A stretch of 64,000 nt of DNA. Source: Turneriella parva DSM 21527 (GTDB lineage: Bacteria; Spirochaetota; Leptospiria; Turneriellales; Turneriellaceae). The stretch spans positions 1,612,001 through 1,676,000 of the forward strand of contig NC_018020.1 of NCBI RefSeq assembly GCF_000266885.1, in the 5' to 3' direction. The notes under the pieces were generated by a model. That model was given only the letters and a program-made list of their open reading frames with translations. It was not told the DNA's origin and made no database searches. The translations under genes were made by a program, and so were the position numbers. Within the stretch, counting starts at the first letter, position 1, and each line of letters starts with the position of its first letter. This document shows, one piece after another, positions 1 through 64,000 of the stretch.

Positions 1-260
1 ACGAATTCGTGCAGCACGAGCACTCTGAGCAGTGGGTTCTTCTTTTTGATCGCTGGCAGTTTTTCTGCAAGCCCCGCCGCCCCGCTGTAGTGCACGACGA
101 GCACACCTTCGGCGTCGTCGGCCATTCGCAGGTCTTCGAGCCTGGTTAAGTTCTGTGTTTCGGCGCCGCGTGCGCCTACGTAACGTGAAATCGAATCGGT
201 GACTGCCGCTGACTCGCCGTGCAGAAAGAAAATCGTATCGGCGAGCGCGGCCTGCGGCAT
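1..260 (-). CDS. Partial hypothetical protein, 3' end outside window
   Basis: An open frame runs from an ATG at 258-260 leftwards off the window edge, about 86 codons without a stop. It starts 8 bases after the stop of the response-regulator gene at 269-643, on the same strand, so the two probably form an operon. The visible part begins MPQAALADTIFFLHGESAAV and has alternating hydrophobic strands (GVLVVHY, LLRVLVLHEF) that suggest an alpha/beta fold, possibly receiver- or NTPase-like, but no family motif is complete. I do not recognise it. No clear ribosome-binding site precedes the ATG, so translation may be coupled to the upstream gene. Confidence 0.5.
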   Translation of the reverse strand, partial: MPQAALADTIFFLHGESAAVTDSISRYVGARGAETQNLTRLEDLRMADDAEGVLVVHYSGAAGLAEKLPAIKKKNPLLRVLVLHEF

Positions 261-268
261 ATTCGCTG

Positions 269-643
269 CTAAGTCATTTTCAGCGCGCTCTTCACCGACG
301 AGATGAGCCGGTCTTCGGTGAAGGGTTTGATGATAAAGTCGTGCGCGCCTGCTGCAACTGCCTCTTTAATAAAGCGGCTTTCGCCAAGAGCTGAAACCAC
401 AATAACTTTCGCGTTCGGCACAGCTGCCTTGACGAGCTTCGTGGCCTCAATGCCCCCCAGATTTTTCATCGAGAGATCCATCGTGATCAGGTCGGGCTGC
501 AGCGTCGTCGCCATCTCGACGACCTCGTTGCCATCGGTTGCTTCGCCCGCAACTTCAAAACCTTTCGATTCTAAATGGCGGCGAATCACCTGCCGCATAT
601 ACCCCGAATCGTCAACGATCAGTACTTTCTTCTTATCGGCCAT
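269..643 (-). CDS. CheY-like single-domain response regulator
   Basis: A 124-residue protein made only of a receiver domain. The phosphorylation machinery is complete: acidic pair D11/D12, phosphoacceptor D56 in the segment LITMDLSM, switch residue S84 in VVSALGE, and K106 in the IIKPF motif. Such proteins take phosphate from a histidine kinase and act by protein-protein contact, for example on the flagellar motor switch or in a phosphorelay; there is no DNA-binding output domain. It lies directly upstream of the partial gene at 1-260, and no kinase gene is visible here, so its partner is unknown. Family assignment is certain; a role in chemotaxis is inference. Confidence 0.93.
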   Translation of the reverse strand: MADKKKVLIVDDSGYMRQVIRRHLESKGFEVAGEATDGNEVVEMATTLQPDLITMDLSMKNLGGIEATKLVKAAVPNAKVIVVSALGESRFIKEAVAAGAHDFIIKPFTEDRLISSVKSALKMT

Positions 644-673
644 ATATAAGGAGCGACGAGTTCTGTCTTGATT

Positions 674-892
674 TTACGACGACTTTCCGCGATTTTTTAT
701 CGAAATCCAGATTTCTGGCAAATACGCGCCAATGATGATCATGACCAGGCCGACCAGGTTCGCGCCCGAAAGAAATTTCACCGATTGCCAGCGGTCGGCG
801 CTCGTATTCATAATCGAGAGGTACCAGCCGCCGACCACAAGCGCGAGGCCCAGAAGGTGTGCTATGGTATAGGTTTTAATTTTTTGCCACAT
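674..892 (-). CDS. Small two-helix membrane protein
   Basis: A 72-residue protein beginning MWQKIKTYTIAHLLG. It has two hydrophobic segments, roughly residues 8-26 and 45-62 (LVGLVMIIIGAYLPEIW), separated by a short polar loop, so it should span the inner membrane twice. The frame stays open upstream to 1009, but that extension is poorly protein-like and overlaps a 21-bp hairpin at 940-984, so I start at 892. It is transcribed in the same direction as the response-regulator gene downstream. No family is recognised. Confidence 0.5.
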   Translation of the reverse strand: MWQKIKTYTIAHLLGLALVVGGWYLSIMNTSADRWQSVKFLSGANLVGLVMIIIGAYLPEIWISIKNRGKSS

Positions 893-939
893 AATAAGCA
901 GTAGGATTGATGAATGTTCTGAGGGCTGCAAGCCAAAAG

Positions 940-984
940 CATCTTCTGGTTTCCTGTTGCGTAGCAACATGAAACCAGAAGATG
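940..984. repeat. Long hairpin, 21-bp stem with 3-base loop
   Basis: Bases 940-953 pair perfectly with 971-984. After one mismatch (954/970), bases 955-960 pair with 964-969 around the loop GTA. The hairpin sits between the divergent genes at 892 (minus) and 1134 (plus) and is not followed by a T-run in either direction, so it does not look like an ordinary terminator. Confidence 0.85.
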
Positions 985-1133
985 TGACATAATTCGATAT
1001 CCACAACACTTGTTCACTAATATCGCTTTTTTTGGCCCCTGAACTATATGGCGACGCATATTACAGTGATGGAGTGGCATAAATTGCGCCGTAAAGGCGC
1101 CATTGCTGTCGTCCAATATATACAGAGGGAAAC

Positions 1134-4100
1134 ATGAAGAGCGCAATGCGTTGGAAACTACTGATCTTGGGCACACTGGCGGCGTATGCTTTGGCGTGCG
1201 CCCCTAAACGAAATATTACCCAATTCGCAAAAAATAAAGAAGCCGAAGCGGGACAAACCTACACCGAAGAACAACTGCGCGCAGCGTTGGGGTCTGATCG
1301 GTATGATGCATTGGTTGTGGGTATTGGGCAAGATAACCTCAACTTGCTGACCTATGGCATTGGTATCTCGAACATGACAATGTTGATGAACGGCATTTCA
1401 ACTCCCGGTAAATTGCCCGCCCTCATGTCAGATGGGCCAAACTCGAGAAAGCTGACGTCGATTAACGTGCTTGAGCTCTTGAATAAGTTGGATGATGCAT
1501 GCCAGCAGCCAGGTTCATATGTCAACCCCTCACCCGACCCCTTAATCAACCCAGGTGGTGGGTGCGATACCCTGGGTAAAATGGTCAACATGATCAATGG
1601 CGTGACCGTCGCGGGTATGGAAGGCATCAAGAATATTGTGCACGGAGTGCAAGATCAACCTCTCGACCTCAATGGGTCTGCCTATCAGAATAGAATCAGC
1701 CGGTTGGCCTTTTTGATTTCTTTGCTGAACGAAAATTTGAGTGTCATGCCCACACTGGTGAACGACTTGTCGGCGCCACGTTGCTCGAATAATTCATATG
1801 CAACCCAAGGCACTTGCAATGCAGCAAGCGGTACATGGGAGGCGGCTTCTGGCAAGTGTGTTTTTCCACAGTTTACGATGACCGCTGCATGTACTGGTGC
1901 TGGCCATAGCTGGGATTCAGCCCTAACGGGAGGCACTTTCTCGAGCGTTGGAAATACTAAATTGATTCGATTGGTCAACGATTCTCGCGATATGCGAGAT
2001 CTGGCTGTCATCATCAACAATACCACCGTGCTCAGCAATATAACTGCGGTTATGGCTGGCCTTACTGGTAACATTTATTGCTCTAAACCTGAATATGTCA
2101 CCCAAGCAACGTGCACCGGTGCTGGCGGTTCTTGGACAAACACTCTTTGTAGCAATCCAACGCACACAACGCGCGCAGCCTGCACGGGCGCTGGCGCCAC
2201 CTGGACATCAGATGGCATCGAGAACATGGGTCGCATGATCAACGAACTTGATCGTGTGTGTGATGGTAATGGCGCCACAAATGGTAAAGCCTGCATCGAC
2301 GCGGGTGGTACGTGGCGCACGAAAGCATCAAAGATTCCGGTAATCGTTAATAACATCACAAACGTGCCCAACATGTATACGATCGTCAATGGTCTGAGCA
2401 ACGACGGCAAGCGTCCGCAGTGGCCGGTGGGTGGTGCAACTGTGCCGCTGCCAATTGGCCTCGGTCTGCCAGCACCTTACGCCGGTGACGCAGGCAACGT
2501 CTTTGATGGCGTCGATTCAATGGTTGCGACTATCAACAAACTCTACGTAACAGCCGATGCCGATTCATTCGGTACCGAGGGCATGAAGCGTATGGCCTAC
2601 CTGGTGAACAACCTTGATACGACCGGCGTCTTTTCGAACGACACGAATTTCGATGACACGACCGGCGGCTTCAACTGCGTCACTGGAAACTTTGACAATC
2701 GTTTGAACTGGGCGTTCTCCAACAACGGCAGCGCTGCTGCGCCATTTAATGGCCGCAGCTGGGCCTCAGATAACAATTCTGCGCAGTCCGGCACGTGCTC
2801 TATCCGCAATGATCCAACTGCCGCGACCGTACAGACGCAAACTCAATCCGCTGAGCTTGTGGCAAATCTCACGACTGGTGGAAATATCACATTCTATCGA
2901 AGAACGGCACTTAATACCGGAGATGTTTTGCGGTTTTACATTGATGACGTACAGCAAACATGCGGTTCATGCACGGGAACACAGGCGTGGTCGCAATTAT
3001 CTTTTGCCGTGACAAGCGGCGTTCATAGATTTCGCTGGGATGTTCAACGCAGGTTGAACAGCACTGGTCAAGTTTGGATTGATACGGTTGCGCTGCCTGG
3101 CGACAAAGGTGCTGCCCGCACTGCAGCACAGAAGACTTTTATCATGCTCAACAACCTATACATAAATTCTAGCCTGACGAACGTCGCTGATATTCTGAGC
3201 AATGTTACTGTCCCGAATTCACCACCGGGGTGCTGGACAGGTTCGACCGTTACCTGTGTACCTACTTGGAACAATGGTCTTGATACTCTGATTCACACGG
3301 TGAACCGGGTTGAATATCCCGCGCTCATAACCGATCTGCCACGCCTTGCGGAAACCGTGAACCAGATTTCGTCTCTGCAGATTATGTATGACATCCTCAA
3401 CAACATGGATGGTCAGAACTCGACCAATCAATTGGTGGCGATGATGGACTTTATTGAGACCCCCGGCAACCTGCCGATACTCATCAACAACCTCTCCGGT
3501 CAGGCGGGTGTGCGTACTGCTGATATTCTGAAGAGCCTGAATGCCGCGGGTAAATCGAATATGCTGCGCGTACTTGCGAACACTCCGAACGGTGCGCCCG
3601 TGCTTGATACGGCGCGCTTGCTAAATGGCGTAGCAAATACGATCCGCGTGGCAGAGATTCTCAACAGCTTAAAGCTCTCAGCGAACGTTTATAACACCGT
3701 TTCGTCAACAGTTACGATCACAGCAGCAAACCCTGCGGTGGTCACTTGGCTTGCCGGAAACCACGGGCTGGTACAGAACGCTAGAGTCTCGATTTCAACT
3801 ACTGGGAAATTGCCTGATGGTCTGTTCTCCGGGCGCGTCTATTATGCCTGCCGTACGTCAAACAACACCGCGCTCTTGGCGACTAGCTTTGAGCTTTCGA
3901 CAGACCAAACGTGCGCATCGCGCGTCAGCACGCTTGGTGGTACTCAATCTGGAACCCACACTGCAATGGCCGGCGACGAAACCGTCTTTGCTTCGCCTAA
4001 CCGAACCGGTGGCCAAAAGCTCGCAGAGTTCTTCAACGCAGTGAATAGCAAAGGTAGCGGCAGCGCGAACATTTGCAATGTTAACGATAACGAAGACGAT

Positions 4101-6866
4101 TTTTGTATCAAGAACCATCTGGTGCGTCTTGTAAACGATATTGCTACTTCGGCTTCAGGTTCAACTACCGTGGCTGATATCGTGAGCAACTTGCGCCCTA
4201 ACGCTGGCCCGGGTGGTAACACAGGCGTTATGCGCATGGTCGATGTGCTCTTCGAAATGAAGAACCAGAATTCAGGAGCTCCTTATACCAATCCGCTGTC
4301 CAACAGTACAGCTGAGGATTTTGGCCGCCTGACAGCATTCATCAAAGACATGACTGGCGGCAATGCAGGCCTTAACACGGCGCGAATGGTAAACGAAGTT
4401 AACCTGGGTTACATGAGCACCAGGGTGACCTGGCTGCTGCAGAACATTAATCGCATGCGCTATTTGTCGCGACTTCTATCAGAGATGACGAGTGTAGACC
4501 TGATGTTGCAGTTGCTAAATGATAGTTCGACCAATATCAATACGATTGATACGCTAGTGGATACGCACGGAAATAATACCTACGGCGCTGGCGCAATTGG
4601 CTCCTACGCTGGGGCAATATATGGGACGAGCCCCAGCGGCTATGGGTGCACTACATCTGATTGCGATACCAATACTACAGACCAGTTGGGTCGCCTGATC
4701 CAGATGATCAATAACATCTATGCAATCGGTAACACACTCACGCTCATCAACGACGTAGAAGATATCACGTATGTTTCGTACCTGGTGATTAACGTGAATC
4801 GTATCAAGTACCTGACCGATATTGTGAACCGTTTAACAAATGTTAACCTTATGGTCCGGGTTATCAATGGCGCCGACGCCTGCGGGGTTTACATCGCGGG
4901 TGTCAACGATGTCACCGACACTTCTGCAACTTGCGCGACAGCAAGCGCTCCTGCGGCCAACACGTGGTCAGGTGTAGGGAAGTGCAAGACCAATCCGGCC
5001 CTCACAACCGCGGCCGCTTGCGGCGTGGCGAATTGGGAAGGCGCAGACAAGGCGAAGCTCGTTGCCCTCATAAACGGTATGGGCAATAGCGAACTCAAAG
5101 GCAACTTGGACGAAGGTGATTTGGTCGGCGCAGGCAGTAACACGAAGGCAGTAGGGGAACAGTTCGTGTTGGCTGATACAATGAACAAACTCGGGTATCA
5201 GGCAGATCTCGTTACACCGCGCAGTTTAGGTCAGCAGATGCGCGTTGTTCGCGTGATCAACCAGGTGCAGTACTGTGGTCTGAAGCCGCAGTATGACAAG
5301 CGCATTCAGAATGGCCCCGCCTGTGTGAATGCTTCGAATGTAATTCAAGCGGGCTATCAGTTTGAAGAAGCCTGCACAGCGGCAGGACTATTCTGGAGGG
5401 CAAAATACAACAGCACGAACGTCGGAAATTGTACCGCCAACGGCGGTACGGGAGCTGTCGATGGAACTGGTTATGGTTGCTGGGTGCCGGCAGCCACGAT
5501 ATATAATCTGTGCGGCGACCCTAGTTATCAGAAACCCACTACTTCTTCTCCCGCTTCTGGCATCTACTATAACAACGGTGATCGATATGACGGGCGTAAT
5601 CGCATTACTGCCCTAATGTTGGGTGTTACCAACGGTGATGCTTTCTCAGTTGTTGTGGGCGATGTGCAGGATACTTCAAAGACGATCAACATGGTCAACG
5701 GCGTTCGCCGCGTGCGCACGCTCAGCCAATTTGTAAAATGGCTTCCGGGCACCGTAACAGCGGCACTCGTGAATAACACGCAACCGCCAGCGATATTACG
5801 TTCACTCGTTTATCTCGCGAATAATCTTGAAGAAAACGAAGACGATACAGCGAAGGCTTTTGCTTCTATGGTGCATTTCGGCATCAGGATGGTAGCTCAA
5901 CCTGGTGGTCGCAGCATGACTGGTGGCCCTGCAGGAAACTGCATGGAGTTTACCGGGCTTGGACCGCGCCGGCTTGCAGCAGTTATGAATCTCGAAGCCG
6001 GGCCTTATCTTGAAGGCTTAGTCGGTAACCTCGGTTGGCAGATATCAATACCCGCTATGAACTGCGGCTGGGCTAAAGACGCAGCGCAAGACACCGCCAG
6101 CTGTAGCGCCGAAGATGGCCGCACCGGCGGCATGTATAAGGCAGTGGGTAGAAGCTATGTTGGAAATCCGAGACCGACTGGTAACCAGTGCGTGCGGCCG
6201 CGCGAACTTACTGCAGGCTACCGCTACGGCGATTGGACTTGGGGTACAAATCAAGGGGTGAGATCGCCAAACTGCGTACGCTTTATGCCTGAACCCTCAG
6301 GTCTGCCGGGGCTGTCTTGCACGAAGGTTACCGACGAGATTATTGACAGTGGATTTTCCACAGTTTTGGGTTCAATTGGTTCAGGTATTTCTGACGCCGG
6401 GTGCGATGGCAGCTCGGGCTGCCTGGATATGTGGGCTATCTTGAAAGGTCAAGGCACAGGTTTCGTTGGTTCGATGATGAATGATACCGGTTCAGCCATC
6501 GGGTTTCCGCCGCCACGCGTGTATAGTGATAGTGAAAACTCTACTACCGGTCTGAAGGGCGGTACAACTACACGTTGCACACAGGGTAGCAATGACGGCA
6601 ACAACTGGCAGTGTATTCGGGTTGGCCTGAATGGTGGAGACATGCGCCCCGGTGATACAGGGAATGGATATTATTGGGGAACCTATTGTGCCGCTGGTAA
6701 CAGTCTTACAGTCGGATCAATATCCGGAGCTGCAGGAAGCACAGCGTTATCGCAAAGTTGCGTGGCAAATGGTGGTACGTGGAAAACTGAGCGCAACTAC
6801 CAAGGGCCGAGCTGCAATCTTGATCCATCTATATTAGGTGCGGCCACGCCGAAGTTAGGGCCGTGA
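1134..6866 (+). CDS. Giant repeat lipoprotein (1910 aa) with IN-repeats and Cys/Trp modules
   Basis: The N-terminus is a lipoprotein signal peptide with lipobox AYALAC (Cys at about residue 22), so the protein is probably membrane-anchored and exported. Most of the rest is a degenerate repeat of roughly 25-30 residues built on hydrophobic-Asn patterns such as LIRLVND, MVNMINGV and VIVNNITNVPNMYTIVNGL. Between these lie small Cys/Trp modules of the type QATCTGAGGSW, AACTGAGATW and CVANGGTW. Around residues 510-660 there is a jelly-roll-like segment (TTGGNITFYRRTALNTGDVL). A ribosome-binding site (AGAGGGA, 1124-1130) supports the ATG at 1134. I know no named family for the Asn repeat. Surface adhesin or structural scaffold are guesses. 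Confidence 0.88.
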   Translation: MKSAMRWKLLILGTLAAYALACAPKRNITQFAKNKEAEAGQTYTEEQLRAALGSDRYDALVVGIGQDNLNLLTYGIGISNMTMLMNGISTPGKLPALMSDGPNSRKLTSINVLELLNKLDDACQQPGSYVNPSPDPLINPGGGCDTLGKMVNMINGVTVAGMEGIKNIVHGVQDQPLDLNGSAYQNRISRLAFLISLLNENLSVMPTLVNDLSAPRCSNNSYATQGTCNAASGTWEAASGKCVFPQFTMTAACTGAGHSWDSALTGGTFSSVGNTKLIRLVNDSRDMRDLAVIINNTTVLSNITAVMAGLTGNIYCSKPEYVTQATCTGAGGSWTNTLCSNPTHTTRAACTGAGATWTSDGIENMGRMINELDRVCDGNGATNGKACIDAGGTWRTKASKIPVIVNNITNVPNMYTIVNGLSNDGKRPQWPVGGATVPLPIGLGLPAPYAGDAGNVFDGVDSMVATINKLYVTADADSFGTEGMKRMAYLVNNLDTTGVFSNDTNFDDTTGGFNCVTGNFDNRLNWAFSNNGSAAAPFNGRSWASDNNSAQSGTCSIRNDPTAATVQTQTQSAELVANLTTGGNITFYRRTALNTGDVLRFYIDDVQQTCGSCTGTQAWSQLSFAVTSGVHRFRWDVQRRLNSTGQVWIDTVALPGDKGAARTAAQKTFIMLNNLYINSSLTNVADILSNVTVPNSPPGCWTGSTVTCVPTWNNGLDTLIHTVNRVEYPALITDLPRLAETVNQISSLQIMYDILNNMDGQNSTNQLVAMMDFIETPGNLPILINNLSGQAGVRTADILKSLNAAGKSNMLRVLANTPNGAPVLDTARLLNGVANTIRVAEILNSLKLSANVYNTVSSTVTITAANPAVVTWLAGNHGLVQNARVSISTTGKLPDGLFSGRVYYACRTSNNTALLATSFELSTDQTCASRVSTLGGTQSGTHTAMAGDETVFASPNRTGGQKLAEFFNAVNSKGSGSANICNVNDNEDDFCIKNHLVRLVNDIATSASGSTTVADIVSNLRPNAGPGGNTGVMRMVDVLFEMKNQNSGAPYTNPLSNSTAEDFGRLTAFIKDMTGGNAGLNTARMVNEVNLGYMSTRVTWLLQNINRMRYLSRLLSEMTSVDLMLQLLNDSSTNINTIDTLVDTHGNNTYGAGAIGSYAGAIYGTSPSGYGCTTSDCDTNTTDQLGRLIQMINNIYAIGNTLTLINDVEDITYVSYLVINVNRIKYLTDIVNRLTNVNLMVRVINGADACGVYIAGVNDVTDTSATCATASAPAANTWSGVGKCKTNPALTTAAACGVANWEGADKAKLVALINGMGNSELKGNLDEGDLVGAGSNTKAVGEQFVLADTMNKLGYQADLVTPRSLGQQMRVVRVINQVQYCGLKPQYDKRIQNGPACVNASNVIQAGYQFEEACTAAGLFWRAKYNSTNVGNCTANGGTGAVDGTGYGCWVPAATIYNLCGDPSYQKPTTSSPASGIYYNNGDRYDGRNRITALMLGVTNGDAFSVVVGDVQDTSKTINMVNGVRRVRTLSQFVKWLPGTVTAALVNNTQPPAILRSLVYLANNLEENEDDTAKAFASMVHFGIRMVAQPGGRSMTGGPAGNCMEFTGLGPRRLAAVMNLEAGPYLEGLVGNLGWQISIPAMNCGWAKDAAQDTASCSAEDGRTGGMYKAVGRSYVGNPRPTGNQCVRPRELTAGYRYGDWTWGTNQGVRSPNCVRFMPEPSGLPGLSCTKVTDEIIDSGFSTVLGSIGSGISDAGCDGSSGCLDMWAILKGQGTGFVGSMMNDTGSAIGFPPPRVYSDSENSTTGLKGGTTTRCTQGSNDGNNWQCIRVGLNGGDMRPGDTGNGYYWGTYCAAGNSLTVGSISGAAGSTALSQSCVANGGTWKTERNYQGPSCNLDPSILGAATPKLGP

Positions 6867-6923
6867 TAAAAGAGTCATCCTATAAGATGCGATGATGGTC
6901 TAGCCGAACTTCTTGGCGCCGTT

Positions 6924-7472
6924 ATGATGCGAACTTTCTTGTTTTCTGTGCTGTTCACCGCAGTTATCTGCACCGTTGCAGCATGTGCAAAAACGAATAC
7001 CGCTCCCAAAGGACCTGCAAAAACTGCAATGCGGGCCAAGATTATTGAGGCTTTCTTCAGTTCACCATTGAAAATAAAAGGTTCGATGAATGGTTTTTGG
7101 TCTGTTGACTTGAAAGAATTTGCGTCGCATCTCAAAAAATCTCGCAAAAGCGACATCAACTTGAGTATGACCAACTACTATCTTCGTATTGAAGGTTCTT
7201 TTTGTGACGAACTTTTTTTTGTGGATGGAGGTGATTTCACAATGAGCGCCGGAAGCCTAAAAAAGCTCGAATCAACCAAAGATCGTAATATTTATTCGGT
7301 CGTCTACAACAGGGAGCTTCCTCAGGGCACCAAGCTTACCCAGGGTGGGATTCTTTCAGCCTTCATTGATGAGAGGCGCATAGTTGTTGAGTTTCCAGAT
7401 CATAAACTGACATTCTTTCCATCTGATGAAAATCCTGCAGTTTTGTCCGCACGCTATGGCAAAACCCCATGA
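6924..7472 (+). CDS. Lipoprotein, unknown function (182 aa)
   Basis: It begins with a signal peptide and lipobox VAAC (Cys at about residue 21), followed by a Lys/Ala-rich linker and a mixed alpha/beta body with no motif I recognise. It lies 57 bases after the giant lipoprotein gene and its last four bases overlap the start of the next gene (ATGA), so it belongs to the same transcription direction and is translationally coupled to its neighbour. The pair may assist or decorate the large lipoprotein, but that is inference from position. Two adjacent ATG codons could start it; no strong ribosome-binding site is visible. Confidence 0.75.
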   Translation: MMRTFLFSVLFTAVICTVAACAKTNTAPKGPAKTAMRAKIIEAFFSSPLKIKGSMNGFWSVDLKEFASHLKKSRKSDINLSMTNYYLRIEGSFCDELFFVDGGDFTMSAGSLKKLESTKDRNIYSVVYNRELPQGTKLTQGGILSAFIDERRIVVEFPDHKLTFFPSDENPAVLSARYGKTP

Positions 7473-7939
7473 CACCGTCGGGCTTTCGTTTCTCGCGGCT
7501 ACAGGTTGTCTTTCAGGTTTTTTTTGCGGTGCTCTTAATCTTTTGCTCCCGCAAGCCGCCTGAATGGTCCCCAGACTTGAAAAATTTCCTCAACAAGGCG
7601 AATCGTGAACTGGACGAATTGGCCCCCTTCTTTATGCGGAACTCATCACCGGAGAAGGTTATGGACGGGCTAGGTCGCCTGGATAAATTCATGGATGGTA
7701 TCGTTGTGGATATGCGCCGCATGATCGAAAAATATCCTGAATTGCTCAAAGATTCGCGCGCCGTCGGAACCTATCACCGATTGGAAATCAAGCTTCTGCA
7801 GGACAATATCGAACGAATTCAGAAGGATGGAGCTTATTGGTATCAAAAGCTCAACAAACAAAAAAGGTATATCGATCTCGTGCAGCGTATCCACACAAAG
7901 ATACGCATAGCAGATAAAATGACAGTACCGCCAAATTAA
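7469..7939 (+). CDS. Small helical lipoprotein (156 aa)
   Basis: The start ATG overlaps the preceding stop (ATGA). An N-terminal hydrophobic segment ends in LLIFCSRKPPEW, giving a lipidation Cys at about residue 26. The mature part is predominantly charged and helical (ELDELAPFF, MIEKYPELL, LEIKLLQDNIERIQK) and may form a helical bundle or coiled coil. No family is recognised. It is the last gene before a 785-base stretch without a convincing gene, so it probably ends the operon. Confidence 0.72.
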   Translation: MTPSGFRFSRLQVVFQVFFAVLLIFCSRKPPEWSPDLKNFLNKANRELDELAPFFMRNSSPEKVMDGLGRLDKFMDGIVVDMRRMIEKYPELLKDSRAVGTYHRLEIKLLQDNIERIQKDGAYWYQKLNKQKRYIDLVQRIHTKIRIADKMTVPPN

Positions 7940-8724
7940 TGATCGAGGTATCATTTCCCGAACAGGCACGGTCGGTTACACGCGAAGCTGTGTCGCCTCG
8001 GAATTTTGCACGCCAAGCGAACCAAAAAAATCCCGTCTGCGCTGTCAAAACCAACATCTAAGCCCTTTCCGTAATCGACGATGTGATGACGGTTGTGATT
8101 GCCGAAAATTCGCTACACTCCCGCGCTCTTGATTTCTACGGAAGCATTGGCCGCAAAGTAAAACCATTCGAAAAACATCGGTATCAACTCAGTCGCAAGG
8201 AAACGGCCTAATGACAAGCCCTGTTTTCAAACATCATGCCCCCAAGATACTGATAAGAATTGCAACGCAAAAATTTCAAAACGGCAATAAGCAGTATTTC
8301 GATGCTCTAGCGGTCGCCCTCGGGATAAAGGTTTCGGACTACAAAAATGCTCGTTAGCCGCAGTTGCCCCTCAGCAGGGCGGGGCGTGTTATACATAGCG
8401 ATGAAAAACTAATTCGAAAGCTGATCTCGCAAGTACTAACCTACCAAGTATCAGAAAAACTTGGAGCTGCAAATATTTAGCACAAAACTGAACATGATAA
8501 TCGAACTTACGACCAAGAATCACGTCTCCGGGCCGGAAGACCGCACCACCTTAATAAGGAAAAGGGCAGGCTTTTTGATTCAAATATTCATTTGGCTGAC
8601 TAAATGTCTAGGTAGCATCGTTGAGTCATCTTGACTCCGGTCTCGATGGTCGCTCAATGTTGTCGCTGTTAACGCCGGAAGAGCAGTTGCCCACCCATTG
8701 TCGTTTGGGGAACATTCTACTATT
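7940..8724. other. 785-base region without an intact gene
   Basis: This stretch lies between the convergent lipoprotein operon (plus) and the glycosyltransferase genes (minus). It holds decayed reading frames (see 8086-8480) and a palindrome at 8623-8637 (GAGTCA, TCT, TGACTC). No terminator with a clear T-run was found. Stretches on the minus strand around 8410-8560 also translate into protein-like sequence, but without a start or a family signature. The region looks like the eroded edge of the accessory island that follows. Confidence 0.5.
8086..8480 (+). pseudogene. Possible decayed pair of small coupled reading frames
   Basis: A 41-codon frame (8086-8211, starting MTVVIAENSLHSRALDFYGS) ends in TAATG, where the stop overlaps the ATG of a second frame at 8211. 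The second frame encodes 48 residues (MTSPVFKHHAPKILIRIATQ) and stops at a TAG (8355-8357). It then stays open in the same frame for another 40 codons, ending AANI at 8478-8480. The stop-start overlap and continued openness after a single amber codon suggest a gene broken by a nonsense mutation. No family is recognised, and chance open frames are a real alternative. Confidence 0.25.
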
Positions 8725-9408
8725 TTATCGGGCTATTTTGTACCAGATTATGGTCCAAAACAGACGAAATAGCGCACGAAAAGTATACCCTGACTCAGTT
8801 CGCTTAATTTCCTGCGAAGCATCAATCTCAATTTCAGCGAAGCTATGCGCTTCTTCCAACAACTGAATTTTGATAACTTTAGGAGTTTTCCCTCGCAAAC
8901 GATCGATTACCTCGCGCCGCGCTGCGCCAGTACTACAACCAAAGTCTTGGATCCTGTACGAATACAAAAGAGACGTCAATACCGCAACGCATGCCGATCC
9001 GACCTCACGCCACCAGATTCTGGGCCTGCCTCCGATACGTCGTCCCAAAACCAGTTCAATGCCGTTCGACGCCGCTATGGCCAATTTCTTTAAGTCTTCG
9101 AGCTTGCATGGCAAGTCACAGTCAACGGATATTAATATAGCTTCTTGGGCCGCAAATGCACCGCGCGCGCTCGCCCATTGTTGTCCCAGGTTGATGCTGT
9201 GTCGCAGCAAACGAATATTTGGATTTTCGCCAGCCGCCAATTTTAGCAGCGACCACGATTCATCAATGCTGGCATCATCTACGAATATCAGCTCGTACCG
9301 TGTGAATTCTCTAGCAAGATATGAAGTTAATTGGCGAATTGTCTCCGCTAAGATAGCAGCATTGTTGTAAACTGGCACGATGACGGAGACGGCAAAATCT
9401 GCTTTCAT
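8725..9408 (-). CDS. GT2 glycosyltransferase, DPM1-like (copy B)
   Basis: A 227-residue family 2 glycosyltransferase. The nucleotide-sugar-binding acidic residues are D44/D45 (VDDAS) and the metal-binding DxD is D96/D98 (VDCDLP). Its size matches the soluble dolichol-phosphate-mannose-synthase type without the C-terminal membrane pair of GtrB. By analogy it would transfer a sugar from a nucleotide donor to a polyprenyl phosphate on the cytoplasmic side. It lies 3 bases after the GT-C gene at 9412-10995, which could use the lipid-linked sugar. It is a diverged paralogue of the gene at 11715-12398, alignable along its length. The actual sugar is unknown. Confidence 0.88.
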   Translation of the reverse strand: MKADFAVSVIVPVYNNAAILAETIRQLTSYLAREFTRYELIFVDDASIDESWSLLKLAAGENPNIRLLRHSINLGQQWASARGAFAAQEAILISVDCDLPCKLEDLKKLAIAASNGIELVLGRRIGGRPRIWWREVGSACVAVLTSLLYSYRIQDFGCSTGAARREVIDRLRGKTPKVIKIQLLEEAHSFAEIEIDASQEIKRTESGYTFRALFRLFWTIIWYKIAR

Positions 9409-9411
9409 TTC

Positions 9412-10995
9412 TTAATAAGCAGTCATCTTTGATTGTGGCAGCCAGATTATGAGTCTCTTGTGATACTTGTATTCGGGTTCTCTAATGAAATAGAGAGTGG
9501 CCGGGAGCAATGCGGCCGGCCAGGTCACATGCTGATCAAGCCAACGCACATAACTTAATTTCTGAAAGTTGAAGAATTCTTCAATTTGCTCTGGCGAGCC
9601 GTCGCTGACGACAATGGCTTCGGGATTCGCGGTTAACCAGCGGCGCAACCTGAAGAGATAACTATCTTCGCCGCAGCAGGGATAAAAGATATTCTGGTTA
9701 CGGTAATTCAGCTCACTCCCCGCATACCAAATCTCGCCGACCGTAAGGACTGGATCATTCACTACAAAAACGACAGGCTTGGTCTTCGGCATAGTTTCCG
9801 GGAGCTTGAACAGGTGGACATTTTCGCGTTTGTAAAAGTGATTGGGCATAACCAACTGGCTAAAATTCCATGTTATCAAGAAAATGGCTAAGATCCAGGC
9901 TAAGGTCATCAAGCCTGCGTGCAGCTTGCGGAGCGTAAATGCCACAAGCAGGCATAGCAGCGGCGACAAAAAAATCCAGCTGTATATGGCATTCGCCCGC
10001 GTACCGGCGATAGCCAAGGCAATCGGCCATCCGAACAGCATGAAGAGGCAAAAGATCTTAATCGGAATTTGGACATTGCTGTAAAAAAATCTCCAAGCGG
10101 CTACACCGATGCCCATAAAGAACGGAACCGCAAACCAGTTCATTACGGGAATGGTTGCCGGAATGAAGATAAAGCCGTGAAATATAGTTTGCATTGCTGC
10201 CCAAAGCCATGTGAATCCCCCAAAACGCTCATAATCGAGATGTGCATATATGAAGAAAGTTCGTAGAAAATCCGACGGATGTTCAATTTGCAGTACGAAA
10301 AATGGTACAACAAAGTACACAATGCCGATAACGAACAATGCTCCTGCGCAAACTAAAAGCAGGTGCCGCCATTCGTTCTTTCGTACGAAGCCCAGCAGCA
10401 CTACCAGGCAGACAGAATAGGAAAGCGCCGCAGTGTGGTAGCATACGGCAACGCACAATAAGAATGCCCCCACGTATAATCTCCTTTTAGTCCCGGACAA
10501 TGCAAAAGCGAAAACCTGCCACGTGCCTGCCAGGGATAGCGCCAGTGAGGGCATGTGCCATTCGCCGGAAAAAACAGCCAACAACGATGAGTGCGTCGTA
10601 AGAAATAGTGCCGTTGCCGCGTTTGACACACCCTTTGAGAATCGCATTTGCAGAGCGAGGAGATAAACAAATACCGCTGCAGCCAGAGTTGAGAAAATAT
10701 TGGTAAAGCGTATCCAACTTAGTGCGGGGACCTTAAACCAGTCGAATGCAATGCCTGCCAGAACATGACCGAGGGGGTGGTTTGGGTGATAGCGTCCGAA
10801 ATCCGGCAGGTATTCACCTTGAGCCAGAGCGAAAGTGGTGGATAGGTTGTAATATTTCTCAATGGCAGCAGCGTACGAGTAGGCTTCCATTGATTGCAGC
10901 TGGAAGGGGAAGGCGACAAACAAGACCAGAGCCACGGCAAGCACCAGAATCAGATGCCTATGATCGCGGACGATTAGAATCATGGAGAAAATCAA
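9412..10995 (-). CDS. GT-C membrane glycosyltransferase (copy B)
   Basis: A 527-residue polytopic membrane protein with about ten or more hydrophobic segments. After the first segment comes a loop with SMEAYSYAAAIE and GRYHPNHPLGHVLAG, where GT-C enzymes (ArnT, PMT and GT39-like) carry a catalytic acidic residue; E37 is the candidate. Such enzymes transfer a sugar from a polyprenyl-phosphate donor to lipid, polysaccharide or protein on the outer face of the membrane. The C-terminal 120 residues are soluble. It starts one base from the GNAT gene at 10996 and is paralogous to 12401-13993. Acceptor and sugar cannot be read from the sequence. Confidence 0.82.
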   Translation of the reverse strand: MIFSMILIVRDHRHLILVLAVALVLFVAFPFQLQSMEAYSYAAAIEKYYNLSTTFALAQGEYLPDFGRYHPNHPLGHVLAGIAFDWFKVPALSWIRFTNIFSTLAAAVFVYLLALQMRFSKGVSNAATALFLTTHSSLLAVFSGEWHMPSLALSLAGTWQVFAFALSGTKRRLYVGAFLLCVAVCYHTAALSYSVCLVVLLGFVRKNEWRHLLLVCAGALFVIGIVYFVVPFFVLQIEHPSDFLRTFFIYAHLDYERFGGFTWLWAAMQTIFHGFIFIPATIPVMNWFAVPFFMGIGVAAWRFFYSNVQIPIKIFCLFMLFGWPIALAIAGTRANAIYSWIFLSPLLCLLVAFTLRKLHAGLMTLAWILAIFLITWNFSQLVMPNHFYKRENVHLFKLPETMPKTKPVVFVVNDPVLTVGEIWYAGSELNYRNQNIFYPCCGEDSYLFRLRRWLTANPEAIVVSDGSPEQIEEFFNFQKLSYVRWLDQHVTWPAALLPATLYFIREPEYKYHKRLIIWLPQSKMTAY

Positions 10996-11664
10996 CTAAG
11001 TGGCAGCATTCGCGTAACTGGCGAGGAGCCGATTCACAATATCGTAGTTTAGCGATCCTGGCGACCCAAAGACGCGCAGTTCGTGTTCGGCCTTATTCTT
11101 GATGGCACGTTTGATGAAATTCATGAGCGAATCCCGTTTCCGCAGGTACGTCTCTCTGCTAATTGAAATGAGGAAAGAGTCGCCATCTTTTTCTTCCAGA
11201 TCGAAGCCGAAAAACGTGTACATTTTAATCCCAGCCGTGTTATCCTTAAGCACTATCGATTCAATTCGATTCACCTCGCAGTGGTAGCTGGCAAAATCAA
11301 GTGCCAGCAAAGCCGCAAATACGGGTATTCTAGTCGAGATATAATCATCATCCCAGAAGAATAAGCCACAGGTGCTGCTAGCCCGATTCTCAGGTATATC
11401 ACGCAGGTACACAACACCAATGCGCTTTTCCTCATGGATGACAACAAATACATAGTGCTCTTTTCGGTTCATTTCATCGAACCATTTATCCTGTTCAGCT
11501 TCAGAAATAATCTTGCGGTACACATGGTTCTCTCGGACAAAGTCCTTATTGCGCCCGAGTCGTACTACTTCTTTGTCATTTTCGACCATTCGGCGAAGCT
11601 CGATTCCGAATTGTCGCAGCGTCAGCGGCTCATACCTCCGTTCCTGCTCATTTGGTGTTGGCAT
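10996..11664 (-). CDS. GNAT-family N-acetyltransferase (copy B)
   Basis: A 222-residue protein with the layout of GNAT sugar-amine acetyltransferases: an early HVYRKIIS segment, a central beta core (YVFVVIHEEKRIGVVYLRD), and a late segment DNTAGIKMYTFFGFDLEE typical of acetyl-CoA-binding GNATs such as those acting on aminosugars. A basic helical tail follows. It abuts the GT-C gene (10995/10996) in a probable operon. Its paralogue is at 15097-15741. It may acetylate an amino sugar before or after lipid-linked transfer, which is inference from its neighbours. Confidence 0.8.
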   Translation of the reverse strand: MPTPNEQERRYEPLTLRQFGIELRRMVENDKEVVRLGRNKDFVRENHVYRKIISEAEQDKWFDEMNRKEHYVFVVIHEEKRIGVVYLRDIPENRASSTCGLFFWDDDYISTRIPVFAALLALDFASYHCEVNRIESIVLKDNTAGIKMYTFFGFDLEEKDGDSFLISISRETYLRKRDSLMNFIKRAIKNKAEHELRVFGSPGSLNYDIVNRLLASYANAAT

Positions 11665-11714
11665 GCTTATCTCGAGGCCAGCATCTGATGTTCCGATGCC
11701 CTTGACAATCTATA

Positions 11715-12398
11715 TTATCGAAATCGGCTGAAAAATAGTGCCAAAAACAACGTTAAGAGCTTCGCAAAGGAGTAACTTGTGCTTGCTGTAGATGAATTTT
11801 CGGAAGGATGAATTTCTATCTCAATGTATGTGTTGGCCAATCTAAGTAATTCCAGTTTCAAAAGGCGGACAGGCTTCGCATCTGACCGGCGTTCTTCAAT
11901 CAAGCGGCGATGGGCCGCGGCAATGCCACACCCAAAGTCGGAAATTTTGAAGGGGTAAAGTTGACGAAAGGTCATAGTAGCGATTCGGGAACCGACACCG
12001 CGCCACCAGCTGCGGCGAAGATTTTTAGGTCTTTTGCCCATTACGAATTCATAACCTTTTCGAGTCATGATCGCCATCTCCTTAAGATCTGCGAGCGCGC
12101 AAGGGAGATCGGCGTCGACAGCCAGAATGATTTCCTCTCGTGCGAGGAAGGCCCCATCAGCTATTGTCTGCTGTTGGCCTTGGTTATGTTTATGCATGAG
12201 TAAACGGATGTTCGGATTGTCAGATGCAGCGGCGATAAGGATCTTCGGTGACTCATCAGTGCTGTCGTCATCCACAAGAATCAACTCATAGTTTGCGAAC
12301 TCTCGGGACAGGTAATGGGTAAGCGCTGAGAGTGTCTTCGGCAATACCCTGGCGTTGTTAAAGACCGGCATGATTACAGATAGGCCGAAAAGCTCCAT
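11715..12398 (-). CDS. GT2 glycosyltransferase, DPM1-like (copy A)
   Basis: A 227-residue family 2 glycosyltransferase with acidic motifs D43/D44/D45 (VDDDS) and DxD D95/D97 (VDADLPC). It has the same length and layout as the copy at 8725-9408, including the conserved NPNIRLL and DFGC segments. It starts 2 bases after the stop of the GT-C gene at 12401. The likely role is charging a polyprenyl phosphate with a sugar for that GT-C partner. Two diverged copies next to two GT-C copies suggest two different sugars or acceptors. Confidence 0.88.
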   Translation of the reverse strand: MELFGLSVIMPVFNNARVLPKTLSALTHYLSREFANYELILVDDDSTDESPKILIAAASDNPNIRLLMHKHNQGQQQTIADGAFLAREEIILAVDADLPCALADLKEMAIMTRKGYEFVMGKRPKNLRRSWWRGVGSRIATMTFRQLYPFKISDFGCGIAAAHRRLIEERRSDAKPVRLLKLELLRLANTYIEIEIHPSENSSTASTSYSFAKLLTLFLALFFSRFR

Positions 12399-12400
12399 GA

Positions 12401-13993
12401 TTAATAACGGACTAAATTCTCAGGAACCCAAATAATCAATTTTTTCTCATTCCACGGAGATGCGATGTGTTGCACGTACAGCGTCGACGGGACTAGATCC
12501 AGAGGCCACTTTGCTCGGCGATCGATCCAACGTACATAATGCAATCCTTCGCTTCGCAGCAAATTTTCCAAACCGAATTCATTGCCGTCGCTCACAAGGA
12601 CAAATCCCGGATTCTTCCTAGTCCAATTCTTTAGTCGGGAAAAGTAATTATTTTCTCCGCAGCAAGGAAAGAAATGCATCTGGTTGCGGAATCCCAATTC
12701 GCTACCCGCAAACCAGATTTCAGGATCGGTAAACACCGGCGAGTTCTCGACAAATGCCACTGGTACACTTGTTGGCGCCGCCGGGGGTAGACCAAAAAAA
12801 AATATGTTATCCCGCCTTTGCAGGCTGTTAGGCAGTAGCGCGAAAACCAAGTTGCAAATAAGCAGGCAGCCAGGGATAAAAGACAGGTAGGTTTTGGCTC
12901 GCCGGTGAAGATCAGCTATCGCCTTAACGGCGACTAGGATAAAGAATGGCAGCAGAAAAAGCCAGCCCAACAGGGCATCGGGGCGTGCCGAAAAGGCCAC
13001 GTACAGCGCAATCCAAGGGCCTGGCATGAGTAAGATTATGGCCTTAAGATGCCGCTGGATTTGGGCCCGGTAAAATCTCGAAAAGGCAAGGCAAATTATT
13101 AGAATGAGCAAACCTGCGTATAACTCTGTTCCTTTGAACCCCGCGGGTGTAAAGATGACTGATTGCAAAAGCGTTCGGGCGGCGACGCTCAACCATACAA
13201 AGCCCTCATACCGGGTAATGGGGAGATACTTGTAGATCAGAAAAGTTCGGAGAAACTCTTCAGCGGAGCGAAAACCAAATAGAATGAATGGTATTACAAA
13301 ATAGACAAGTAGTAGGATAATAAAGATCAATAAACCGGCAATTAAGATTTCCCGCCACCGCTCGTGTATTGGTCGTACGAAGAGGAGCACGATACCGACC
13401 GGGATCATGAAATAGGAAGCTCCCAAATGATATGATGCGCCGAACGCCATCAGTAAGGCCGCGGCATAGAGATTCCTTTTCCTTCCCTCTACCACGTAGG
13501 TGAAAGCCTGCCAAACGCCTCCAAGGCTCAAGGCCAGGGCGGGCATGTGCCATTCGCCGGAAAAAATCGTAAATAGCCCGCAGTATGTAGACAGAAAAAG
13601 TGCAACAGTCGTAGCAGAAAGGCCTCTGGAAAATCGCAATTGTAAGAGTATGAGGTAAAAGAACAGGCTTCCAACTAGAGAAGCGGTCATGTTCATGAAC
13701 CGCATCCACGCCATGGCTGGTATGTGTAGCCAGTCGTAGGCCCAACCGGCAAGTACATGGCCTAACGGATGGTTTGGGTGGTAGCGGCCAAAATCCGGTA
13801 GGTTTTCGCCCTGAGCCAGCGAAAAACCAATAGAGTCCTTATAGTACCGCTCAATTGCTGCAGCATAGTTATAGGGCTCAATGGATTGAAGCTGTAGGGG
13901 AAACGCCAAATAAAGCGCCAGTACTATCGCCAGCACAATTGTGAGATGTCGGTGATCGCGGACGACAGATATCACCAGTTTAGCGTTGGTCAC
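12401..13993 (-). CDS. GT-C membrane glycosyltransferase (copy A)
   Basis: A 530-residue polytopic protein with the same signature loop as copy B (SIEPYNYAAAIE, then GRYHPNHPLGHVLAG) and the conserved FSGEWHMPALALS segment. The candidate catalytic acid is the Glu in SIEPY. It should act on the outer face of the inner membrane with a polyprenyl-linked sugar. Its start at 13993 faces the methyltransferase gene on the plus strand across a short divergent promoter region (13994-14059). The last 130 residues form a soluble domain with PCCGENNYF, matching PCCGEDSYL in copy B. Confidence 0.82.
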   Translation of the reverse strand: MTNAKLVISVVRDHRHLTIVLAIVLALYLAFPLQLQSIEPYNYAAAIERYYKDSIGFSLAQGENLPDFGRYHPNHPLGHVLAGWAYDWLHIPAMAWMRFMNMTASLVGSLFFYLILLQLRFSRGLSATTVALFLSTYCGLFTIFSGEWHMPALALSLGGVWQAFTYVVEGRKRNLYAAALLMAFGASYHLGASYFMIPVGIVLLFVRPIHERWREILIAGLLIFIILLLVYFVIPFILFGFRSAEEFLRTFLIYKYLPITRYEGFVWLSVAARTLLQSVIFTPAGFKGTELYAGLLILIICLAFSRFYRAQIQRHLKAIILLMPGPWIALYVAFSARPDALLGWLFLLPFFILVAVKAIADLHRRAKTYLSFIPGCLLICNLVFALLPNSLQRRDNIFFFGLPPAAPTSVPVAFVENSPVFTDPEIWFAGSELGFRNQMHFFPCCGENNYFSRLKNWTRKNPGFVLVSDGNEFGLENLLRSEGLHYVRWIDRRAKWPLDLVPSTLYVQHIASPWNEKKLIIWVPENLVRY

Positions 13994-14059
13994 ACCACCC
14001 GACAGCTTATCGGGACGGCCTTGTCAACGTATGTTTACAGGAGAACAAGCAGTAGACTC

Positions 14060-15067
14060 ATGGCACAAGGCCTACAATTGCCAAGGAGTAATTTTATTCT
14101 CAATATGCGAAATGCCAGAACCCGTAACATTCCCTGCAATCACCGGAGCAAGCATCTGGAAGAGAATGAAGTGTACGATGCCCGGGCCCACTGTCCAATT
14201 TGCCTTTACTCGGGAAAGAGGATTCAAGGTATTCGGCTACAGTCCAACCCCATAATTCATCTCTTGCACTGCCCTGCTTGTGGTGGGCGTTCGGCGGCAT
14301 GGATGCCCCGACCTGAAGTTCTGCAAAACTACTATTCCGGTTATTTCGATTCGAGTGCAGCGGCGGGGGAAAGCGATGCCGTTTGTGTGACATTCCAGGG
14401 AATCGAGCGTTTCGCCTGCCATCTGATCAGGGCCATGCCTCTAGCAGCAGGCACTTCGCCAGTGCGCATTCTCGATTATGGTGGCGGCGATGGGTCTTTG
14501 GCGCTGGCGATAGCGAAATATCTGGGTAAGCGGCCTGTTTCGATCACGCTGGTTGACTACCAAGAACCTCGGGCGATGCCTGTGCCGGAGCATGTGCAGG
14601 TGGTGCACCTTACAGAACTAAGTCAGGTTCAGGAAAAGGATCCAGGACGGAAGTTTGATATCGTGCTCGCCTCGGCAGTTACAGAGCATATTCCCGAGCT
14701 GAACGGGGTTCTAAACTTGCTATTCGGCATGATAGAGCCGGGTGGCTACTTCTACGCCAGAACCCCCTACATGAGTAATCTCATCGCTTACCTGCGATTC
14801 ATCGACTTTGTGTACCCGGCCCATGTGCACGACCTGGGGGCATCGTTCTGGAACCGAATAACCAAGACTTTCCACTTGAATGCGGATATCATCGTTTCCC
14901 GTCCTTCCATTGTGGAATCGGAATGGCGCAAGGCATTTATAAGGACCCTCGTAGCCTATACTCTCAAATTTCCGGCGCACATCGAGGGGAAAATCGCACC
15001 GCATCGGGTCGATCGGTGGTGGAACCTGGTCGGGGGGTGGGAAGTCGTGTTGCGCACGCGCCAGTGA
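14060..15067 (+). CDS. Class I SAM methyltransferase with N-terminal zinc finger
   Basis: About 335 residues from the ATG at 14060. Two cysteine pairs (CPIC at about 45-48 and CPACGG at about 71-75) probably bind zinc, followed by a Rossmann methyltransferase domain with motif I ILDYGGGDGS (about 137-146) and the later segments FDIVLASAVTEHI and EPGGYFYARTP. This layout is common in sugar or glycolipid methyltransferases. The start is uncertain: ATG 14060 (AGGAGA at 14039-14044) and ATG 14105 (AGGAG at 14084-14088) both have rather distant Shine-Dalgarno sequences, and the open frame extends to 13946 over the divergent gene. It is the only plus-strand gene among the minus-strand sugar genes. 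Confidence 0.85.
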   Translation: MAQGLQLPRSNFILNMRNARTRNIPCNHRSKHLEENEVYDARAHCPICLYSGKRIQGIRLQSNPIIHLLHCPACGGRSAAWMPRPEVLQNYYSGYFDSSAAAGESDAVCVTFQGIERFACHLIRAMPLAAGTSPVRILDYGGGDGSLALAIAKYLGKRPVSITLVDYQEPRAMPVPEHVQVVHLTELSQVQEKDPGRKFDIVLASAVTEHIPELNGVLNLLFGMIEPGGYFYARTPYMSNLIAYLRFIDFVYPAHVHDLGASFWNRITKTFHLNADIIVSRPSIVESEWRKAFIRTLVAYTLKFPAHIEGKIAPHRVDRWWNLVGGWEVVLRTRQ

Positions 15068-15096
15068 GTGCGCCCTTACGCATTGGGCCACGAAAA

Positions 15097-15741
15097 TCAA
15101 CCAGGCAGTAACGAATTTATTACCGGAAGATTGAGTGCGCTCTTGGTGCCGCCGATTTTCAACTCCTGCTCTTCCCTCTTTTTGGCTGCGCGGCAGGCGA
15201 ATGCCCTGAGGCGGTCTCTGTTCGCCATGTAAGTCTTCTTGTCCATAGTGATATTATAAGATTCGCTATCTCGCTCAGTGAACTCGAATCCAAAAAATTG
15301 ATTCATCTTGATCGCCGCAGAATTGCTTTTGAGTACCACGGATTCCGTGCCGGAGATTCCAACGTTATAGAAAAAGAAATCCAGCGCAATGAGAATACTT
15401 AGAATCGGAACCTTGGTTCCGATGTAGTCCTCGTCCCATATGAACGCGCCGCATCGGGGCACCATTCGATCCGGAAGGAAATCTTTGACTATGACAATAC
15501 CAACATCCCGGTCATGGTAATGAATAATTAATATATAGTGTAACGGCGACGATACTTCTCTAAACCAGGTCTCGTGCTGCTCAATCGATATGATTTCACG
15601 GTAAACATGATTGTTCCGAACAAACTCCTTATTTCTGCCGACACGTACCATTTCTTTATCAGCTTCGGTCATGCGCCGCAGTTGAATACCGTACTGCGTT
15701 AGAGTCAGCGGCTCGTATTCGGAAGTCTCATCCATCTGCAT
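15097..15741 (-). CDS. GNAT-family N-acetyltransferase (copy A)
   Basis: A 214-residue paralogue of the protein at 10996-11664, sharing EYEPLTLTQYG near the start, GRNKEFVRNNHVYREIIS, an IWDEDYIGTKVPI segment and the acetyl-CoA-binding region SNSAAIKMNQFFGFEF. Unlike copy B it is cut off from its GT-C and GT2 partners by the convergent methyltransferase gene (ends 15067). It starts 39 bases from the divergent membrane-protein gene at 15781. It probably acetylates an aminosugar, with the substrate unknown. Confidence 0.8.
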   Translation of the reverse strand: MQMDETSEYEPLTLTQYGIQLRRMTEADKEMVRVGRNKEFVRNNHVYREIISIEQHETWFREVSSPLHYILIIHYHDRDVGIVIVKDFLPDRMVPRCGAFIWDEDYIGTKVPILSILIALDFFFYNVGISGTESVVLKSNSAAIKMNQFFGFEFTERDSESYNITMDKKTYMANRDRLRAFACRAAKKREEQELKIGGTKSALNLPVINSLLPG

Positions 15742-15780
15742 ACAAATTAGAATGCTTACCCAAGAAATACGGAGTCAAGA

Positions 15781-16758
15781 TTGTTTTCAACTGTTCACTA
15801 TAACCTTGTTGACGGATTATCGCATGAAAGTCATGTTGGGCGCATGGGGGCAAAGAATTTTGATCATTTTTTGGCGGAATTCAGCTACCCCGTTCGCTTT
15901 TTTTTCATTCTAACCATCGGCACACTTTGCTGGGTAGAGCCTTTCTTTCTGCCGGAAAACAGCATAGGCGGTGTGACGGCAATCGTCGCGCAAGGCCATT
16001 TTTTGTTGGGGTACCTGTACCAGTACAAAGCTGGAAAAATGAATCAGGCCTACGCCATGCTTTATTTGCCGGTCGCCGTACTCTTGTTTGGCGCCAGCAT
16101 TTTCTTACCAGTGGAGCGGCTCATCTATGTGCTCGCGGCAACTTATTTTCTGGTGCACTATTTTTATGATGAGCGGTATCTGCTGAAGGAAAGAGCTGAA
16201 TTCTCTGGCTGGAAAATCACGTTGCCGACCATTGCCGTACTTTTCGCCGAAACACTCTACCGTTATGCTGGTCTGCGGTATGCTTTGTTGCTACAACTGG
16301 CGTTCGTCGTTAGCGCCGCCTATATGCTCTGGCTAATCCTATCGGAGATTCTCCGGATACACCGCCTTTCAGCCCGTAATTGGTACTTTTTGGCAACCTT
16401 CTGCATCGCGGCAACGTTGACGCTTTCTGGTAAGGCAGCTCCTGGTTCCCTTAACCCGAATGCGTTGAATTTTCTGATCTTGATGCACTGTGCCAACTGG
16501 TATTGGCGTTACGTCGAGAAATTTTCTGCAGATCGCAAATTGCTCCGCAGATTTTCTGTCGAAACGGTGATCATAAATCTATTTCTGGGTGTCCTGATGT
16601 TTTTCCGCTTTCACTCATCTTATTCAGTTTTTGTGTCAGCCTTGGCGGGAGTCCTCTTTGTGCATCCGTATTTTCAGGTATGGTCGCTCTTGCACTTTGT
16701 GGTAACATACAGACCTGCGGACAACATGAACTGGATACCCATGCGAGCCAGCGCATGA
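15781..16758 (+). CDS. Polytopic membrane protein, unrecognised (325 aa)
   Basis: Eight or more hydrophobic segments fill the protein from about residue 38. Histidines and aromatic residues lie at membrane borders (QGHFLLGYLYQY, FLVHYFYDERY, MHCANWYWRYVE, LLHFVVTY), a pattern seen in membrane oxidases, hydroxylases and Brp/Blh-type enzymes, but I cannot assign one. A TTG start at 15781 is favoured because GGAG (15771-15774) sits six bases upstream; an ATG at 15844 is the alternative. It heads a plus-strand run with UbiA (16782) and two hydroxylases, so a role in lipid synthesis or modification is likely by context only. Confidence 0.7.
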   Translation: MFSTVHYNLVDGLSHESHVGRMGAKNFDHFLAEFSYPVRFFFILTIGTLCWVEPFFLPENSIGGVTAIVAQGHFLLGYLYQYKAGKMNQAYAMLYLPVAVLLFGASIFLPVERLIYVLAATYFLVHYFYDERYLLKERAEFSGWKITLPTIAVLFAETLYRYAGLRYALLLQLAFVVSAAYMLWLILSEILRIHRLSARNWYFLATFCIAATLTLSGKAAPGSLNPNALNFLILMHCANWYWRYVEKFSADRKLLRRFSVETVIINLFLGVLMFFRFHSSYSVFVSALAGVLFVHPYFQVWSLLHFVVTYRPADNMNWIPMRASA

Positions 16759-16781
16759 GCTCGGCTGTTCAGTATTGATCG

Positions 16782-17612
16782 ATGAGTACCTTAGTAATAC
16801 GCACCTGGAAATTGTTTCATCGCCTGAAAATTCCGTTCACATTGATATACTTTTCAGTCAATTTTGGCTTTCTCACGCGCTATAGGTTTGAAGGGAATAT
16901 ATGGCTGCTACTCGCGGCGTTCACGATTCAAAATTTCGCAATGCATTGGTTCAACAATTTGTTTGATTCAATTGAAGATGAAATAACGGGGCAGCGTACT
17001 GTCTTCTCCAGGCCATCTCTCGTATTGCTGCTGGCAGTGGCAGCGACTTTATTATCGTCTTGGATGGTCTGGTATTTCGGATTCAGCCTGCTATGCTTCA
17101 CGGTTCTGTTCGCGTTGATGTTCCTATACAGCGCACCTATTGGGTCTTGGCGAATCAAAAAGATACTGTATCTGAAAAATATCACAGGTAGTCTTTTCTG
17201 GTGGTATATTCCCTTCACATTGATAACCGCATCGCATACGACCGCCGGTTTCAGACAGGTGTTCATGGAGAACCTTGTCTTGCTCGCCATTTTTATGCCG
17301 TTCGAGCCGCTTTGGGATATTAAGGATATGGAGGGCGACGAGGCTTCGGGGATCAAAACGATTCCCAATCAGTTTGGCCTGGCTGCTACAAAACTGCTGG
17401 TTGTATCAGCCTTTTTGCTACTGGCCGTGGTCAAGCTGAGCAATATCACGTATGTGATTTTTTTTCTGATTCCCCTGAGTATTCTGACAATACAGATAAC
17501 ACCTAAAAATAAACTGCTGATTTCACAATTTATCATGACTTTCGTTGCGTTTTACGGCTTAGCGGGGCATGTCCTCTTACCGACTCTTATCTTACCCATG
17601 TTGCGAAAATGA
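16782..17612 (+). CDS. UbiA-family prenyltransferase
   Basis: A 276-residue polytopic enzyme of the UbiA superfamily. The first aspartate-rich motif is NNLFDSIEDE (N58/N59, D62, E65, D66) and the second is DIKDMEGDE (D179, D182, E184, D186); together they bind the magnesium-diphosphate of the prenyl donor. Family members attach prenyl chains to aromatic or sugar-phosphate acceptors in the inner membrane. It is not clearly the housekeeping UbiA or MenA. The end overlaps the start of the hydroxylase gene at 17609 by four bases, so the two are translationally coupled, hinting that the product of one is modified by the other. Confidence 0.87.
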   Translation: MSTLVIRTWKLFHRLKIPFTLIYFSVNFGFLTRYRFEGNIWLLLAAFTIQNFAMHWFNNLFDSIEDEITGQRTVFSRPSLVLLLAVAATLLSSWMVWYFGFSLLCFTVLFALMFLYSAPIGSWRIKKILYLKNITGSLFWWYIPFTLITASHTTAGFRQVFMENLVLLAIFMPFEPLWDIKDMEGDEASGIKTIPNQFGLAATKLLVVSAFLLLAVVKLSNITYVIFFLIPLSILTIQITPKNKLLISQFIMTFVAFYGLAGHVLLPTLILPMLRK

Positions 17613-18289
17613 AAGGGCAGGGTATACTCTATCGCATCGTATCCTGGTGTGGTCAGCGATTTATCGCAGTTAGCGAATATGTCCTGCGAAGATACTCCAG
17701 CCCGGCTATCAAAGAACCCGGTTGGGTGGCAAATCTTTGTCTGTATACCGACACAATGCGTGCGGAGTTTCTGCAATTATTCGACGAAAACATTCGCGAA
17801 TATGGCATGATCTCGCCGGAGCAACGTCGTATTACCGGAGGAAACTCCTGGAAGATATTCATCCTCAAGGCTTACGGGCGCACATTTCGGGAAAATTGCC
17901 TCCAGGCAAAAGAGACCGCGCGTCTGTGTCTCAGTATACCTGAAATTACTTCGGCCGCTTTCTCCGTGTTGGAACATGGTACGCACATTACCCCTCACCG
18001 GGGCGTGTATGCCGGCGTACTGCGCTGCATCATTCCATTGATTGTCCCCGACGGCGACTGTGGCATTCGCGTCGGAGAAAGAGTGTACCGTTGGCAGGTC
18101 GGAAAACCAGTGCTGTTTGACGATACAATCGAACACGAGGCATGGAATCGCACCCAGGAAAGACGCGTTGCCCTGCTCATTGACTATGTTCAACCGCTGC
18201 CGCAGCCGCTTGCCGCGATCAATCGTTGCGTGATTTGGCTGATTGGCAGATCGCCGTTCATTGGTCGAATGTTGCGGGCGAGTATGTAA
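17609..18289 (+). CDS. Aspartyl/asparaginyl beta-hydroxylase family (LpxO-like), copy 1
   Basis: A 226-residue protein with both halves of the AspH/LpxO iron site: H130 in ITPHRGVYAGVLRC and H176 in FDDTIEHEAWN, with R131 positioned for 2-oxoglutarate. These enzymes are non-haem iron, 2-oxoglutarate dioxygenases; LpxO hydroxylates a lipid A acyl chain, others hydroxylate peptides. The amphipathic C-terminus (INRCVIWLIGRSPFIGRML) is like that of LpxO-type proteins and suggests membrane association. It is coupled to UbiA upstream and followed by a paralogue at 18390. A lipid substrate is inference. Confidence 0.85.
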   Translation: MKGQGILYRIVSWCGQRFIAVSEYVLRRYSSPAIKEPGWVANLCLYTDTMRAEFLQLFDENIREYGMISPEQRRITGGNSWKIFILKAYGRTFRENCLQAKETARLCLSIPEITSAAFSVLEHGTHITPHRGVYAGVLRCIIPLIVPDGDCGIRVGERVYRWQVGKPVLFDDTIEHEAWNRTQERRVALLIDYVQPLPQPLAAINRCVIWLIGRSPFIGRMLRASM

Positions 18290-18389
18290 GTATCCATCCT
18301 GGCCGCTATCATGAAGAAGTTGTGAACAGGATACGCAGGCGGCGTCCAAGTCAATTTGGGCGCGATATGACGTCGATTAGGGAGGTCGA

Positions 18390-19118
18390 TTGAGCAATTT
18401 GGTTAACAAGCTGATTAGGATCGTGTTCGCGCCGGTCTCGCGTGGTTACGGCGCATTTCTCTCGCTTTTTTTCCAGACGAAACCATTTTATGATCCGGCG
18501 ACGATTTCCTGGGCAGCGAGACTGGAAGAGCATTGGCTGGAGATCCGGTCCGAGCTGGACGCGCTCATGCGGCTACAGGCCGACCAGTTGCCTTCGTTCA
18601 GCGACCTCGCGCCAGGCGAGGAGATGTTCAGGCACGTGCGCTGGAAGGTCTTCATGTTTAGGGCTTACGGGCACTTCATAGAGCAGAACTGCAGGCTGTG
18701 TCCCCGGACGACGGAGCTGATTTCCGGGATTCCCGACATCACGACGGCGTTCTTTTCGATTCTGCATCCGCGCATGCACATTCCCCCGCACCGCGGTCCC
18801 TTTCACGGCGTCTTGCGTTGCCACCTTGCACTCATCGTTCCCGGCAGGGCGGGCGAAGCCCTGTGCCGGATTCGGGTGGCTGACGAAGTTCGAACGTGGG
18901 AAGAGGGGAAAATCCTGCTTTTCGATGACACCTTCTGGCACGAGGTGTGGAATGATTCCGATTTACCGCGCGTGGTCCTCTTCATGGACGTAAAGAAAAG
19001 GCTCCCCTGGCCGATTAATTGGATCAACGGCATTACATATTGGATCCTATCGAGGGTCTTTTTGCCGATCATGGCCGACAGGAAGCAGATGCAAGTGCGA
19101 CCTGCTAAGCTGAGCTAG
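18390..19118 (+). CDS. Aspartyl/asparaginyl beta-hydroxylase family (LpxO-like), copy 2
   Basis: A 242-residue paralogue of the preceding gene. Iron ligands are H134 in IPPHRGPFHGVLRCH and H184 in FDDTFWHEVWN. The start is TTG at 18390 with GGGAGGT just upstream (18380-18386), a strong but closely spaced ribosome-binding site. Its base composition is more G+C-rich than copy 1, so the pair may have different histories. It probably hydroxylates a lipid or peptide using iron and 2-oxoglutarate. It ends the plus-strand run of the island. Confidence 0.82.
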   Translation: MSNLVNKLIRIVFAPVSRGYGAFLSLFFQTKPFYDPATISWAARLEEHWLEIRSELDALMRLQADQLPSFSDLAPGEEMFRHVRWKVFMFRAYGHFIEQNCRLCPRTTELISGIPDITTAFFSILHPRMHIPPHRGPFHGVLRCHLALIVPGRAGEALCRIRVADEVRTWEEGKILLFDDTFWHEVWNDSDLPRVVLFMDVKKRLPWPINWINGITYWILSRVFLPIMADRKQMQVRPAKLS

Positions 19119-19142
19119 TTGGCAAACGCTTGCGCGCGATTC

Positions 19143-19436
19143 TTACAACTCCGCAGTTCCGGCAAGACCATTTGACGGGTAAGGCACCGGAACACCATAA
19201 CCACGGCCATGGAAATCCCTGATGGTTTCCTCTATTTTGCCTTTAGCATCCAGGGCCCTATACCAACATGGGTTTAAGTTCGCTACTTCTGGCGCGGGGC
19301 CAGCATTCTGGCAGGCAGTGCCGGCGTCAAATTTTCACCCCCTAAGAACGCGTATAGGACACTCGTCTCAAGTGTTAATGCGGGCGAAGTTTGTGGCACC
19401 AGCAGTGTCGCCGACTAGACAGACTTCAAAAACCAT
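19143..19436 (-). pseudogene. Possible decayed small secreted-protein gene
   Basis: On the minus strand a 98-codon frame starts with ATG at 19434-19436 (MVFEVCLVGDTAGATNF) and ends with TAA at 19143-19145. It is interrupted by in-frame stops at 19368-19370 and 19335-19337. The last 63 codons look protein-like (ACQNAGPAPEVANLNPCWYR and FHGRGYGVPVPY). No family is recognised. The whole 583-base gap 19119-19701 holds no intact gene; 19437-19690 shows nothing further apart from the ribosome-binding site of the next gene. Confidence 0.3.
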
Positions 19437-19701
19437 ATAGACCTAACTTTGAATTTTGCGGTAAAGTTCCTGAAGCCTATCACATATTCAATGGTGGCCC
19501 ATTCGTTTCATCGGAATAGCCAATCGTTCAGTTCACGGCACCACAGATCGTAACAAGCGGACGCAGGCTTTGCACTTTCGAATAAAGTGACAAATAGTTC
19601 AGGTTTCTTCTGCGTCTTCGCGATTCTCTTCTGTACCATAGGAGTCGGCATCTTGGAGTGTACATTCGTTCACAATCTTTAATCGATCTTAGGAGGAGTA
19701 A

Positions 19702-22311
19702 ATGAAATCTATTTCCAGAGTCTCTCTGGTTGCGCTCTGCTGTGCAACCGTCTTTCACTGCAGTGGAAAATCCAACATGCAGGTGGCAACACCTGGCAAC
19801 AACGACATCAAGGCACTCAATGAAGCGACCAGCGTGCAGGCGCGCGTGCTCGCCGACACAGGTGCGACGCTGGCTATTGGCAGCAAGGTGCAGCTGACGG
19901 TACCTGCCGGGGCTCTCACGCAAGATACCGATATCACTGTCGAAAAAAAGTCCGTCGCACCTGCGCAGGGCATCGTCGTGCCCGTCGCGAAATCAATTGA
20001 ACTCGGCGCACACGGCACACAGTTCAACAAAACTGTCGCGCTCAATGTCTGCTACGACCCGCAGGTTCTCGCGAGCCAGGGTCTCTACGAAGAGACGCTC
20101 GCGGTCTATTACGTCGATGCACAGACCGGCGAATACGGTTCAGTTGGAGGTTCGGTGAACAAGACGACACACTGCGTGTCGGCAAACATTGAGCACTTCT
20201 CTACGTACCTGGTCGCAGCACAAAACCTTTCGGTTAACCTGCCGGTTGCCGAACAGCTGCCGCAGATCAGCGTCACTTACCTGCCGGGCACACCGATCGC
20301 GGGCTTGCCCGTGAAAGTACGCGCAGCGATCACCGACTTCAAGCTCACCCCGGTTTCGAACGGCACCGGCGTGCAGGTTGGTTTCGGCCAAATCGCCACC
20401 GTCCGTTACTGCTACTACACCGCACCGGCCACTGCGTGTTCAGGTGGATTGCAAAACCTGGCGCCTGACTATGACGACGAAGCAAATAATTTTTACAGCT
20501 TTGTGATTCCTGCAAGCCAGGTCACAACGCAGGGCTTCACCGTTTCATACGAAGTCTACAACAGCCTGGGCTTCAAACGCACGCGCACGGTGAACTACGT
20601 GCCCACGCGCACAGCCACCGGCATCCAGTTTACCAGCAATGCTGTCGTGAACCTCGCCGCAGGTTTCAAGCGCTCGTACACCGTGCAGGGTTTGAGCGAC
20701 ACCGGCACGCCGCAGAACATTCCCGTTGATTCATTCACGCTCAACGGCGGCATCGGCACCGCAACGCAGACCGGTGTCTCTGTCATTCGTGTCACCGGAA
20801 CAACAGCTAACCCGCAGGCGATGCGCACTGGTTCACTCACCGCCACAGCGGGCGCTTTCTCTGTGACATCGGCCGACATCAACGTGCATGCAGGCCTGCT
20901 CGACCACATCTCGCTGCTGTCACCGACCGGCGTCGTACTGGGCAACACGATCACGATCAACGCTAACACGACGTATGATTTTGACATCCTGGGCTACGAC
21001 GCATTCGGCAACACCTCGAACGTACTGCCGCAGTTTGTACTCGTACCCGTTATTGGCGCAGGTACCATCAGCTCCACAGGCCTCTACACAGCACCGGCAA
21101 CAGCCCAAAGTGCGACACTGGTCGCCACGCTCAATGGCGTAGCGGATAGTATTTTGATCAATGTTCAAACACCGGCCACTAACGGCCTTCCGCCGGCAAT
21201 GGTTGTACCTCCTACTGTGCCCACTATGGCTTTGGGAATGGGATTGGCGAATAACGGAACTGATACCTATGCGATTTGGGTTGAAGTTGGCTCACCGGGC
21301 TGGAATCTTATCCTAAGCCGCTGGAATGGAGCTGCCTGGATACACCTAGCAACGGCAACTTCAACTACTGCAATCTTTAATGCAGATCTTGCATTTGTGA
21401 ATGGCCAGCCCGTTATCGCCTACACGGCAGAAGATATTTCTCCGGCGCCTAGGAATATCCGATTTTTTCGCTGGAACGGCGCAGCGCTTGAGCCAATCGC
21501 GTCACCGGCAATCGGCGGAGTCAGTGCATCGACTGGCCAGGTTGACATTGTCGCAAATGGAAACCTATTGTATGCTACTTGGCAGGAACTAACAAGTGGC
21601 TTATATAATATACACGTTTCTGTATGGAACAGCAGCACCAATACTTGGTCATCCCCCTCGTGGCCACAAGTGAATCCAGTCGGTGTAAACGGCTACTTTC
21701 CTAAAATAGAACTCTATCAGTCGCAACCGCTCGTATTGTTTTCAGCTGACGGAGCTGTAACCCTGAGACGATGGGATGGAGTTTCTACCTGGACTGCCGT
21801 TTCTTCTGCCGTTTCGGGAGACCTTAATTTTCCGGGGGCTGGCGCGCAAATCAATGGCCCGCAGTTGGCTGTTGATGGCTCCCACATCTATTTGGCATGG
21901 TCAGCCTTTGACGGTAGTATGACTAATGTTTACGCCGGGCATTATGATGCCGGGCTTGATACTTATGTCTTTTTGGGAGGCGGTGCGGCCGACAGTTTCT
22001 CACCCTTTACAGCTGGCGCGTTCGTGTCCCTGCGTCTTTTCTCAGGGGTTCCATATCTGGCATTTTATAAAGAGGATCCGGCAGCATTCCAGACATATGT
22101 GCAGCATTTTTCGGGCGGAAGCTGGGTGCCTGATTTTAATTCGAGTAGCCCGACAAATTTTGCTGGGCCGAGCTTCAATGAAACCGCAACGAAGCACAAT
22201 TCGGTTATCGCGCTCTCCGAAGTCAGCGGCGTAAAGTATGCGACATTCATTGAGTTTGACGGTGCATATTTGGGTTCACCTTCAACGATGTATTTGAGAA
22301 TTTTACCATAA
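19702..22311 (+). CDS. Lipoprotein with ZU5-like domain and C-terminal propeller (869 aa)
   Basis: The signal peptide ends in lipobox VFHC (Cys 20). Residues about 50-170 resemble a ZU5-type domain (KVQLTVPAGALTQDTDITVE), followed by Ig-like beta domains around 180-490 (e.g. AGTISSTGLYTAPATAQSAT). The last 370 residues carry repeats such as ILSRWNGAAWIHLAT and IRFFRWNGAALEPI, typical of a beta-propeller with Trp-rich blades. It should be a surface or periplasmic lipoprotein. A near-perfect ribosome-binding site AGGAGGAG (19691-19698) supports the start. A strong terminator follows at 22333. Ligand unknown. Confidence 0.88.
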   Translation: MKSISRVSLVALCCATVFHCSGKSNMQVATPGNNDIKALNEATSVQARVLADTGATLAIGSKVQLTVPAGALTQDTDITVEKKSVAPAQGIVVPVAKSIELGAHGTQFNKTVALNVCYDPQVLASQGLYEETLAVYYVDAQTGEYGSVGGSVNKTTHCVSANIEHFSTYLVAAQNLSVNLPVAEQLPQISVTYLPGTPIAGLPVKVRAAITDFKLTPVSNGTGVQVGFGQIATVRYCYYTAPATACSGGLQNLAPDYDDEANNFYSFVIPASQVTTQGFTVSYEVYNSLGFKRTRTVNYVPTRTATGIQFTSNAVVNLAAGFKRSYTVQGLSDTGTPQNIPVDSFTLNGGIGTATQTGVSVIRVTGTTANPQAMRTGSLTATAGAFSVTSADINVHAGLLDHISLLSPTGVVLGNTITINANTTYDFDILGYDAFGNTSNVLPQFVLVPVIGAGTISSTGLYTAPATAQSATLVATLNGVADSILINVQTPATNGLPPAMVVPPTVPTMALGMGLANNGTDTYAIWVEVGSPGWNLILSRWNGAAWIHLATATSTTAIFNADLAFVNGQPVIAYTAEDISPAPRNIRFFRWNGAALEPIASPAIGGVSASTGQVDIVANGNLLYATWQELTSGLYNIHVSVWNSSTNTWSSPSWPQVNPVGVNGYFPKIELYQSQPLVLFSADGAVTLRRWDGVSTWTAVSSAVSGDLNFPGAGAQINGPQLAVDGSHIYLAWSAFDGSMTNVYAGHYDAGLDTYVFLGGGAADSFSPFTAGAFVSLRLFSGVPYLAFYKEDPAAFQTYVQHFSGGSWVPDFNSSSPTNFAGPSFNETATKHNSVIALSEVSGVKYATFIEFDGAYLGSPSTMYLRILP

Positions 22312-22332
22312 AAAAGGAATCCTGAGTAATAG

Positions 22333-22363
22333 AGCCGGCCCGGGAAGAATGGGCCGGCTTTCA
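22333..22363 (+). terminator. Rho-independent terminator after the 869-aa lipoprotein
   Basis: AGCCGGCCC (22333-22341) pairs with GGGCCGGCT (22351-22359) around a 9-base loop and is followed by a short T-run. It is 21 bases past the lipoprotein stop codon. Confidence 0.8.
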
Positions 22364-22592
22364 ACGATTCCCGATTAGAAACCTACCCCAGAGTATTCAG
22401 GCATTCTTGGCCGCAGCTTGACTTTCCCCATAATCCTTGACGACCTGTCTTTTTCTAAGTACTTTCCCCGATCGCGGTTTGCTTCGAACGCTGACAGCGA
22501 AACGGAAGCCTCGCAACTTTCAGAGAAAGTTGCTGCTAAAGCGCTTCGCTGCTTTCGTATCGCGAAGATGTCGCGTTCTTGCAAACCAATTT

Positions 22593-22663
22593 GGTGTCGT
22601 AGCCAAGTGGTAAGGCAGAGCTCTGCAAAAGCTCCACCCCCGGTTCAAATCCGGGCGACACCT
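22593..22663 (+). tRNA. tRNA-Cys (GCA)
   Basis: A 71-base cloverleaf. The acceptor stem GGTGTCG (22593-22599) pairs with CGACACC (22656-22662) and the discriminator is T22663. The anticodon stem GAGCT/AGCTC encloses the loop CTGCAAA with anticodon GCA. The T arm contains GGTTCAAAT. The CCA end is not encoded. Confidence 0.96.
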
Positions 22664-22670
22664 CAATGTT

Positions 22671-22707
22671 CTTTCTTCTTTGTGTGCTTTGCACACAAAG
22701 AAGAAAG
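22671..22707 (+). terminator. Perfect 17-bp hairpin between two tRNA genes
   Basis: Bases 22671-22687 pair without mismatch with 22691-22707 around the loop TTT. The hairpin lies 7 bases after tRNA-Cys and 10 before tRNA-Leu. It may end the tRNA-Cys transcript or act as a processing site; the downstream side is A-rich rather than T-rich, so classic termination on the plus strand is uncertain. Confidence 0.55.
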
Positions 22708-22717
22708 AAAAATTTAG

Positions 22718-22801
22718 GCCCGTGTGATGGAATTGGTAGACATACAGGACTTAAAATCCTGGGGCAGCAATGCCGTGCCGGTTCGATTCCGGCCACGGGT
22801 A
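22718..22801 (+). tRNA. tRNA-Leu (TAA)
   Basis: An 84-base class II tRNA with a variable arm. Acceptor GCCCGTG (22718-22724) pairs with CACGGGT (22794-22800, one wobble pair) and the discriminator is A22801. The anticodon arm CAGGACTTAAAATCCTG contains anticodon TAA. The T arm has GGTTCGATTCC. The CCA end is not encoded. The open frame of the following tatD gene runs back into this tRNA. Confidence 0.95.
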
Positions 22802-22870
22802 CACGAGACAGGCGGTGCGGCAGCAACTACGGCGGCCGGTGGCGGTTCGTCTGAGATCCTCACTTCTCGC

Positions 22871-23665
22871 ATACCGCTTATAGATTCGCATTGCCATCTC
22901 GATATGGTTGTGGAGCGGGGGCTGTCGGTCGCTGAGATCACGCAGACTCTTATTGCCAATGATATTTCTGGCCTGGTTGAGATTGGCGCCGACAAAGAGG
23001 CGATGCTGTGGGCACGCACACTGGCGCACACCTCACGGCAATTCGAGGTTTACTACACGATTGGGCACCACCCCGGCGAGGCCAAGTCGGCCGACGCATC
23101 TTTTGGTCTGAAGTTCATCGAAGAGAATAAAGATGACGAGCGTTTCGTCGCTGTTGGCGAAATTGGCCTCGACTATTATTACCATGCAGACGAGGCGCCA
23201 GAGCAGAAGCAGGTGTTTATCCAGTTTGTCAGGGCGGCGCGTGAAGTTGGCCGGGGTATTGCGATCCATACGCGCGAAGCCCACCGCGATACGGTGGATA
23301 TTCTGAAGGCCGAAGCCAGTGGCCTGCCCGTTTTGATACATTGCTTCACAGGCAACCTCGAAGAGATGCAAGAGTTTGTCGCGATGGGCTGCTACATCTC
23401 GTTTTCGGGCATCGTGACTTTCAAAAATGCGACGGCTTTACAAGAGGCTGCCAAAGCCTGCCCGCTCGAAAAGATTCTGGTCGAAACCGATGCGCCTTTT
23501 CTGGCGCCGGTGCCGCACCGGGGCAAGACCAACCAACCCGGTTTTGTACGCGATACGCTCGATTTTCTGGCCAAACTCAGAGGTGAAGATGCCGAAATTC
23601 TGGCCGCCGCGTGCACAAAAAACACGCGGGATTTCTACCAATTGGGGCTGCGCGGCAGGCTGTGA
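22871..23665 (+). CDS. tatD: TatD-family metal-dependent hydrolase, start codon unusual
   Basis: About 264 residues with a complete TatD metal site: DSHCHLD (HxH), GEIGLDYYY, the helix AIHTREAH, IHCFTG and VETDAPFLAP. TatD enzymes are magnesium-dependent nucleases or esterases of the amidohydrolase fold. Between the end of tRNA-Leu (22801) and the HxH motif there is no in-frame ATG, GTG, TTG or CTG. The residues before the motif (IPLIDSHCHLD) match the usual N-terminus exactly if translation begins at ATA 22871. Otherwise initiation would have to lie inside the tRNA gene. The coordinates assume ATA. Confidence 0.8.
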   Translation: MPLIDSHCHLDMVVERGLSVAEITQTLIANDISGLVEIGADKEAMLWARTLAHTSRQFEVYYTIGHHPGEAKSADASFGLKFIEENKDDERFVAVGEIGLDYYYHADEAPEQKQVFIQFVRAAREVGRGIAIHTREAHRDTVDILKAEASGLPVLIHCFTGNLEEMQEFVAMGCYISFSGIVTFKNATALQEAAKACPLEKILVETDAPFLAPVPHRGKTNQPGFVRDTLDFLAKLRGEDAEILAAACTKNTRDFYQLGLRGRL

Positions 23666-23767
23666 AGCTTTAACGGAATTTTGTCGATTTATGGCCTGCT
23701 GTGCAGACCCGAATATTGCCTGCCTCTATTGTCCTTTTCGCGCGGTGGTTGTCGCGCATTTTGCCGC

Positions 23768-25597
23768 ATGTGCGGCATTGTCGGCTATATTGGCCCTAAA
23801 TCTATCGAATCGGTTCTGCTGGTCGGTTTGCAGAAGCTCGAATACCGCGGTTACGATTCGGCCGGCATGGCTGTCTTGAACGGCGACGAACTGGCGACGC
23901 GCAAGGCAGTCGGCAAGATTATTGAGCTCGAGAAGCAGCTGAAGAACCAGCCGATTCTGGGTTCTGCGGGCATCGCGCACACGCGCTGGGCGACGCACGG
24001 CGAACCTTCGATGACGAACGCGCACCCGCACCTGAGCGGGCACCGCGATATCGCCGTCGTGCACAACGGTATTTTTGAGAACTATGCCAAGCTTAAGGCC
24101 GAGCTCATCGACGATGGGCATGTATTTTTGAGCGAAACCGACACCGAGGTCGCGCCGCACCTCATGGAAAAATATGTGCACGAGGGATTTTCGACAGAAG
24201 AGGCATTCGTCAGAATGCTGAAGCGCGTTGAGGGACAATACGCCGTTGCCGCGATCAGCGAAAAAGACTCGAAGAAGATTTATTTTGCGCGCAAGGGCTC
24301 GCCGCTCATTATTGCCAAAGGCAACAACGAATACCTGATCGCATCAGATATACCGGCGGTAGTGCCGATTGCGCACGAGGCAATCTATCTCGAAGAAGAA
24401 CAATGGGGATATATATCGAGCAGCGGGGTTTCGATTTTTACGCTGGGCGGCGAGCCAGTACCACCAAAATGGCAACCCGTTGCCTTTAAAGAAGAAGACG
24501 TAGACAAAGGCGACTTTGAATACCTGATGCTCAAAGAAATTTATGAGCAACCCGACGTGTTCGAGCGTATTCTCAAAGAACGCCTCGACGACACATTCAT
24601 ACACTTTCCAGAACTGAAATTCGGCAAAGAATATCTCGCGCGCGTGGGTCGTATCTTGATTCAGGCGTGCGGCACTTCTCTTAACGCGGGAATGATCGGG
24701 CGCATGTATCTCGAGCAATTTGCGCACATCAGCGCCGAAACAGATTATTCGTCTGAATGGCGCTACCGCAACCCGCTCGCAAGCGGTGATTCACTCGTGG
24801 TCGGTATCAGCCAGTCGGGTGAAACGGCCGACACGCTCGCGGGCCTGCGCGAGGCCAAAGCGAAATTCATGCGCGTGCTTTCATTTCTGAACAACATCAA
24901 TTCTACCATGGCGCGCGAGTCTGATGCAATGATCAGCCTCATGGCGGGGCCCGAGATTGGTGTGGCGTCGACCAAGGCCTTCACGGCGCAGGTGTTAAAT
25001 CTGCTGTTTTTCTCACTGTATGTAGGTTCGATCAAGTGGTTGATGCCGGCCGAAGAGCGCCGCACTGTGCTCGATGAAATTCGCGCCTTGCCCGACAAGA
25101 TGCGCACCATATTGAAGAGCCACGAACGTATCAAAGAAATCGCCGAATTTCTCAAAGATAAAAACGACACGATATTCTTGGGGCGTACCTACAATTACCC
25201 GTCGGCGCTTGAAGGGGCACTCAAGCTGAAAGAGATATCGTACATTCACGCCTCGGGTTACGCCGGGGGTGAATTTAAGCACGGGCCGCTCGCGCTGGTG
25301 AGCCAAAACGTACCCGTCGTTATCATCGCGCCGCAGGGTGAGATTCGTACCAAAATGATTTCAAACCTCAAAGAGGCGCAATCGCGCGGGGGAAAAATCA
25401 TCTCGATCATCACCGAAGGTGACGAAGAGATAAAGAGAGAATCTGACTTTTATGTCGAGATACCCCCGTGTCAAGAGAGCATCTCTCCTTTGCTTGTGGC
25501 TGTGCCATTGCAGCTGCTTGCCTATTACACGGCGATCGCAAGGGGTTGTGACGTCGACCGGCCGCGCAACCTTGCCAAATCGGTAACCGTCGAATAG
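23768..25597 (+). CDS. glmS: Glutamine-fructose-6-phosphate aminotransferase (isomerising)
   Basis: A 609-residue GlmS. The mature N-terminus must be Cys, and ATG 23768 is followed by CGIVGYIG, which fixes the start; the frame extends upstream to 23681 but would bury the catalytic Cys. Residues 1-240 form the glutaminase domain (RWATHGEPS, HNGIFENY), and two SIS sugar-isomerase domains follow (ACGTSLNAG, SQSGETADT, GRTYNYPSALEGALKLKE), ending DRPRNLAKSVTVE. It makes glucosamine-6-phosphate, the first step to UDP-GlcNAc for peptidoglycan and lipopolysaccharide. The next gene begins 1 base after the stop. Confidence 0.97.
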   Translation: MCGIVGYIGPKSIESVLLVGLQKLEYRGYDSAGMAVLNGDELATRKAVGKIIELEKQLKNQPILGSAGIAHTRWATHGEPSMTNAHPHLSGHRDIAVVHNGIFENYAKLKAELIDDGHVFLSETDTEVAPHLMEKYVHEGFSTEEAFVRMLKRVEGQYAVAAISEKDSKKIYFARKGSPLIIAKGNNEYLIASDIPAVVPIAHEAIYLEEEQWGYISSSGVSIFTLGGEPVPPKWQPVAFKEEDVDKGDFEYLMLKEIYEQPDVFERILKERLDDTFIHFPELKFGKEYLARVGRILIQACGTSLNAGMIGRMYLEQFAHISAETDYSSEWRYRNPLASGDSLVVGISQSGETADTLAGLREAKAKFMRVLSFLNNINSTMARESDAMISLMAGPEIGVASTKAFTAQVLNLLFFSLYVGSIKWLMPAEERRTVLDEIRALPDKMRTILKSHERIKEIAEFLKDKNDTIFLGRTYNYPSALEGALKLKEISYIHASGYAGGEFKHGPLALVSQNVPVVIIAPQGEIRTKMISNLKEAQSRGGKIISIITEGDEEIKRESDFYVEIPPCQESISPLLVAVPLQLLAYYTAIARGCDVDRPRNLAKSVTVE

Positions 25598-25598
25598 C

Positions 25599-26714
25599 AT
25601 GAAGAAAAAGGCCGTCAAAAAAGCTGTAAAACCTGTACGTAAGGTTGCAGCCAAAACGCCGGCCAGAAAGCCTGAGAAAAAGAATTCATCCGCCGCATCA
25701 GCCACAACGCCCAAACCGGTAGAGTTGGCATTACCCGGCGCAGACTCTGATCTTCACGAACAGCGCAGCGCACGCGACCAAAAGGTCGAAGGTTTGCTCG
25801 CCGGTATTCAAAAACAAAACCCCGACGCGCTCGCAGCCTTCTTCGAGGCGTTCTCAGACGACATCTACAACTTTCCCATGCGCATGTTTCGGTTCAATGA
25901 AGACGAAGCGAGCGAGTTTTATCTGTATGCGTTCGAACACCTGCGCGATGGGCGCAAGATCTCGAGTTTTCAGGGGAAAGCAAAATTCACCACCTGGTTC
26001 TATGCAGTCTTAAGAAACCTGACGATCGACTTCTTGCGTTCGCAGAAAGATAAGGTGCGTTATACCACTTACCTCAAAGCTGATGCCTCGGGCAAACTGG
26101 TTGAAGCGATCGATTCGGTTTCTGACACGCGCGACCAGAACCTGTTCGAAGAAGCCTTGTTCGAGCAGTTCAACGCTTCGCTCATTTCGCTCACGATACC
26201 GCACCGCGTGCTCTTTAAGCTGGCTTACGCCTGGTACTTTGAGCTCGATAAAGAAGAACTCGATTACCTCTGCGAACTGCAGAAGAAGCCAGAGAATGAG
26301 ATTTTACTCCGTCTTGCCGATCTGAAAAAAGTTGCCCACGAAAAATCTGTCGAAGTGCGCGAGCTCGAAGAAAAACTAACGGCCAACTTTCAGGGCATCT
26401 CAGTGCTTGAAACCAAAGTCGAAAACTTTTTCAGAGAAAACCCCGATTTAGACAAACGGCGCGAAAGCTGGAGCGAAGAATTCTACTCTGCATCGATACC
26501 GCCGCAAATCATCGACATGATTCAAAGTCTCATGAAAAAGAAAAAAAAGCAGCAGAATCTGTTGCTGCATCAGAAAAAGAGCCTGCTTTCGATTCGGGTG
26601 CCTTACAAAGACCTAGGCGATTTACTGAACAGCACCCAGGGCGTGCTGTCGGTGCAGCTAATCCGCATTATTGAAAGGCTGAGCCAGTCGCTCACCAACC
26701 AACCCTCAAACTAA
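25599..26714 (+). CDS. ECF-sigma-like protein with Lys/Ala-rich N-terminal tail
   Basis: A 371-residue protein. The first 45 residues are Lys/Ala/Pro-rich (KKAVKPVRKVAAKTPARK), like a histone-H1 tail. Residues about 62-152 resemble sigma-70 region 2 (DALAAFFEAFSDDIYNF, then FTTWFYAVLRNLTIDFLRSQ). The rest is helical with a charged coiled-coil stretch, not an obvious region 4 helix-turn-helix. It starts one base after glmS, so the two are co-transcribed. The role may be transcription of envelope genes or a non-sigma DNA-binding function. No anti-sigma gene is adjacent. Confidence 0.7.
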   Translation: MKKKAVKKAVKPVRKVAAKTPARKPEKKNSSAASATTPKPVELALPGADSDLHEQRSARDQKVEGLLAGIQKQNPDALAAFFEAFSDDIYNFPMRMFRFNEDEASEFYLYAFEHLRDGRKISSFQGKAKFTTWFYAVLRNLTIDFLRSQKDKVRYTTYLKADASGKLVEAIDSVSDTRDQNLFEEALFEQFNASLISLTIPHRVLFKLAYAWYFELDKEELDYLCELQKKPENEILLRLADLKKVAHEKSVEVRELEEKLTANFQGISVLETKVENFFRENPDLDKRRESWSEEFYSASIPPQIIDMIQSLMKKKKKQQNLLLHQKKSLLSIRVPYKDLGDLLNSTQGVLSVQLIRIIERLSQSLTNQPSN

Positions 26715-27563
26715 CCGGGCGCGAATTCCGTGTTCAGTCACCGTTAACGTAAATACAACCTGGTCACCCCTGCGCGGCAGAGCCTGCTCTGGCCGTGCGT
26801 CGATGAAAAAGGGAATATATTCATGGGGGCCGCGCGAGTCGATCTGGCCTTTGCCGCTGTTGCGATTGAAGAACTTTACCGTACCGCGCATTTCCCGGCC
26901 GTCAAGGGCGTAATAACCCAGAAGTTCGTTCAGATCATGATCGCCTTTGGCCTCTGAGTTCAGTTGTTTCAGCAGCGCATCGAACGCGGCAAGGTGCATT
27001 GAATAGTCTGCGAGCGGTATCTGCCGGTAGAGGCGGCCATCCCAGTTTTGCAGGTGCACCAGATTGCGAATTTCATTGCGAAATACGTCGAGTTCGGTAC
27101 ACAGCGCCTCGTTCAGAATCTGCATCGAGCGCAGCTGCTGAATGTGTGCGGCGAAGGTGCGTTTGCGTATCACGTTCAGCAGGTTCGCGTGCTGCGCATC
27201 GGTGTTGCCTTTCGACCTGTCGCTCTGGTCAGAAACCACAAGCGGGTTGGCCACCAGAGCGAACACGATTGCTTCAATGATAATACCCTGGGTAACGAGC
27301 AGTTGAAAGAATAATGCGCTCTCGAGCGAAAACTGTGGCTTAAACAGCCTGTATTGCCACAGCTCGTATTCGACGAGCTGCAGCATGTAGCAGATGTTCG
27401 ATTTAAATTCTGAATCTTTCAGGTATTGAAAATATGTGTCGCGGTAGTGGTCGATCGTCTTCAGCGTGCCTTTCGGTATCGCGAGCGGAATCTGCGAGGC
27501 ATATTTTTCGTTGTACTCGACAAACTCACGAATGAGGTTCTGCGCGCGATCATGCGGATTCAT
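26706..27563 (-). CDS. Helical domain fused to cold-shock-like domain (285 aa)
   Basis: Residues 1-215 are helical without a recognisable family, with an apparent buried segment (FFQLLVTQGIIIEAIVFALV). Residues about 225-285 form a cold-shock-like OB fold: MRGTVKFFNRNSGKGQIDSR matches the RNP1-containing start of CspA proteins, though the GFGFI aromatic patch is replaced by GKGQI, so nucleic-acid stacking may be weaker. The 3' end overlaps the sigma-like gene by 9 bases in convergent orientation. The function is probably nucleic-acid linked, but the N-terminal domain is unknown. Confidence 0.72.
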   Translation of the reverse strand: MNPHDRAQNLIREFVEYNEKYASQIPLAIPKGTLKTIDHYRDTYFQYLKDSEFKSNICYMLQLVEYELWQYRLFKPQFSLESALFFQLLVTQGIIIEAIVFALVANPLVVSDQSDRSKGNTDAQHANLLNVIRKRTFAAHIQQLRSMQILNEALCTELDVFRNEIRNLVHLQNWDGRLYRQIPLADYSMHLAAFDALLKQLNSEAKGDHDLNELLGYYALDGREMRGTVKFFNRNSGKGQIDSRGPHEYIPFFIDARPEQALPRRGDQVVFTLTVTEHGIRARLV

Positions 27564-27601
27564 CGGCGTTATGAACCTCGGCTGCAGTTACCGGCCTTTA
27601 C

Positions 27602-28672
27602 TCAGGTCTTTTTGGGCCTTCTGCGCACGCTGCTCTGCAGCGGCGATTTCTCGAGAATTGCCACAGGCTTCTTGTCACCGCGGATATCGATGAACAGCGG
27701 CCCAGATTTCGCCGCAGTCTGAATCCTCATCATGCCCATGCCGTAATTTTGCGTGAAAGAAAACGTGCCGCTGGTGACTTCACCGACGACAGCGCCCGCA
27801 GACGTGACAACTTTGTAACCCTGCCGCGGCACGCCTTCACCGGTGAGGTGAAAGCCACAGGTCGTATGGTCGGCCGGCTTTTCGCGCAGCTCGCGTGGCG
27901 CGATGCAGTCATGGTCCTGATAGATAAATGCAATGCCCGACTCTTGTGGTCTGAGGTCAGTTGAAAGTTCGTGGCCGTAGAGCGGCATCAGTGCTTCGAG
28001 GCGCAGCACGTCACGCGCCGCAAGCCCGCAGGGCTTTACGCCGGCTGTTGCGAGTTCGCGCCACAGCGCCACGCCGTCGGTCGCATTGCAGGCAATTTCG
28101 AAACCGTCTTCGCCCGTGTAGCCCATGCGGCCTATAAAGAGTTTTGGCGCAGCGAGTTTAACCTCGTAATAATAAAGCTCATCTAAAAATGAAAACCTTT
28201 TCGCCAGAAAATCGGCTGCCTTGGGGCCCTGCACGGCGATCAATGTATAATCGCTCCACGGTTCGATTTTAATTGTGCTGCCGCAATGTTGCTTCAGGTG
28301 TGCAACGACCGCATCGCGATTGCCCGCATTTGCGACCATAGCGAAGTGGTTTTCAGCGATCGACGAAAGCGTAATGTCGTCGACGAGGCCGGCCTTTTCG
28401 TTATAGAGCGCATTGTACTGCGCTTTGCCGGGTTTCAGCTTTGCCGTTGAGCGCACACAGACCTGATCGAGTGCAGCAACGAGTGTCGCATTGTCGGCAG
28501 CGTGAAGAAAGATCGGCAACATATGCGAAACATCGAACATGCCACAGGCAGAGCGTACCGCTGTGACCTCATCTTTCACCGCACCGTAAGATACGGGCAT
28601 ATTGTACCCTGCGAATTCAGTAAATTTGGCACCCAATGCCTTGTGTTCGTCGAAGAGCGGTGTGGTTTTCAT
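27602..28672 (-). CDS. gcvT: Aminomethyltransferase, glycine cleavage T protein
   Basis: A 356-residue GcvT. The start MKTTPLFDEHKALGAKFTEF at 28672 matches the family N-terminus; the frame extends to 28750 but without homology. FAGYNMPVSYG, FDVSHM, the catalytic-Asp region GLVDDITL and GRMGYTGEDGFEI are all present. It transfers the methylene of glycine to tetrahydrofolate, releasing ammonia from the lipoyl H protein. No gcvH or gcvP lies next to it in the window. The C-terminal tail (SPLQSSVRRRPKKT) is unusually basic. Confidence 0.95.
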   Translation of the reverse strand: MKTTPLFDEHKALGAKFTEFAGYNMPVSYGAVKDEVTAVRSACGMFDVSHMLPIFLHAADNATLVAALDQVCVRSTAKLKPGKAQYNALYNEKAGLVDDITLSSIAENHFAMVANAGNRDAVVAHLKQHCGSTIKIEPWSDYTLIAVQGPKAADFLAKRFSFLDELYYYEVKLAAPKLFIGRMGYTGEDGFEIACNATDGVALWRELATAGVKPCGLAARDVLRLEALMPLYGHELSTDLRPQESGIAFIYQDHDCIAPRELREKPADHTTCGFHLTGEGVPRQGYKVVTSAGAVVGEVTSGTFSFTQNYGMGMMRIQTAAKSGPLFIDIRGDKKPVAILEKSPLQSSVRRRPKKT

Positions 28673-28875
28673 GACTTGCAGTACCGAATATGACCCGCGC
28701 CGCGCGGTGGCAATCGATATGCATAGAGAGGCCGATCGGCAGATATTCAATTCTGACGACCTGCTGCGCAGAGCCCGTGGGCTAAATTATTGCAGCCATA
28801 TGTGGCCTGCCGCAAACGCAAATACCAGCTATGATTCGACAAGGCTCATCCCATGTGGATTTTCAGAGCGAGCAC

Positions 28876-29052
28876 ATGTTTGACTGTCCGGCGTGTGGGG
28901 CGCCCATTTCTGTCGTTCTCGAGACCTTCGCCGAGCCAACGACTCAAGATTATATTGAGGATTGCGAAGTCTGCTGCCGCCCATTGCACATTCGCTATTC
29001 GAGCGCTGAGTATGAACTCGAATCAGTGCGCGTGAGAACAACAGACGAATAA
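28876..29052 (+). CDS. CPXCG-motif cysteine-rich small protein
   Basis: A 58-residue protein with CPACG near the N-terminus and CEVCCRPLHI in the middle, the signature of the CPXCG zinc-binding family of unknown function. The ATG at 28876 puts the first motif at residue 4, as in the family; an upstream ATG at 28831 would add 15 unrelated residues. The next gene begins 5 bases after the stop, so both are probably co-transcribed. Confidence 0.8.
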   Translation: MFDCPACGAPISVVLETFAEPTTQDYIEDCEVCCRPLHIRYSSAEYELESVRVRTTDE

Positions 29053-29057
29053 CCGTC

Positions 29058-29609
29058 ATGGAAAAAACGCTGTGGTTCGTCGCTGTTTTACTGCCAGACG
29101 AGGCCGTGGCGAAGGTGCGTGCTGTGCAGCAAGAAATTGCCGATACTTTCGGCCCGCGCCGCGCGATGCGATTGCCGCCGCACATCACCGTCGAAGCACC
29201 CTTTCGTCTGCCCGACGAAGTTGCGCCAAAACTCACAGATGCGTTAGCTGATTTCTTCGCGACGAAGACAGAGTTTCAGCTGACGCTCAAAGATTTTGGC
29301 TATTTTCGTGACGATGTAATATTCATACAGGTTGCGCCCTCGCTCGAATTGCTCGAACTGCACAATGAGTTGCAAGAATTCATGCGTGGCCCGGCGGGCT
29401 TTATACATGCCCCGCCTTTGCACCCCGGTTATACTCCTCACCTGACGATCGCAAACCGCGATGTGACGCCGAAGCAGCACGCCGCAATCTGGCGGGGCCT
29501 TGCAGGGCGAAAGTTTCATGCCAGTTTTCCCGTGGTTGAATTATGTCTCATGAGACACAACGGCGCAAGTTGGGATACCGCGCAGAAATTCGCGCTACAG
29601 CGAAAATAG
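29058..29609 (+). CDS. 2H phosphoesterase, 2'-5' RNA ligase family
   Basis: A 183-residue protein with the two HxT/S motifs of the 2H superfamily: H42-I-T44 in PPHITVEAPF and H128-L-T130 in YTPHLTIANR. These enzymes open or form cyclic 2',3' phosphates or 2'-5' linkages in RNA (LigT/ThpR type). It follows the CPXCG gene by 5 bases. The cellular substrate is unknown. Length and motif spacing fit the family. Confidence 0.88.
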   Translation: MEKTLWFVAVLLPDEAVAKVRAVQQEIADTFGPRRAMRLPPHITVEAPFRLPDEVAPKLTDALADFFATKTEFQLTLKDFGYFRDDVIFIQVAPSLELLELHNELQEFMRGPAGFIHAPPLHPGYTPHLTIANRDVTPKQHAAIWRGLAGRKFHASFPVVELCLMRHNGASWDTAQKFALQRK

Positions 29610-29655
29610 CGTCGTCAACGAGACTATTTTATCGTCCCATGTCTTGCTGGGTAAT

Positions 29656-32600
29656 ATGACCACCGCGAAGCACAAACGATTCTTGCTGCTCAAGATTGCG
29701 GTGATGCTGCAGCTCGCCGCTGTTGGCTGCCGCGGTTTTGGTGATTTTCAGGCCGCGCCTCCCTCGGGGTTCTCTTATTCTGGCAGTCCATTCGTCATAA
29801 CGGTTAACACGGCAATGCCCGCTGCAAAGCCACAGATTACGGGCACGGTAAGCGCATGCCTCGCAGAGCCGGCGTTGCCCGCAGGGTTGCAGCTCGGCCA
29901 GTCTGACTGCGTGCTGAGCGGAGTGCCAACGGTTATACAGCCACCTACAGGCTATACGATTACCGCATCAAACAAGACCGGCTCCACTGCGACGACGATC
30001 AGTATTGAGGTTAACGCGAACCCACCTGCCTCGCTTGTGTACACTGGCAGTCCATTTGCCTTTACGCAGGGCAATTCAATCGCACCACTCACCCCGACTT
30101 TCACCGGCAGCGTGACGACGTGTGCATCAGCACCACCTTTACCTCCGGGGCTTTCGATCAACAACAGCACCTGCGAGATCACGGGCATACCGACGATTGC
30201 CCAGGTTTCGACTGCGTACACGATTACCGCAACCAATGCATTTGGCAGCACCAACACCGGCATCAACATTGCGATTACCGCAGAAACAACACCGCCATCC
30301 GCACCGACAGCCCTGAATGCCACACCGATCAGCGGTGCGCAGATTGACCTCACGTGGACAGCTGCAACGGATAACTTTTCTGCGCAGGGTAATTTGATTT
30401 ATGAAATCTGCCGGGCGACAGCCTCAGGCGGATGTACCACTTTCACGGTGACGCACACGACCGGCGCAGGCGCCGTCAACTTCAGCTCTGCCGGGCTGAG
30501 TGCAGGCACCGTGTATTACTTTGTGGTTCGTGCACGCGACGAGGCAAATAATCTTGGCGCGATTTCGGGTGAAGCCTCGGCAATGACTACACCCGCCGGT
30601 TCGGTGAGTAATCCTGTACTGGCGCCAGCACCTGGGCTTTACAATATTACGCAGAACGTGAGTGCGACGGTCGCTGCCCCCGCGAGTTCGACTGTCTGTT
30701 ATTCGACGAACGGCGTCGACCCGGCCTGCGATGGCACCAAGCTCGCCTGTTCAAGCGGCACGCTCTATTCGGTGGCAGTTGCGGTGTCGGCGACCTCAAC
30801 CTTTAAAGCAGTCGGATGCAAGCCGACGTATTTAGACTCTGCCGTCACAACGGGCACGTATACGTTTGATTATGTGGCTCCGTCTACCCCGGCGCCCTTT
30901 AACGCATCGCCCGTTAGTATGACGCAGATCGATCTCACCTGGTCTGCCGCTTCAGATGATCTGACGCCGCCAGGCAACATTGTCTACGAAATCTGCCGGG
31001 CAACGACCTCGGGTGGTTGCGGTACGTTCACCGCGACGCACACGACTGCAGCCGGTGCCACCAACTTCAGCGTCACGGGCCTCACAGGCGGCACCACTTA
31101 TTATTTCGTCATCAGGTCGCGTGACCAGGCGACCAACCTGAGTACAGTGTCGGGTGAAATCTCGGCAATGACAACACCTGTCGGTACGGTGAGCAATCCA
31201 GTTTTTACACCGCCTGCCGGTACATATAACAGCTCGCAGAACGTGACAATCACCGTCGCCTCACCCGCTTCGCCGACCATCTGCTATTCGACCAACGGTG
31301 TCGACCCGTCTTGCGATGCGCTGACGAAACTGATCTGTACCTCGGGCACATCTTACAGTGGGCCAGTAGCGGTCGCAGGTGGTCAAACTCTCAAGGCGAT
31401 CGGCTGCAAGCTAACCTACGCAGATTCTGCTGTCACCGCAGGCACATACACTGTAGATTCAGCGGCGCCCACCGTGACGGGTGTCACCGCTTCGACTACC
31501 GACGGCACCTACAATAGCGGCGCGACGATTTCGATACAGGTCGTCTTCAGTGAGCCCGTCAATGTAACGGGTACGCCGGTTCTGTCACTGGCTACGGGCA
31601 ACCCCGCAACGACACCAGTAAACTATGTTTCGGGAACGGGTACAAATACGCTCACATTCGATTACGTCGTCGCCAATGGCAATACGACGGGTGATCTCGA
31701 CTATGTTTCGACTGCGGCGCTTGCGGGAGGCACAATTCAAGATGCCGTCGGCAACAATGCAGTCTTGACGCTCGCCACTCCCGGGGCAGCCAACTCATTG
31801 GGCGCCAGCAAAGCGATTGTGGTTAACCCGCCGCCGGGCATCACGAGCGTCACGCCGACGAACGGTGCAACGAATTGGCCCGTCACGAGCCCTGTCACGA
31901 TCAACTTTAACCAGAATATGAATACCGGTCTTATCAATGCGCAGGGCGCAAACGGCGCATGCTCTGGCACTGTCTGGGTATCGACTGACAATTTTGCCAG
32001 CTGCCTGGGCGGCACGATGGCTTACCCGACACAGTCGAGCGCAACCTTTACACCTTCAAATCCCTTTTGCGTTGAAGGCAACTACCCGATACGCGTGCGC
32101 ATTCTCACTGCCGTTCAAAGCGCATACGGTGTACCCTTACCGACGCCGTACGATGCGGTGCATGGCTTTACCACGCAGCAGGCTTTGATGAAAACTGCGA
32201 TTACGACAGGCACCGACGTGCGTGCATTGGCAATTTCATGTAACACATTGTTTGTCGGCGGCAGTTTCTCTCAGGTAACAGGGTCGTTAGGTCGCAATAA
32301 TCTTGTCGCGATCGATCTTGCCACAGGTTTTCCCTTGAATGGCGGCTTTACCCCGCCTGCTTTCGGTACAAATGGTGCGGTGAATGCTTTGGCGATAAAT
32401 GGCAATGAACTCATCGTCGGGGGTTCGTTTACCAACGCTGGTTCGGGCGGGTCACAGAACCTTGCCGCCTTCAACATCGTGACCGGTGCAAAGTCTGCAT
32501 GGTCGCCGGCACCCAACGCAGCCGTCAATGCCCTCGCGGTCGATTCGGGAATAATTTACGCAGGCGGCTCATTTACGCTGGTCGACGGTTCTGTCAGTCG

Positions 32601-33282
32601 CAACAAGCTGGCAGCATTTACTGCGGGTGTCAATGCACCGAACGCGTGGAATCCCAGTTCAACTGCGCCAGGTGCGGTGAACGCCATTGCCATTGCTGGC
32701 TCCACCGCGATAATCGGAGGGGCCTTTACCGGCGGCACAGTGGGTGGCAACAGCCGCAACTATCTTGCGGCGGTCGACGCTTCAACAGGGGCAGGTGGTG
32801 CCTATACAGGCTGGTGCACGGCAGGTGCGGACCTCCCCGTAAATACCATTGCGGCCTCGGGCGGCAATGTCTATTTTGGTGGCAGCTTTAACGGCACGTG
32901 TGGCATCACATTCTATAATTTTGGGGCCGTCTCGGCGAGTACCGGTGGCTCCATAGGTTTCGCCAACGGCTCGTTTACTGGCGCAAACGATGTTGTCAGT
33001 GCGCTTTTCGTCGACAATGCCGCGAGCACACTCTATGTCGGAGGCGCATTTAATACTGCTACCGACGCATTCATCGGTACCACCCGCAATTTTATGGGCT
33101 CGACTGGTTTGACAGGGAACACCGCCAATGCCTGGCACCCGAATTTCAATGGCTCGGTTCTTGCAATTACGAAGGTGGGCACTGCCGTTGTTGTGGGTGG
33201 TTTGTTCACCACCGTGAACGGGGGCACCGCAGCGAATCGACTGGCGATTGTTGAAACAAGTACGGGCACCTTGCGGCCATAG
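29656..33282 (+). CDS. Mosaic surface lipoprotein: Ig, FN3, chitobiase-like, propeller (1208 aa)
   Basis: A signal peptide with lipobox LAAVGC anchors the protein. Then come two putative-Ig units (about 30-195, PPLPPGLSINNSTCEITGIP), and twice a fibronectin-III domain followed by a chitobiase-C-like domain (FN3 about 205-300 and 390-480; TVCYSTNGVDPACD and TICYSTNGVDPSCD). A bacterial Ig-like segment (about 575-690), a Big_5-like domain (PTNGATNWPVTSPVTINFN) and a C-terminal delta-60-type propeller complete it (GGSFTQV-like units such as GGSFTNAGSGG and GGLFTTVNGG). ATG 29656 is preferred; a TTG at 29644 is possible. It probably acts in adhesion or polysaccharide binding. Confidence 0.88.
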   Translation: MTTAKHKRFLLLKIAVMLQLAAVGCRGFGDFQAAPPSGFSYSGSPFVITVNTAMPAAKPQITGTVSACLAEPALPAGLQLGQSDCVLSGVPTVIQPPTGYTITASNKTGSTATTISIEVNANPPASLVYTGSPFAFTQGNSIAPLTPTFTGSVTTCASAPPLPPGLSINNSTCEITGIPTIAQVSTAYTITATNAFGSTNTGINIAITAETTPPSAPTALNATPISGAQIDLTWTAATDNFSAQGNLIYEICRATASGGCTTFTVTHTTGAGAVNFSSAGLSAGTVYYFVVRARDEANNLGAISGEASAMTTPAGSVSNPVLAPAPGLYNITQNVSATVAAPASSTVCYSTNGVDPACDGTKLACSSGTLYSVAVAVSATSTFKAVGCKPTYLDSAVTTGTYTFDYVAPSTPAPFNASPVSMTQIDLTWSAASDDLTPPGNIVYEICRATTSGGCGTFTATHTTAAGATNFSVTGLTGGTTYYFVIRSRDQATNLSTVSGEISAMTTPVGTVSNPVFTPPAGTYNSSQNVTITVASPASPTICYSTNGVDPSCDALTKLICTSGTSYSGPVAVAGGQTLKAIGCKLTYADSAVTAGTYTVDSAAPTVTGVTASTTDGTYNSGATISIQVVFSEPVNVTGTPVLSLATGNPATTPVNYVSGTGTNTLTFDYVVANGNTTGDLDYVSTAALAGGTIQDAVGNNAVLTLATPGAANSLGASKAIVVNPPPGITSVTPTNGATNWPVTSPVTINFNQNMNTGLINAQGANGACSGTVWVSTDNFASCLGGTMAYPTQSSATFTPSNPFCVEGNYPIRVRILTAVQSAYGVPLPTPYDAVHGFTTQQALMKTAITTGTDVRALAISCNTLFVGGSFSQVTGSLGRNNLVAIDLATGFPLNGGFTPPAFGTNGAVNALAINGNELIVGGSFTNAGSGGSQNLAAFNIVTGAKSAWSPAPNAAVNALAVDSGIIYAGGSFTLVDGSVSRNKLAAFTAGVNAPNAWNPSSTAPGAVNAIAIAGSTAIIGGAFTGGTVGGNSRNYLAAVDASTGAGGAYTGWCTAGADLPVNTIAASGGNVYFGGSFNGTCGITFYNFGAVSASTGGSIGFANGSFTGANDVVSALFVDNAASTLYVGGAFNTATDAFIGTTRNFMGSTGLTGNTANAWHPNFNGSVLAITKVGTAVVVGGLFTTVNGGTAANRLAIVETSTGTLRP

Positions 33283-33388
33283 CCTTTGCGCGATGGGTTT
33301 CCGGTTTAGTGACGATACGACTTGCAGATGATGGGATATTGCATCGTAAAACGCTTTACGCAACGGCACAGCCTCATCATCGCCGGTC

Positions 33389-34567
33389 ATGAAATATGCC
33401 CTCGTGTTACTGTTCTTTATTCTAAATTGCAGTCGCAACGATGAAGCAAGTGCTGCTTCATCAAATTCCTCTGGGTGCGTTCCGACCAGACAAGCAGGCC
33501 GAAGCAGCAATTGTGCTCTAACATTGAGCCTTACAGTTGATACGCTCGCTGGCCCTTCACAAGGTACGGCCGCAAGTGGTGATACAGACGGTACCGGCAG
33601 TGCCGCGAGATTTAATGCGGTTACAGGGGTGACAACAGACGGACAAAATATCTATTCCACAGACTATTTTGGCCACAAAATACGAAAGACGGTAATTTCC
33701 TCTGGCGTGGTCTCGACTCTCGCTGGCCCCGGACCAGGAACAAGCCTTTCGGGCGATGTCGACGGAATTGGCGAAGCAGCTCGCTTTAGCTCTATGCGAG
33801 CAATCACGACAGATGGCACTAATCTCTACGTGGCCGATAACTCAAACAACAAGATTCGCAAAATTGTTATAGCCTCACGCGCAGTGACAGTTCTCGCGGG
33901 GCCAGCTGCTGGCGATACAACCAGCGGCGATACAGATGGTACTGCGAATGATGCACGTTTCAACAACCCTCAGGGTATCGTGACCGATGGCACCAATTTA
34001 TTTGTCGCTGATTCGCTCAATCGGAAAGTAAGAAAAATCGTCATCGCATCTGGCATTGTCAGCACTCTTGCCGGGCCAGCCCAAGGTGTAACTGGGTCTG
34101 GTGATACAGATGGTTCGGCCAATACCGCACGATTCGGGCTTCCCGGGGCTATGACAACCGATGGCGTCAATTTATACCTGTGTGATTCATCAAATCATAA
34201 AATACGCAAAATTGTAATTGCGACGGGCGAGGTAATTACTCTAGCAGGCCCTGCGCAGGGCACAACCACGAGCGGTGATACCGATGGAACGGGAAATTCC
34301 GCTCGTTTCAATAATCCCCTCGGCATCACAACTGATGGTACAAGTTTATACGTGGCCGATACGTCCAATCAAAAGATCCGAAAAATAGTCATTGCTACGG
34401 GCGCGGTAACGACTGTCGCCGGCCCCGCACAAGGTGCAACGACCTCGGGAGATACTGAGGGCGTTGGCACATCTGCTAGATTTTTCAATCCACATGGAAT
34501 CACTACTGACGGGTATCGACTCTTTGTTGGCGAGTATTGGAATCACAAGATTCGGAGAATAAACTAG
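33389..34567 (+). CDS. NHL-repeat lipoprotein, six-bladed propeller (392 aa)
   Basis: After the lipobox (FFILNC, Cys about 14) and a Ser-rich linker, six tandem repeats of about 57 residues fill the protein from about residue 48. Each has the pattern LAGPaqGttTSGDTDG, ARFNNP.GITTDG, LYVAD..N.KIRKIVIATG. Six NHL-type units make a closed beta-propeller. It should sit on the outer or inner membrane surface, binding a protein or carbohydrate partner. The repeats are very alike, which indicates recent amplification or homogenisation. It lies 107 bases after the mosaic lipoprotein, possibly in the same transcript. Confidence 0.88.
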   Translation: MKYALVLLFFILNCSRNDEASAASSNSSGCVPTRQAGRSSNCALTLSLTVDTLAGPSQGTAASGDTDGTGSAARFNAVTGVTTDGQNIYSTDYFGHKIRKTVISSGVVSTLAGPGPGTSLSGDVDGIGEAARFSSMRAITTDGTNLYVADNSNNKIRKIVIASRAVTVLAGPAAGDTTSGDTDGTANDARFNNPQGIVTDGTNLFVADSLNRKVRKIVIASGIVSTLAGPAQGVTGSGDTDGSANTARFGLPGAMTTDGVNLYLCDSSNHKIRKIVIATGEVITLAGPAQGTTTSGDTDGTGNSARFNNPLGITTDGTSLYVADTSNQKIRKIVIATGAVTTVAGPAQGATTSGDTEGVGTSARFFNPHGITTDGYRLFVGEYWNHKIRRIN

Positions 34568-34605
34568 TAAATTGCGCCCAACTAATAATACTCTATAACT
34601 CCCGC

Positions 34606-34965
34606 ATGGCTCTCAACGTACTCGGCACCGAACTTGCGCCCTGCAGCCTTGAACCGCTGACCGGTTTCTTTCGCGATGGCTGCTGTAACACGAATGCCGA
34701 CGACCATGGCATGCACACTGTCTGTGTACAGGTGACGGACGCCTTTCTTGAATTCAGTAAATCGGTGGGTAACGACCTTTCGACTCCGGTGCCACAATAC
34801 GAATTCACCGGGCTTGTCGAAGGCGATCGCTGGTGCCTTTGCATGCCCAGGTGGATTGAGGCGTATAACGCCAACGCGGCCCCGCGTGTCGTGCTCGAGG
34901 CAACACATGTCTCTGTGCTCGAGCATATTGATCTTGACCTGTTGCAGAGATTCGCAGTCGCGTAG
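34606..34965 (+). CDS. DUF2237 family protein
   Basis: A 119-residue protein beginning MALNVLGTELAPCSLEPLTG, followed by FFRDGCC and HTVCVQVTDAFLEFS, the hallmark of DUF2237. The motif fixes the start at 34606 rather than the open frame at 34537, which overlaps the NHL gene. Conserved cysteines (GCC, WCLC) could bind metal. The function is unknown. It lies 5 bases before the SH3b gene. Confidence 0.88.
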   Translation: MALNVLGTELAPCSLEPLTGFFRDGCCNTNADDHGMHTVCVQVTDAFLEFSKSVGNDLSTPVPQYEFTGLVEGDRWCLCMPRWIEAYNANAAPRVVLEATHVSVLEHIDLDLLQRFAVA

Positions 34966-34970
34966 GCTGC

Positions 34971-35768
34971 ATGAAAAAATATCTGCTTCTAATCAGCGTG
35001 GCGCTAAACGTCTACGCCGACGATTCTGGTATTCAATACCTCGAACTGAACAAACCCCATTACGTCATCGGCAATAAAGCCCGGGTGCGCGTCGAGGCTG
35101 ATATCAATGCAGCTGTGGCAGCTGAGCTGCCCATCGGCGCCGAAGTTATACCGACCGAGCAGGTGAACAACGCTACCACCATCGACGGTGTCGAAGCCCC
35201 CTGGTACCGGGTCCAGTTCAAGCAGGCAGGCAAACCCAAAGACGGTTTCATCTGGGGTAACCTGATCGCGAAAGGTGCGGCCAAATCGAAAGACGGTCTC
35301 ATCTTCATGTTTGGCACCGGTCGCAAACAGAAAGATCTGTCAGTCGGTACCGAGTACACCTCGCAGTTTCGTGTCGCCAAAGACGGCAAAGAGCTGGCGA
35401 AGCTTGAAATAAAAGAAGGTGTGGATTTCAAATCGAAGCAAACAGTGACGCTGACAGACGGTCGTGGCCTCGAAGGTGTTCAGCATATTTTCGCGGTCGA
35501 GTTCTTGCAAGAATATTGCGGTGGCAAAGGCAATACGATGTTTCTCTTTTGGACAGGGGAAAAGCTAATTCATGCACACAGCTCATTCGACGGTTCAGAT
35601 GCACCGTATTATGCGACAGAAAAGCAGGTTTTTCCCACTGACAAAGGCGGCAAAAAAGATATGGTGATTCTACTGCGCGAAACAGGCGAACATGAAGTAC
35701 CAAAATCCGTAAAAAAAGAGAAAGTGTCATTAAAGTGGAATGGAAAAAAGCTGGAGAAGCCGAAATGA
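34971..35768 (+). CDS. Secreted protein with SH3b-like domain (265 aa)
   Basis: A signal peptide (KKYLLLISVALNVYA) is followed by an SH3b-like domain, about residues 30-105, with VRVEADINAAVAAELPIG and the typical ending WYRVQFKQAGKPKDGFIWGN. The C-terminal half has no recognised family. SH3b domains bind peptidoglycan or cell-wall peptides, so a periplasmic envelope role is likely. The stop codon overlaps the start of the next gene (ATGA at 35765), so the two are coupled. Confidence 0.8.
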   Translation: MKKYLLLISVALNVYADDSGIQYLELNKPHYVIGNKARVRVEADINAAVAAELPIGAEVIPTEQVNNATTIDGVEAPWYRVQFKQAGKPKDGFIWGNLIAKGAAKSKDGLIFMFGTGRKQKDLSVGTEYTSQFRVAKDGKELAKLEIKEGVDFKSKQTVTLTDGRGLEGVQHIFAVEFLQEYCGGKGNTMFLFWTGEKLIHAHSSFDGSDAPYYATEKQVFPTDKGGKKDMVILLRETGEHEVPKSVKKEKVSLKWNGKKLEKPK

Positions 35769-36109
35769 AAAAACTCACGATAACTACGCTCGCGCTGATC
35801 ATCGGTGCAGGCTATGCAGAAGCGCCGCTCGAGTCGCTGGTCGTTAAGCGGGGTTCAGTCGAAGTGACTGCCGTGGCACTACCGGGGCCGAAGAAAAAAG
35901 TTGGTCTCAAGATCGTTAACAGCGCAGAAGCAGACGTTCAGTTAGAAGGCCGCGTCGTGGCGAGCAGCTCGAAAAAGCCGGGAGCCGTCGCCGATTGCCG
36001 TTTTACCACGACAGCGCCGGCAAGGTCTGACTCGCAGAAAAAAATCAAGTGCGATACCTCAGGGGCAGATCGACTTGAGGTCGTTATCACAGCACCGGCA
36101 AGTCCCTAG
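35765..36109 (+). CDS. Small secreted beta protein, unknown (114 aa)
   Basis: It begins MKKLTITTLALIIGAGYAEA, a cleavable signal peptide. The mature part is beta-rich (VEVTAVALPGPKKKVGLKIV) with two cysteines (DCRFTT, IKCDTS) that may form a disulfide. Translation is coupled to the SH3b protein by the ATGA overlap, so it may be its periplasmic partner. No family is recognised. The open frame extends upstream to 35735, but the signal peptide fixes the start. Confidence 0.72.
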   Translation: MKKLTITTLALIIGAGYAEAPLESLVVKRGSVEVTAVALPGPKKKVGLKIVNSAEADVQLEGRVVASSSKKPGAVADCRFTTTAPARSDSQKKIKCDTSGADRLEVVITAPASP

Positions 36110-36184
36110 TTTTGGCAACTCGTCCATAGACTTGAATTTGTCGCTGCATCGGCCGTAATTTTTCCCGAGCCTCTCTTTTAGCAG

Positions 36185-37117
36185 ATGCAAGATCTTGCCA
36201 ACCGCCTTGCCCGCATGAAAAAGCACCTCGGCAAGTGGGCGCGCCGCCGTGGTATCAGCTGCTACCGCCTCTACGAAAAAGACATACCTGAATATCCGTT
36301 CATTGCAGATCTTTACGAAGACCACATGATTCTCACCGAGATGGCGAGCGAAGCGATTCAGTCGCGCCGTGACTATCACGACTGGAAAAAGCAGGCCACA
36401 GAAATATTTCGCAGCACGTGGGAAATCCGCCCAGAAAATCTGCATCTCAAAACCAGAGTCAGGCGAACCGAAGGCGAGCAGTACGAGAAGCTTTCCGAAG
36501 GGGTGGGGGTCGTGGTTCATGAAGCGGGTCTGAAGTTCAAAATCTACCCAGACAACTGGCTCGACACGGGCCTCTTTCTCGATCATCGCAACCTACGTTC
36601 GGTTGTGCGCGAATCTGCAGCCGGTAATAATGTTCTGAATCTTTTTTGTTACACCGGTTCATTCAGCGTCTACGCGGCTGCGGGTGGTGCAGCCTTGGTG
36701 CACAGTGTCGACTTGTCGGCGCGCTATCTGAGTATCGTTGATGAGAATCTTGCCCTGAATAAACTTAGCGCCGTGCCCCATGATAATTTTCGTCTCGATG
36801 CACGCGAATTTCTGGCGACAGCTTCGCCGGGTTTCTACGACATTATCATTTGCGATGCGCCGGTTTTCTCCAAGAGCCGCAGGCAAGAGCGCGACTTTGA
36901 TGTATTGCGCGACAGCCCGCAGCTCGTGCGCGACTGCCTCAGGGCTTTAAAGCCGGGGGGAGTTCTCTATTTCTCGACGAATTTTCGCAAATTCAGCCTG
37001 CGCTATGATGGTAATGCCGAAGGTGCGCTGGTGAAGAATATCAGCGCGCAGACGATACCCGAAGATTTCCGTAACAAGTGGATACACACCTGTTATGAAA
37101 TCAGACATGGTGCCTGA
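36185..37117 (+). CDS. RlmK-like 23S rRNA guanine-N7 methyltransferase, stand-alone
   Basis: A 310-residue protein resembling the C-terminal RlmK half of E. coli RlmL: NRLARMKKHLGKWARRRGIS, CYRLYEKDIPEYPF, then the Rossmann domain with DTGLFLDHR, LNLFCYTGSFSVYAAAGGA, ICDAPVFSKSRR, FDVLRDSP and LKPGGVLYFSTN. The catalytic-loop position has DAPVF instead of the common DPPTF. The THUMP/RlmL half is absent. The expected role is N7 methylation of a guanine in 23S rRNA domain V (2069 in E. coli), inferred from the family. It starts 75 bases after the small secreted gene. Confidence 0.85.
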   Translation: MQDLANRLARMKKHLGKWARRRGISCYRLYEKDIPEYPFIADLYEDHMILTEMASEAIQSRRDYHDWKKQATEIFRSTWEIRPENLHLKTRVRRTEGEQYEKLSEGVGVVVHEAGLKFKIYPDNWLDTGLFLDHRNLRSVVRESAAGNNVLNLFCYTGSFSVYAAAGGAALVHSVDLSARYLSIVDENLALNKLSAVPHDNFRLDAREFLATASPGFYDIIICDAPVFSKSRRQERDFDVLRDSPQLVRDCLRALKPGGVLYFSTNFRKFSLRYDGNAEGALVKNISAQTIPEDFRNKWIHTCYEIRHGA

Positions 37118-37138
37118 CGCACCATGCCTGAAAAGTCA

Positions 37139-37645
37139 TTACGCGCCCTTCGCGGCGGCGAGGGCTTTGTCGTAATCGGGTTCGTTGCCAATTTCGGCAA
37201 CTTGCTCGGTATAAACGACTTTTCCGTTGGTGTCAGTGACAACGACTGCGCGGGAAAGCAGGCCTTCGAGGGGACCATCGGTAAAGGTGAGCCCCCAGAC
37301 TTTGCCAAAGCTTTTGTCGCGAAGATCAGATGCAGCGACGACATTGTTTATACCTTCTGCGCCGCAGAAGCGCTTGAGCGCGAACGGCAGATCGGCAGAG
37401 ACGCAGACGATGGTGGTGTTCTCAACCGCCGCCGCCTGCTCGTTGAATTTGCGCACAGACGCCGCGCAGGTCGCTGTGTCGATGCTGGGGAATATGTTAT
37501 AGATGACCTTTTTGCCAGCAAGGTCTGCCGGCTTAATTTCAGACAGGTCTTGTTTGGTGAGGCGAAAATCGGGTACATTGCTGCCGATTGGGGGCAGGGT
37601 GCCGACGGTGTGAATCTCTTTGCCACGAAGTGTTACATTTGCCAT
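37139..37645 (-). CDS. tpx: Thiol peroxidase (atypical 2-Cys peroxiredoxin)
   Basis: A 168-residue Tpx. The peroxidatic Cys is C60 in PSIDTATC and the resolving Cys is C94 in RFCGAEG, the spacing of Tpx. The family ending VYTEQVAEIGNEPDYDKALA is present. It reduces lipid and alkyl hydroperoxides in the cytoplasm or periplasm with thioredoxin. A good ribosome-binding site (GAGGAG) precedes the start. The structured element at 37726-37844 lies in its upstream region. It ends 21 bases from the convergent methyltransferase gene. Confidence 0.96.
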   Translation of the reverse strand: MANVTLRGKEIHTVGTLPPIGSNVPDFRLTKQDLSEIKPADLAGKKVIYNIFPSIDTATCAASVRKFNEQAAAVENTTIVCVSADLPFALKRFCGAEGINNVVAASDLRDKSFGKVWGLTFTDGPLEGLLSRAVVVTDTNGKVVYTEQVAEIGNEPDYDKALAAAKGA

Positions 37646-37725
37646 TGATTAAAATCTCCTCTGTTTTGACTGTTCAAAATATAATAAAATATTGTGTTCT
37701 CTGCTATTTAAACCTAGCTTGAAAA

Positions 37726-37844
37726 GCGGGCCTACGCGGCAGGCCGCAAAACGACGAATTTCAGGAAAAGTTCCGCGATTTTCGAAGCGCAAATCGCTCT
37801 ATGAACGGGCTTACTCCCGCTTTTCCCGAAATTCGGCGTTTTGC
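37726..37844. repeat. Structured intergenic element, copy 1 (diverged)
   Basis: Arms 37746-37770 and 37820-37844 pair at 23 of 25 positions. The 49-base interior holds two hairpins: GCGATTT/AAATCGC (37775-37797) and CGGG/CCCG (37806-37819). A further hairpin (GGCCT/AGGCC, 37729-37745) abuts the 5' side. The order inner stem, two hairpins, extra hairpin recalls the copies at 39720 and 50368, but the extra hairpin is on the other side and the core sequence is only partly kept (GAACGGGC). It lies between the tetR and tpx genes. Confidence 0.6.
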
Positions 37845-37915
37845 TAAAGCTTTAAAATTTCGAATATGGCGACCCGCCGCGCAGCCCCTAGCGCCAAAGG
37901 CTCTTTTACGCGAGT

Positions 37916-38704
37916 TTAATCGAGCGGTACCCTGAGCATGCGCTTGAAATATTCAATGCCTTCTTTTACCGGGTCAGCGCCTTTCGGTTGGCGCACCATT
38001 TCGTTCAGGTCGAGAACGATGAGCCCGTACATCCAGGCCCACATCGTGCTCGCTATCGCCGGGTAGCTCTTACGAGGGTGTGGTATCGCGCCCGAGCTGA
38101 TGCCGCGGCGAATCGTTTCGAGAAAGACCCGGTACGAAGTGGGCAAAGTGGGAAAAGACTTGCGATACAACTTGCCGCCGCTCGCACTGAACATCAGCCT
38201 GTGCAGATGGCGATTTTCACTCGCGAAGTTCCAGTAGGCATGCGCAATTGCGTCGAGCTGGTCGTACACATCGGTTGCGCTCGTCTGCGCTCTGCGCAGG
38301 TCTTGAGTAAGAATCTTTTCACCATTGGTGATGAGAATGCGCAGAATCTCTTCTTGATTCTCGAAGTGTGCATAAGGGCTTGCGACCGAACACCCGAGCT
38401 TATCGGCGATGCGGCGCATGCTCAGGCCTTCAACGCCTTCGACTCTGATGATGTCGAAGGCCGCCTTGACGATTTCGTCACGGCTCAGCGAACCGCGGGC
38501 GCGCCGTTGGTGCTTTTTCTCAGTCGCTTCGGCGCTATCGCCGCCGCCCGATGATTTTTTTGCACGCAGCCTCAGGGCGCGGTCACGAACTTTGAGTTCT
38601 CTTTCGAGTTTGCGCTTTTCGCGCAGGTTCTTGATGCGCGCCGCCCGCTGCACAGGGGTGATCTTCATGGGGTCAAGATCTCCCCTTGAGGCAGGCGCGG
38701 CCAT
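37916..38704 (-). CDS. TetR-family regulator with long basic N-terminus
   Basis: A 262-residue regulator. Residues about 74-120 form the TetR helix-turn-helix (RDEIVKAAFDIIRVEG, LSMRRIADKLGCSVASPY), and the rest is the ligand-binding helical domain. The first 70 residues are an unusual charged extension (REKRKLERELKVRDRALRLR), perhaps an extra DNA contact. It is 6 bases downstream of the desaturase gene on the same strand, so the pair is co-transcribed and probably controls its own operon through the operators at 39629-39694. The likely effector is an acyl-CoA or fatty acid, as for DesT-type regulators; that is inference. Confidence 0.88.
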   Translation of the reverse strand: MAAPASRGDLDPMKITPVQRAARIKNLREKRKLERELKVRDRALRLRAKKSSGGGDSAEATEKKHQRRARGSLSRDEIVKAAFDIIRVEGVEGLSMRRIADKLGCSVASPYAHFENQEEILRILITNGEKILTQDLRRAQTSATDVYDQLDAIAHAYWNFASENRHLHRLMFSASGGKLYRKSFPTLPTSYRVFLETIRRGISSGAIPHPRKSYPAIASTMWAWMYGLIVLDLNEMVRQPKGADPVKEGIEYFKRMLRVPLD

Positions 38705-38710
38705 GATCGG

Positions 38711-39538
38711 TTAGGCCGCTACAGGGCGGCTCGAACTGTGTTGTGCGACAGCTTGCGAAGATTTTTTCTTGCTGCTGCCGGCACCGGCCGGCTCCGTAGC
38801 CGGTTGTTTGAGGCGAATAATGTGGAATAGATTTAGCACTCGCATAATCTGATATGTCGTGTCGAGTTCAAACCAGCGTTTGGCAAAGTTCGGATTAGTG
38901 CCGAATGCATGGTGGTTGTTCTGGTAAAGCTCGCCGCCAATCAAGAAGTCGATCGGTAGCGTGTTCTTTGATTGATCCTTCGTTTTATGGAAATTCACAT
39001 AGCCGTACATATGCCCACCCCAGTTCACGATTGCGCCGTGAATCGGCCCCATTAACCAGTGCATCGGCAGCAGCAGGTACAGATACCACATGCCTTCGGG
39101 AACATACGCCATATAAAAGAATGCATAGAGCGCGCCAGCGCCAATGCGGAAAACCCACGATTGGCCAAGGTTGTCGACAATCGGCCATGACGGTGTGTTT
39201 TCGACAAATGCAGCTGATGCCTGCACCCTGCCATACGCGTAGTCGTCGTAGGTGTGTTTCGTTTTCAGCATCATGTCGAAGAAGTTCTTCGCATGGTGCG
39301 GACTGTGCGGGTCTTTTTCAGTGTCGCTGAACTGGTGGTGCATGCGGTGCAGAATCGCATAACCGCGCGGGTTCAGGTAAGAAGGGCCCTGTGCAATAAT
39401 CGTGAACAGGTGCCAGAATTTCTCCCAGCCTTTGTTCATGGTGAACATGCTGTGAGAAGCGTAGCGGTGCAGAAAGAAGGTCTGCGCAAAAGCCGATGCG
39501 AACCAATGCGCCGCGAAAAATATGAGGATTGTTTCCAT
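38711..39538 (-). CDS. Acyl-CoA delta-9-type fatty-acid desaturase
   Basis: A 275-residue membrane di-iron desaturase. The three histidine boxes are complete: HRYASH (H24/H29), HRMHH (H64, H67, H68) and NNHH (H209/H210). Hydrophobic segments lie between them. It inserts a cis double bond into acyl-CoA or lipid-bound chains, changing membrane fluidity. The C-terminal 30 residues are a Ser/Ala/Lys-rich tail. RBS AAGGAG (about 39544-39550) supports the start. Upstream lie a hairpin at 39559-39579 and three operator palindromes. Confidence 0.94.
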   Translation of the reverse strand: METILIFFAAHWFASAFAQTFFLHRYASHSMFTMNKGWEKFWHLFTIIAQGPSYLNPRGYAILHRMHHQFSDTEKDPHSPHHAKNFFDMMLKTKHTYDDYAYGRVQASAAFVENTPSWPIVDNLGQSWVFRIGAGALYAFFYMAYVPEGMWYLYLLLPMHWLMGPIHGAIVNWGGHMYGYVNFHKTKDQSKNTLPIDFLIGGELYQNNHHAFGTNPNFAKRWFELDTTYQIMRVLNLFHIIRLKQPATEPAGAGSSKKKSSQAVAQHSSSRPVAA

Positions 39539-39558
39539 TCTTGTCTCCTTTTTCCTAA

Positions 39559-39579
39559 GGGGTTTTCTTCGAAAACCCC
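39559..39579 (-). promoter_or_regulatory. Hairpin in the desaturase leader
   Basis: GGGGTTTTC (39559-39567) pairs perfectly with GAAAACCCC (39571-39579) around TTC. On the minus strand it sits just upstream of the ribosome-binding site (about 39544-39550) of the desaturase gene. It may limit or stabilise the leader mRNA. It lacks a downstream T-run in the minus direction. Confidence 0.5.
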
Positions 39580-39628
39580 CAATTTCTACACCCTTTGATG
39601 CCCTCGGGCCTCTTCAGGTTGCAAATTT

Positions 39629-39694
39629 TTTAACGCTGTTAAATATGAATCTAACGGCGTTAGTTATTGCATGACCAGATATCTAACGCTGTTC
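39629..39694. promoter_or_regulatory. Three-site operator for the TetR regulator
   Basis: Three related palindromes share the form TAACG-S-YGTTA: TTTAACGCTGTTAAA (39629-39643), CTAACGGCGTTAG (39651-39663) and CTAACGCTGTTC (39683-39694). Their centres are about 21 and 32 bases apart, near two and three helical turns. They lie about 90 to 155 bases upstream of the desaturase start, where its promoter should be. The natural binder is the TetR protein encoded by the same operon. Confidence 0.7.
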
Positions 39695-39719
39695 ATTACG
39701 TAAAGCCAGATTCTCTCTG

Positions 39720-39857
39720 GGGGATATCTAAAATTCGCCGCTCAGGCGAAAACGCTGCATTTGCCTGCAGCAAATACACGCGAAACGGCCTATGCAGGCC
39801 GGTTTACGCCTGAGCGCCGCGCATGTGCTGCGCGGTTCGCGACTTTTAGATATTCCC
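39720..39857. repeat. Structured intergenic element, copy 2
   Basis: The outer stem is 39720-39738 with 39839-39857 (17 pairs, one G-T, one mismatch). The inner stem is 39739-39753 with 39802-39816 (14 of 15). Inside are two hairpins: ATTTGC/GCAAAT (39759-39775) and GGCCT/AGGCC (39787-39800). Between inner and outer right arms lies a third hairpin, CCGCGCA/TGCGCGG (39817-39835). The core ACGCGAAACGGCC (39778-39790) recurs almost exactly at 50427-50439. The outer right arm ends at the stop codon of the cyclase gene. Confidence 0.8.
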
Positions 39858-41635
39858 TAACCTGCCAATGGTTCGGGAATCTGCAATTTCTGCGTCTTTT
39901 CGCGCAGTTGAAAACTGACCGATTTGACAAAATAGACCTTGAGCTGCTCGACCTTGCCCTTGACGCTGATCTGCATCTCGCGCTGCCATTCGACCCGGTC
40001 GTGAATCATGGCATAGGTTGAATCGCTGATCAGAACCTGGCCGCCGGCTGAGTTCTGTTCGATGCGCGAGGCGGTGTTGACCACGTCGCCGATCGCCGTC
40101 CAGTCGAGGCGTTCTGCACTGCCGACGTTGCCCATGATGACTTTACCGCTATGAATGCCGATGCGCATTTCAATCGGGGGCTGGTCTCTGATTTCACGCA
40201 TTGCATTCAGCTCAAGGTAAAGATTCTGAATCTCGACGGCGGCCGCGACAGCCTTCAGCGGGTCGTCGAAGAGCGCAAAGACCGCATCGCCCATGTACTT
40301 GTCGATCGTGCCGCCATGGCGCACCAGCGCGTTTGCGACCATGCCCAGTGCCAGATTCAGCATTTCGATCACCGCCAGCGGGTGCATATTTTCTGAAAGC
40401 CGGGTGAAGCCGACAATATCGGCAAAGAGTACGGTGGCGTTCACAACTTCGTTTGGCAGCTCTTCGCGGCCCGCAGCGGTCATTTCGACAGCCTTGCGCA
40501 TCACGTTCTGGGGTATATAGCGTTTGATAATATTCTGAATTCTGAGGCTGTCGAGAATACTGCCTTCGCTGAGTCGTGTCTTGATGTCGTGCAACACCAC
40601 GGGCTGCCACATCGTGCGCAGCGTGCCGTCTTCGTCGAGGTAGCCGTTGACGTGATAGAGTACTTCAGTAGGCTTTTCATCGCCCGGCAGCGTCAGGCGA
40701 ATGCGGTAATTTTCGAATTGCTGCACGACGCGAATGTTGTGCACACCGCGAAAAATGTCGCGAAAGAACCGCTGCGGAATCACCGCCTTCACCTCGCCCA
40801 CGCGCTCTTTGGGTATTTTCAGCTTTTCGAGAAAACTCTCTGAGACTTCGGTTAGATTCTCAAACCTGTCGAAACAAAGAATCGCGAAATCAAGTTTTTC
40901 AATCAGATCAGAGCCTGCCCGCGAAAAAGCCTCGGGGGCCAGAATCGAAGTTTCTTTTTTTGCCGAAGGCGGCAACAGGTTCTGCCACGGTAATTCAAGC
41001 GACGCGACCGTCGCCCGCGATTTCAATTCGATACGAAAGTTGTCGGGTGAAATGTGCAATCCCTTCAGCGTCATGATACACATGGGAATTCCCATGCCGG
41101 CGCCCTCTGAGTGTGAATCGCGCACATCTTGTTCTTCCATCAGCGCGCGCATGTTCGCAACCTGACGGCTTTTTTCTATAGCGTTCTGTATGCGCTCGTA
41201 TTCAAGTTCGCTGGGCTTGCCCTGGTTGACAATCTTGATCGAGAGCGCATCTTCGTTGAATTTCAAATACACTGAAATACCGACACCCTCTTCGCGTGCG
41301 ATGCGCGAGAAATTCTCGGCGCGGTGCGCGTCGATTTCGGCTTTAAAGAGATCGAGCCACTCGGTGTAGCTGACTTCGGGTATGCCGAGCTCTTCGATCA
41401 CGCGTTCGTAAAATATCTTTTTATAAACAGCCTTGAGTGCATTGACTGCGAGTTCGCGCACCATGGTGTATACGACGGGTGCGAGCTTGCGGCCGCCGTA
41501 CGCGTCGGTGATCTTGTAAATCGCGTCACGCACCTGCTTCTCTTCAGAAGAGAACAGATCGAACAGCTGCACTCTGAAAACCTTGTTGCGGTGCGCGAGC
41601 GGGTCGAGTTCGGCGACTGTAATGGCTTTGCTCAT
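39857..41635 (-). CDS. ATPase-fold / PAS-like / class III adenylate cyclase fusion (592 aa)
   Basis: Residues about 40-215 resemble a histidine-kinase-type ATPase domain (N-box VRELAVNALKAVYKKIF, G-box SEGAGMGIPMC). Residues about 245-350 are PAS-like (DFAILCFDRFENLTEVSESF). Residues about 395-570 form a cyclase homology domain: metal ligands D406 and D450 (ADIVGFT, KYMGDAVFAL), the K446/T513 base-recognition pair of class IIIb adenylate cyclases, and N520/R524 (NTASR). All catalytic residues are present, so it should make cAMP. The ATG overlaps the HDOD stop by four bases (start 41635). The N-terminal ATPase fold resembles 50521-51231. Confidence 0.87.
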   Translation of the reverse strand: MSKAITVAELDPLAHRNKVFRVQLFDLFSSEEKQVRDAIYKITDAYGGRKLAPVVYTMVRELAVNALKAVYKKIFYERVIEELGIPEVSYTEWLDLFKAEIDAHRAENFSRIAREEGVGISVYLKFNEDALSIKIVNQGKPSELEYERIQNAIEKSRQVANMRALMEEQDVRDSHSEGAGMGIPMCIMTLKGLHISPDNFRIELKSRATVASLELPWQNLLPPSAKKETSILAPEAFSRAGSDLIEKLDFAILCFDRFENLTEVSESFLEKLKIPKERVGEVKAVIPQRFFRDIFRGVHNIRVVQQFENYRIRLTLPGDEKPTEVLYHVNGYLDEDGTLRTMWQPVVLHDIKTRLSEGSILDSLRIQNIIKRYIPQNVMRKAVEMTAAGREELPNEVVNATVLFADIVGFTRLSENMHPLAVIEMLNLALGMVANALVRHGGTIDKYMGDAVFALFDDPLKAVAAAVEIQNLYLELNAMREIRDQPPIEMRIGIHSGKVIMGNVGSAERLDWTAIGDVVNTASRIEQNSAGGQVLISDSTYAMIHDRVEWQREMQISVKGKVEQLKVYFVKSVSFQLREKTQKLQIPEPLAG

Positions 41636-42492
41636 GCTACCATGCCCGTGCAAAACTTGAAGAACGGGTCGGCATCGAGTCTGGCCTTCTGGTCTTTTTC
41701 GTTCGCGTCGCGCAAAACCGGTGTGAGCCCCAGCTCGGTGGCGATGGCCGAACACTCCTGATCGACACGGGCCGTGTAGACACCGTAGCCGGCCTTTTTC
41801 GCAACCAGGTCTGCATATTGCACTATGAGCGCCAGTTTCTCGCTGTCGGTGTCGGGCTTTTTGTAGCGGCGGTCTTCATGGCCAGAGATAATCCTCACTA
41901 ATATTTCGGGTAGCCGCCAGGTTTCAGCGGCAGCCTTGCCCACTTCGGCATGCGTGATGCCGAAGACTTGCATTTCAGCTTCGGTTGCAGGGATACCTTT
42001 CTCTATCACCAGATTCAGAGTCTCGATAAACTTCGTGCGGTCGCAGACGTTCAGAATCACTTTACCGATGTCGTGCAAGAGGCCCGCAACGAATGCCTCT
42101 TCTTGCAGGTGTGGCATGCCGATGCTCGCCGCGACGCCTTTCGCTACGATTGCCGTGACAACGGAGTGGCGGTAGACATGCACGCGAAACTTTTCGTATT
42201 TGCCCTCTTCAAATAATGACTTCGTAGTCAGCAACACAACCATCGAGCGAATGAGTTTGAAGCCCAAGAGCGTGATCGCGTTCTGCAGCGAGGTGATTTT
42301 GTTGCCGCGCGAATAGAACGAAGAGTTAGCGAGCTTCAGAATGCCGGCGCTGATCGCCTGGTCGACCCTGATGAGGCTATCGAGCTCTTTAAAATTCATC
42401 TCGGTATGGTCGTCGAGCTGCAAAATGGCTGCGAGCGCCTGTGGGTGCACCGGCAGTTTCAGCGTTTTGAAGTCGATATCGGTCAGTTTCAT
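41632..42492 (-). CDS. HDOD-domain signalling protein
   Basis: About 286 residues. The HDOD domain runs from about residue 10 to 200, with LPVHPQALAAILQL at its start, then SAGILKLANSSFYS, LQNAITLLGFKLIRSMV and GLLHDIGKVILN. HDOD domains are HD-related but usually lack catalysis and act as scaffolds in signalling. The start MKLTDIDFKTLKLPV at 42492 is preferred over the ATG at 42510. It is coupled to the cyclase fusion by an ATGA overlap, so it probably regulates it or shares its pathway. Confidence 0.86.
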   Translation of the reverse strand: MKLTDIDFKTLKLPVHPQALAAILQLDDHTEMNFKELDSLIRVDQAISAGILKLANSSFYSRGNKITSLQNAITLLGFKLIRSMVVLLTTKSLFEEGKYEKFRVHVYRHSVVTAIVAKGVAASIGMPHLQEEAFVAGLLHDIGKVILNVCDRTKFIETLNLVIEKGIPATEAEMQVFGITHAEVGKAAAETWRLPEILVRIISGHEDRRYKKPDTDSEKLALIVQYADLVAKKAGYGVYTARVDQECSAIATELGLTPVLRDANEKDQKARLDADPFFKFCTGMVA

Positions 42493-42612
42493 CTTGCAGT
42501 TCCCCTGCAAATTTACCTATTTGTTTTTTTGTCGTAAATTTGCCGAAACCTACGTCGTTCGGTAACCCCGCCCGGTCAAGCAAAACTATACAGGTGTTTA
42601 TTGTTTAGCGGG

Positions 42613-44673
42613 TTAATGGAGAGATGCCATCACCCTCAGCAGCTCAGCCTCAATATAAGGCGTCAGCGTGTTCATATACGTCTCAGTCAAATGGTGGGCA
42701 TCGCGGTAGACGACGACATTGCCAATCACCGCCGGGCAAGTGTCTTTCGTACACAGCCACTGAGTCAGGTCGATCGTGCCGGTGCGCGGCTGTTCTTTTG
42801 CCGCGAGCAGCATTGCGTCTTTCATGCTGTCGAGTGTCAGTTCGCGCGGTTTGTTGCAGCGCTCGGGGTTTTTCGGGTGCCATGAGAGGCAGGGCGGTAC
42901 CTCGAGCCATTTGCCGGGGTTCAGCTTAATCAGCGGGTTGTCGCGAATGACGATGAGCCGGCCTTTCTCGCCTTTCAGCGACTGCCACAGGCGGCGGTAA
43001 CCCTCGATCTGCTTTTCGAGCGGCGGCAAACCGCCATAAACCCCCTGCAGGCCACCCGAGGTCACGATAAAATCGGGTCTCGCGTCTTGCATCCACTTCG
43101 TCATTTTGCCACGCCACAGGTCGCAGTCGCCGCGGTACTTGCCTTCGCTGTAGAGGCCGAAGTCACCGAGCGGGCACGCAACCTTCACCATCACGAGAAG
43201 TTTCCAGTTGTGCTTTTTCGCAATCGTTTCGAGCGCGGGTGCATAGTGCATCGCATGCGAGTCGCCCGCGAGCACGACGGTAGTTTTACCCTGCGGGTTG
43301 CCAAACTCGCACACCTTGCCCATGTTCATGCAGTCGCGGTAGCGGTAGCGCATGTCGGTCTCTGCGATCTGCGGGTTTGGCCGCAGCGGCATATCGGGCG
43401 GCACTTTTGCGGGCCAACGCGCGTCGAGCGCTGCCGCGCCGGGGTAGTTGGGGTCTTTAATGGCGGATGCAAAATTCTGCTGCAAGAGCTCGTCGTTGAT
43501 GCGAAGTTGCCGCACCTCTAATGCGGCGGCGAGCCCTGCGGTGACAGTAATCATCGCCAGAGCAGCGCCGAAAGCTTTCAGAATACCGCGAGCACGCGTG
43601 CTCGAGCGCAGGTGAAAACTGAAGCGACCGTAACGAAACGGGTCTTCGACGAGATATTTCGTCACAAGCGCCAGCGCGAACGTCAGGCCGATAATCAGAA
43701 ATGGATTCGCCGCTTTACCCGCGTCTTCGCCGAGAGGGCGCGCGAAAATAACAATCGGCCAGTGCCACAGATAGAGCGCGTAAGAGATGTCGCCGACATA
43801 CGCGACGGGTTTTGCAGCAAGCAGTCGATAAGGCGACCACGGTGTATCACCGGCCACGAGCAGCAGCGCCGCGCCGAGGGTCGGCACGAGCGCCACCCAA
43901 CCCGGAAAGCGCATCTGCTCATTGATAAAGAGAATGGAAAGCACAACAAGAGTGAGCCCCAGCCAGCCCAGAAGACTGCGCACCCATTGCGCGAAAGCTA
44001 ACTTCGACCAGCAGACCGCGATCAATGCCCCAAGCGCCAGCTCCCAGGCGCGGGTCGTGGTTTTGAAATACGTGCTGCCGGCATCGAGTCCGGGCAAAAT
44101 GGAGAGCGCGAGCGAAATGAGCAAGATGGCCGCAAGTAACCATGTTGCGGCCTTGCGAAAACCGAACCAGCCGAGCCCGCTCAGAAATGCTGTCAGAGCG
44201 ATCACGGGCGGCCAGACAAAATAAAACTGCTCTTCGATCGAGAGTGACCAGTAATGCTGCACCGGCGAAGGCGACTGGCCCGTCGCCCAGTAATCTACCG
44301 ACTGCGCGACGAGCGCCCAGTTCTCAAAATAGAGCGCAGAGGCCAGTACGTGTTTTGCCGAATTCACGAACTCGGTACGCGGCAAGAATACCAACGCACC
44401 CGCGAGCGCCGCAAGCAGCACGACCGTCGCTGCGGGCAAGAGGCGCATCATGCGTCTTGCCCAGAATTGCATTAGGTCGACTTTTCCCTTCAGATCAATT
44501 TCGGCGACCAAGAGGCTCGTGATCAGAAAACCCGATATCACAAAAAATACATCGACCCCGACGAAGCCGCCGCGAAAAACCGACGGCCAGACATGAAACA
44601 GTAGCACCGCAATGACCGCGATGGCACGCACACCCTGAAGGTCGCCGCGGTACGTGACGAGTTGCTTGCTCAT
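42613..44673 (-). CDS. Acyltransferase-3 / SGNH fusion (OafA type), copy 1
   Basis: A 686-residue protein. The first 390 residues are the polytopic acyltransferase-3 domain with YRGDLQGVRAIAV, FHVWPSVFRGGFVGVDVFFV, SLSIEEQFYFVWP and YLWHWPIV. The C-terminal 250 residues form a periplasmic SGNH hydrolase-like domain with GDSHAMHY and the late YRDAHHLTE catalytic motif. Such proteins O-acetylate (or otherwise acylate) surface polysaccharide or lipopolysaccharide. A paralogue of the same architecture is at 60437-62515. The gene stands alone on the minus strand. Confidence 0.92.
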   Translation of the reverse strand: MSKQLVTYRGDLQGVRAIAVIAVLLFHVWPSVFRGGFVGVDVFFVISGFLITSLLVAEIDLKGKVDLMQFWARRMMRLLPAATVVLLAALAGALVFLPRTEFVNSAKHVLASALYFENWALVAQSVDYWATGQSPSPVQHYWSLSIEEQFYFVWPPVIALTAFLSGLGWFGFRKAATWLLAAILLISLALSILPGLDAGSTYFKTTTRAWELALGALIAVCWSKLAFAQWVRSLLGWLGLTLVVLSILFINEQMRFPGWVALVPTLGAALLLVAGDTPWSPYRLLAAKPVAYVGDISYALYLWHWPIVIFARPLGEDAGKAANPFLIIGLTFALALVTKYLVEDPFRYGRFSFHLRSSTRARGILKAFGAALAMITVTAGLAAALEVRQLRINDELLQQNFASAIKDPNYPGAAALDARWPAKVPPDMPLRPNPQIAETDMRYRYRDCMNMGKVCEFGNPQGKTTVVLAGDSHAMHYAPALETIAKKHNWKLLVMVKVACPLGDFGLYSEGKYRGDCDLWRGKMTKWMQDARPDFIVTSGGLQGVYGGLPPLEKQIEGYRRLWQSLKGEKGRLIVIRDNPLIKLNPGKWLEVPPCLSWHPKNPERCNKPRELTLDSMKDAMLLAAKEQPRTGTIDLTQWLCTKDTCPAVIGNVVVYRDAHHLTETYMNTLTPYIEAELLRVMASLH

Positions 44674-44771
44674 GCGAAAAATCTCTCTTGATCAGCAGAC
44701 ATTGGCGGGCAGCTTGCAAAATGGCAGATGCTGCGCCAAGACTGAAATTTACAGAACTACTTTGTGATCTT

Positions 44772-45779
44772 TTACCGACCGAGTTCTGCCGCCAGCTTCA
44801 TAAAGCCAGAACTCGCCGCCAGTGACGCACAGTCTTGCCCCAGCTGGTTTTTTTCTCTGGAGTCGGCCCCGGCGCGAATCAATAGTTTTGCGACTACAAG
44901 CCGTGCCGTCTCTGCCGTGTCGGGGTACACAATCGTTTTGTCACAAGTTTTATGCAACGCGGTCGATGCGACTTTATCTTTGAGATTCACATCGGCACCA
45001 TGCGTTAAGAGAAATTTCACGATCATCGCATTGCCGCGCTCAGCCGCGATCATCAGCGGCGTCGTGCCAAAATCTGCCACAGCGTTCACGTCGAGCATCT
45101 GGCGTTTACTGAGTATCTCAAGACAGCGCAGCTGGTCTTCGGGTTTGCCTGCGCCCGAGACAATCTGGTGCATAAGGCCCGTGCCGGTGAGCGGCTCGCG
45201 GTATGACAGGTCTGCGCCGCGCTCTATGAGAAGTTCGAAAATCTCGGCATTCGCCGTGTACGCTGCGAGAAAAGCATTCGGTGAATCGGGTTCGCCTGTT
45301 AAGTTCTGTAAATCTGCCGCGAGCAACTTCGCGATCGTGACATTTTTAAGACGAAGGCTCTGCGAAAATAGTCTCTCGCGTTCGGTGACGGTAAGCCCTT
45401 GCCAGGCTGCGCCGTTCTTGAAAAACGCAGCGTCGCCACGCGACAAGGCCTGCTGCGCCGCCATCAGCGGGGCATCTGCCCGATAGGCAAAGAAAATCGG
45501 CAACACAGCGAGAGCCAATATCATCGCCAGATAAGGGACTAACAGCAGCTTCTGCGTGCTGAGCCGCCGCTGCAGCGGGCCTTCGAATGCGGGCACGCAT
45601 AGAAGAGCCAGACTCAATCCGATACAAATTAAAATGAAACCAGCACGGGCATCTGCCGGCGCCATGGTGCCTTCGATTGCAATGCCCAAGCTGAAGAGGC
45701 CGTTTAGCAGTGTGGCGATTCCTGTGACGACGACAGCAAACGCAATGAGCAGGCCAAAACCCGCGAAGAATTTGATCAC
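44772..45779 (-). CDS. Ankyrin-repeat membrane protein (335 aa)
   Basis: Three hydrophobic segments occupy about residues 3-105 (FGLLIAFAVVVTGIATLL, GFILICIGLSLALLCVP, LLLVPYLAMILALAVLP). A cytoplasmic or periplasmic region with ankyrin repeats follows, best seen at FGTTPLMIAAERGNAMIVKF and LLTHGADVNLKD. Ankyrin repeats bind proteins. The gene overlaps the upstream gene 45776-46360 by four bases. No enzymatic motif is present. Confidence 0.82.
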   Translation of the reverse strand: MIKFFAGFGLLIAFAVVVTGIATLLNGLFSLGIAIEGTMAPADARAGFILICIGLSLALLCVPAFEGPLQRRLSTQKLLLVPYLAMILALAVLPIFFAYRADAPLMAAQQALSRGDAAFFKNGAAWQGLTVTERERLFSQSLRLKNVTIAKLLAADLQNLTGEPDSPNAFLAAYTANAEIFELLIERGADLSYREPLTGTGLMHQIVSGAGKPEDQLRCLEILSKRQMLDVNAVADFGTTPLMIAAERGNAMIVKFLLTHGADVNLKDKVASTALHKTCDKTIVYPDTAETARLVVAKLLIRAGADSREKNQLGQDCASLAASSGFMKLAAELGR

Positions 45780-46360
45780 GCGCCTACCGCCCCGAGTACA
45801 CTGCGAATCTCTTTCGCCAGCGCGAGGTAGTCGTTACTGTTCTCACGATCACGCCCCCAGATTTTGATTAGCTCAAACTGCACACCGCTCGGCTTTCGCA
45901 GAATCAATCTGGTCCCGGCTGCTTCGAAGCGCACGTAAAACACCTCGTCAGTCAGTTCAGCAATTTCTGCATGCGGTATGAAAACTTCACCTTTGGGCCC
46001 AAAATGAGGATTTTCGACCAGGCGCACACCGTGGCGCGTCACTTCTATGAGGCCGTGGCGTTTGTACAGTTGGTGTGCGGCTATGACGAATACGGCCGTC
46101 AATCCCAGAAAAAACGGAAAGAGTATCTGGGCGTCACGGGCTTTGGCTCGTGCTAGATCTTCACCGAAAGGGGATAACATAAATTCGACCAAGGCTGTGT
46201 AAGCGCTGTGCGACCAGAGGTAAAGTATCGTCTGCGGTAGCACGATAAACGTTATGGTCAGCGCGAACCAATAACGGGGCTTTACCCAAATCTCGAGCTG
46301 GCCGGGCGCCGGGTAGTGCATGTAATAAGGAGGCAGATGGCGCATCGCCGCCCAGTTCAT
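45776..46360 (-). CDS. Two-TM membrane protein with PH-like domain (194 aa)
   Basis: Two hydrophobic segments (about 29-50, YWFALTITFIVLPQTILYLW, and 80-98, LFPFFLGLTAVFVIAAH) are followed by a beta-rich C-terminal domain (HGLIEVTRHGVRLVENP, EVFIPHAEIAELTDEVFYV) reminiscent of bacterial PH-like domains. The function is unknown. It overlaps the ankyrin gene by four bases and lies 10 bases after 46371-46607, so three genes form one operon. A start at the second Met (residue 6) is equally possible. Confidence 0.72.
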   Translation of the reverse strand: MNWAAMRHLPPYYMHYPAPGQLEIWVKPRYWFALTITFIVLPQTILYLWSHSAYTALVEFMLSPFGEDLARAKARDAQILFPFFLGLTAVFVIAAHQLYKRHGLIEVTRHGVRLVENPHFGPKGEVFIPHAEIAELTDEVFYVRFEAAGTRLILRKPSGVQFELIKIWGRDRENSNDYLALAKEIRSVLGAVGA

Positions 46361-46370
46361 TTGATGCTCT

Positions 46371-46607
46371 TCAGCGCAGGCGTTGCAGCTGTTCGCCCAA
46401 TCGTTTGAGGTCTTCGAGCAGATCGGTGGGTACCGGTTTTACTGCGTGGCCTAAAGTGTTTGCGTCGTCGATCAGGTCGAGCACGAGCTTGCGGTTCGCA
46501 AAGCGCTTTGACTCAGGCCAGCGCATATATTCGTTCTTGAATTCGGCTGCCTTTTGGTCGATCATCGCGACGATTTTATTGAGTGCGGCTACCTGTTCAG
46601 ATGACAT
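46371..46607 (-). CDS. Small helical protein, unknown (78 aa)
   Basis: A short charged helical protein: SSEQVAALNKIVAMIDQKAA at the N-terminus and LLEDLKRLGEQLQRLR at the end. It probably forms a coiled coil. The frame stays open upstream to 46658, but the extension is Cys/Trp-rich and unlikely, so I start at 46607. It heads the operon with the PH-like and ankyrin proteins, and lies 92 bases from the divergent SH3b lipoprotein gene. Confidence 0.6.
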   Translation of the reverse strand: MSSEQVAALNKIVAMIDQKAAEFKNEYMRWPESKRFANRKLVLDLIDDANTLGHAVKPVPTDLLEDLKRLGEQLQRLR

Positions 46608-46699
46608 GGCCGAGCACCACATGATTGCAGTCGCGCTGTCAACATTGTTACACCACACGAAAGCTATTGACGTGAGCGCTTTACGGGCAACTCACGCTG

Positions 46700-47125
46700 A
46701 TGCGATGGTGGTGCGTTGGGTTACTTGCGATAGGTTTCGGCTTCTGCTTTTCTGTAAGCTGTAAATCCGCACCGCCAAAGGCGGTTGAACCAACACCCCC
46801 GCCACCGGTTATAGAGGCACCAGCGCCCGAACCGGTCGCTCGTGCGATGCCCGAGGCGGGCCCAATGCAGGTCGCCGTGCTCGGTGAACTGGCGCTGCGC
46901 GTTGCGCCAGGTCGCAAAAGCAATTTCATTCGGGCGATACCTTACGGTGCTACCGTGCAGGTGATTGATCGTTTTGGGCCAGACGACATCGCCCGCGGCG
47001 TCGAAGGTAAATGGTATAAAGTCTCGTATCGCGGCAAAACCGGGTGGGTGTTCGGCGGTTTCTTGCGCGAAGTTGGCGAAGAGCATCGCTATCGGCTGAA
47101 GGGCCGCCGCGCTGTTCGGTACTAG
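46700..47125 (+). CDS. SH3b-domain lipoprotein (141 aa)
   Basis: A signal peptide with probable lipobox FSVSC (Cys about 21) is followed by a Pro-rich spacer (PPKAVEPTPPPPVIEAPAPE) and an SH3b domain, about residues 57-130: ALRVAPGRKSNFIRAIPYGA, then KWYKVSYRGKTGWVFGGFL. The Pro spacer should let the domain reach peptidoglycan from the membrane anchor. Its last four bases overlap the convergent gene at 47122. Confidence 0.85.
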   Translation: MRWWCVGLLAIGFGFCFSVSCKSAPPKAVEPTPPPPVIEAPAPEPVARAMPEAGPMQVAVLGELALRVAPGRKSNFIRAIPYGATVQVIDRFGPDDIARGVEGKWYKVSYRGKTGWVFGGFLREVGEEHRYRLKGRRAVRY

Positions 47126-48318
47126 TTTACACGCCAATTCTCGCGCAGATACGAAACCATTGCCTCACCGCCGGTGCGCTTTGCCGCCTCGAGCAGGTTC
47201 TTGCTCGCGGCCGCATGCGTTCTGATCTGGCCCGATACTTGTGCTATCGCGGCGAGATTTGACATAAAGATTTTCATGCGATCATAACCGAACTTCAGGT
47301 AGAGGTCGAATAGCAGGCTGCTGAGCGCCCAGCCTCGATAAAAGCCATTGCGGTCTTTTTCATACGCCTCGGTGAAGGTGAATTTGCTTGCGCGAAAGCG
47401 CCGGCCAAACTCAACGACTCCCGGCCCATGGGGATAACCCACCGTCTTGTGGCTCTGCTCGTAAGCAGCCGGCGTTACGCCGAGGCGATCGACACAGACA
47501 CTCATCGCAAATTCGGGAAACGCCGAGGCGACCACGTCATGCCCCGCGCTCGGGTCCAGTGCGGGAAAAAAAGCAAACCCGGGGTTCTTGTGGTTTGAAC
47601 CGCCGCGCCCCAATTCATAATAACCTACCTGCCACGTGAGAACATTTGTCACTGCACCCATGCGTTTCTGTGCTTCGCTAAACTCGTTAATCTGTATTTC
47701 GGCCCTGCCACCCGCGCCACAGCCGGCACCACAGGTTGCCTTGACGACAGCGACACTCGACTTGCCGGGAAACTGCGGCAGCGTATGGCGTGGCCAGCCC
47801 CGCACCGACATGTCGGCAAAGACAGCCGAGCAGCCGTCGATGAGGCGAATTACCTGAGGCGCATCGGCTGGCGAAAGTGTACTGGGCAGCAGTACCACAG
47901 AACGGCTACCGGGATAAGCATAGAGCTTCTCGGTCTGGCCTTTATAATTCTTGTAGTCGATTAAAGTACCAGCTGCAATAGTCGGGGGCGCCGGGTATGG
48001 TGAAATACATTTCCATGAATAGGCATCGTTCTTGTCGAACACTTCTGCCTTTGCAGTCACACCATGCTGCGCCGCGCAGGCGGCGTTCAGGTTCAGCGAT
48101 TGCAGCGAGCCGTCTCTGAGCTGGCAGCGCCAGTTATAAGCGCGATTCGGCGCACTGTTCTGTTTGGTGACTTTGTTCGCCTCGTCGACGATAACCGCGC
48201 GTGAGCCCGGCGCCTGCCGGGCACACTGTGCATTCAGGTTCACTCCGCCATGGTTCTTTGCGAATGCGGCCGAAACTGCAGCCGAAAAGGCGAGCGCAGC
48301 GAATAAGACGTTCTTCAT
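47122..48318 (-). CDS. Exported protein with two Asn-Cys-Trp repeats (398 aa)
   Basis: Start 48318 gives a clear signal peptide (KNVLFAALAFSAAVSAAFA). Two short repeats follow: VNLNAQCARQAPGSRA ending AYNWRC and LNLNAACAAQHGVTAKA ending AYSWKC. The remainder (about residues 100-398) is a globular domain with WQVGYYELGRGGSNHKNPGF and several Cys residues, without a known catalytic motif. The first part may be a small lectin-like or wall-binding module, which is a guess. It overlaps the convergent lipoprotein gene by 4 bases. Confidence 0.75.
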   Translation of the reverse strand: MKNVLFAALAFSAAVSAAFAKNHGGVNLNAQCARQAPGSRAVIVDEANKVTKQNSAPNRAYNWRCQLRDGSLQSLNLNAACAAQHGVTAKAEVFDKNDAYSWKCISPYPAPPTIAAGTLIDYKNYKGQTEKLYAYPGSRSVVLLPSTLSPADAPQVIRLIDGCSAVFADMSVRGWPRHTLPQFPGKSSVAVVKATCGAGCGAGGRAEIQINEFSEAQKRMGAVTNVLTWQVGYYELGRGGSNHKNPGFAFFPALDPSAGHDVVASAFPEFAMSVCVDRLGVTPAAYEQSHKTVGYPHGPGVVEFGRRFRASKFTFTEAYEKDRNGFYRGWALSSLLFDLYLKFGYDRMKIFMSNLAAIAQVSGQIRTHAAASKNLLEAAKRTGGEAMVSYLRENWRVN

Positions 48319-48332
48319 CTGCCGACGCTCTT

Positions 48333-49073
48333 TTATTGCCGCATGACAACGCCAGCGATTATGCAGACAACCCCGACCACAAAGCCGATCAGCCCGACGA
48401 TGGCCGCACGTTTGAACCAAACGCTGAATGTCACCGAAAGACCCATTGTTGTAATTGCGCCAAGAAAGCCGCAGACGACGAAATACCAGTCTCGTGTGCG
48501 CTCCACCTCATCGGCCACAATCGCCGCCACACCGATGCCTGCTGGCAGTAGGGTGAGAAAGTGCCCCAGAAATGCTTTGAGATAGCGCTCATGTACCCAT
48601 GCCGTCAACAGCGCGAACACGAACCACGCGTCGAAAAGCAGCGTCAGAGTCAGCACCGCGTAAAACCCAAAACGGCGTTCGCGCTCGAGCACCGATTCGT
48701 ATGGATTTTCAGGATTCACCCACGCCACGACAGTTTTGCCCTCGGGATACTTCTCGGTATGTTTTCCCGAGTTGAAACGCTCGAACGGGCCAACACGCCG
48801 CGAGACATATTCCTTTTCGTCGAAGCGAAATGTGTATTCAATGCGTTCGTAGAGCGCCGATGGGCCGTGTCCCTCGCCCTCGTTTTCGGGAAGAGTATCG
48901 CTCACCGAAACCTTTACGGTTGCGGGGATTTCGGGCCAGCTCTGCGCGCGGTAGAGCTGGCAGCTGTCACGAATAAAAAACTTTGTGAACCAAAACGCAG
49001 GCAGACCTGATACCAGCAGCATGGCAGCCACAAGCCAGCGTGCGGATTTAGATTCTTCTTGTTTTTTCGCCAT
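48333..49073 (-). CDS. DUF3592-type membrane protein (246 aa)
   Basis: A first membrane helix (WLVAAMLLVSGLPAFWFTKF) leads to an extracytoplasmic beta domain of the DUF3592 type (SWPEIPATVKVSVSDT, then YRFEYTF-like RIEYTFRFDEKEYVSRRVG and VVAWVNPENPYESVLE). Three more helices follow near 135-160, 165-185 and 195-245. The function is unknown. Its ATG shares one base with the SDR stop codon (TAATG at 49073), so the two are coupled. Confidence 0.82.
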   Translation of the reverse strand: MAKKQEESKSARWLVAAMLLVSGLPAFWFTKFFIRDSCQLYRAQSWPEIPATVKVSVSDTLPENEGEGHGPSALYERIEYTFRFDEKEYVSRRVGPFERFNSGKHTEKYPEGKTVVAWVNPENPYESVLERERRFGFYAVLTLTLLFDAWFVFALLTAWVHERYLKAFLGHFLTLLPAGIGVAAIVADEVERTRDWYFVVCGFLGAITTMGLSVTFSVWFKRAAIVGLIGFVVGVVCIIAGVVMRQ

Positions 49074-49819
49074 TACGTCATTCTGATCGCGCCGTCGAGA
49101 CGAATCACCTCGCCGTTCAGGTAAGTGTTCTCGATAATGTGCTGCACAAGGTGCGCGAATTCAGGTGGCCTGCCCATACGATTTGGGAAAGGAATCGTTT
49201 CGACGAGCTCTTCAGAAGCCTTGCCCGGCAGGCGCGCAACCATCGGTGTCTCAAACGCGCCAGGTGCGATCGCCATCACGCGAAAACCGTATTGCGCCAT
49301 CTCGCGCGCGAGTGGCAGCGTCATGCTCGCAACCCCGCCTTTCGATGCCGAATAAGGTGCCTGCCCCACTTTGCCGTCATATGCCGCGACCGATGCTGTA
49401 TTAATGAAGACACCGCGCTCGCCCTCAGCGTTCGGTTCTTGTTTGCTCATCGGCGTCGAGGCAATGCTGATGACATTGTACGTGCCCATGAGGTTGATCT
49501 CGATAATTTGCCGGGCAGCTTCCAGTGCCCCGAATTTCTTCTTTGATACAGTCTTCACAACATTGCCGACACCCGCGCAGTTGATAACACCCTGCAGGCC
49601 ACCAAAGCGGCTGAATGCAAGATCGACCGCTGCCTGCACTTCGTCGGGGTTTGTGACGCTGGTCTTCAAAAAATCATAGCTGATCTGAGTAAGCCCTTCG
49701 GGCTTACTCAGATCAGCTATAACAACATTGCCGCCGAGTGACATGAGTCTTTCAACCGTCGCGCGACCGAGTCCCGAACTTCCGCCGGTGACGAGAAATG
49801 TGCTGCCTTCGATCTTCAT
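49073..49819 (-). CDS. Short-chain dehydrogenase, 3-hydroxyacyl-CoA dehydrogenase type 2-like
   Basis: A 248-residue SDR. The NAD-binding TGGSSGLG motif is at about 12-19, NCAG at about 80, and the catalytic Ser/Tyr/Lys lie in NTASVAAYDGKVGQAPYSAS followed by KGG. The closest type by look is HSD17B10/type 2 hydroxyacyl-CoA dehydrogenase (IAPGAFETPM, YLNGEVIRLDGAIRM), which oxidises 3-hydroxyacyl-CoA. A perfect 21-bp palindrome (49676-49720) lies within its coding sequence, encoding IADLSKPEGLTQISY. Confidence 0.9.
   Translation of the reverse strand: MKIEGSTFLVTGGSSGLGRATVERLMSLGGNVVIADLSKPEGLTQISYDFLKTSVTNPDEVQAAVDLAFSRFGGLQGVINCAGVGNVVKTVSKKKFGALEAARQIIEINLMGTYNVISIASTPMSKQEPNAEGERGVFINTASVAAYDGKVGQAPYSASKGGVASMTLPLAREMAQYGFRVMAIAPGAFETPMVARLPGKASEELVETIPFPNRMGRPPEFAHLVQHIIENTYLNGEVIRLDGAIRMT
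49676..49720. repeat. Perfect 21-bp inverted repeat inside the SDR gene
   Basis: Bases 49676-49696 pair without mismatch with 49700-49720 around the loop TTC. On the coding strand it is read through in frame as IADLSKPEGLTQISY. Its stem and loop lengths resemble the hairpins at 940-984 and 60402-60446. Confidence 0.92.
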
Positions 49820-50016
49820 GGATGCCTAAACTCCAATGAAGTATGCGTTGACAATCGAACGCTTTCGCAGAACGACTGGGCTCAAGACTGGTGGCTCATT
49901 GTCGGCAGAAGTGCCTATCAAAAGCCCCGGCGAAAAAATTGATGGCCGCGCCACGTTAGCGGAGCGTCATATCCCCCGGTTCGCAAGAATCAAATAAACA
50001 GATATTAGAGGACAAC

Positions 50017-50205
50017 ATGAAAAAAGCAATTTCGATTCTCTCAGTCGTGACCCTTATCGCACTCTCTATGCCAGTTATGGCGCAAGATTCAGACCCATCG
50101 ACACCCCCTGCAACACCAACAGATTGCAAAGGTCTGAAAGGCAAAGAGCGCGCTGCTTGCCAAAAAGCACAGGCAGAAGCGAAGAAAAACGAAAAGAAAA
50201 AGTAA
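50017..50205 (+). CDS. Small secreted Lys-rich protein (62 aa)
   Basis: A cleavable signal peptide (SILSVVTLIALSMPVMA) precedes a short mature part that is Pro/Thr-rich and then Lys/Ala/Glu-rich (CKGLKGKERAACQK, two Cys). It may be a periplasmic chaperone-like or binding peptide; the function is unknown. The ATG is preceded by AGAGGAC and followed at its 3' end by a strong terminator (50250). The upstream region 49820-50016 shows no other gene. Confidence 0.75.
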   Translation: MKKAISILSVVTLIALSMPVMAQDSDPSTPPATPTDCKGLKGKERAACQKAQAEAKKNEKKK

Positions 50206-50249
50206 GCGTTTTTCAAAGAATTTCCCCGGCAAACCGGGTAATTCTCAAA

Positions 50250-50274
50250 AAGGGCCCCGCGGGGCCCTTTTTTT
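50250..50274 (+). terminator. Rho-independent terminator
   Basis: AAGGGCCCC pairs with GGGGCCCTT around the central CG of AAGGGCCCCGCGGGGCCCTT, followed by a run of T (to 50274). It ends the transcript of the small secreted protein. Confidence 0.92.
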
Positions 50275-50367
50275 GTGCCCGTTGATTCATTAGCTATGGA
50301 AATCCTCAACTGGCGCTCACTTTTTTGGCCTCGGTGAACTAACGTATACCATATAGTTTATAGACTA

Positions 50368-50508
50368 GGACACCCATAAAAAGTCCGCCAGCGAATCGGA
50401 AACGCTGTGGTTTGAAGACAAACCCCACGCTAAACGGCCATAAATGGCCTGTTTCCGATTCGCCGTTCGGCACTGCGTGCCGAATACGCGGTCATTTTAT
50501 GCGTGTCC
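50368..50508. repeat. Structured intergenic element, copy 3
   Basis: The outer stem is 50368-50388 with 50488-50508 (18 of 21). The inner stem is 50391-50403 with 50451-50463 (13 of 13). Inside are a hairpin from GTGG/CCAC (50407-50428) and GGCCA/TGGCC (50436-50449), and after the inner stem a hairpin TTCGGCAC/GTGCCGAA (about 50466-50484). The core ACGCTAAACGGCC (50427-50439) matches copy 2. It occupies most of the gap between the terminator at 50274 and the ATPase-fold gene; a GTG within its right arm (50503) is an alternative start for that gene. Confidence 0.82.
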
Positions 50509-50520
50509 AACTGGGAACTT

Positions 50521-51231
50521 ATGCCGACAGACACAAAAACACTACCTGAGGCGATACACAGGGCGGCCGAGCAGATAATTGAAAGCGAACGAAAGCTCGT
50601 TATCAAGGCCTATGGCGTCATCCATTCGACCGAAGACTTTATGCGCGGGTTTATCAGAAAGGTGATGGATCGTTTTAACCGCATCGATCTCGCCCCTGCC
50701 GTCGAGATCATCGTCAAAGAGCTGGTGATGAACGCGGCGAAAGCGAATTTCAAAAAGATCTTTTTCGCCGAGAATAATCTGCGGCATGACGACCCTGAGC
50801 ACTATGAGCGCGGCATGGTCGGATTTCGGGACGTCATCGATGAGAACATCTTCGTCGACTATGGCCGCAAAGCGCGGGAAGCCCAGCTGCTCGTTGAGAC
50901 ATCTTTCGACTTCGACAAAGACCGTGTGATCATTGAAATACGCAACAACACCCGCATGGCACCGTACGAAGAAAAGCGTGTACGAGAAAAATTGCAGCGG
51001 GGCCTCGAGTGCACCGACATGGCAGAGTTCTTGCTCGAGCACATGGATGAAACCGAGGGGGCCGGTGCAGGCCTTGCGCTCTGCATCATCACGATGCGCT
51101 CAGCCGAACTCGACCCCCGACTGCTCACAATTTCAACGGACGATGACGGTACAATTGCGCGCGTCGAGATTCCGCTGCACGCCGGTTACCCACCGGTAAG
51201 AAGTCGCTGGCAAGAGGCGATGGCGGGGTAA
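50521..51231 (+). CDS. Stand-alone histidine-kinase-type ATPase-fold regulator (236 aa)
   Basis: The N-box-like segment EIIVKELVMNAAKANFKKIF and the G-box-like ETEGAGAGLALCIITMRSAE resemble the N-terminal domain of the cyclase fusion at 39857-41635. There is no histidine-phosphorylation or receiver domain, so it may bind ATP and regulate a partner, as anti-sigma kinases do. A GTG at 50503 is an alternative start but lies in the structured element. No partner gene is adjacent; the next gene is on the opposite strand. Confidence 0.75.
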   Translation: MPTDTKTLPEAIHRAAEQIIESERKLVIKAYGVIHSTEDFMRGFIRKVMDRFNRIDLAPAVEIIVKELVMNAAKANFKKIFFAENNLRHDDPEHYERGMVGFRDVIDENIFVDYGRKAREAQLLVETSFDFDKDRVIIEIRNNTRMAPYEEKRVREKLQRGLECTDMAEFLLEHMDETEGAGAGLALCIITMRSAELDPRLLTISTDDDGTIARVEIPLHAGYPPVRSRWQEAMAG

Positions 51232-51243
51232 AACCCTGCCGGC

Positions 51244-52122
51244 TCAGGTTTTCCCCGCCTTCTTCATCACAAACTTTCCCGTAACATAAGCCGCGGCCCC
51301 CGCGAGCGTCAGCACCAGCGGCGAAACGACAAAAACAGCGAAGAAACTTTTGATGAACGCAGCGCCGATCGATTGTACGCTCTCAGCGGCGACGCCCTTG
51401 TAGCCCGAAACGATGCTCTGCGCGATAGAGCCTGATGCCAGCCACGGCAAGAAAAGCAGCAGGCCGGTGATGAGCAGCGTTATGCCCACTGCGATGAGTG
51501 TCTGCCGCACGCTGCGCAGGACTATAAATGTGAGAATGAGCACCGCAATCAGAATGAGCAGCACTGCGTTATAACTCTGGTAAAACTTGCCTACGGTTTT
51601 CTTGACCTGTGCCAGATCACTTTCACGCGAGGTGAGCAGCGATGTCAGGTTGAGCTTTTCAGGCACCTTTTCTACTAGCATTTTTGCCGCCGGCTCGACG
51701 AATGAGCGCGGAAGTTTTTTCATTGTTTCATTCTGCATCAGGCCATCGACGGCAGATTTCAAAACTCCCGGGTCTTGTTTGAAGTCGCTGAGACTCATCG
51801 TCAGCGAGGGTTTTTCTTGATCGCCTTTGAGGTATGCGAACAGCTGGTCGAGCATCGACCGGGATTGCTTTTTGAATTCTGGTTCAAGAACCGAATAGCC
51901 GAGTTTGCTGATGACGGCGAGCTGTGAGGGTGCGCCATCTGCTTTTGCCGAATTTTCTGCAGCCTGGGCGATCTCGCCAAACTTCTGGCCTTGAATGAAG
52001 TTGCTCAAGTATTCAGTGCTGCCGAGACTGCGGTCAATTGCCACAAATACCGCAGCCATTGCCGCACCTGCGGCGAGCGCCGCACATAAAATCACCACCG
52101 TTAACCATTTGATCATCGTCAT
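51244..52122 (-). CDS. Membrane protein, unknown (292 aa)
   Basis: An N-terminal hydrophobic segment (KWLTVVILCAALAAGAAMAA) is followed by a soluble region (residues about 30-180, helical, with SLSDFKQDPGVLKSAVDG) and three C-terminal membrane segments (VLLILIAVLILTFIVL, VGITLLITGLLLFLPWL, FFAVFVVSPLVLTLAGAAA). No family is recognised. It lies 2 bases after the acyl-CoA dehydrogenase stop, on the same strand. AGAGGT precedes the ATG at 52122. Confidence 0.72.
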   Translation of the reverse strand: MTMIKWLTVVILCAALAAGAAMAAVFVAIDRSLGSTEYLSNFIQGQKFGEIAQAAENSAKADGAPSQLAVISKLGYSVLEPEFKKQSRSMLDQLFAYLKGDQEKPSLTMSLSDFKQDPGVLKSAVDGLMQNETMKKLPRSFVEPAAKMLVEKVPEKLNLTSLLTSRESDLAQVKKTVGKFYQSYNAVLLILIAVLILTFIVLRSVRQTLIAVGITLLITGLLLFLPWLASGSIAQSIVSGYKGVAAESVQSIGAAFIKSFFAVFVVSPLVLTLAGAAAYVTGKFVMKKAGKT

Positions 52123-52124
52123 TT

Positions 52125-53327
52125 TTACCTCTCTCGCTTGTAATCGCGCAGTAGCCGCTTGCCGAGACTTGCCTTATGCACTTCGTCAGCGCCATCGTAG
52201 ATACGCGCGGCGCGTTCATGCCTGAAAAAATAGGCGAGAATCGTGTCGTCTGCCATGCCGAGCCCGCCGTGAATCTGTAACGCGCGGTCAATAATTCGGT
52301 TCATTGTGTTCGCGACGACGAATTTAATCATCGCCACTTCGTCCCGCGCCTTTGACATTCCCAGGTTTTCAATAGCCCAGGCGGCCGAAAGCGTCATGAG
52401 TCTCGCGCCGTGCAGTTCGGCCGCAAGTTCAGCGACGTAGAGCTGCGTGATCTCGCTGTCGGCGAGCGTGCCCCCATCGGTGTGGATTTTTCTTTTATTC
52501 GCGCGCTGGCATAACATTTCAAATGCACGGGCGCTGATACCTAGCCAGCGCATGCAGTGGTGAATACGCCCTGGCCCTAACCGCTCTTGCGCAATTTTGA
52601 ATCCGGCCCCCTCGCGACCGAGCAGATTTTCTTTGGGTATGCGGCAGTTCTCGAACACGACCTCGCTGTGGCTGTTATAGTCAGAACCCGCATGACCCAT
52701 GATGGGAATATTGCGCACGATGCCAAAACCCGGTGTGCTCAAAGGCACGATGAACATGCTTGCGCGCATAGCCGGGTGTGCTTCGGAGTTCGTGACCATC
52801 ATCGCGATCGCGAACGCGGCGCCGTCGGCCGCAGTCGTGTACCATTTACGGCCATTCAATACATAATGATCGCCATCTTTCACCGCACGCGCTTCGAGCA
52901 GCGTCGGGTTAGAGCCGGCCGTGTCGACTTCGGTCATCGCAAAACAACTGCGGATCTTTCCCTGTGCTAAGGGCTCGAGCCATTCTTGCTGCTGCTCCTT
53001 CGTACCGAACATGTGCAGAATTTCGATATTGCCCGCGTCGGGCGCCTGGCAGCCAAAGACGTAGTGCCCAAGCGGGCTTCTGCCGAGCGCTTCTGAAACG
53101 TAACCGTGCTCAACGAGGGTTAATCCCACACCACCGAGCTCGGTGGGGATTTGTGGCCCCCAGAGACCGAGTGCCTTGACCTGGTTACGCTTTTCATTCA
53201 GCAGCGGCACGAGCTCCTCGAACGGCTTCGAGAAGAACTGCGGCTCAAGCGGAATGAGTTCGTTGGTTACGAACTCCTCAATTCGCGCGAGCATCGGCTT
53301 CAGGCGGTCAGAGATGGCGAGGTTCAT
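52125..53327 (-). CDS. Acyl-CoA dehydrogenase, ACAD10/11-like
   Basis: A 400-residue flavoprotein. The middle beta domain carries SCFAMTEVDTAGSNP and YVLNGRKWYTTAADGA, and the C-terminal helical domain GRIHHCMRWLGIS and QIHGGLGMADDTILAYFFRH. The catalytic-base region reads RIYDGADEVHK, with Asp where other acyl-CoA dehydrogenases have Glu, as in ACAD10/11-type enzymes. It oxidises acyl-CoA to enoyl-CoA. It is followed by the membrane-protein gene, with no electron-transfer flavoprotein gene nearby. Confidence 0.93.
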   Translation of the reverse strand: MNLAISDRLKPMLARIEEFVTNELIPLEPQFFSKPFEELVPLLNEKRNQVKALGLWGPQIPTELGGVGLTLVEHGYVSEALGRSPLGHYVFGCQAPDAGNIEILHMFGTKEQQQEWLEPLAQGKIRSCFAMTEVDTAGSNPTLLEARAVKDGDHYVLNGRKWYTTAADGAAFAIAMMVTNSEAHPAMRASMFIVPLSTPGFGIVRNIPIMGHAGSDYNSHSEVVFENCRIPKENLLGREGAGFKIAQERLGPGRIHHCMRWLGISARAFEMLCQRANKRKIHTDGGTLADSEITQLYVAELAAELHGARLMTLSAAWAIENLGMSKARDEVAMIKFVVANTMNRIIDRALQIHGGLGMADDTILAYFFRHERAARIYDGADEVHKASLGKRLLRDYKRER

Positions 53328-53341
53328 TTGTTAGGGGCTTG

Positions 53342-53361
53342 CCCCGAGCGTAGTCGAGGGG
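53342..53361. repeat. CCCC-GAGCGTAGTCGA-GGGG short palindromic repeat
   Basis: The 20-base motif CCCCGAGCGTAGTCGAGGGG lies 15 bases upstream of the acyl-CoA dehydrogenase start on the minus strand. It is flanked by a partial inverted repeat (CTTG ... CAAG). It resembles the CCCTGAGCGNAGTCGAAGGG-type palindrome that is dispersed in many bacterial genomes. Confidence 0.6.
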
Positions 53362-53430
53362 TCAAGGTGAAGCGGTGTGCATTCACAGGCCCTCTACGAA
53401 GCCAAACGGGCCGGCCGCAACCGGGTTTGT

Positions 53431-54501
53431 TTAGCCTGAGGATTGGCTCTGCCGTAAGCGCTTCAGGTACGCTGACGGAGATATGCCGTGTTTGTTTTTG
53501 AAAGCGGCGTTGAATGTTGCCTTCGAGCCAAAACCTGCCTGGTAGGCAAGTGACAGTATAGTCTCGTCAGGGTTCTTGACCAGCAGCTGTTCGAACTTCT
53601 GCAAGCGTTTGCGCGTCGTGTATTCGTAGAATGATGCGTTGAAGTGCCGGGTGAAAACCTGCGAAAGCGACTGCGCAGGTTCTCCCAGGGCCTGTGCCAG
53701 CCTCGCGAGGGAAAAATCCAGTTCTTGGTGTATATTTTGGTCGTCATAGGCGGCCTCGATTTTTGCACCCAGGCGGGCCAATGCATCATCGCCGAGCGCC
53801 GACTTCTGGTACTTTTCACCCTCGGCGATGCTCGCGCGCACCCGTGCCGGGTCAACCAGGCGAAATAAGACCAAGTAGCTGAAAATGAGCGCCACGAGTG
53901 CCATGAAACCAGAGAAAAGACCTGAATTGAGCAGGTTGCGATCGAACGCTGAGATGAGCGCCACCAGCAGCGACAGAGCCGGCACCGAATAAGCACCGAG
54001 CCTGAGAAACATGGCAGTGCCTTCGGGTAACCGGCGCAAGAGCCGCGTCCAGCCCCAGAGAAACAGGCCGAGATTGTACGCGAGGCTCGTGTAGAGCAAC
54101 ACAAGACAATCGAGATGCAGCTGCTGCAAATCTTCGGTCAGATACCTGATCTTCACCTCGTTCGGGCTCAAGAAAAATGGTACAAGGTATGCCAACTCGG
54201 CCGCTGGTACAATAAAGAGGAAAATCCGGCTGAGCAACCCGAGCGCCCGTTCACGCGTCAGGTCTGCCATCAGTAAAAAAACCAGCGGGCCAAGCAGCGC
54301 CATCAGGGGAAAACCCAGTCTCGCAAATGCCGGATAGCGAAAGATCAGCTGGCTGGAGTATAGAAAACCCACGAGCACCGTGGCCGCGTAGACCACTAGC
54401 AGCGCGATCAGGTGTACGACACCGGGTTCGAAGCGCCGGCGCAGCAGTAACACTGCAATCGTGAGAAACTGGCCAACTGCGAACAGGAACAGTATTTCCA
54501 C
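53431..54501 (-). CDS. AraC-type regulator with seven-TM sensor domain
   Basis: The N-terminal half has about seven hydrophobic segments (from FFVEILFLFAVGQFLTIAVL on), a membrane sensor. The C-terminal 100 residues are an AraC DNA-binding domain: LDFSLARLAQALGEPAQSLS and ILSLAYQAGFGSKATFNAAF with KKHGISPSAYLKRLR-like ending (NKHGISPSAYLKRL). The start is uncertain: GTG 54501 is placed before the first helix, since the open frame to 54729 runs over the divergent gene. It faces the outer-membrane gene at 54587 across 85 bases, which it may control. Confidence 0.78.
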   Translation of the reverse strand: MEILFLFAVGQFLTIAVLLLRRRFEPGVVHLIALLVVYAATVLVGFLYSSQLIFRYPAFARLGFPLMALLGPLVFLLMADLTRERALGLLSRIFLFIVPAAELAYLVPFFLSPNEVKIRYLTEDLQQLHLDCLVLLYTSLAYNLGLFLWGWTRLLRRLPEGTAMFLRLGAYSVPALSLLVALISAFDRNLLNSGLFSGFMALVALIFSYLVLFRLVDPARVRASIAEGEKYQKSALGDDALARLGAKIEAAYDDQNIHQELDFSLARLAQALGEPAQSLSQVFTRHFNASFYEYTTRKRLQKFEQLLVKNPDETILSLAYQAGFGSKATFNAAFKNKHGISPSAYLKRLRQSQSSG

Positions 54502-54586
54502 AAAAAAAGGTCTAAGCCAATCGGGAAGGTCGATTGTACTCCATTTTTTGGCTAAATATGGGTCAAATGAATCTCCGGAGGAAACT

Positions 54587-55177
54587 ATGAAAAAACTGAT
54601 TTGCTCTCTGCTTTTGGCTTCAGGCCTTGTGTACGCGGCAGAACTGCCGGCCGCAGAAACAAAAGCCGACCGAACCGACTGGATTTTGCTCTTTGGCCTT
54701 AACCAGCCAATCATACTGCATGGCGGCAATGTCGAGCTGAACTACCTGACCCGCAACTGGGTGTTCGAGTATTCGCACGGTTTTCTGCTCGACCTTTTGC
54801 CCAACCGGTCTTTCACTATGACACCGGCCGAGCGCGAACAAAAGCTCGATATCTTTCTGCCGTTCTCGACGGGCGGTGGTATCGGCTACCGCTTCACCGA
54901 GAACTTCAACCTGCGGGCCGAGGTCAAGGCGCATCGTTACGAGGTGACGCGGGGTGACGTGTCGTTTGCGTACACAACATGGAGCGTCGGCCTGGGAGCT
55001 TACTATTACTGGTACCCGTTCGGTAACGAACACTTTGTCGTGACCCCGTCGGTACGCTTTTGGCCGAACGTCGCCTCAACCCTCGACAACGGCGAATACC
55101 GTTTTGCCGACGGCCAAGTGCACCGGGCGCACGATTTTTCGCTGTTTGCCAACGTCTCGGTCGGCTACCGCTTCTAG
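54587..55177 (+). CDS. Outer-membrane beta-barrel protein (196 aa)
   Basis: A signal peptide (KKLICSLLLASGLVYA) and alternating amphipathic strands with aromatic girdles (NLRAEVKAHRYEVT, WSVGLGAYYYWYPFG, HFVVTPSVRFWP) ending in VSVGYRF, whose terminal Phe is the barrel signature. It should insert into the outer membrane. A strong RBS GGAGGA (54577-54582) supports the ATG at 54587; the frame is open from 54461. It is divergent from the AraC sensor regulator. Confidence 0.85.
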   Translation: MKKLICSLLLASGLVYAAELPAAETKADRTDWILLFGLNQPIILHGGNVELNYLTRNWVFEYSHGFLLDLLPNRSFTMTPAEREQKLDIFLPFSTGGGIGYRFTENFNLRAEVKAHRYEVTRGDVSFAYTTWSVGLGAYYYWYPFGNEHFVVTPSVRFWPNVASTLDNGEYRFADGQVHRAHDFSLFANVSVGYRF

Positions 55178-55192
55178 CAGGGTATGGGCCGG

Positions 55193-55792
55193 TTAATCCG
55201 GCCTCGCCCACCGGCGCATATACTGTGCCAGCTGCTGCGCGGTTGTGTCAGCGCTCTTTTCCAGCTGCGCAATCACCCGCTGCACGCGGTCGGGCGAGTG
55301 ATTCTGCGACAGTTTCGCCTTGGCCTCGACACGCTCGATCTCGATACGAAACGCACGAATTCCTTTCTGCATTTTGCTGCGATAGTCTTCGGGCAGGGCG
55401 AGGTAATCGTAAGCTGAGGATTTTCCCTCGTACTGCTTCACCATCGCCTCGAGCTGCGCGGCGGCCGCCGAGTCGCTCTCGGCAAACAGCCGACCGTGAA
55501 CATGGATCGCAATGTAGTTCCAGGTCGGAACCGCGGGCAGCTCTTCGTACCATGCGGGCGAGATGTACGCGTGCGGCCCCTGGAAAACCGCGAGCACCCT
55601 CTGCCCCTCGGTGAAGAAGTCATTGGCCCGCGCGAGGTGGCCAATCAGTACACTGTCGCGCCACAACAGCGGAACATGCGTCGCTTCAAAGTCATCGCCC
55701 CGCTGCGCCACCAGAGTGGCAAAGCCGTAATCGCGCACCAACTGTTTGATGAGATCCATGTCATTGAGAGCAAAAGCCGCGGGTGTGTACAT
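55193..55792 (-). CDS. PaiB-like FMN-binding negative regulator
   Basis: A 199-residue protein starting MYTPAAFALNDMDLIKQLVR, with FATLVAQRGDDFEATHVPLL, GHLARANDF, FQGPHAYISPAWYEE and VPTWNYIAIHVHGRL, the full PaiB series of motifs. PaiB proteins have a split-barrel FMN-binding fold and repress protease or sporulation genes in Bacillus; here the target is unknown. It is divergent from the AraC gene at 55888. Confidence 0.92.
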   Translation of the reverse strand: MYTPAAFALNDMDLIKQLVRDYGFATLVAQRGDDFEATHVPLLWRDSVLIGHLARANDFFTEGQRVLAVFQGPHAYISPAWYEELPAVPTWNYIAIHVHGRLFAESDSAAAAQLEAMVKQYEGKSSAYDYLALPEDYRSKMQKGIRAFRIEIERVEAKAKLSQNHSPDRVQRVIAQLEKSADTTAQQLAQYMRRWARPD

Positions 55793-55887
55793 GCAGCTCT
55801 GATTCGCCTCCGAAACACGCCGTCAGTTCAAATGGGGGCGCACCAATCTCTGCTCGACTGCCTGCCCTGTGTAGCCAGAAAAGTCGC

Positions 55888-56628
55888 ATGTACAACCCCG
55901 TCAAAGACGGAGTGAAAAAATCGGTGCAGGCTGTGCAGTATACAGAGGCCGCACCGCCCGCTGATCTGGTCGGTCTCGTGCACTCGTTTTGGGAACTCAG
56001 AACCGAAACAGTGCTGACAGAAGACTTCTCCCTGCATGTGCTACCCGATGCCTGCGTCAATATTCTCTTTAATCTGTTCGATACGCGCATAGCGGCCGTG
56101 ACGGCGCGCCAGACGACCTACGTAGCGCTCAACCTCGGGAAAACCTTTCACTATGCAGGCATCCAGTTCTTGCCCGGGGTCTGGCAGGGCGATCGAGGCG
56201 AGATTGCGACTGGCTTTGTCGACACCCCCTATACCGGTAAATTGCCACTCATCGCGACAGGCAAGAAACTTGCCGCCGCCAGACCTGACGAAAGGCCGAA
56301 AATCTTTGCTGAGCTCGTAATGTGGCTGGTCGGGCAAAAGCTCGTCGCAGCTGACCCGGTAACCGCAAACATACTCGCCGACCTGGAAAGTATAGAGACG
56401 GTCGCCGACATGGCAGCTTCTGCAAACCTGTCGCCACGCCAGCTGCAGAGAAGTCTCAGGCGCAGCACGGGTTTTTCTCCACACGACTTTTTGAAGATAC
56501 TGCGGCTGCAGCAGTCGTTCAGAAATCATTACCGCTCTTTCTACGCCGACCAGTCGCATTTTATCCATTCGTTTCGCAAGATCACCGGCTACACACCTGC
56601 CGAGTTCTTCAGAAACTTCGATGTCTGA
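55888..56628 (+). CDS. AraC-family transcriptional regulator (246 aa)
   Basis: The N-terminal domain (ADLVGLVHSFWELRTE, SLHVLPDACVNILFNL, GIQFLPG) is the type found in DUF6597-like AraC regulators that sense small ligands. The C-terminal DNA-binding part has ETVADMAASANLSPRQLQRS and the second HTH FIHSFRKITGYTPAEFF. Start 55888 (MYNPVKDGVKKS) is preferred over the upstream frame. It shares a promoter region of about 95 bases with the PaiB-like gene. Confidence 0.88.
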   Translation: MYNPVKDGVKKSVQAVQYTEAAPPADLVGLVHSFWELRTETVLTEDFSLHVLPDACVNILFNLFDTRIAAVTARQTTYVALNLGKTFHYAGIQFLPGVWQGDRGEIATGFVDTPYTGKLPLIATGKKLAAARPDERPKIFAELVMWLVGQKLVAADPVTANILADLESIETVADMAASANLSPRQLQRSLRRSTGFSPHDFLKILRLQQSFRNHYRSFYADQSHFIHSFRKITGYTPAEFFRNFDV

Positions 56629-56697
56629 TTTATACAATTCGTGCCAGGGCCCAGAGGCTACATTGAGCCTTACAGAAAACAATGTAAAGGAGCTTTT

Positions 56698-57078
56698 ATG
56701 GCAAAAACGAATGCAATTGGCTGGTTCGACATCTATGTCAAAGACATGAAGCGGGCAGCAACTTTTTACGAGAAAGTACTGGGTCTGAAACTGGAGAAGA
56801 TGGGCGACCCAACCGGAGAGACGCAGATGATGAGTTTTCCCGGCAACATGACTTCTTATGGCGCCGCAGGTGCGCTGGTTAAGTCGGCGCACTCGGCGCC
56901 CGGCGTTGGTGGCACGATGGTGTACTTCAGTGTCGATGATTGCGCCACCGAAGAAGCGCGCGTGGCAAAAGCAGGCGGCAAAGTGGTAAGGCCAAAGTTT
57001 TCGATCGGAGATTTTGGCTGGGTCAGCCTCTGCACCGATACCGAAGGCAATATGTTCGGGCTCAATTCGATGAAATAG
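56698..57078 (+). CDS. VOC (glyoxalase/dioxygenase) superfamily protein
   Basis: A 126-residue single VOC module pair: AIGWFDIYVKDMKRAATFYE, then KVLGLKLEKM, and in the second half GGTMVYFSVDDCA and FGWVSLCTDTEGNMFGLNS. The usual metal ligands His/Glu are not evident in the first beta-strand (WFDIYV), so it may bind a ligand rather than catalyse. RBS AAAGGAG lies 6 bases before the ATG. It follows the AraC gene in the same direction. Confidence 0.9.
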   Translation: MAKTNAIGWFDIYVKDMKRAATFYEKVLGLKLEKMGDPTGETQMMSFPGNMTSYGAAGALVKSAHSAPGVGGTMVYFSVDDCATEEARVAKAGGKVVRPKFSIGDFGWVSLCTDTEGNMFGLNSMK

Positions 57079-57117
57079 CCCCGACCTGGGTTAATCATCG
57101 AGTTATTCAACAAGCAC

Positions 57118-57561
57118 ATGGCGATACGACAGGCCTCGGTCAGTGATCTGCGCAAAGGCAATATCACCCGGGAGAATGCCTACGTTGTCGTCGCCATGTG
57201 TTTTCACCCGCGCGGCCTCAGTGCAGATCTCAGAGACGAGTACCGCGCCGACCTTGCACCCGATCGGGAACTCTTCAAAGATTTTAAGGCCTTCGAGAAA
57301 ACCCTGGGGCACGCAGCGGCCTTCAGGCAGTGTGGGTACGAAAGGCGTTTCACGCTCGGTGCTGCGGCACGGGTACGCCTCGGCGAGCTGGCGGTGATGA
57401 GCCGACAGCGCGATGTTTACCTCGTCTGCCAGTGCGAGCTAGGTGAACGTTGCCACCGGGAAATGCTGATGCTCACCGCGAGAATACTTTTCGGCGCTGA
57501 AACAGACGATCTGTTTCACGAGTACCCGTTTTATGATCAAAGGTTGAAAGGGGTGCAGTGA
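57118..57561 (+). CDS. DUF488 family protein
   Basis: A 147-residue protein with the DUF488 signature LVCQCELGERCHREML (Cys-x-Cys ... Cys-His-Arg). The N-terminal segment VVVAMCFHPRGL is also typical. The family is of unknown function; the conserved Cys/His cluster suggests metal or nucleotide binding. It is 39 bases after the VOC gene on the same strand. Confidence 0.85.
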   Translation: MAIRQASVSDLRKGNITRENAYVVVAMCFHPRGLSADLRDEYRADLAPDRELFKDFKAFEKTLGHAAAFRQCGYERRFTLGAAARVRLGELAVMSRQRDVYLVCQCELGERCHREMLMLTARILFGAETDDLFHEYPFYDQRLKGVQ

Positions 57562-57580
57562 AATCCGCAATGTCAGCCAA

Positions 57581-59182
57581 TCACGGCGGCGCCTGGTAGC
57601 GGTCGATCATTGAGAGCACCATCACCTCAAGTGGGTCAAGCATGCGTGAGAAATAATAGGTTTCATCAAGCTCGCCGGTGAATAGGTTTAACCCATCGGT
57701 CGTGCTACCGAAACGCAATGCTGCAGATGTTGTGAAGTTGGGGTCGACGGGGCCGCTGCCGACTACCGCGCCATCTAAGAAAATCAATGCGTAGCCATTC
57801 GTACGGTCGACCTGCACCGCGACATGATGCCATTCGCCTGGAGCGAAGAGGTCGCCCGGGCCGGGAAGAAGCGCCGCTTCAGCGCTCGAGCCATTGGTAC
57901 CATCACCGGTTTCGAAAACAATTTTGAGGTCGGGCTGAACGATATAGAAGCGAAACCCGGCTGCGTTTGAAGCTGAGCCAGAATTCGATGCAATCGTGTA
58001 GGTTGACGAACTGCCACTGGGCTTAACCCATGACGCAATCGTAAAAGTACCTGTAACGTCTTGCGTACCAAAGCTGAAATAGCCCGAGCCATTGAAATTG
58101 CCCGAATAGTTGCCGGCTACGTGCGCTCCACCGCTGAAAGTGACGCCGGTGTTCGTTGCTGTCCAGGCGTTTGTACCTGAATTCGCAAGGCTATTTTCAT
58201 ATTCGAGATAAACATCGCCCTCGGGTATGTCAGGCAAGAATGCTTCAAAGCTGAAAAAGCCAGTGGTGTCCCACAGATCACCGGCGGTGTGTGATGTGAG
58301 CACATACATGTCTTCGCTGATGCCATCGAACGCTGTAAAGAGAACGATGTCATTTATCGGGTTGTCTTGAAAAAAAGTATTCATAGTCCAGATTGCAAGT
58401 CCCGATTCAGCGAGACCAATATCGAGCGTGATGAGCGGGGCGATGAACTGCGTATCTGTGGTTGCGACGCTTGCACCCATGAATGCGCCAAAATACCCGT
58501 TCTGCACGCCCGAGTTTTCTTGTCTCACGCCCACCGCTGACTCTGCATAATCAAGTGGCTGAACACGGTTTCCCTGGCTTGAAATCGTCGGGTTGATCTC
58601 ATACGCCTCGTAAGCCGAATCGAGCACAATGAGCCGGTCGCCGTTGGCGCCAATGCCGATGACGGTTGAGAACTGGTGTATGGTGTTGTTGATATCGAGC
58701 GCCGTGGTGCCGTGTTCACCGTTTGCCTGTACCTCGACATGTTGTATTGCGCCGCCGGCACCGTCTACGTTAGCATAAACAACGACGCTGCTGCCCGAAA
58801 CCTTGGCCGTGAAGTTAATGGGCGCAGCCTGGTTCAGCCATGCGGTGCTCGCGAGCGTCACCGGTACCGGGGTTGAAAAAAATGGCAATGTCTCGCCGTT
58901 GAAAGGCGTGAGCGACGAGGCAACGAACAGGTTGTGGTCGGTACACGATGCGGCGCAGCTGCGGTTTGACCCGAAAACCAGCGCCAGATAGTTATTCGGC
59001 AGTTTCAAGAGATGCGGATTGTATTCGTCGCTGCCATCTTGAGAGATGGGCGAGCCGTCGGCGAGTCGCAGCGCGAGTTTTGCCTTGAGGCGCGGGTCAA
59101 CGGCGACGGGTCTGCCACCGCAGGCTACCGCGAAAAAGGCCATTAAGCCGATTGCCAGTGCGATCGATCTTCTCTTATTCAT
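57581..59182 (-). CDS. LamG-domain surface lipoprotein (533 aa)
   Basis: A signal peptide with lipobox FAVAC (Cys about 21) leads to a beta-rich region (residues about 30-350, with NNYLALVFGSNRSCAAS and WLNQAAPINFTAKVSGSSVV, possibly a propeller). A C-terminal LamG/concanavalin-type domain follows (about 370-525): GSGYFSFGTQDVTGTFTIAS, WVKPSG, GEWHHVAVQVDRTNGYALIF and LDETYYFSRMLDPLEV. It probably binds carbohydrate or host protein at the cell surface. Start 59182 is fixed by the signal peptide; the frame extends to 59317. Confidence 0.88.
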   Translation of the reverse strand: MNKRRSIALAIGLMAFFAVACGGRPVAVDPRLKAKLALRLADGSPISQDGSDEYNPHLLKLPNNYLALVFGSNRSCAASCTDHNLFVASSLTPFNGETLPFFSTPVPVTLASTAWLNQAAPINFTAKVSGSSVVVYANVDGAGGAIQHVEVQANGEHGTTALDINNTIHQFSTVIGIGANGDRLIVLDSAYEAYEINPTISSQGNRVQPLDYAESAVGVRQENSGVQNGYFGAFMGASVATTDTQFIAPLITLDIGLAESGLAIWTMNTFFQDNPINDIVLFTAFDGISEDMYVLTSHTAGDLWDTTGFFSFEAFLPDIPEGDVYLEYENSLANSGTNAWTATNTGVTFSGGAHVAGNYSGNFNGSGYFSFGTQDVTGTFTIASWVKPSGSSSTYTIASNSGSASNAAGFRFYIVQPDLKIVFETGDGTNGSSAEAALLPGPGDLFAPGEWHHVAVQVDRTNGYALIFLDGAVVGSGPVDPNFTTSAALRFGSTTDGLNLFTGELDETYYFSRMLDPLEVMVLSMIDRYQAPP

Positions 59183-59272
59183 CGGGTCAAAAAGTAACCG
59201 TAGACACACCGGCAAGCAACACGAAAACTGAGCATACTCGCCCGCATATGCCACCCAGGTATCGCTTGCCAC

Positions 59273-59289
59273 TATATCTAATAGATATA
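59273..59289. promoter_or_regulatory. 17-bp AT-rich palindrome upstream of the CPBP gene
   Basis: TATATCTA-A-TAGATATA (59273-59289) is a perfect odd palindrome. It lies 10 bases before the ATG at 59299 and about 90 bases from the divergent LamG gene start, a good place for a repressor site. If translation of the CPBP gene began at 59248 it would be coding. Confidence 0.4.
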
Positions 59290-59298
59290 GTCTGGTGC

Positions 59299-59997
59299 AT
59301 GCGGTTTGTTCGATCACCTCTCGCTACAGTGCTATTGGTAATCGGCGCGGCAGGTACGCTTCTGGCGATACCCCATATCTTCAGCCTCTCGGCTGTTTCG
59401 GGTGCGAAGCAGAGGTTGGCTCATTACCAGCTTTATGCGTGGGTGACCGCACTTGTCGTCGCGGCAGTTACCCTGTTGCTGTACCCCGCCAGCGCGAAGA
59501 CTTATCTGCGGTTGAACAGGCTTGCAGGCGAAATGGCGCCGGTGCGCTGCCTGATAATTAAAGAAGGCGAAAACTGGGCGCGTCAGGGCTGGCAGTTCGC
59601 GCTCATGCTCACGCTGGTCACAGCGGCAGTCATTTCGCAGCAGATACCCGTCGCTAAGGTTTCGGCACAACAATTGTTTGCTGTTTTGCCCGTGGCCTTC
59701 GCTCTCGCTCTCTCGAATTCGCTTGTCGAAGAGCTCATCTTCAGGCATAGCATCGTGTCAGCTTTCGAGAACCATGCGCTCAAGAAGCATGCACCTCTCA
59801 TTTCAGGCGTTATCTTCGGGTGCGCTCACTATTTTGGTGCACCGGGGGGATTCATCGGCGTACTGATGGCGGGCTTTCTGGGCTGGCTGCTCGCGAAGTC
59901 GATGCAAGAGACCGGCGGCATTTTCTGGGCGTGGTCGATTCATGCATGCCTTGACGTGGTTATATTTTCTTCGATGCTGCTGGCGGGTGGGACATGA
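59299..59997 (+). CDS. CPBP-family intramembrane metalloprotease
   Basis: A 232-residue polytopic protein with the CPBP motifs: EELIFR (EExxxR), the GVIFGCAHYFGAPGG helix with its His, and the last helix IHACLDVVIF with another His. These coordinate a metal in the Abi/CAAX-protease fold, which cleaves or processes membrane substrates. Start 59299 (MRFVRSPLATVLLVIG) puts the first helix at the N-terminus; ATG 59248 is an alternative. The stop overlaps the next gene by four bases. Confidence 0.85.
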   Translation: MRFVRSPLATVLLVIGAAGTLLAIPHIFSLSAVSGAKQRLAHYQLYAWVTALVVAAVTLLLYPASAKTYLRLNRLAGEMAPVRCLIIKEGENWARQGWQFALMLTLVTAAVISQQIPVAKVSAQQLFAVLPVAFALALSNSLVEELIFRHSIVSAFENHALKKHAPLISGVIFGCAHYFGAPGGFIGVLMAGFLGWLLAKSMQETGGIFWAWSIHACLDVVIFSSMLLAGGT

Positions 59998-60386
59998 TCT
60001 TGATTTGCGCGCTGCTTTCTGCTGCGATACACCTCGGTGTGGCCGTCTTTCAGATTTTTCTCGCTACCGGCAAGCCGTGGGGTGAATATGCATTCGGCGG
60101 GCAAAACAAAGGTGTGCTGCCACGACACTTGCGCACCGCCAGCATCTTCTCATGCGTGTTGGTCACCTTCTTCGCGGCAGTCAACCTCGCGCAGGCAGGC
60201 CTTATCCAAATCACCGGGTTTGAAAGCTTATTTAGAATCGCCGGCTGGGTCATCGCGGGTTATGCAGTTCTGGGCACTTTCATGAATGCCATATCACGCA
60301 GCAAACCCGAGCGCCTGTTGTGGACGCCGATCGTCGCGCTTCTGGCGGTATTGAATATCACAATCTTGGTTCTCACAGCAAAATAG
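59994..60386 (+). CDS. Four-TM membrane protein, unknown (130 aa)
   Basis: Four hydrophobic segments (ILICALLSAAIHLGVAVFQI, ASIFSCVLVTFFAAVNLAQ, IAGWVIAGYAVLGTFMNAI, WTPIVALLAVLNITILVLTA) with short loops. It overlaps the CPBP protease gene (ATGA), so it is probably its partner or substrate. No family is recognised. Confidence 0.72.
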   Translation: MILICALLSAAIHLGVAVFQIFLATGKPWGEYAFGGQNKGVLPRHLRTASIFSCVLVTFFAAVNLAQAGLIQITGFESLFRIAGWVIAGYAVLGTFMNAISRSKPERLLWTPIVALLAVLNITILVLTAK

Positions 60387-60401
60387 TTCACAGGTTGAAA
60401 C

Positions 60402-60446
60402 GTGTGCTCGTCTTTGGTTCGCTTGGCGAACCAAAGATGAGCGCAC
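60402..60446. repeat. Long hairpin covering the acyltransferase start codon
   Basis: Bases 60402-60421 pair with 60427-60446 at 18 of 20 positions around a 5-base loop. The ATG of the downstream acyltransferase (60437-60439) lies inside the right arm. Without other structure this mRNA hairpin would hide the start codon and any ribosome-binding region. Confidence 0.85.
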
Positions 60447-62515
60447 ATACCCTAACCTACCGACCCGACCTTCAGGGCCTGCGTGCGATCGCAGTTATCG
60501 CGGTGCTCATTTTTCACGTCTGGCCGCAGACATTTCGCGGCGGCTTTGTCGGCGTCGATGTTTTCTTCGTGATTTCAGGTTTTCTGATTACATCGTTGCT
60601 GATCGCTGAGCATGAAGCAACCGGTAAGGTGGATTTACCCCGTTTCTGGGCCCGTCGCTTTTTGCGCCTTTTGCCCGCAGCGTCAGTGGTGCTCATCGCT
60701 GTTGTCGTGGGCACGCTCATTTTTCTGCCCAAACCCATGTGGATTTCGACCGGACTGCAGGTGCTGGCAGCGGCAGTCTACTTTGAAAACTGGGCGCTGG
60801 TCTTGCAGTCGGTCGACTATTGGGCCCAGGGGCAATTGGCCACACCGGTTCAGCATTTCTGGTCACTCTCAATCGAAGAGCAATTCTATATTTTCTGGCC
60901 GCCTCTCATTGCAGTCTGTGGGGTGATCGCCGCGCGGGGGCGGCGCGGCATACGGTTCTATGGCACGCTACTGGTTCTCGTGATTACCGCTGCTTCGCTG
61001 GCGCTTTCAGTAGTTCCCGACCCCGAATCGGGTTCGCCCTATTTCAAAACCACCACCCGCGCATGGGAGCTGGCGCTCGGCGCCTTGCTCGCACTGATTT
61101 CGCACCGGCAGATTCTACCCCGATGGCTGCGCAGCATCTTTGGCTGGTTAGGGCTGGGCGCCATAGCTATCTCCGTTTTGGCCATCAACGAGGCGATGCG
61201 TTTTCCCGGCTATGCGGCGCTGCTACCGACGCTCGGCACCGTGCTGCTCATTACCTGCCACAATGCGCCCTATTCGCCGCACCGCCTGCTCGCGCTGAGG
61301 CCCCTGCAGTGGGTAGGTGACCTGTCTTATTCGATCTACCTGTGGCATTGGCCGCTCGTCGTGTTCACCCGGCCATTCGGCGAAGAGGCCTCACAGCTGA
61401 GCGCAGCGATCGTCATCGGTGGCAGTCTGCTGTTTGCGGTCTTGTGCAAGTACCTGATCGAAGACCCGTTTAGGCGGGGCCGCATTGCAGAACTTTTGCA
61501 ATCCGCATCGCGCGGCGCGTTTCTGCGCAAGGCGTTCTTGCTCTCGGTCTTTCTCATTCTGACCACGGCAGGCGCCGGCGCCTTCTTGAATGTGTACCAG
61601 CGCCAGCAGGTTGAAAAGGTAGCGACGCAAGATTTCGAGGCGGTGATCGGCGACCCGAATTATCCCGGTGCTGCGGCATTCGACCCGGTGCGGCCTGCGC
61701 CGGTACCTGCGGGTGTGCCACTGAAGCCAGACCCTGTTGCAGCCTACGTCGACATGAAGTATAAATACCTCATGTGCCAGGTGAAGGGCAAGCTATGCGA
61801 ATATGGCAATCCGAACGGCAAATTGACCATCGCACTCGTCGGCGACTCGCACGCGATGCACTACGCGCCCGCGCTCGAGGCACTGGCAAAGAAACACGAC
61901 TGGCGGCTTTTGGTGATCGTCAAGGTCGCGTGCCCCATCGGTGATTTTCCGCTGTGGCGCGATGGTGCGATTCGCAGTGACTGCGACTGGTGGCGATCGA
62001 ACATGACGAAGTGGGTGCTGCAAGAAAAGCCCGCATTCGTCGTCACCTCGGGCGGCCTCACGGGAGTTTACGGGCAATTGCCGCCGGTTGAGCGCCAGGT
62101 GAAGGGCTTTCGCGAAGTCTTCAATAAGTTCATCGCGAACGGCACAAAGATCATCGCGATAAAAGACAATCCGCTGATGAAATACCACAAAGGCAAATGG
62201 ATGGATGTGCCACCCTGCCTGTATTATTACCGTAAAGATATCAAGAAGTGCTTTCGCCCGCGCGAGCTGACACTCGACAGCATGACCGATACCATGATGC
62301 TCGCGGCCGATGGCATGCAAGGTGTCGCGACCATCAACCTCACCCAGTACTTTTGCACCAAAGACGAATGCCCGCCGGTGATCGGCAACGTCGTGGTGTA
62401 CCGCGACCAGCATCACTTGACCGAAACTTTCGTGAACACTCTCACTCCTTATCTCGAAAAAGAACTCTTCAGACGTATGGCTGCGTTGAAGACCGAGGCG
62501 GGTGCACGGCCATGA
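60437..62515 (+). CDS. Acyltransferase-3 / SGNH fusion (OafA type), copy 2
   Basis: A 692-residue paralogue of 42613-44673 with YRPDLQGLRAIAV, FRGGFVGVDVFFV, HFWSLSIEEQFYIFWP and the SGNH domain GDSHAMHYAP, ending with YRDQHHLTE. It should acylate surface polysaccharide or lipid. The start at 60437 is aligned with the start of the other copy but lies inside a strong hairpin with no Shine-Dalgarno. The last four bases overlap the start of the serine hydrolase gene at 62512. Confidence 0.92.
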   Translation: MSAHTLTYRPDLQGLRAIAVIAVLIFHVWPQTFRGGFVGVDVFFVISGFLITSLLIAEHEATGKVDLPRFWARRFLRLLPAASVVLIAVVVGTLIFLPKPMWISTGLQVLAAAVYFENWALVLQSVDYWAQGQLATPVQHFWSLSIEEQFYIFWPPLIAVCGVIAARGRRGIRFYGTLLVLVITAASLALSVVPDPESGSPYFKTTTRAWELALGALLALISHRQILPRWLRSIFGWLGLGAIAISVLAINEAMRFPGYAALLPTLGTVLLITCHNAPYSPHRLLALRPLQWVGDLSYSIYLWHWPLVVFTRPFGEEASQLSAAIVIGGSLLFAVLCKYLIEDPFRRGRIAELLQSASRGAFLRKAFLLSVFLILTTAGAGAFLNVYQRQQVEKVATQDFEAVIGDPNYPGAAAFDPVRPAPVPAGVPLKPDPVAAYVDMKYKYLMCQVKGKLCEYGNPNGKLTIALVGDSHAMHYAPALEALAKKHDWRLLVIVKVACPIGDFPLWRDGAIRSDCDWWRSNMTKWVLQEKPAFVVTSGGLTGVYGQLPPVERQVKGFREVFNKFIANGTKIIAIKDNPLMKYHKGKWMDVPPCLYYYRKDIKKCFRPRELTLDSMTDTMMLAADGMQGVATINLTQYFCTKDECPPVIGNVVVYRDQHHLTETFVNTLTPYLEKELFRRMAALKTEAGARP

Positions 62516-63780
62516 AACAGCTCAGGCACTTCGTGGTGCTGGCGCTCGTCTCGGCATTCGCGGTCATTGGCTCATGCAATTTCGCGACTCTCAGCTGCGC
62601 GAATCGATTGGAGCGGCGCCTGGCGCGCATCGACCGCATGCTCGATAAATATGTCAGCACAGGCCAGCTCGCAGGCGTCGTGGCACTCGTGCTGCGCGAC
62701 GGTAAACCTTTCTACGAGCGAGCGACAGGCTGGCGCGACCGCGAAGAGCAGAAGCCGATGCTGAACCACACGCTCTTTCGTATCGCATCTTTCACGAAGG
62801 CGGTGACTTCGGCGGCGGTTTTGCTGCTCGTTGAAGAAAAGAAGATTGGGCTGCACGACCCGGTGAGCAAGTATATACCCCAGTTTGCCGGGGCGCGCGT
62901 CATGGTGCGTTCGGCAGAAACGAATGCCTGGGCGGCCGAGCCTGCGATTCGGCCCGTGACGATACACCAGTTGCTCACGCACACATCGGGTATTTCATAT
63001 GGCACGCAGGGCGAAATTGCGGAGATCTATCGAGCCGATGGACTCGGCCCCGCGCTCGGTTCGCCGTGGAACCTCACGGGTCTCGACGCGCCGATCTGCG
63101 ACATAGCCGAAAGACTCGCCGACCTGCCTTTCGTGAAGCAGCCGGGTGAAGGCTTCACCTATGGTTACAGCACCGATATTCTCGGGTGTGTCATTGAACG
63201 GGCATCGAAGCAGAGCCTCGATGCATTCATTCGCAAGCGCATCTCCGGGCCGCTTGCAATGAACGACACCCACTTCTTTATACCCGCGATGGATCGCGAT
63301 CGGCTGGCGACAGTCTATGGCACGAAAGAGGGAAAGGCCGAACGCCTCGGCATGCTCGGCAGCTACAGCGACGGGCCGAAGAAATGCTATTCTGGCGGCG
63401 CCGGGCTCTTGTCGACCGCAGCAGACTATGCAAAATTTCTTGAGATGATTCGCCTCGGCGGCACCGTAAATGGGCTAAAGATTCTAAAAGAAGAAAGTGT
63501 TAAGCTTATGACGACTTCGCAGATCGGCGTTTCAGCCGCCGGCCGGGGGTTCGGTTTTGGCTACGGCTTTGAAACAACCGAGCGCGCAGGCATAAACGGA
63601 AAAGAATCAGTCGGGTCATTCGGCTGGACAGGCGCGTACGGTACGTTTTACCGCGTCGACCCCGAGCAAAGGCTCACGATCATACTTTTAACGCAGATGC
63701 TGCCGAACGGCACAGACGTGAAAGAGAAATTCTGGAACTCGCTCTACCATGCTGTTGCCGGGGCTGACGGTTTCCCGTAG
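62512..63780 (+). CDS. Serine hydrolase lipoprotein, beta-lactamase/esterase class C fold
   Basis: A 422-residue protein. The lipobox is VIGSC (C22). The catalytic SxxK is S93-F-T-K96 in IASFTKAV, the Tyr motif is YGYSTD (Y219), and LLTHTSGISYG is the conserved segment after it. Such enzymes act as esterases, D-aminopeptidases or penicillin-recognising proteins in the periplasm. It overlaps the acyltransferase gene (ATGA), suggesting paired addition and removal of acyl groups on the same envelope polymer. A hairpin terminator follows. Confidence 0.9.
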   Translation: MKQLRHFVVLALVSAFAVIGSCNFATLSCANRLERRLARIDRMLDKYVSTGQLAGVVALVLRDGKPFYERATGWRDREEQKPMLNHTLFRIASFTKAVTSAAVLLLVEEKKIGLHDPVSKYIPQFAGARVMVRSAETNAWAAEPAIRPVTIHQLLTHTSGISYGTQGEIAEIYRADGLGPALGSPWNLTGLDAPICDIAERLADLPFVKQPGEGFTYGYSTDILGCVIERASKQSLDAFIRKRISGPLAMNDTHFFIPAMDRDRLATVYGTKEGKAERLGMLGSYSDGPKKCYSGGAGLLSTAADYAKFLEMIRLGGTVNGLKILKEESVKLMTTSQIGVSAAGRGFGFGYGFETTERAGINGKESVGSFGWTGAYGTFYRVDPEQRLTIILLTQMLPNGTDVKEKFWNSLYHAVAGADGFP

Positions 63781-63790
63781 GGAAACCTTT
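63769..63790. terminator. Bidirectional hairpin terminator between convergent genes
   Basis: GGTTTCCC (63769-63776) pairs with GGGAAACC (63780-63787) around GTA, followed by TTTA. It overlaps the stop of the serine hydrolase gene and sits next to the stop (63789-63791) of the zinc-ribbon gene on the other strand. Confidence 0.7.
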
Positions 63791-64000
63791 ACCCCCAGCT
63801 CACAAACTTTTCTTCAACCTGCTCGCCGCACGCATCGCAGCGCGGTTCTTGCCTTGATACTCTGCCTTCGAGGCAGTGCGGGCACGCATTATCGTCGATG
63901 AGAATCTTGACCTGATTACCCAGTTCATAACCACAATCGGGGCAGACAGACTCTTTCACCTTGTCGGGCCAGTCGCCCCAGCAATGCGGGCAGCTGTTGC
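63789..64000 (-). CDS. Zinc-ribbon protein, 5' end outside window
   Basis: Reading leftwards from the window edge, the frame is CPHCWGDWPDKVKES, then CPDCGYELGNQVKIL, a third pair CPHCLEGRVS, and CDACGEQVEEK before the stop TAA at 63789-63791. Four CxxC pairs make two zinc ribbons in about 70 visible residues. It may be a rubredoxin-like or topoisomerase-associated zinc-ribbon protein; the N-terminal part is not visible. Confidence 0.75.
   Translation of the reverse strand, partial: NSCPHCWGDWPDKVKESVCPDCGYELGNQVKILIDDNACPHCLEGRVSRQEPRCDACGEQVEEKFVSWG

Follow-up and report, generated by a model that had tools for sequence, protein, structure and literature searches.

Within the window, a stretch of 64,000 nucleotides from the genome of Turneriella parva DSM 21527 (two contigs, 4,409,302 bases), genes for a GNAT acetyltransferase, a GT-C glycosyltransferase and a GT2 glycosyltransferase follow one another twice in this order on the minus strand. 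T. parva is a free-living spirochaete and a relative of Leptospira. All six open reading frames lie where an earlier note on this DNA had placed them (Table 1). The gene order given there held, but the first set is not contiguous, as a SAM-dependent methyltransferase gene on the plus strand, overlooked in the note, lies between GNAT1 and GT-C1. The open reading frame of this methyltransferase (13946-15067) matched Pfam Methyltransf_23 with 3.4e-13. The paralogues of each pair can be aligned from end to end and yet are well diverged, with amino acid identities of 44.4% for the GNATs, 44.0% for the GT-Cs (476.6 bits, E = 8e-143) and 45.8% for the GT2s. GT-C and GT2 are separated by gaps of 2 bases in set 1 and 3 bases in set 2, in agreement with the close spacing noted before.

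Table 1. Genes of the duplicated cassette and its neighbours in T. parva (positions in the window)
Feature	Position	Strand	Description
Rep1910	1134..6866	+	giant predicted lipoprotein, 1910 aa; adjoins cassette in 3/3 genomes
o182	6924..7472	+	small predicted lipoprotein; among the genus genomes, found in the three with the cassette only
o156	7469..7939	+	small protein, N-terminal hydrophobic segment; convergent with cassette; adjoins cassette in 3/3 genomes
GT2_2	8725..9408	-	GT2_1 paralogue (46%); DCD motif; no membrane helices
GT-C2	9412..10995	-	GT-C1 paralogue (44%)
GNAT2	10996..11664	-	N-acetyltransferase, predicted GNAT fold
GT2_1	11715..12398	-	catalytic domain of ArnC type, lacking C-terminal membrane helices; DAD motif
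GT-C1	12401..13993	-	multi-spanning glycosyltransferase, predicted GT-C fold; E39, RYHPNHPL motif
SAM-dependent methyltransferase	14105..15067	+	ORF open from 13946, start uncertain; between GNAT1 and GT-C1
GNAT1	15097..15741	-	Acetyltransf_3-type N-acetyltransferase, PseH-like, under PseH cut-off
Family-less membrane protein	15781..16758	+	divergent from GNAT1; 55% identical in G001
UbiA-family prenyltransferase	16782..17612	+	81% identical in G001
AspH1	17609..18289	+	aspartyl/asparaginyl beta-hydroxylase family, LpxO/OlsC-like; orthologue by cassette in G001 and G006
AspH2	18390..19118	+	second hydroxylase, of the AspH1 family; in NCBIfam closest to OlsC (1e-55, under its cut-off)

Both GT2 proteins matched Pfam Glycos_transf_2 (E about 1e-21), and their DDxS and DxD motifs are intact. 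A GT2 profile matched ArnC structures with E = 2.5e-41, and the match ended where the membrane helices of ArnC begin. In the profile alignment with E. coli ArnC (E = 6e-31), residues 9-227 of 322 were covered. The two C-terminal membrane helices of ArnC and GtrB are absent from the GT2s, in which no hydrophobic segment was detected. A GT-A enzyme that lacks transmembrane segments and is paired with a separate membrane protein is a described variant (PMC8035078). The match to the catalytic domain of ArnC backs the earlier proposal that the GT2s would act as polyprenyl-phosphate-sugar synthases. The GNATs matched Pfam Acetyltransf_3 above the cut-off. PseH is a nucleotide-sugar 4-N-acetyltransferase, and on its NCBIfam model they scored 38.8 and 51.3 bits, below the curated cut-off of 93.1. 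All seven GNAT relatives likewise matched PseH below the cut-off (best 1.3e-13). The predicted GNAT fold was closest to SpeG, i.e. to polyamine acetyltransferases, with FdhC and PseH also among the matches.

GT-C1 and GT-C2 gave no relevant match in Pfam, nor did a search of PDB sequences with the GT-C profile as query, and one GT-C relative matched PMT (9.6e-5). The profile, which was built from ten relatives, matched the ArnT/GT39 profile with E = 6.8e-5 and a probability of 64%, compared to 0.44 and 0.54 for the reversed controls. The AlphaFold model (pLDDT 87, pTM 0.89) had its best Foldseek matches in the PDB with ALG9, OST and ArnT (probability 1.00, TM 0.57 for ArnT), and PMT was also found among the matches. 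The identification as GT-C glycosyltransferases made in the earlier note is thus carried by the predicted fold together with the profile match to ArnT/GT39, and on the strength of the model the genes are real members of the GT-C superfamily. The earlier note had named GT-C proteins without catalytic acids as one outcome that would refute its view, but an acidic residue is kept: all 10 of 10 sequences have E39 in the first outside loop. In a weak single-sequence alignment, E39 lies opposite the Asp of the ArnT motif DETRYA, and RYHPNHP lies opposite RYFEKP. ArnT requires the Tyr and the Lys of its RYA and YFEKP motifs (PMC5377068). In the GT-Cs Tyr43 is present and RYA reads NYA or SYA; YFEKP is replaced by YHPNHP, and the Lys is absent.

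The GT-C family is not confined to the cassette pair, as T. parva has a third, lone paralogue with 30-31% identity about 2.5 Mb away. Going by our reading of the sequences, the gene on one side of it encodes an oxoglutarate dehydrogenase and the one on the other side is hisI-like. No relatives beyond Turneriella were found in a scan of GTDB contigs with two motif patterns, in 393 genomes of the phylum (up to three candidates scored per genome, E <= 1e-8) or in plasmids. Within these scans the GT-C sequence family would be one of Turneriella only, and distant relatives may have escaped, given the two motif patterns and the few candidates scored per genome.

The cassette was compared with six further genomes of the genus, namely, the metagenome-assembled G001, G003 and G004 (82-84% complete) as well as G002, G005 and G006 (93-99% complete). 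Absences in the three incomplete ones are therefore soft. In the congener G001 the cassette locus is spread over two contigs and contains three GT-C, two GT2 and three GNAT genes, while the more distant congener G006 has a single GNAT-GT2-GT-C set with one GT-C in the cluster. The copy number of GT-C in the cassette clusters thus amounts to one in G006, two in T. parva and three in G001, and the adjacency of GT2 and GT-C is kept in all three. The third GNAT of G001 is related to the GNAT of G006 and occupies the place taken by the methyltransferase in T. parva, so that GNAT1 does not adjoin GT-C1 there. No remnant of a third GNAT was detectable beneath the methyltransferase, and close relatives of the methyltransferase were found in none of the other six genomes.

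In IQ-TREE phylogenies, the GT2s of the T. parva and G001 cassettes, four in all, form one clade (96/96) and GNAT1 groups with GNAT2 (96/97). GT-C1 and GT-C2 fall into a cassette clade apart from the lone GT-Cs (100/100), with the placement of G006 not settled. The trees favour duplication within the lineage and give no support to a horizontal or otherwise independent acquisition of the two sets, which the earlier note had named as another refuting outcome. Judging from these groupings, local tandem duplication most likely produced the two sets before T. parva separated from its nearest relative, G001, and genes were gained and lost thereafter.

Orthologues of T. parva and G001 share 79% identity for GNAT1, 77-78% for GNAT2, 66% for GT-C2, 52% for GT-C1 and 53% for GT2_2. 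Between species, identities of 49-53% for GT2 and 52-66% for GT-C compare with 77-79% for the GNATs and 80% for a housekeeping protein. The faster divergence of the glycosyltransferases would fit the diversification of a surface structure. Antigenic variation would predict the same, and the cassettes might decorate an O-antigen with side-branch sugars in the manner of GtrA/GtrB/Gtr seroconversion, where the logic of GT2 and GT-C is the same (PMC11127046), with the hydroxylases described below associated for separate reasons. Such tailoring is distinctly unlikely, given that the surroundings of the cluster revealed neither GtrA nor O-antigen genes and that the linkage to the hydroxylases would be left without explanation.

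The conserved neighbourhood of the cassette, which the earlier note had missed, includes two hydroxylases. AspH1 and AspH2 scored 188.7 and 134.3 bits against OlsC (curated cut-off 450) and 115.8 and 78 bits against LpxO (curated cut-off 500), and none of these scores reached its cut-off. The residues H130, R139, H176 and R186, which comprise the catalytic His and the 2OG-binding Arg, are invariant in seven hydroxylases. For all hydroxylase genes found in the genus (7 of 7), a GT-C gene is no more than about 6.5 kb away, and at a further locus on contig C8 of G001 a GT2, a GNAT, a GT-C and a hydroxylase occur together. No other clue to function was as strong as this linkage of hydroxylase and GT-C. 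The AspH-type hydroxylases, the GNAT family and o182 are restricted to three of the seven genomes of the genus (T. parva, G001 and G006), and GT-C is present in the same three and as a lone copy in G004. In G006 the cassette is adjoined by orthologues of AspH1, o156, o182 and Rep1910. Outside this block, only one match was found between 57 kb of G006 and 84 kb of T. parva, a response-regulator domain with 38% identity. Since the block is shared and the flanks are unlike, the cassette and its partners appear to be a cohesive block that stayed together while the surroundings changed. On this comparison the conserved unit is larger than three genes.

The cluster of G006 contains a different UbiA-like protein, and a 490-aa protein of G006 was rejected as a homologue of the T. 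parva pair of membrane protein and UbiA-family protein because the similarity was not significant. UbiA-family proteins in the loci of T. parva and G001, together with the UbiA-like one in G006, raise the question whether the sugar donor could be a pentofuranose supplied by the UbiA protein via a polyprenyl-phosphoribose route and not by GT2; systems of UbiA and GT-C exist (PMC11127046). However, the UbiA proteins had no match to PDB sequences at E <= 0.1, the one of T. parva fits other UbiA models best, there was no sign of a HAD phosphatase domain and GT2 has intact catalytic motifs, which makes this route scarcely credible.

The common occurrence of the genes also bears on whether they serve one pathway at all. 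The GNAT might modify a small amine or peptide while GT2 and GT-C work in pathways of their own. In favour of this, the GNATs form a broad family with SpeG enzymes as the top structural matches, contig C8 of G001 carries GT2 and GNAT in divergent orientation, and both T. parva and G004 keep a GT-C elsewhere that has no GT2 or GNAT with it. Still, the combination of GNAT, GT2 and GT-C is seen at two loci of the genus and the GNAT family is confined to the same three genomes as the hydroxylase, and a lack of any joint pathway is thus very unlikely.

The preferred reading, which has about an even chance of being correct, is that the cassette represents a Turneriella-specific variant of multi-component transmembrane glycosylation that transfers an N-acylated amino sugar to an envelope acceptor, probably of the lipid A/LPS type. 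In the established scheme, a GT2 makes a polyprenyl-phosphate sugar, a flippase turns it and a GT-C transfers the sugar outside (PMC8035078, PMC11127046). Read from gene content, folds and families, conserved motifs, duplication history and co-conservation, the first step in Turneriella would be the N-acylation of a nucleotide-bound amino sugar by the GNAT. The ArnC-type GT2, held at the membrane without helices of its own, would then move the sugar to undecaprenyl phosphate, and a flippase encoded elsewhere would turn the lipid-linked sugar outwards. In the last step the GT-C, with E39 serving as its catalytic acid, would hand the sugar to the envelope acceptor. The neighbouring LpxO/OlsC-like hydroxylases point to a lipid as acceptor. 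It is probably of the lipid A/LPS type, and the hydroxylases would modify its acyl chains. Between the two sets, the sugar, the linkage or the position on the acceptor is probably different; two acetamido-sugar types, as suggested in the earlier note, received no support from the analysis.

No flippase gene and no sugar-nucleotide gene were found in the cluster, and the only GtrA-type domain found in the genome belongs to a GT2-GtrA fusion elsewhere. WecE (dTDP-Fuc4N transaminase) was rejected as supplier of the amino sugar. It is encoded in T. parva, but its distribution is out of step with that of the cassette: no WecE above the cut-off was found in G006, which carries the cassette, while G002 and G005 have WecE and no cassette. 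Several observations count against the preferred reading, namely, the lack of flippase and sugar-nucleotide genes in the cluster, the first rank of polyamine acetyltransferases in the GNAT fold search with PseH matches below the cut-off, the absence from GT-C of the essential Lys of the ArnT YFEKP motif, the persistence of a lone GT-C in T. parva and G004, and the fact that the AspH family includes protein hydroxylases, too.

The last point leads to the main rival, a protein acceptor. The GT-C would then glycosylate exported proteins, above all Rep1910, with AspH-type enzymes hydroxylating their Asp/Asn residues. The hydroxylase profile indeed matched human AspH (5e-37), OST and PMT as GT-C folds of protein glycosylation are among the structure matches, and Rep1910, o182 and o156 adjoin the cassette in three genomes despite the differing surroundings in T. 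parva and G006. On the other hand, the hydroxylases come closest in NCBIfam to the lipid hydroxylases OlsC and LpxO. Whether AspH1 and AspH2 would have contact with an exported protein is uncertain, since they have no hydrophobic segment long enough to suggest a membrane anchor or signal sequence. N-X-S/T sequons were not enriched in Rep1910 (z = 0.8, 0.8 and 2.4) and gave no clear signal of N-glycosylation, and distant Rep1910-like proteins occur in cassette-free genomes of the genus and elsewhere in T. parva. Protein glycosylation is hence considered unlikely. A movable, self-contained decoration system, in which the hydroxylase makes an acceptor hydroxyl on a lipid acyl chain or on Rep1910 and the GT-C glycosylates it with the N-acylated sugar, is highly improbable.

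The proposed transmembrane glycosylation resembles several known systems. GtrA/GtrB/Gtr, CsbB/GtcA/YfhO and the GT-A enzymes without transmembrane segments (PMC8035078) also combine a GT2 polyprenyl-phosphate-sugar synthase with an adjoining GT-C in tightly coupled genes. Unlike in these systems, the Turneriella cluster has no flippase or identified membrane partner, a PseH-like GNAT and an LpxO/OlsC-like hydroxylase are standing partners, the cassette is tandemly amplified and the GT-C family was seen in one genus only. In the Arn pathway, ArnC and ArnT bring L-Ara4N onto lipid A. The Turneriella GT2 corresponds to the catalytic domain of ArnC, the GT-C has an ArnT-type fold with equivalent first-loop motifs, and an N-acyl step before lipid loading would be analogous to the formylation by ArnA, presumably with acetyl instead of formyl. 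In contrast to the Arn pathway, no ArnA, ArnB, ArnD or ArnE/F is found in the cluster, the GT2 has no ArnC membrane helices and the GT-C does not have the essential Lys of YFEKP. The three-component pentofuranose system of Citrobacter (GT136) likewise has a GT-C and a UbiA-family protein in one locus; in Turneriella, however, UbiA is only a family-level match, there is no HAD domain and no MATE flippase, and a GT2 is present instead.

A literature search of titles and abstract openings found no relevant study of the LPS or surface chemistry of T. parva. The general scheme of GT2 and GT-C is already known, while the GT-C family and the companion genes would, from the sequences compared, be found in Turneriella only. 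To periplasmic glycosylation they would add a GT-C without family assignment in the libraries used and a compact, helix-free synthase of the ArnC type, as well as a GNAT and a lipid-type hydroxylase as unusual partners. For a single pathway, the conserved partners amount to a defined set of genes that can be put to the test.

Beside the cassette, the predicted lipoprotein Rep1910 is Asn-rich and gave no match against Pfam; its distant relatives are encoded at other T. parva loci and in congeners without the cassette. The methyltransferase between GNAT1 and GT-C1 has a Cys-rich N-terminus, and no close relative of it was found within the genus. Its site is occupied in the congener G001 by a third GNAT. 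G001 also carries an extra PMT_2-type GT-C, with UbiA on one side and hydroxylases on the other, that has no counterpart in T. parva. In the congener G006, a membrane protein is placed between the orthologues of the small proteins o182 and o156. Its C-terminal UbiA match is weak and below the cut-off, and it is not clearly homologous to T. parva UbiA.

The lone third GT-C of T. parva has an oxoglutarate-dehydrogenase gene as one neighbour and a hisI-like gene as the other. A GT-C is retained at a similar place in G001, G004 and G006, accompanied in G001 by a GT2, a GNAT and a hydroxylase. Also in G006, close to a lone GT-C, an AspH-type hydroxylase gene adjoins a phytanoyl-CoA-dioxygenase-like gene and thus two 2OG oxygenases are adjacent. 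About 9 kb from the T. parva lone GT-C, a GT2-GtrA fusion gene adjoins an LptF/G-like gene. It encodes the sole GtrA-type domain found in this genome and is possibly a flippase or synthase.

Features at the cassette and lone GT-C loci (L, local coordinates; G000, T. parva genome)
Feature	Genome	Position	Strand	Remark
Rep1910	T. parva	window 1134-6866	+	1910 aa
Positions given along with Rep1910	T. parva	G000:C1:1097330 and 1103836		
Methyltransferase	T. parva	window 14105-15067	+	
Extra PMT_2-type GT-C	G001	L016:4635-6167	+	Pfam, just above cut-off
Membrane protein	G006	L017:11019-12491	-	490 aa
Lone third GT-C	T. parva	L021:7734-9374 (G000:C1:4134760-4136346)		
Phytanoyl-CoA-dioxygenase-like gene	G006	L018:6428-7848	-	
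GT2-GtrA fusion protein	T. parva	L091:301-1875	+
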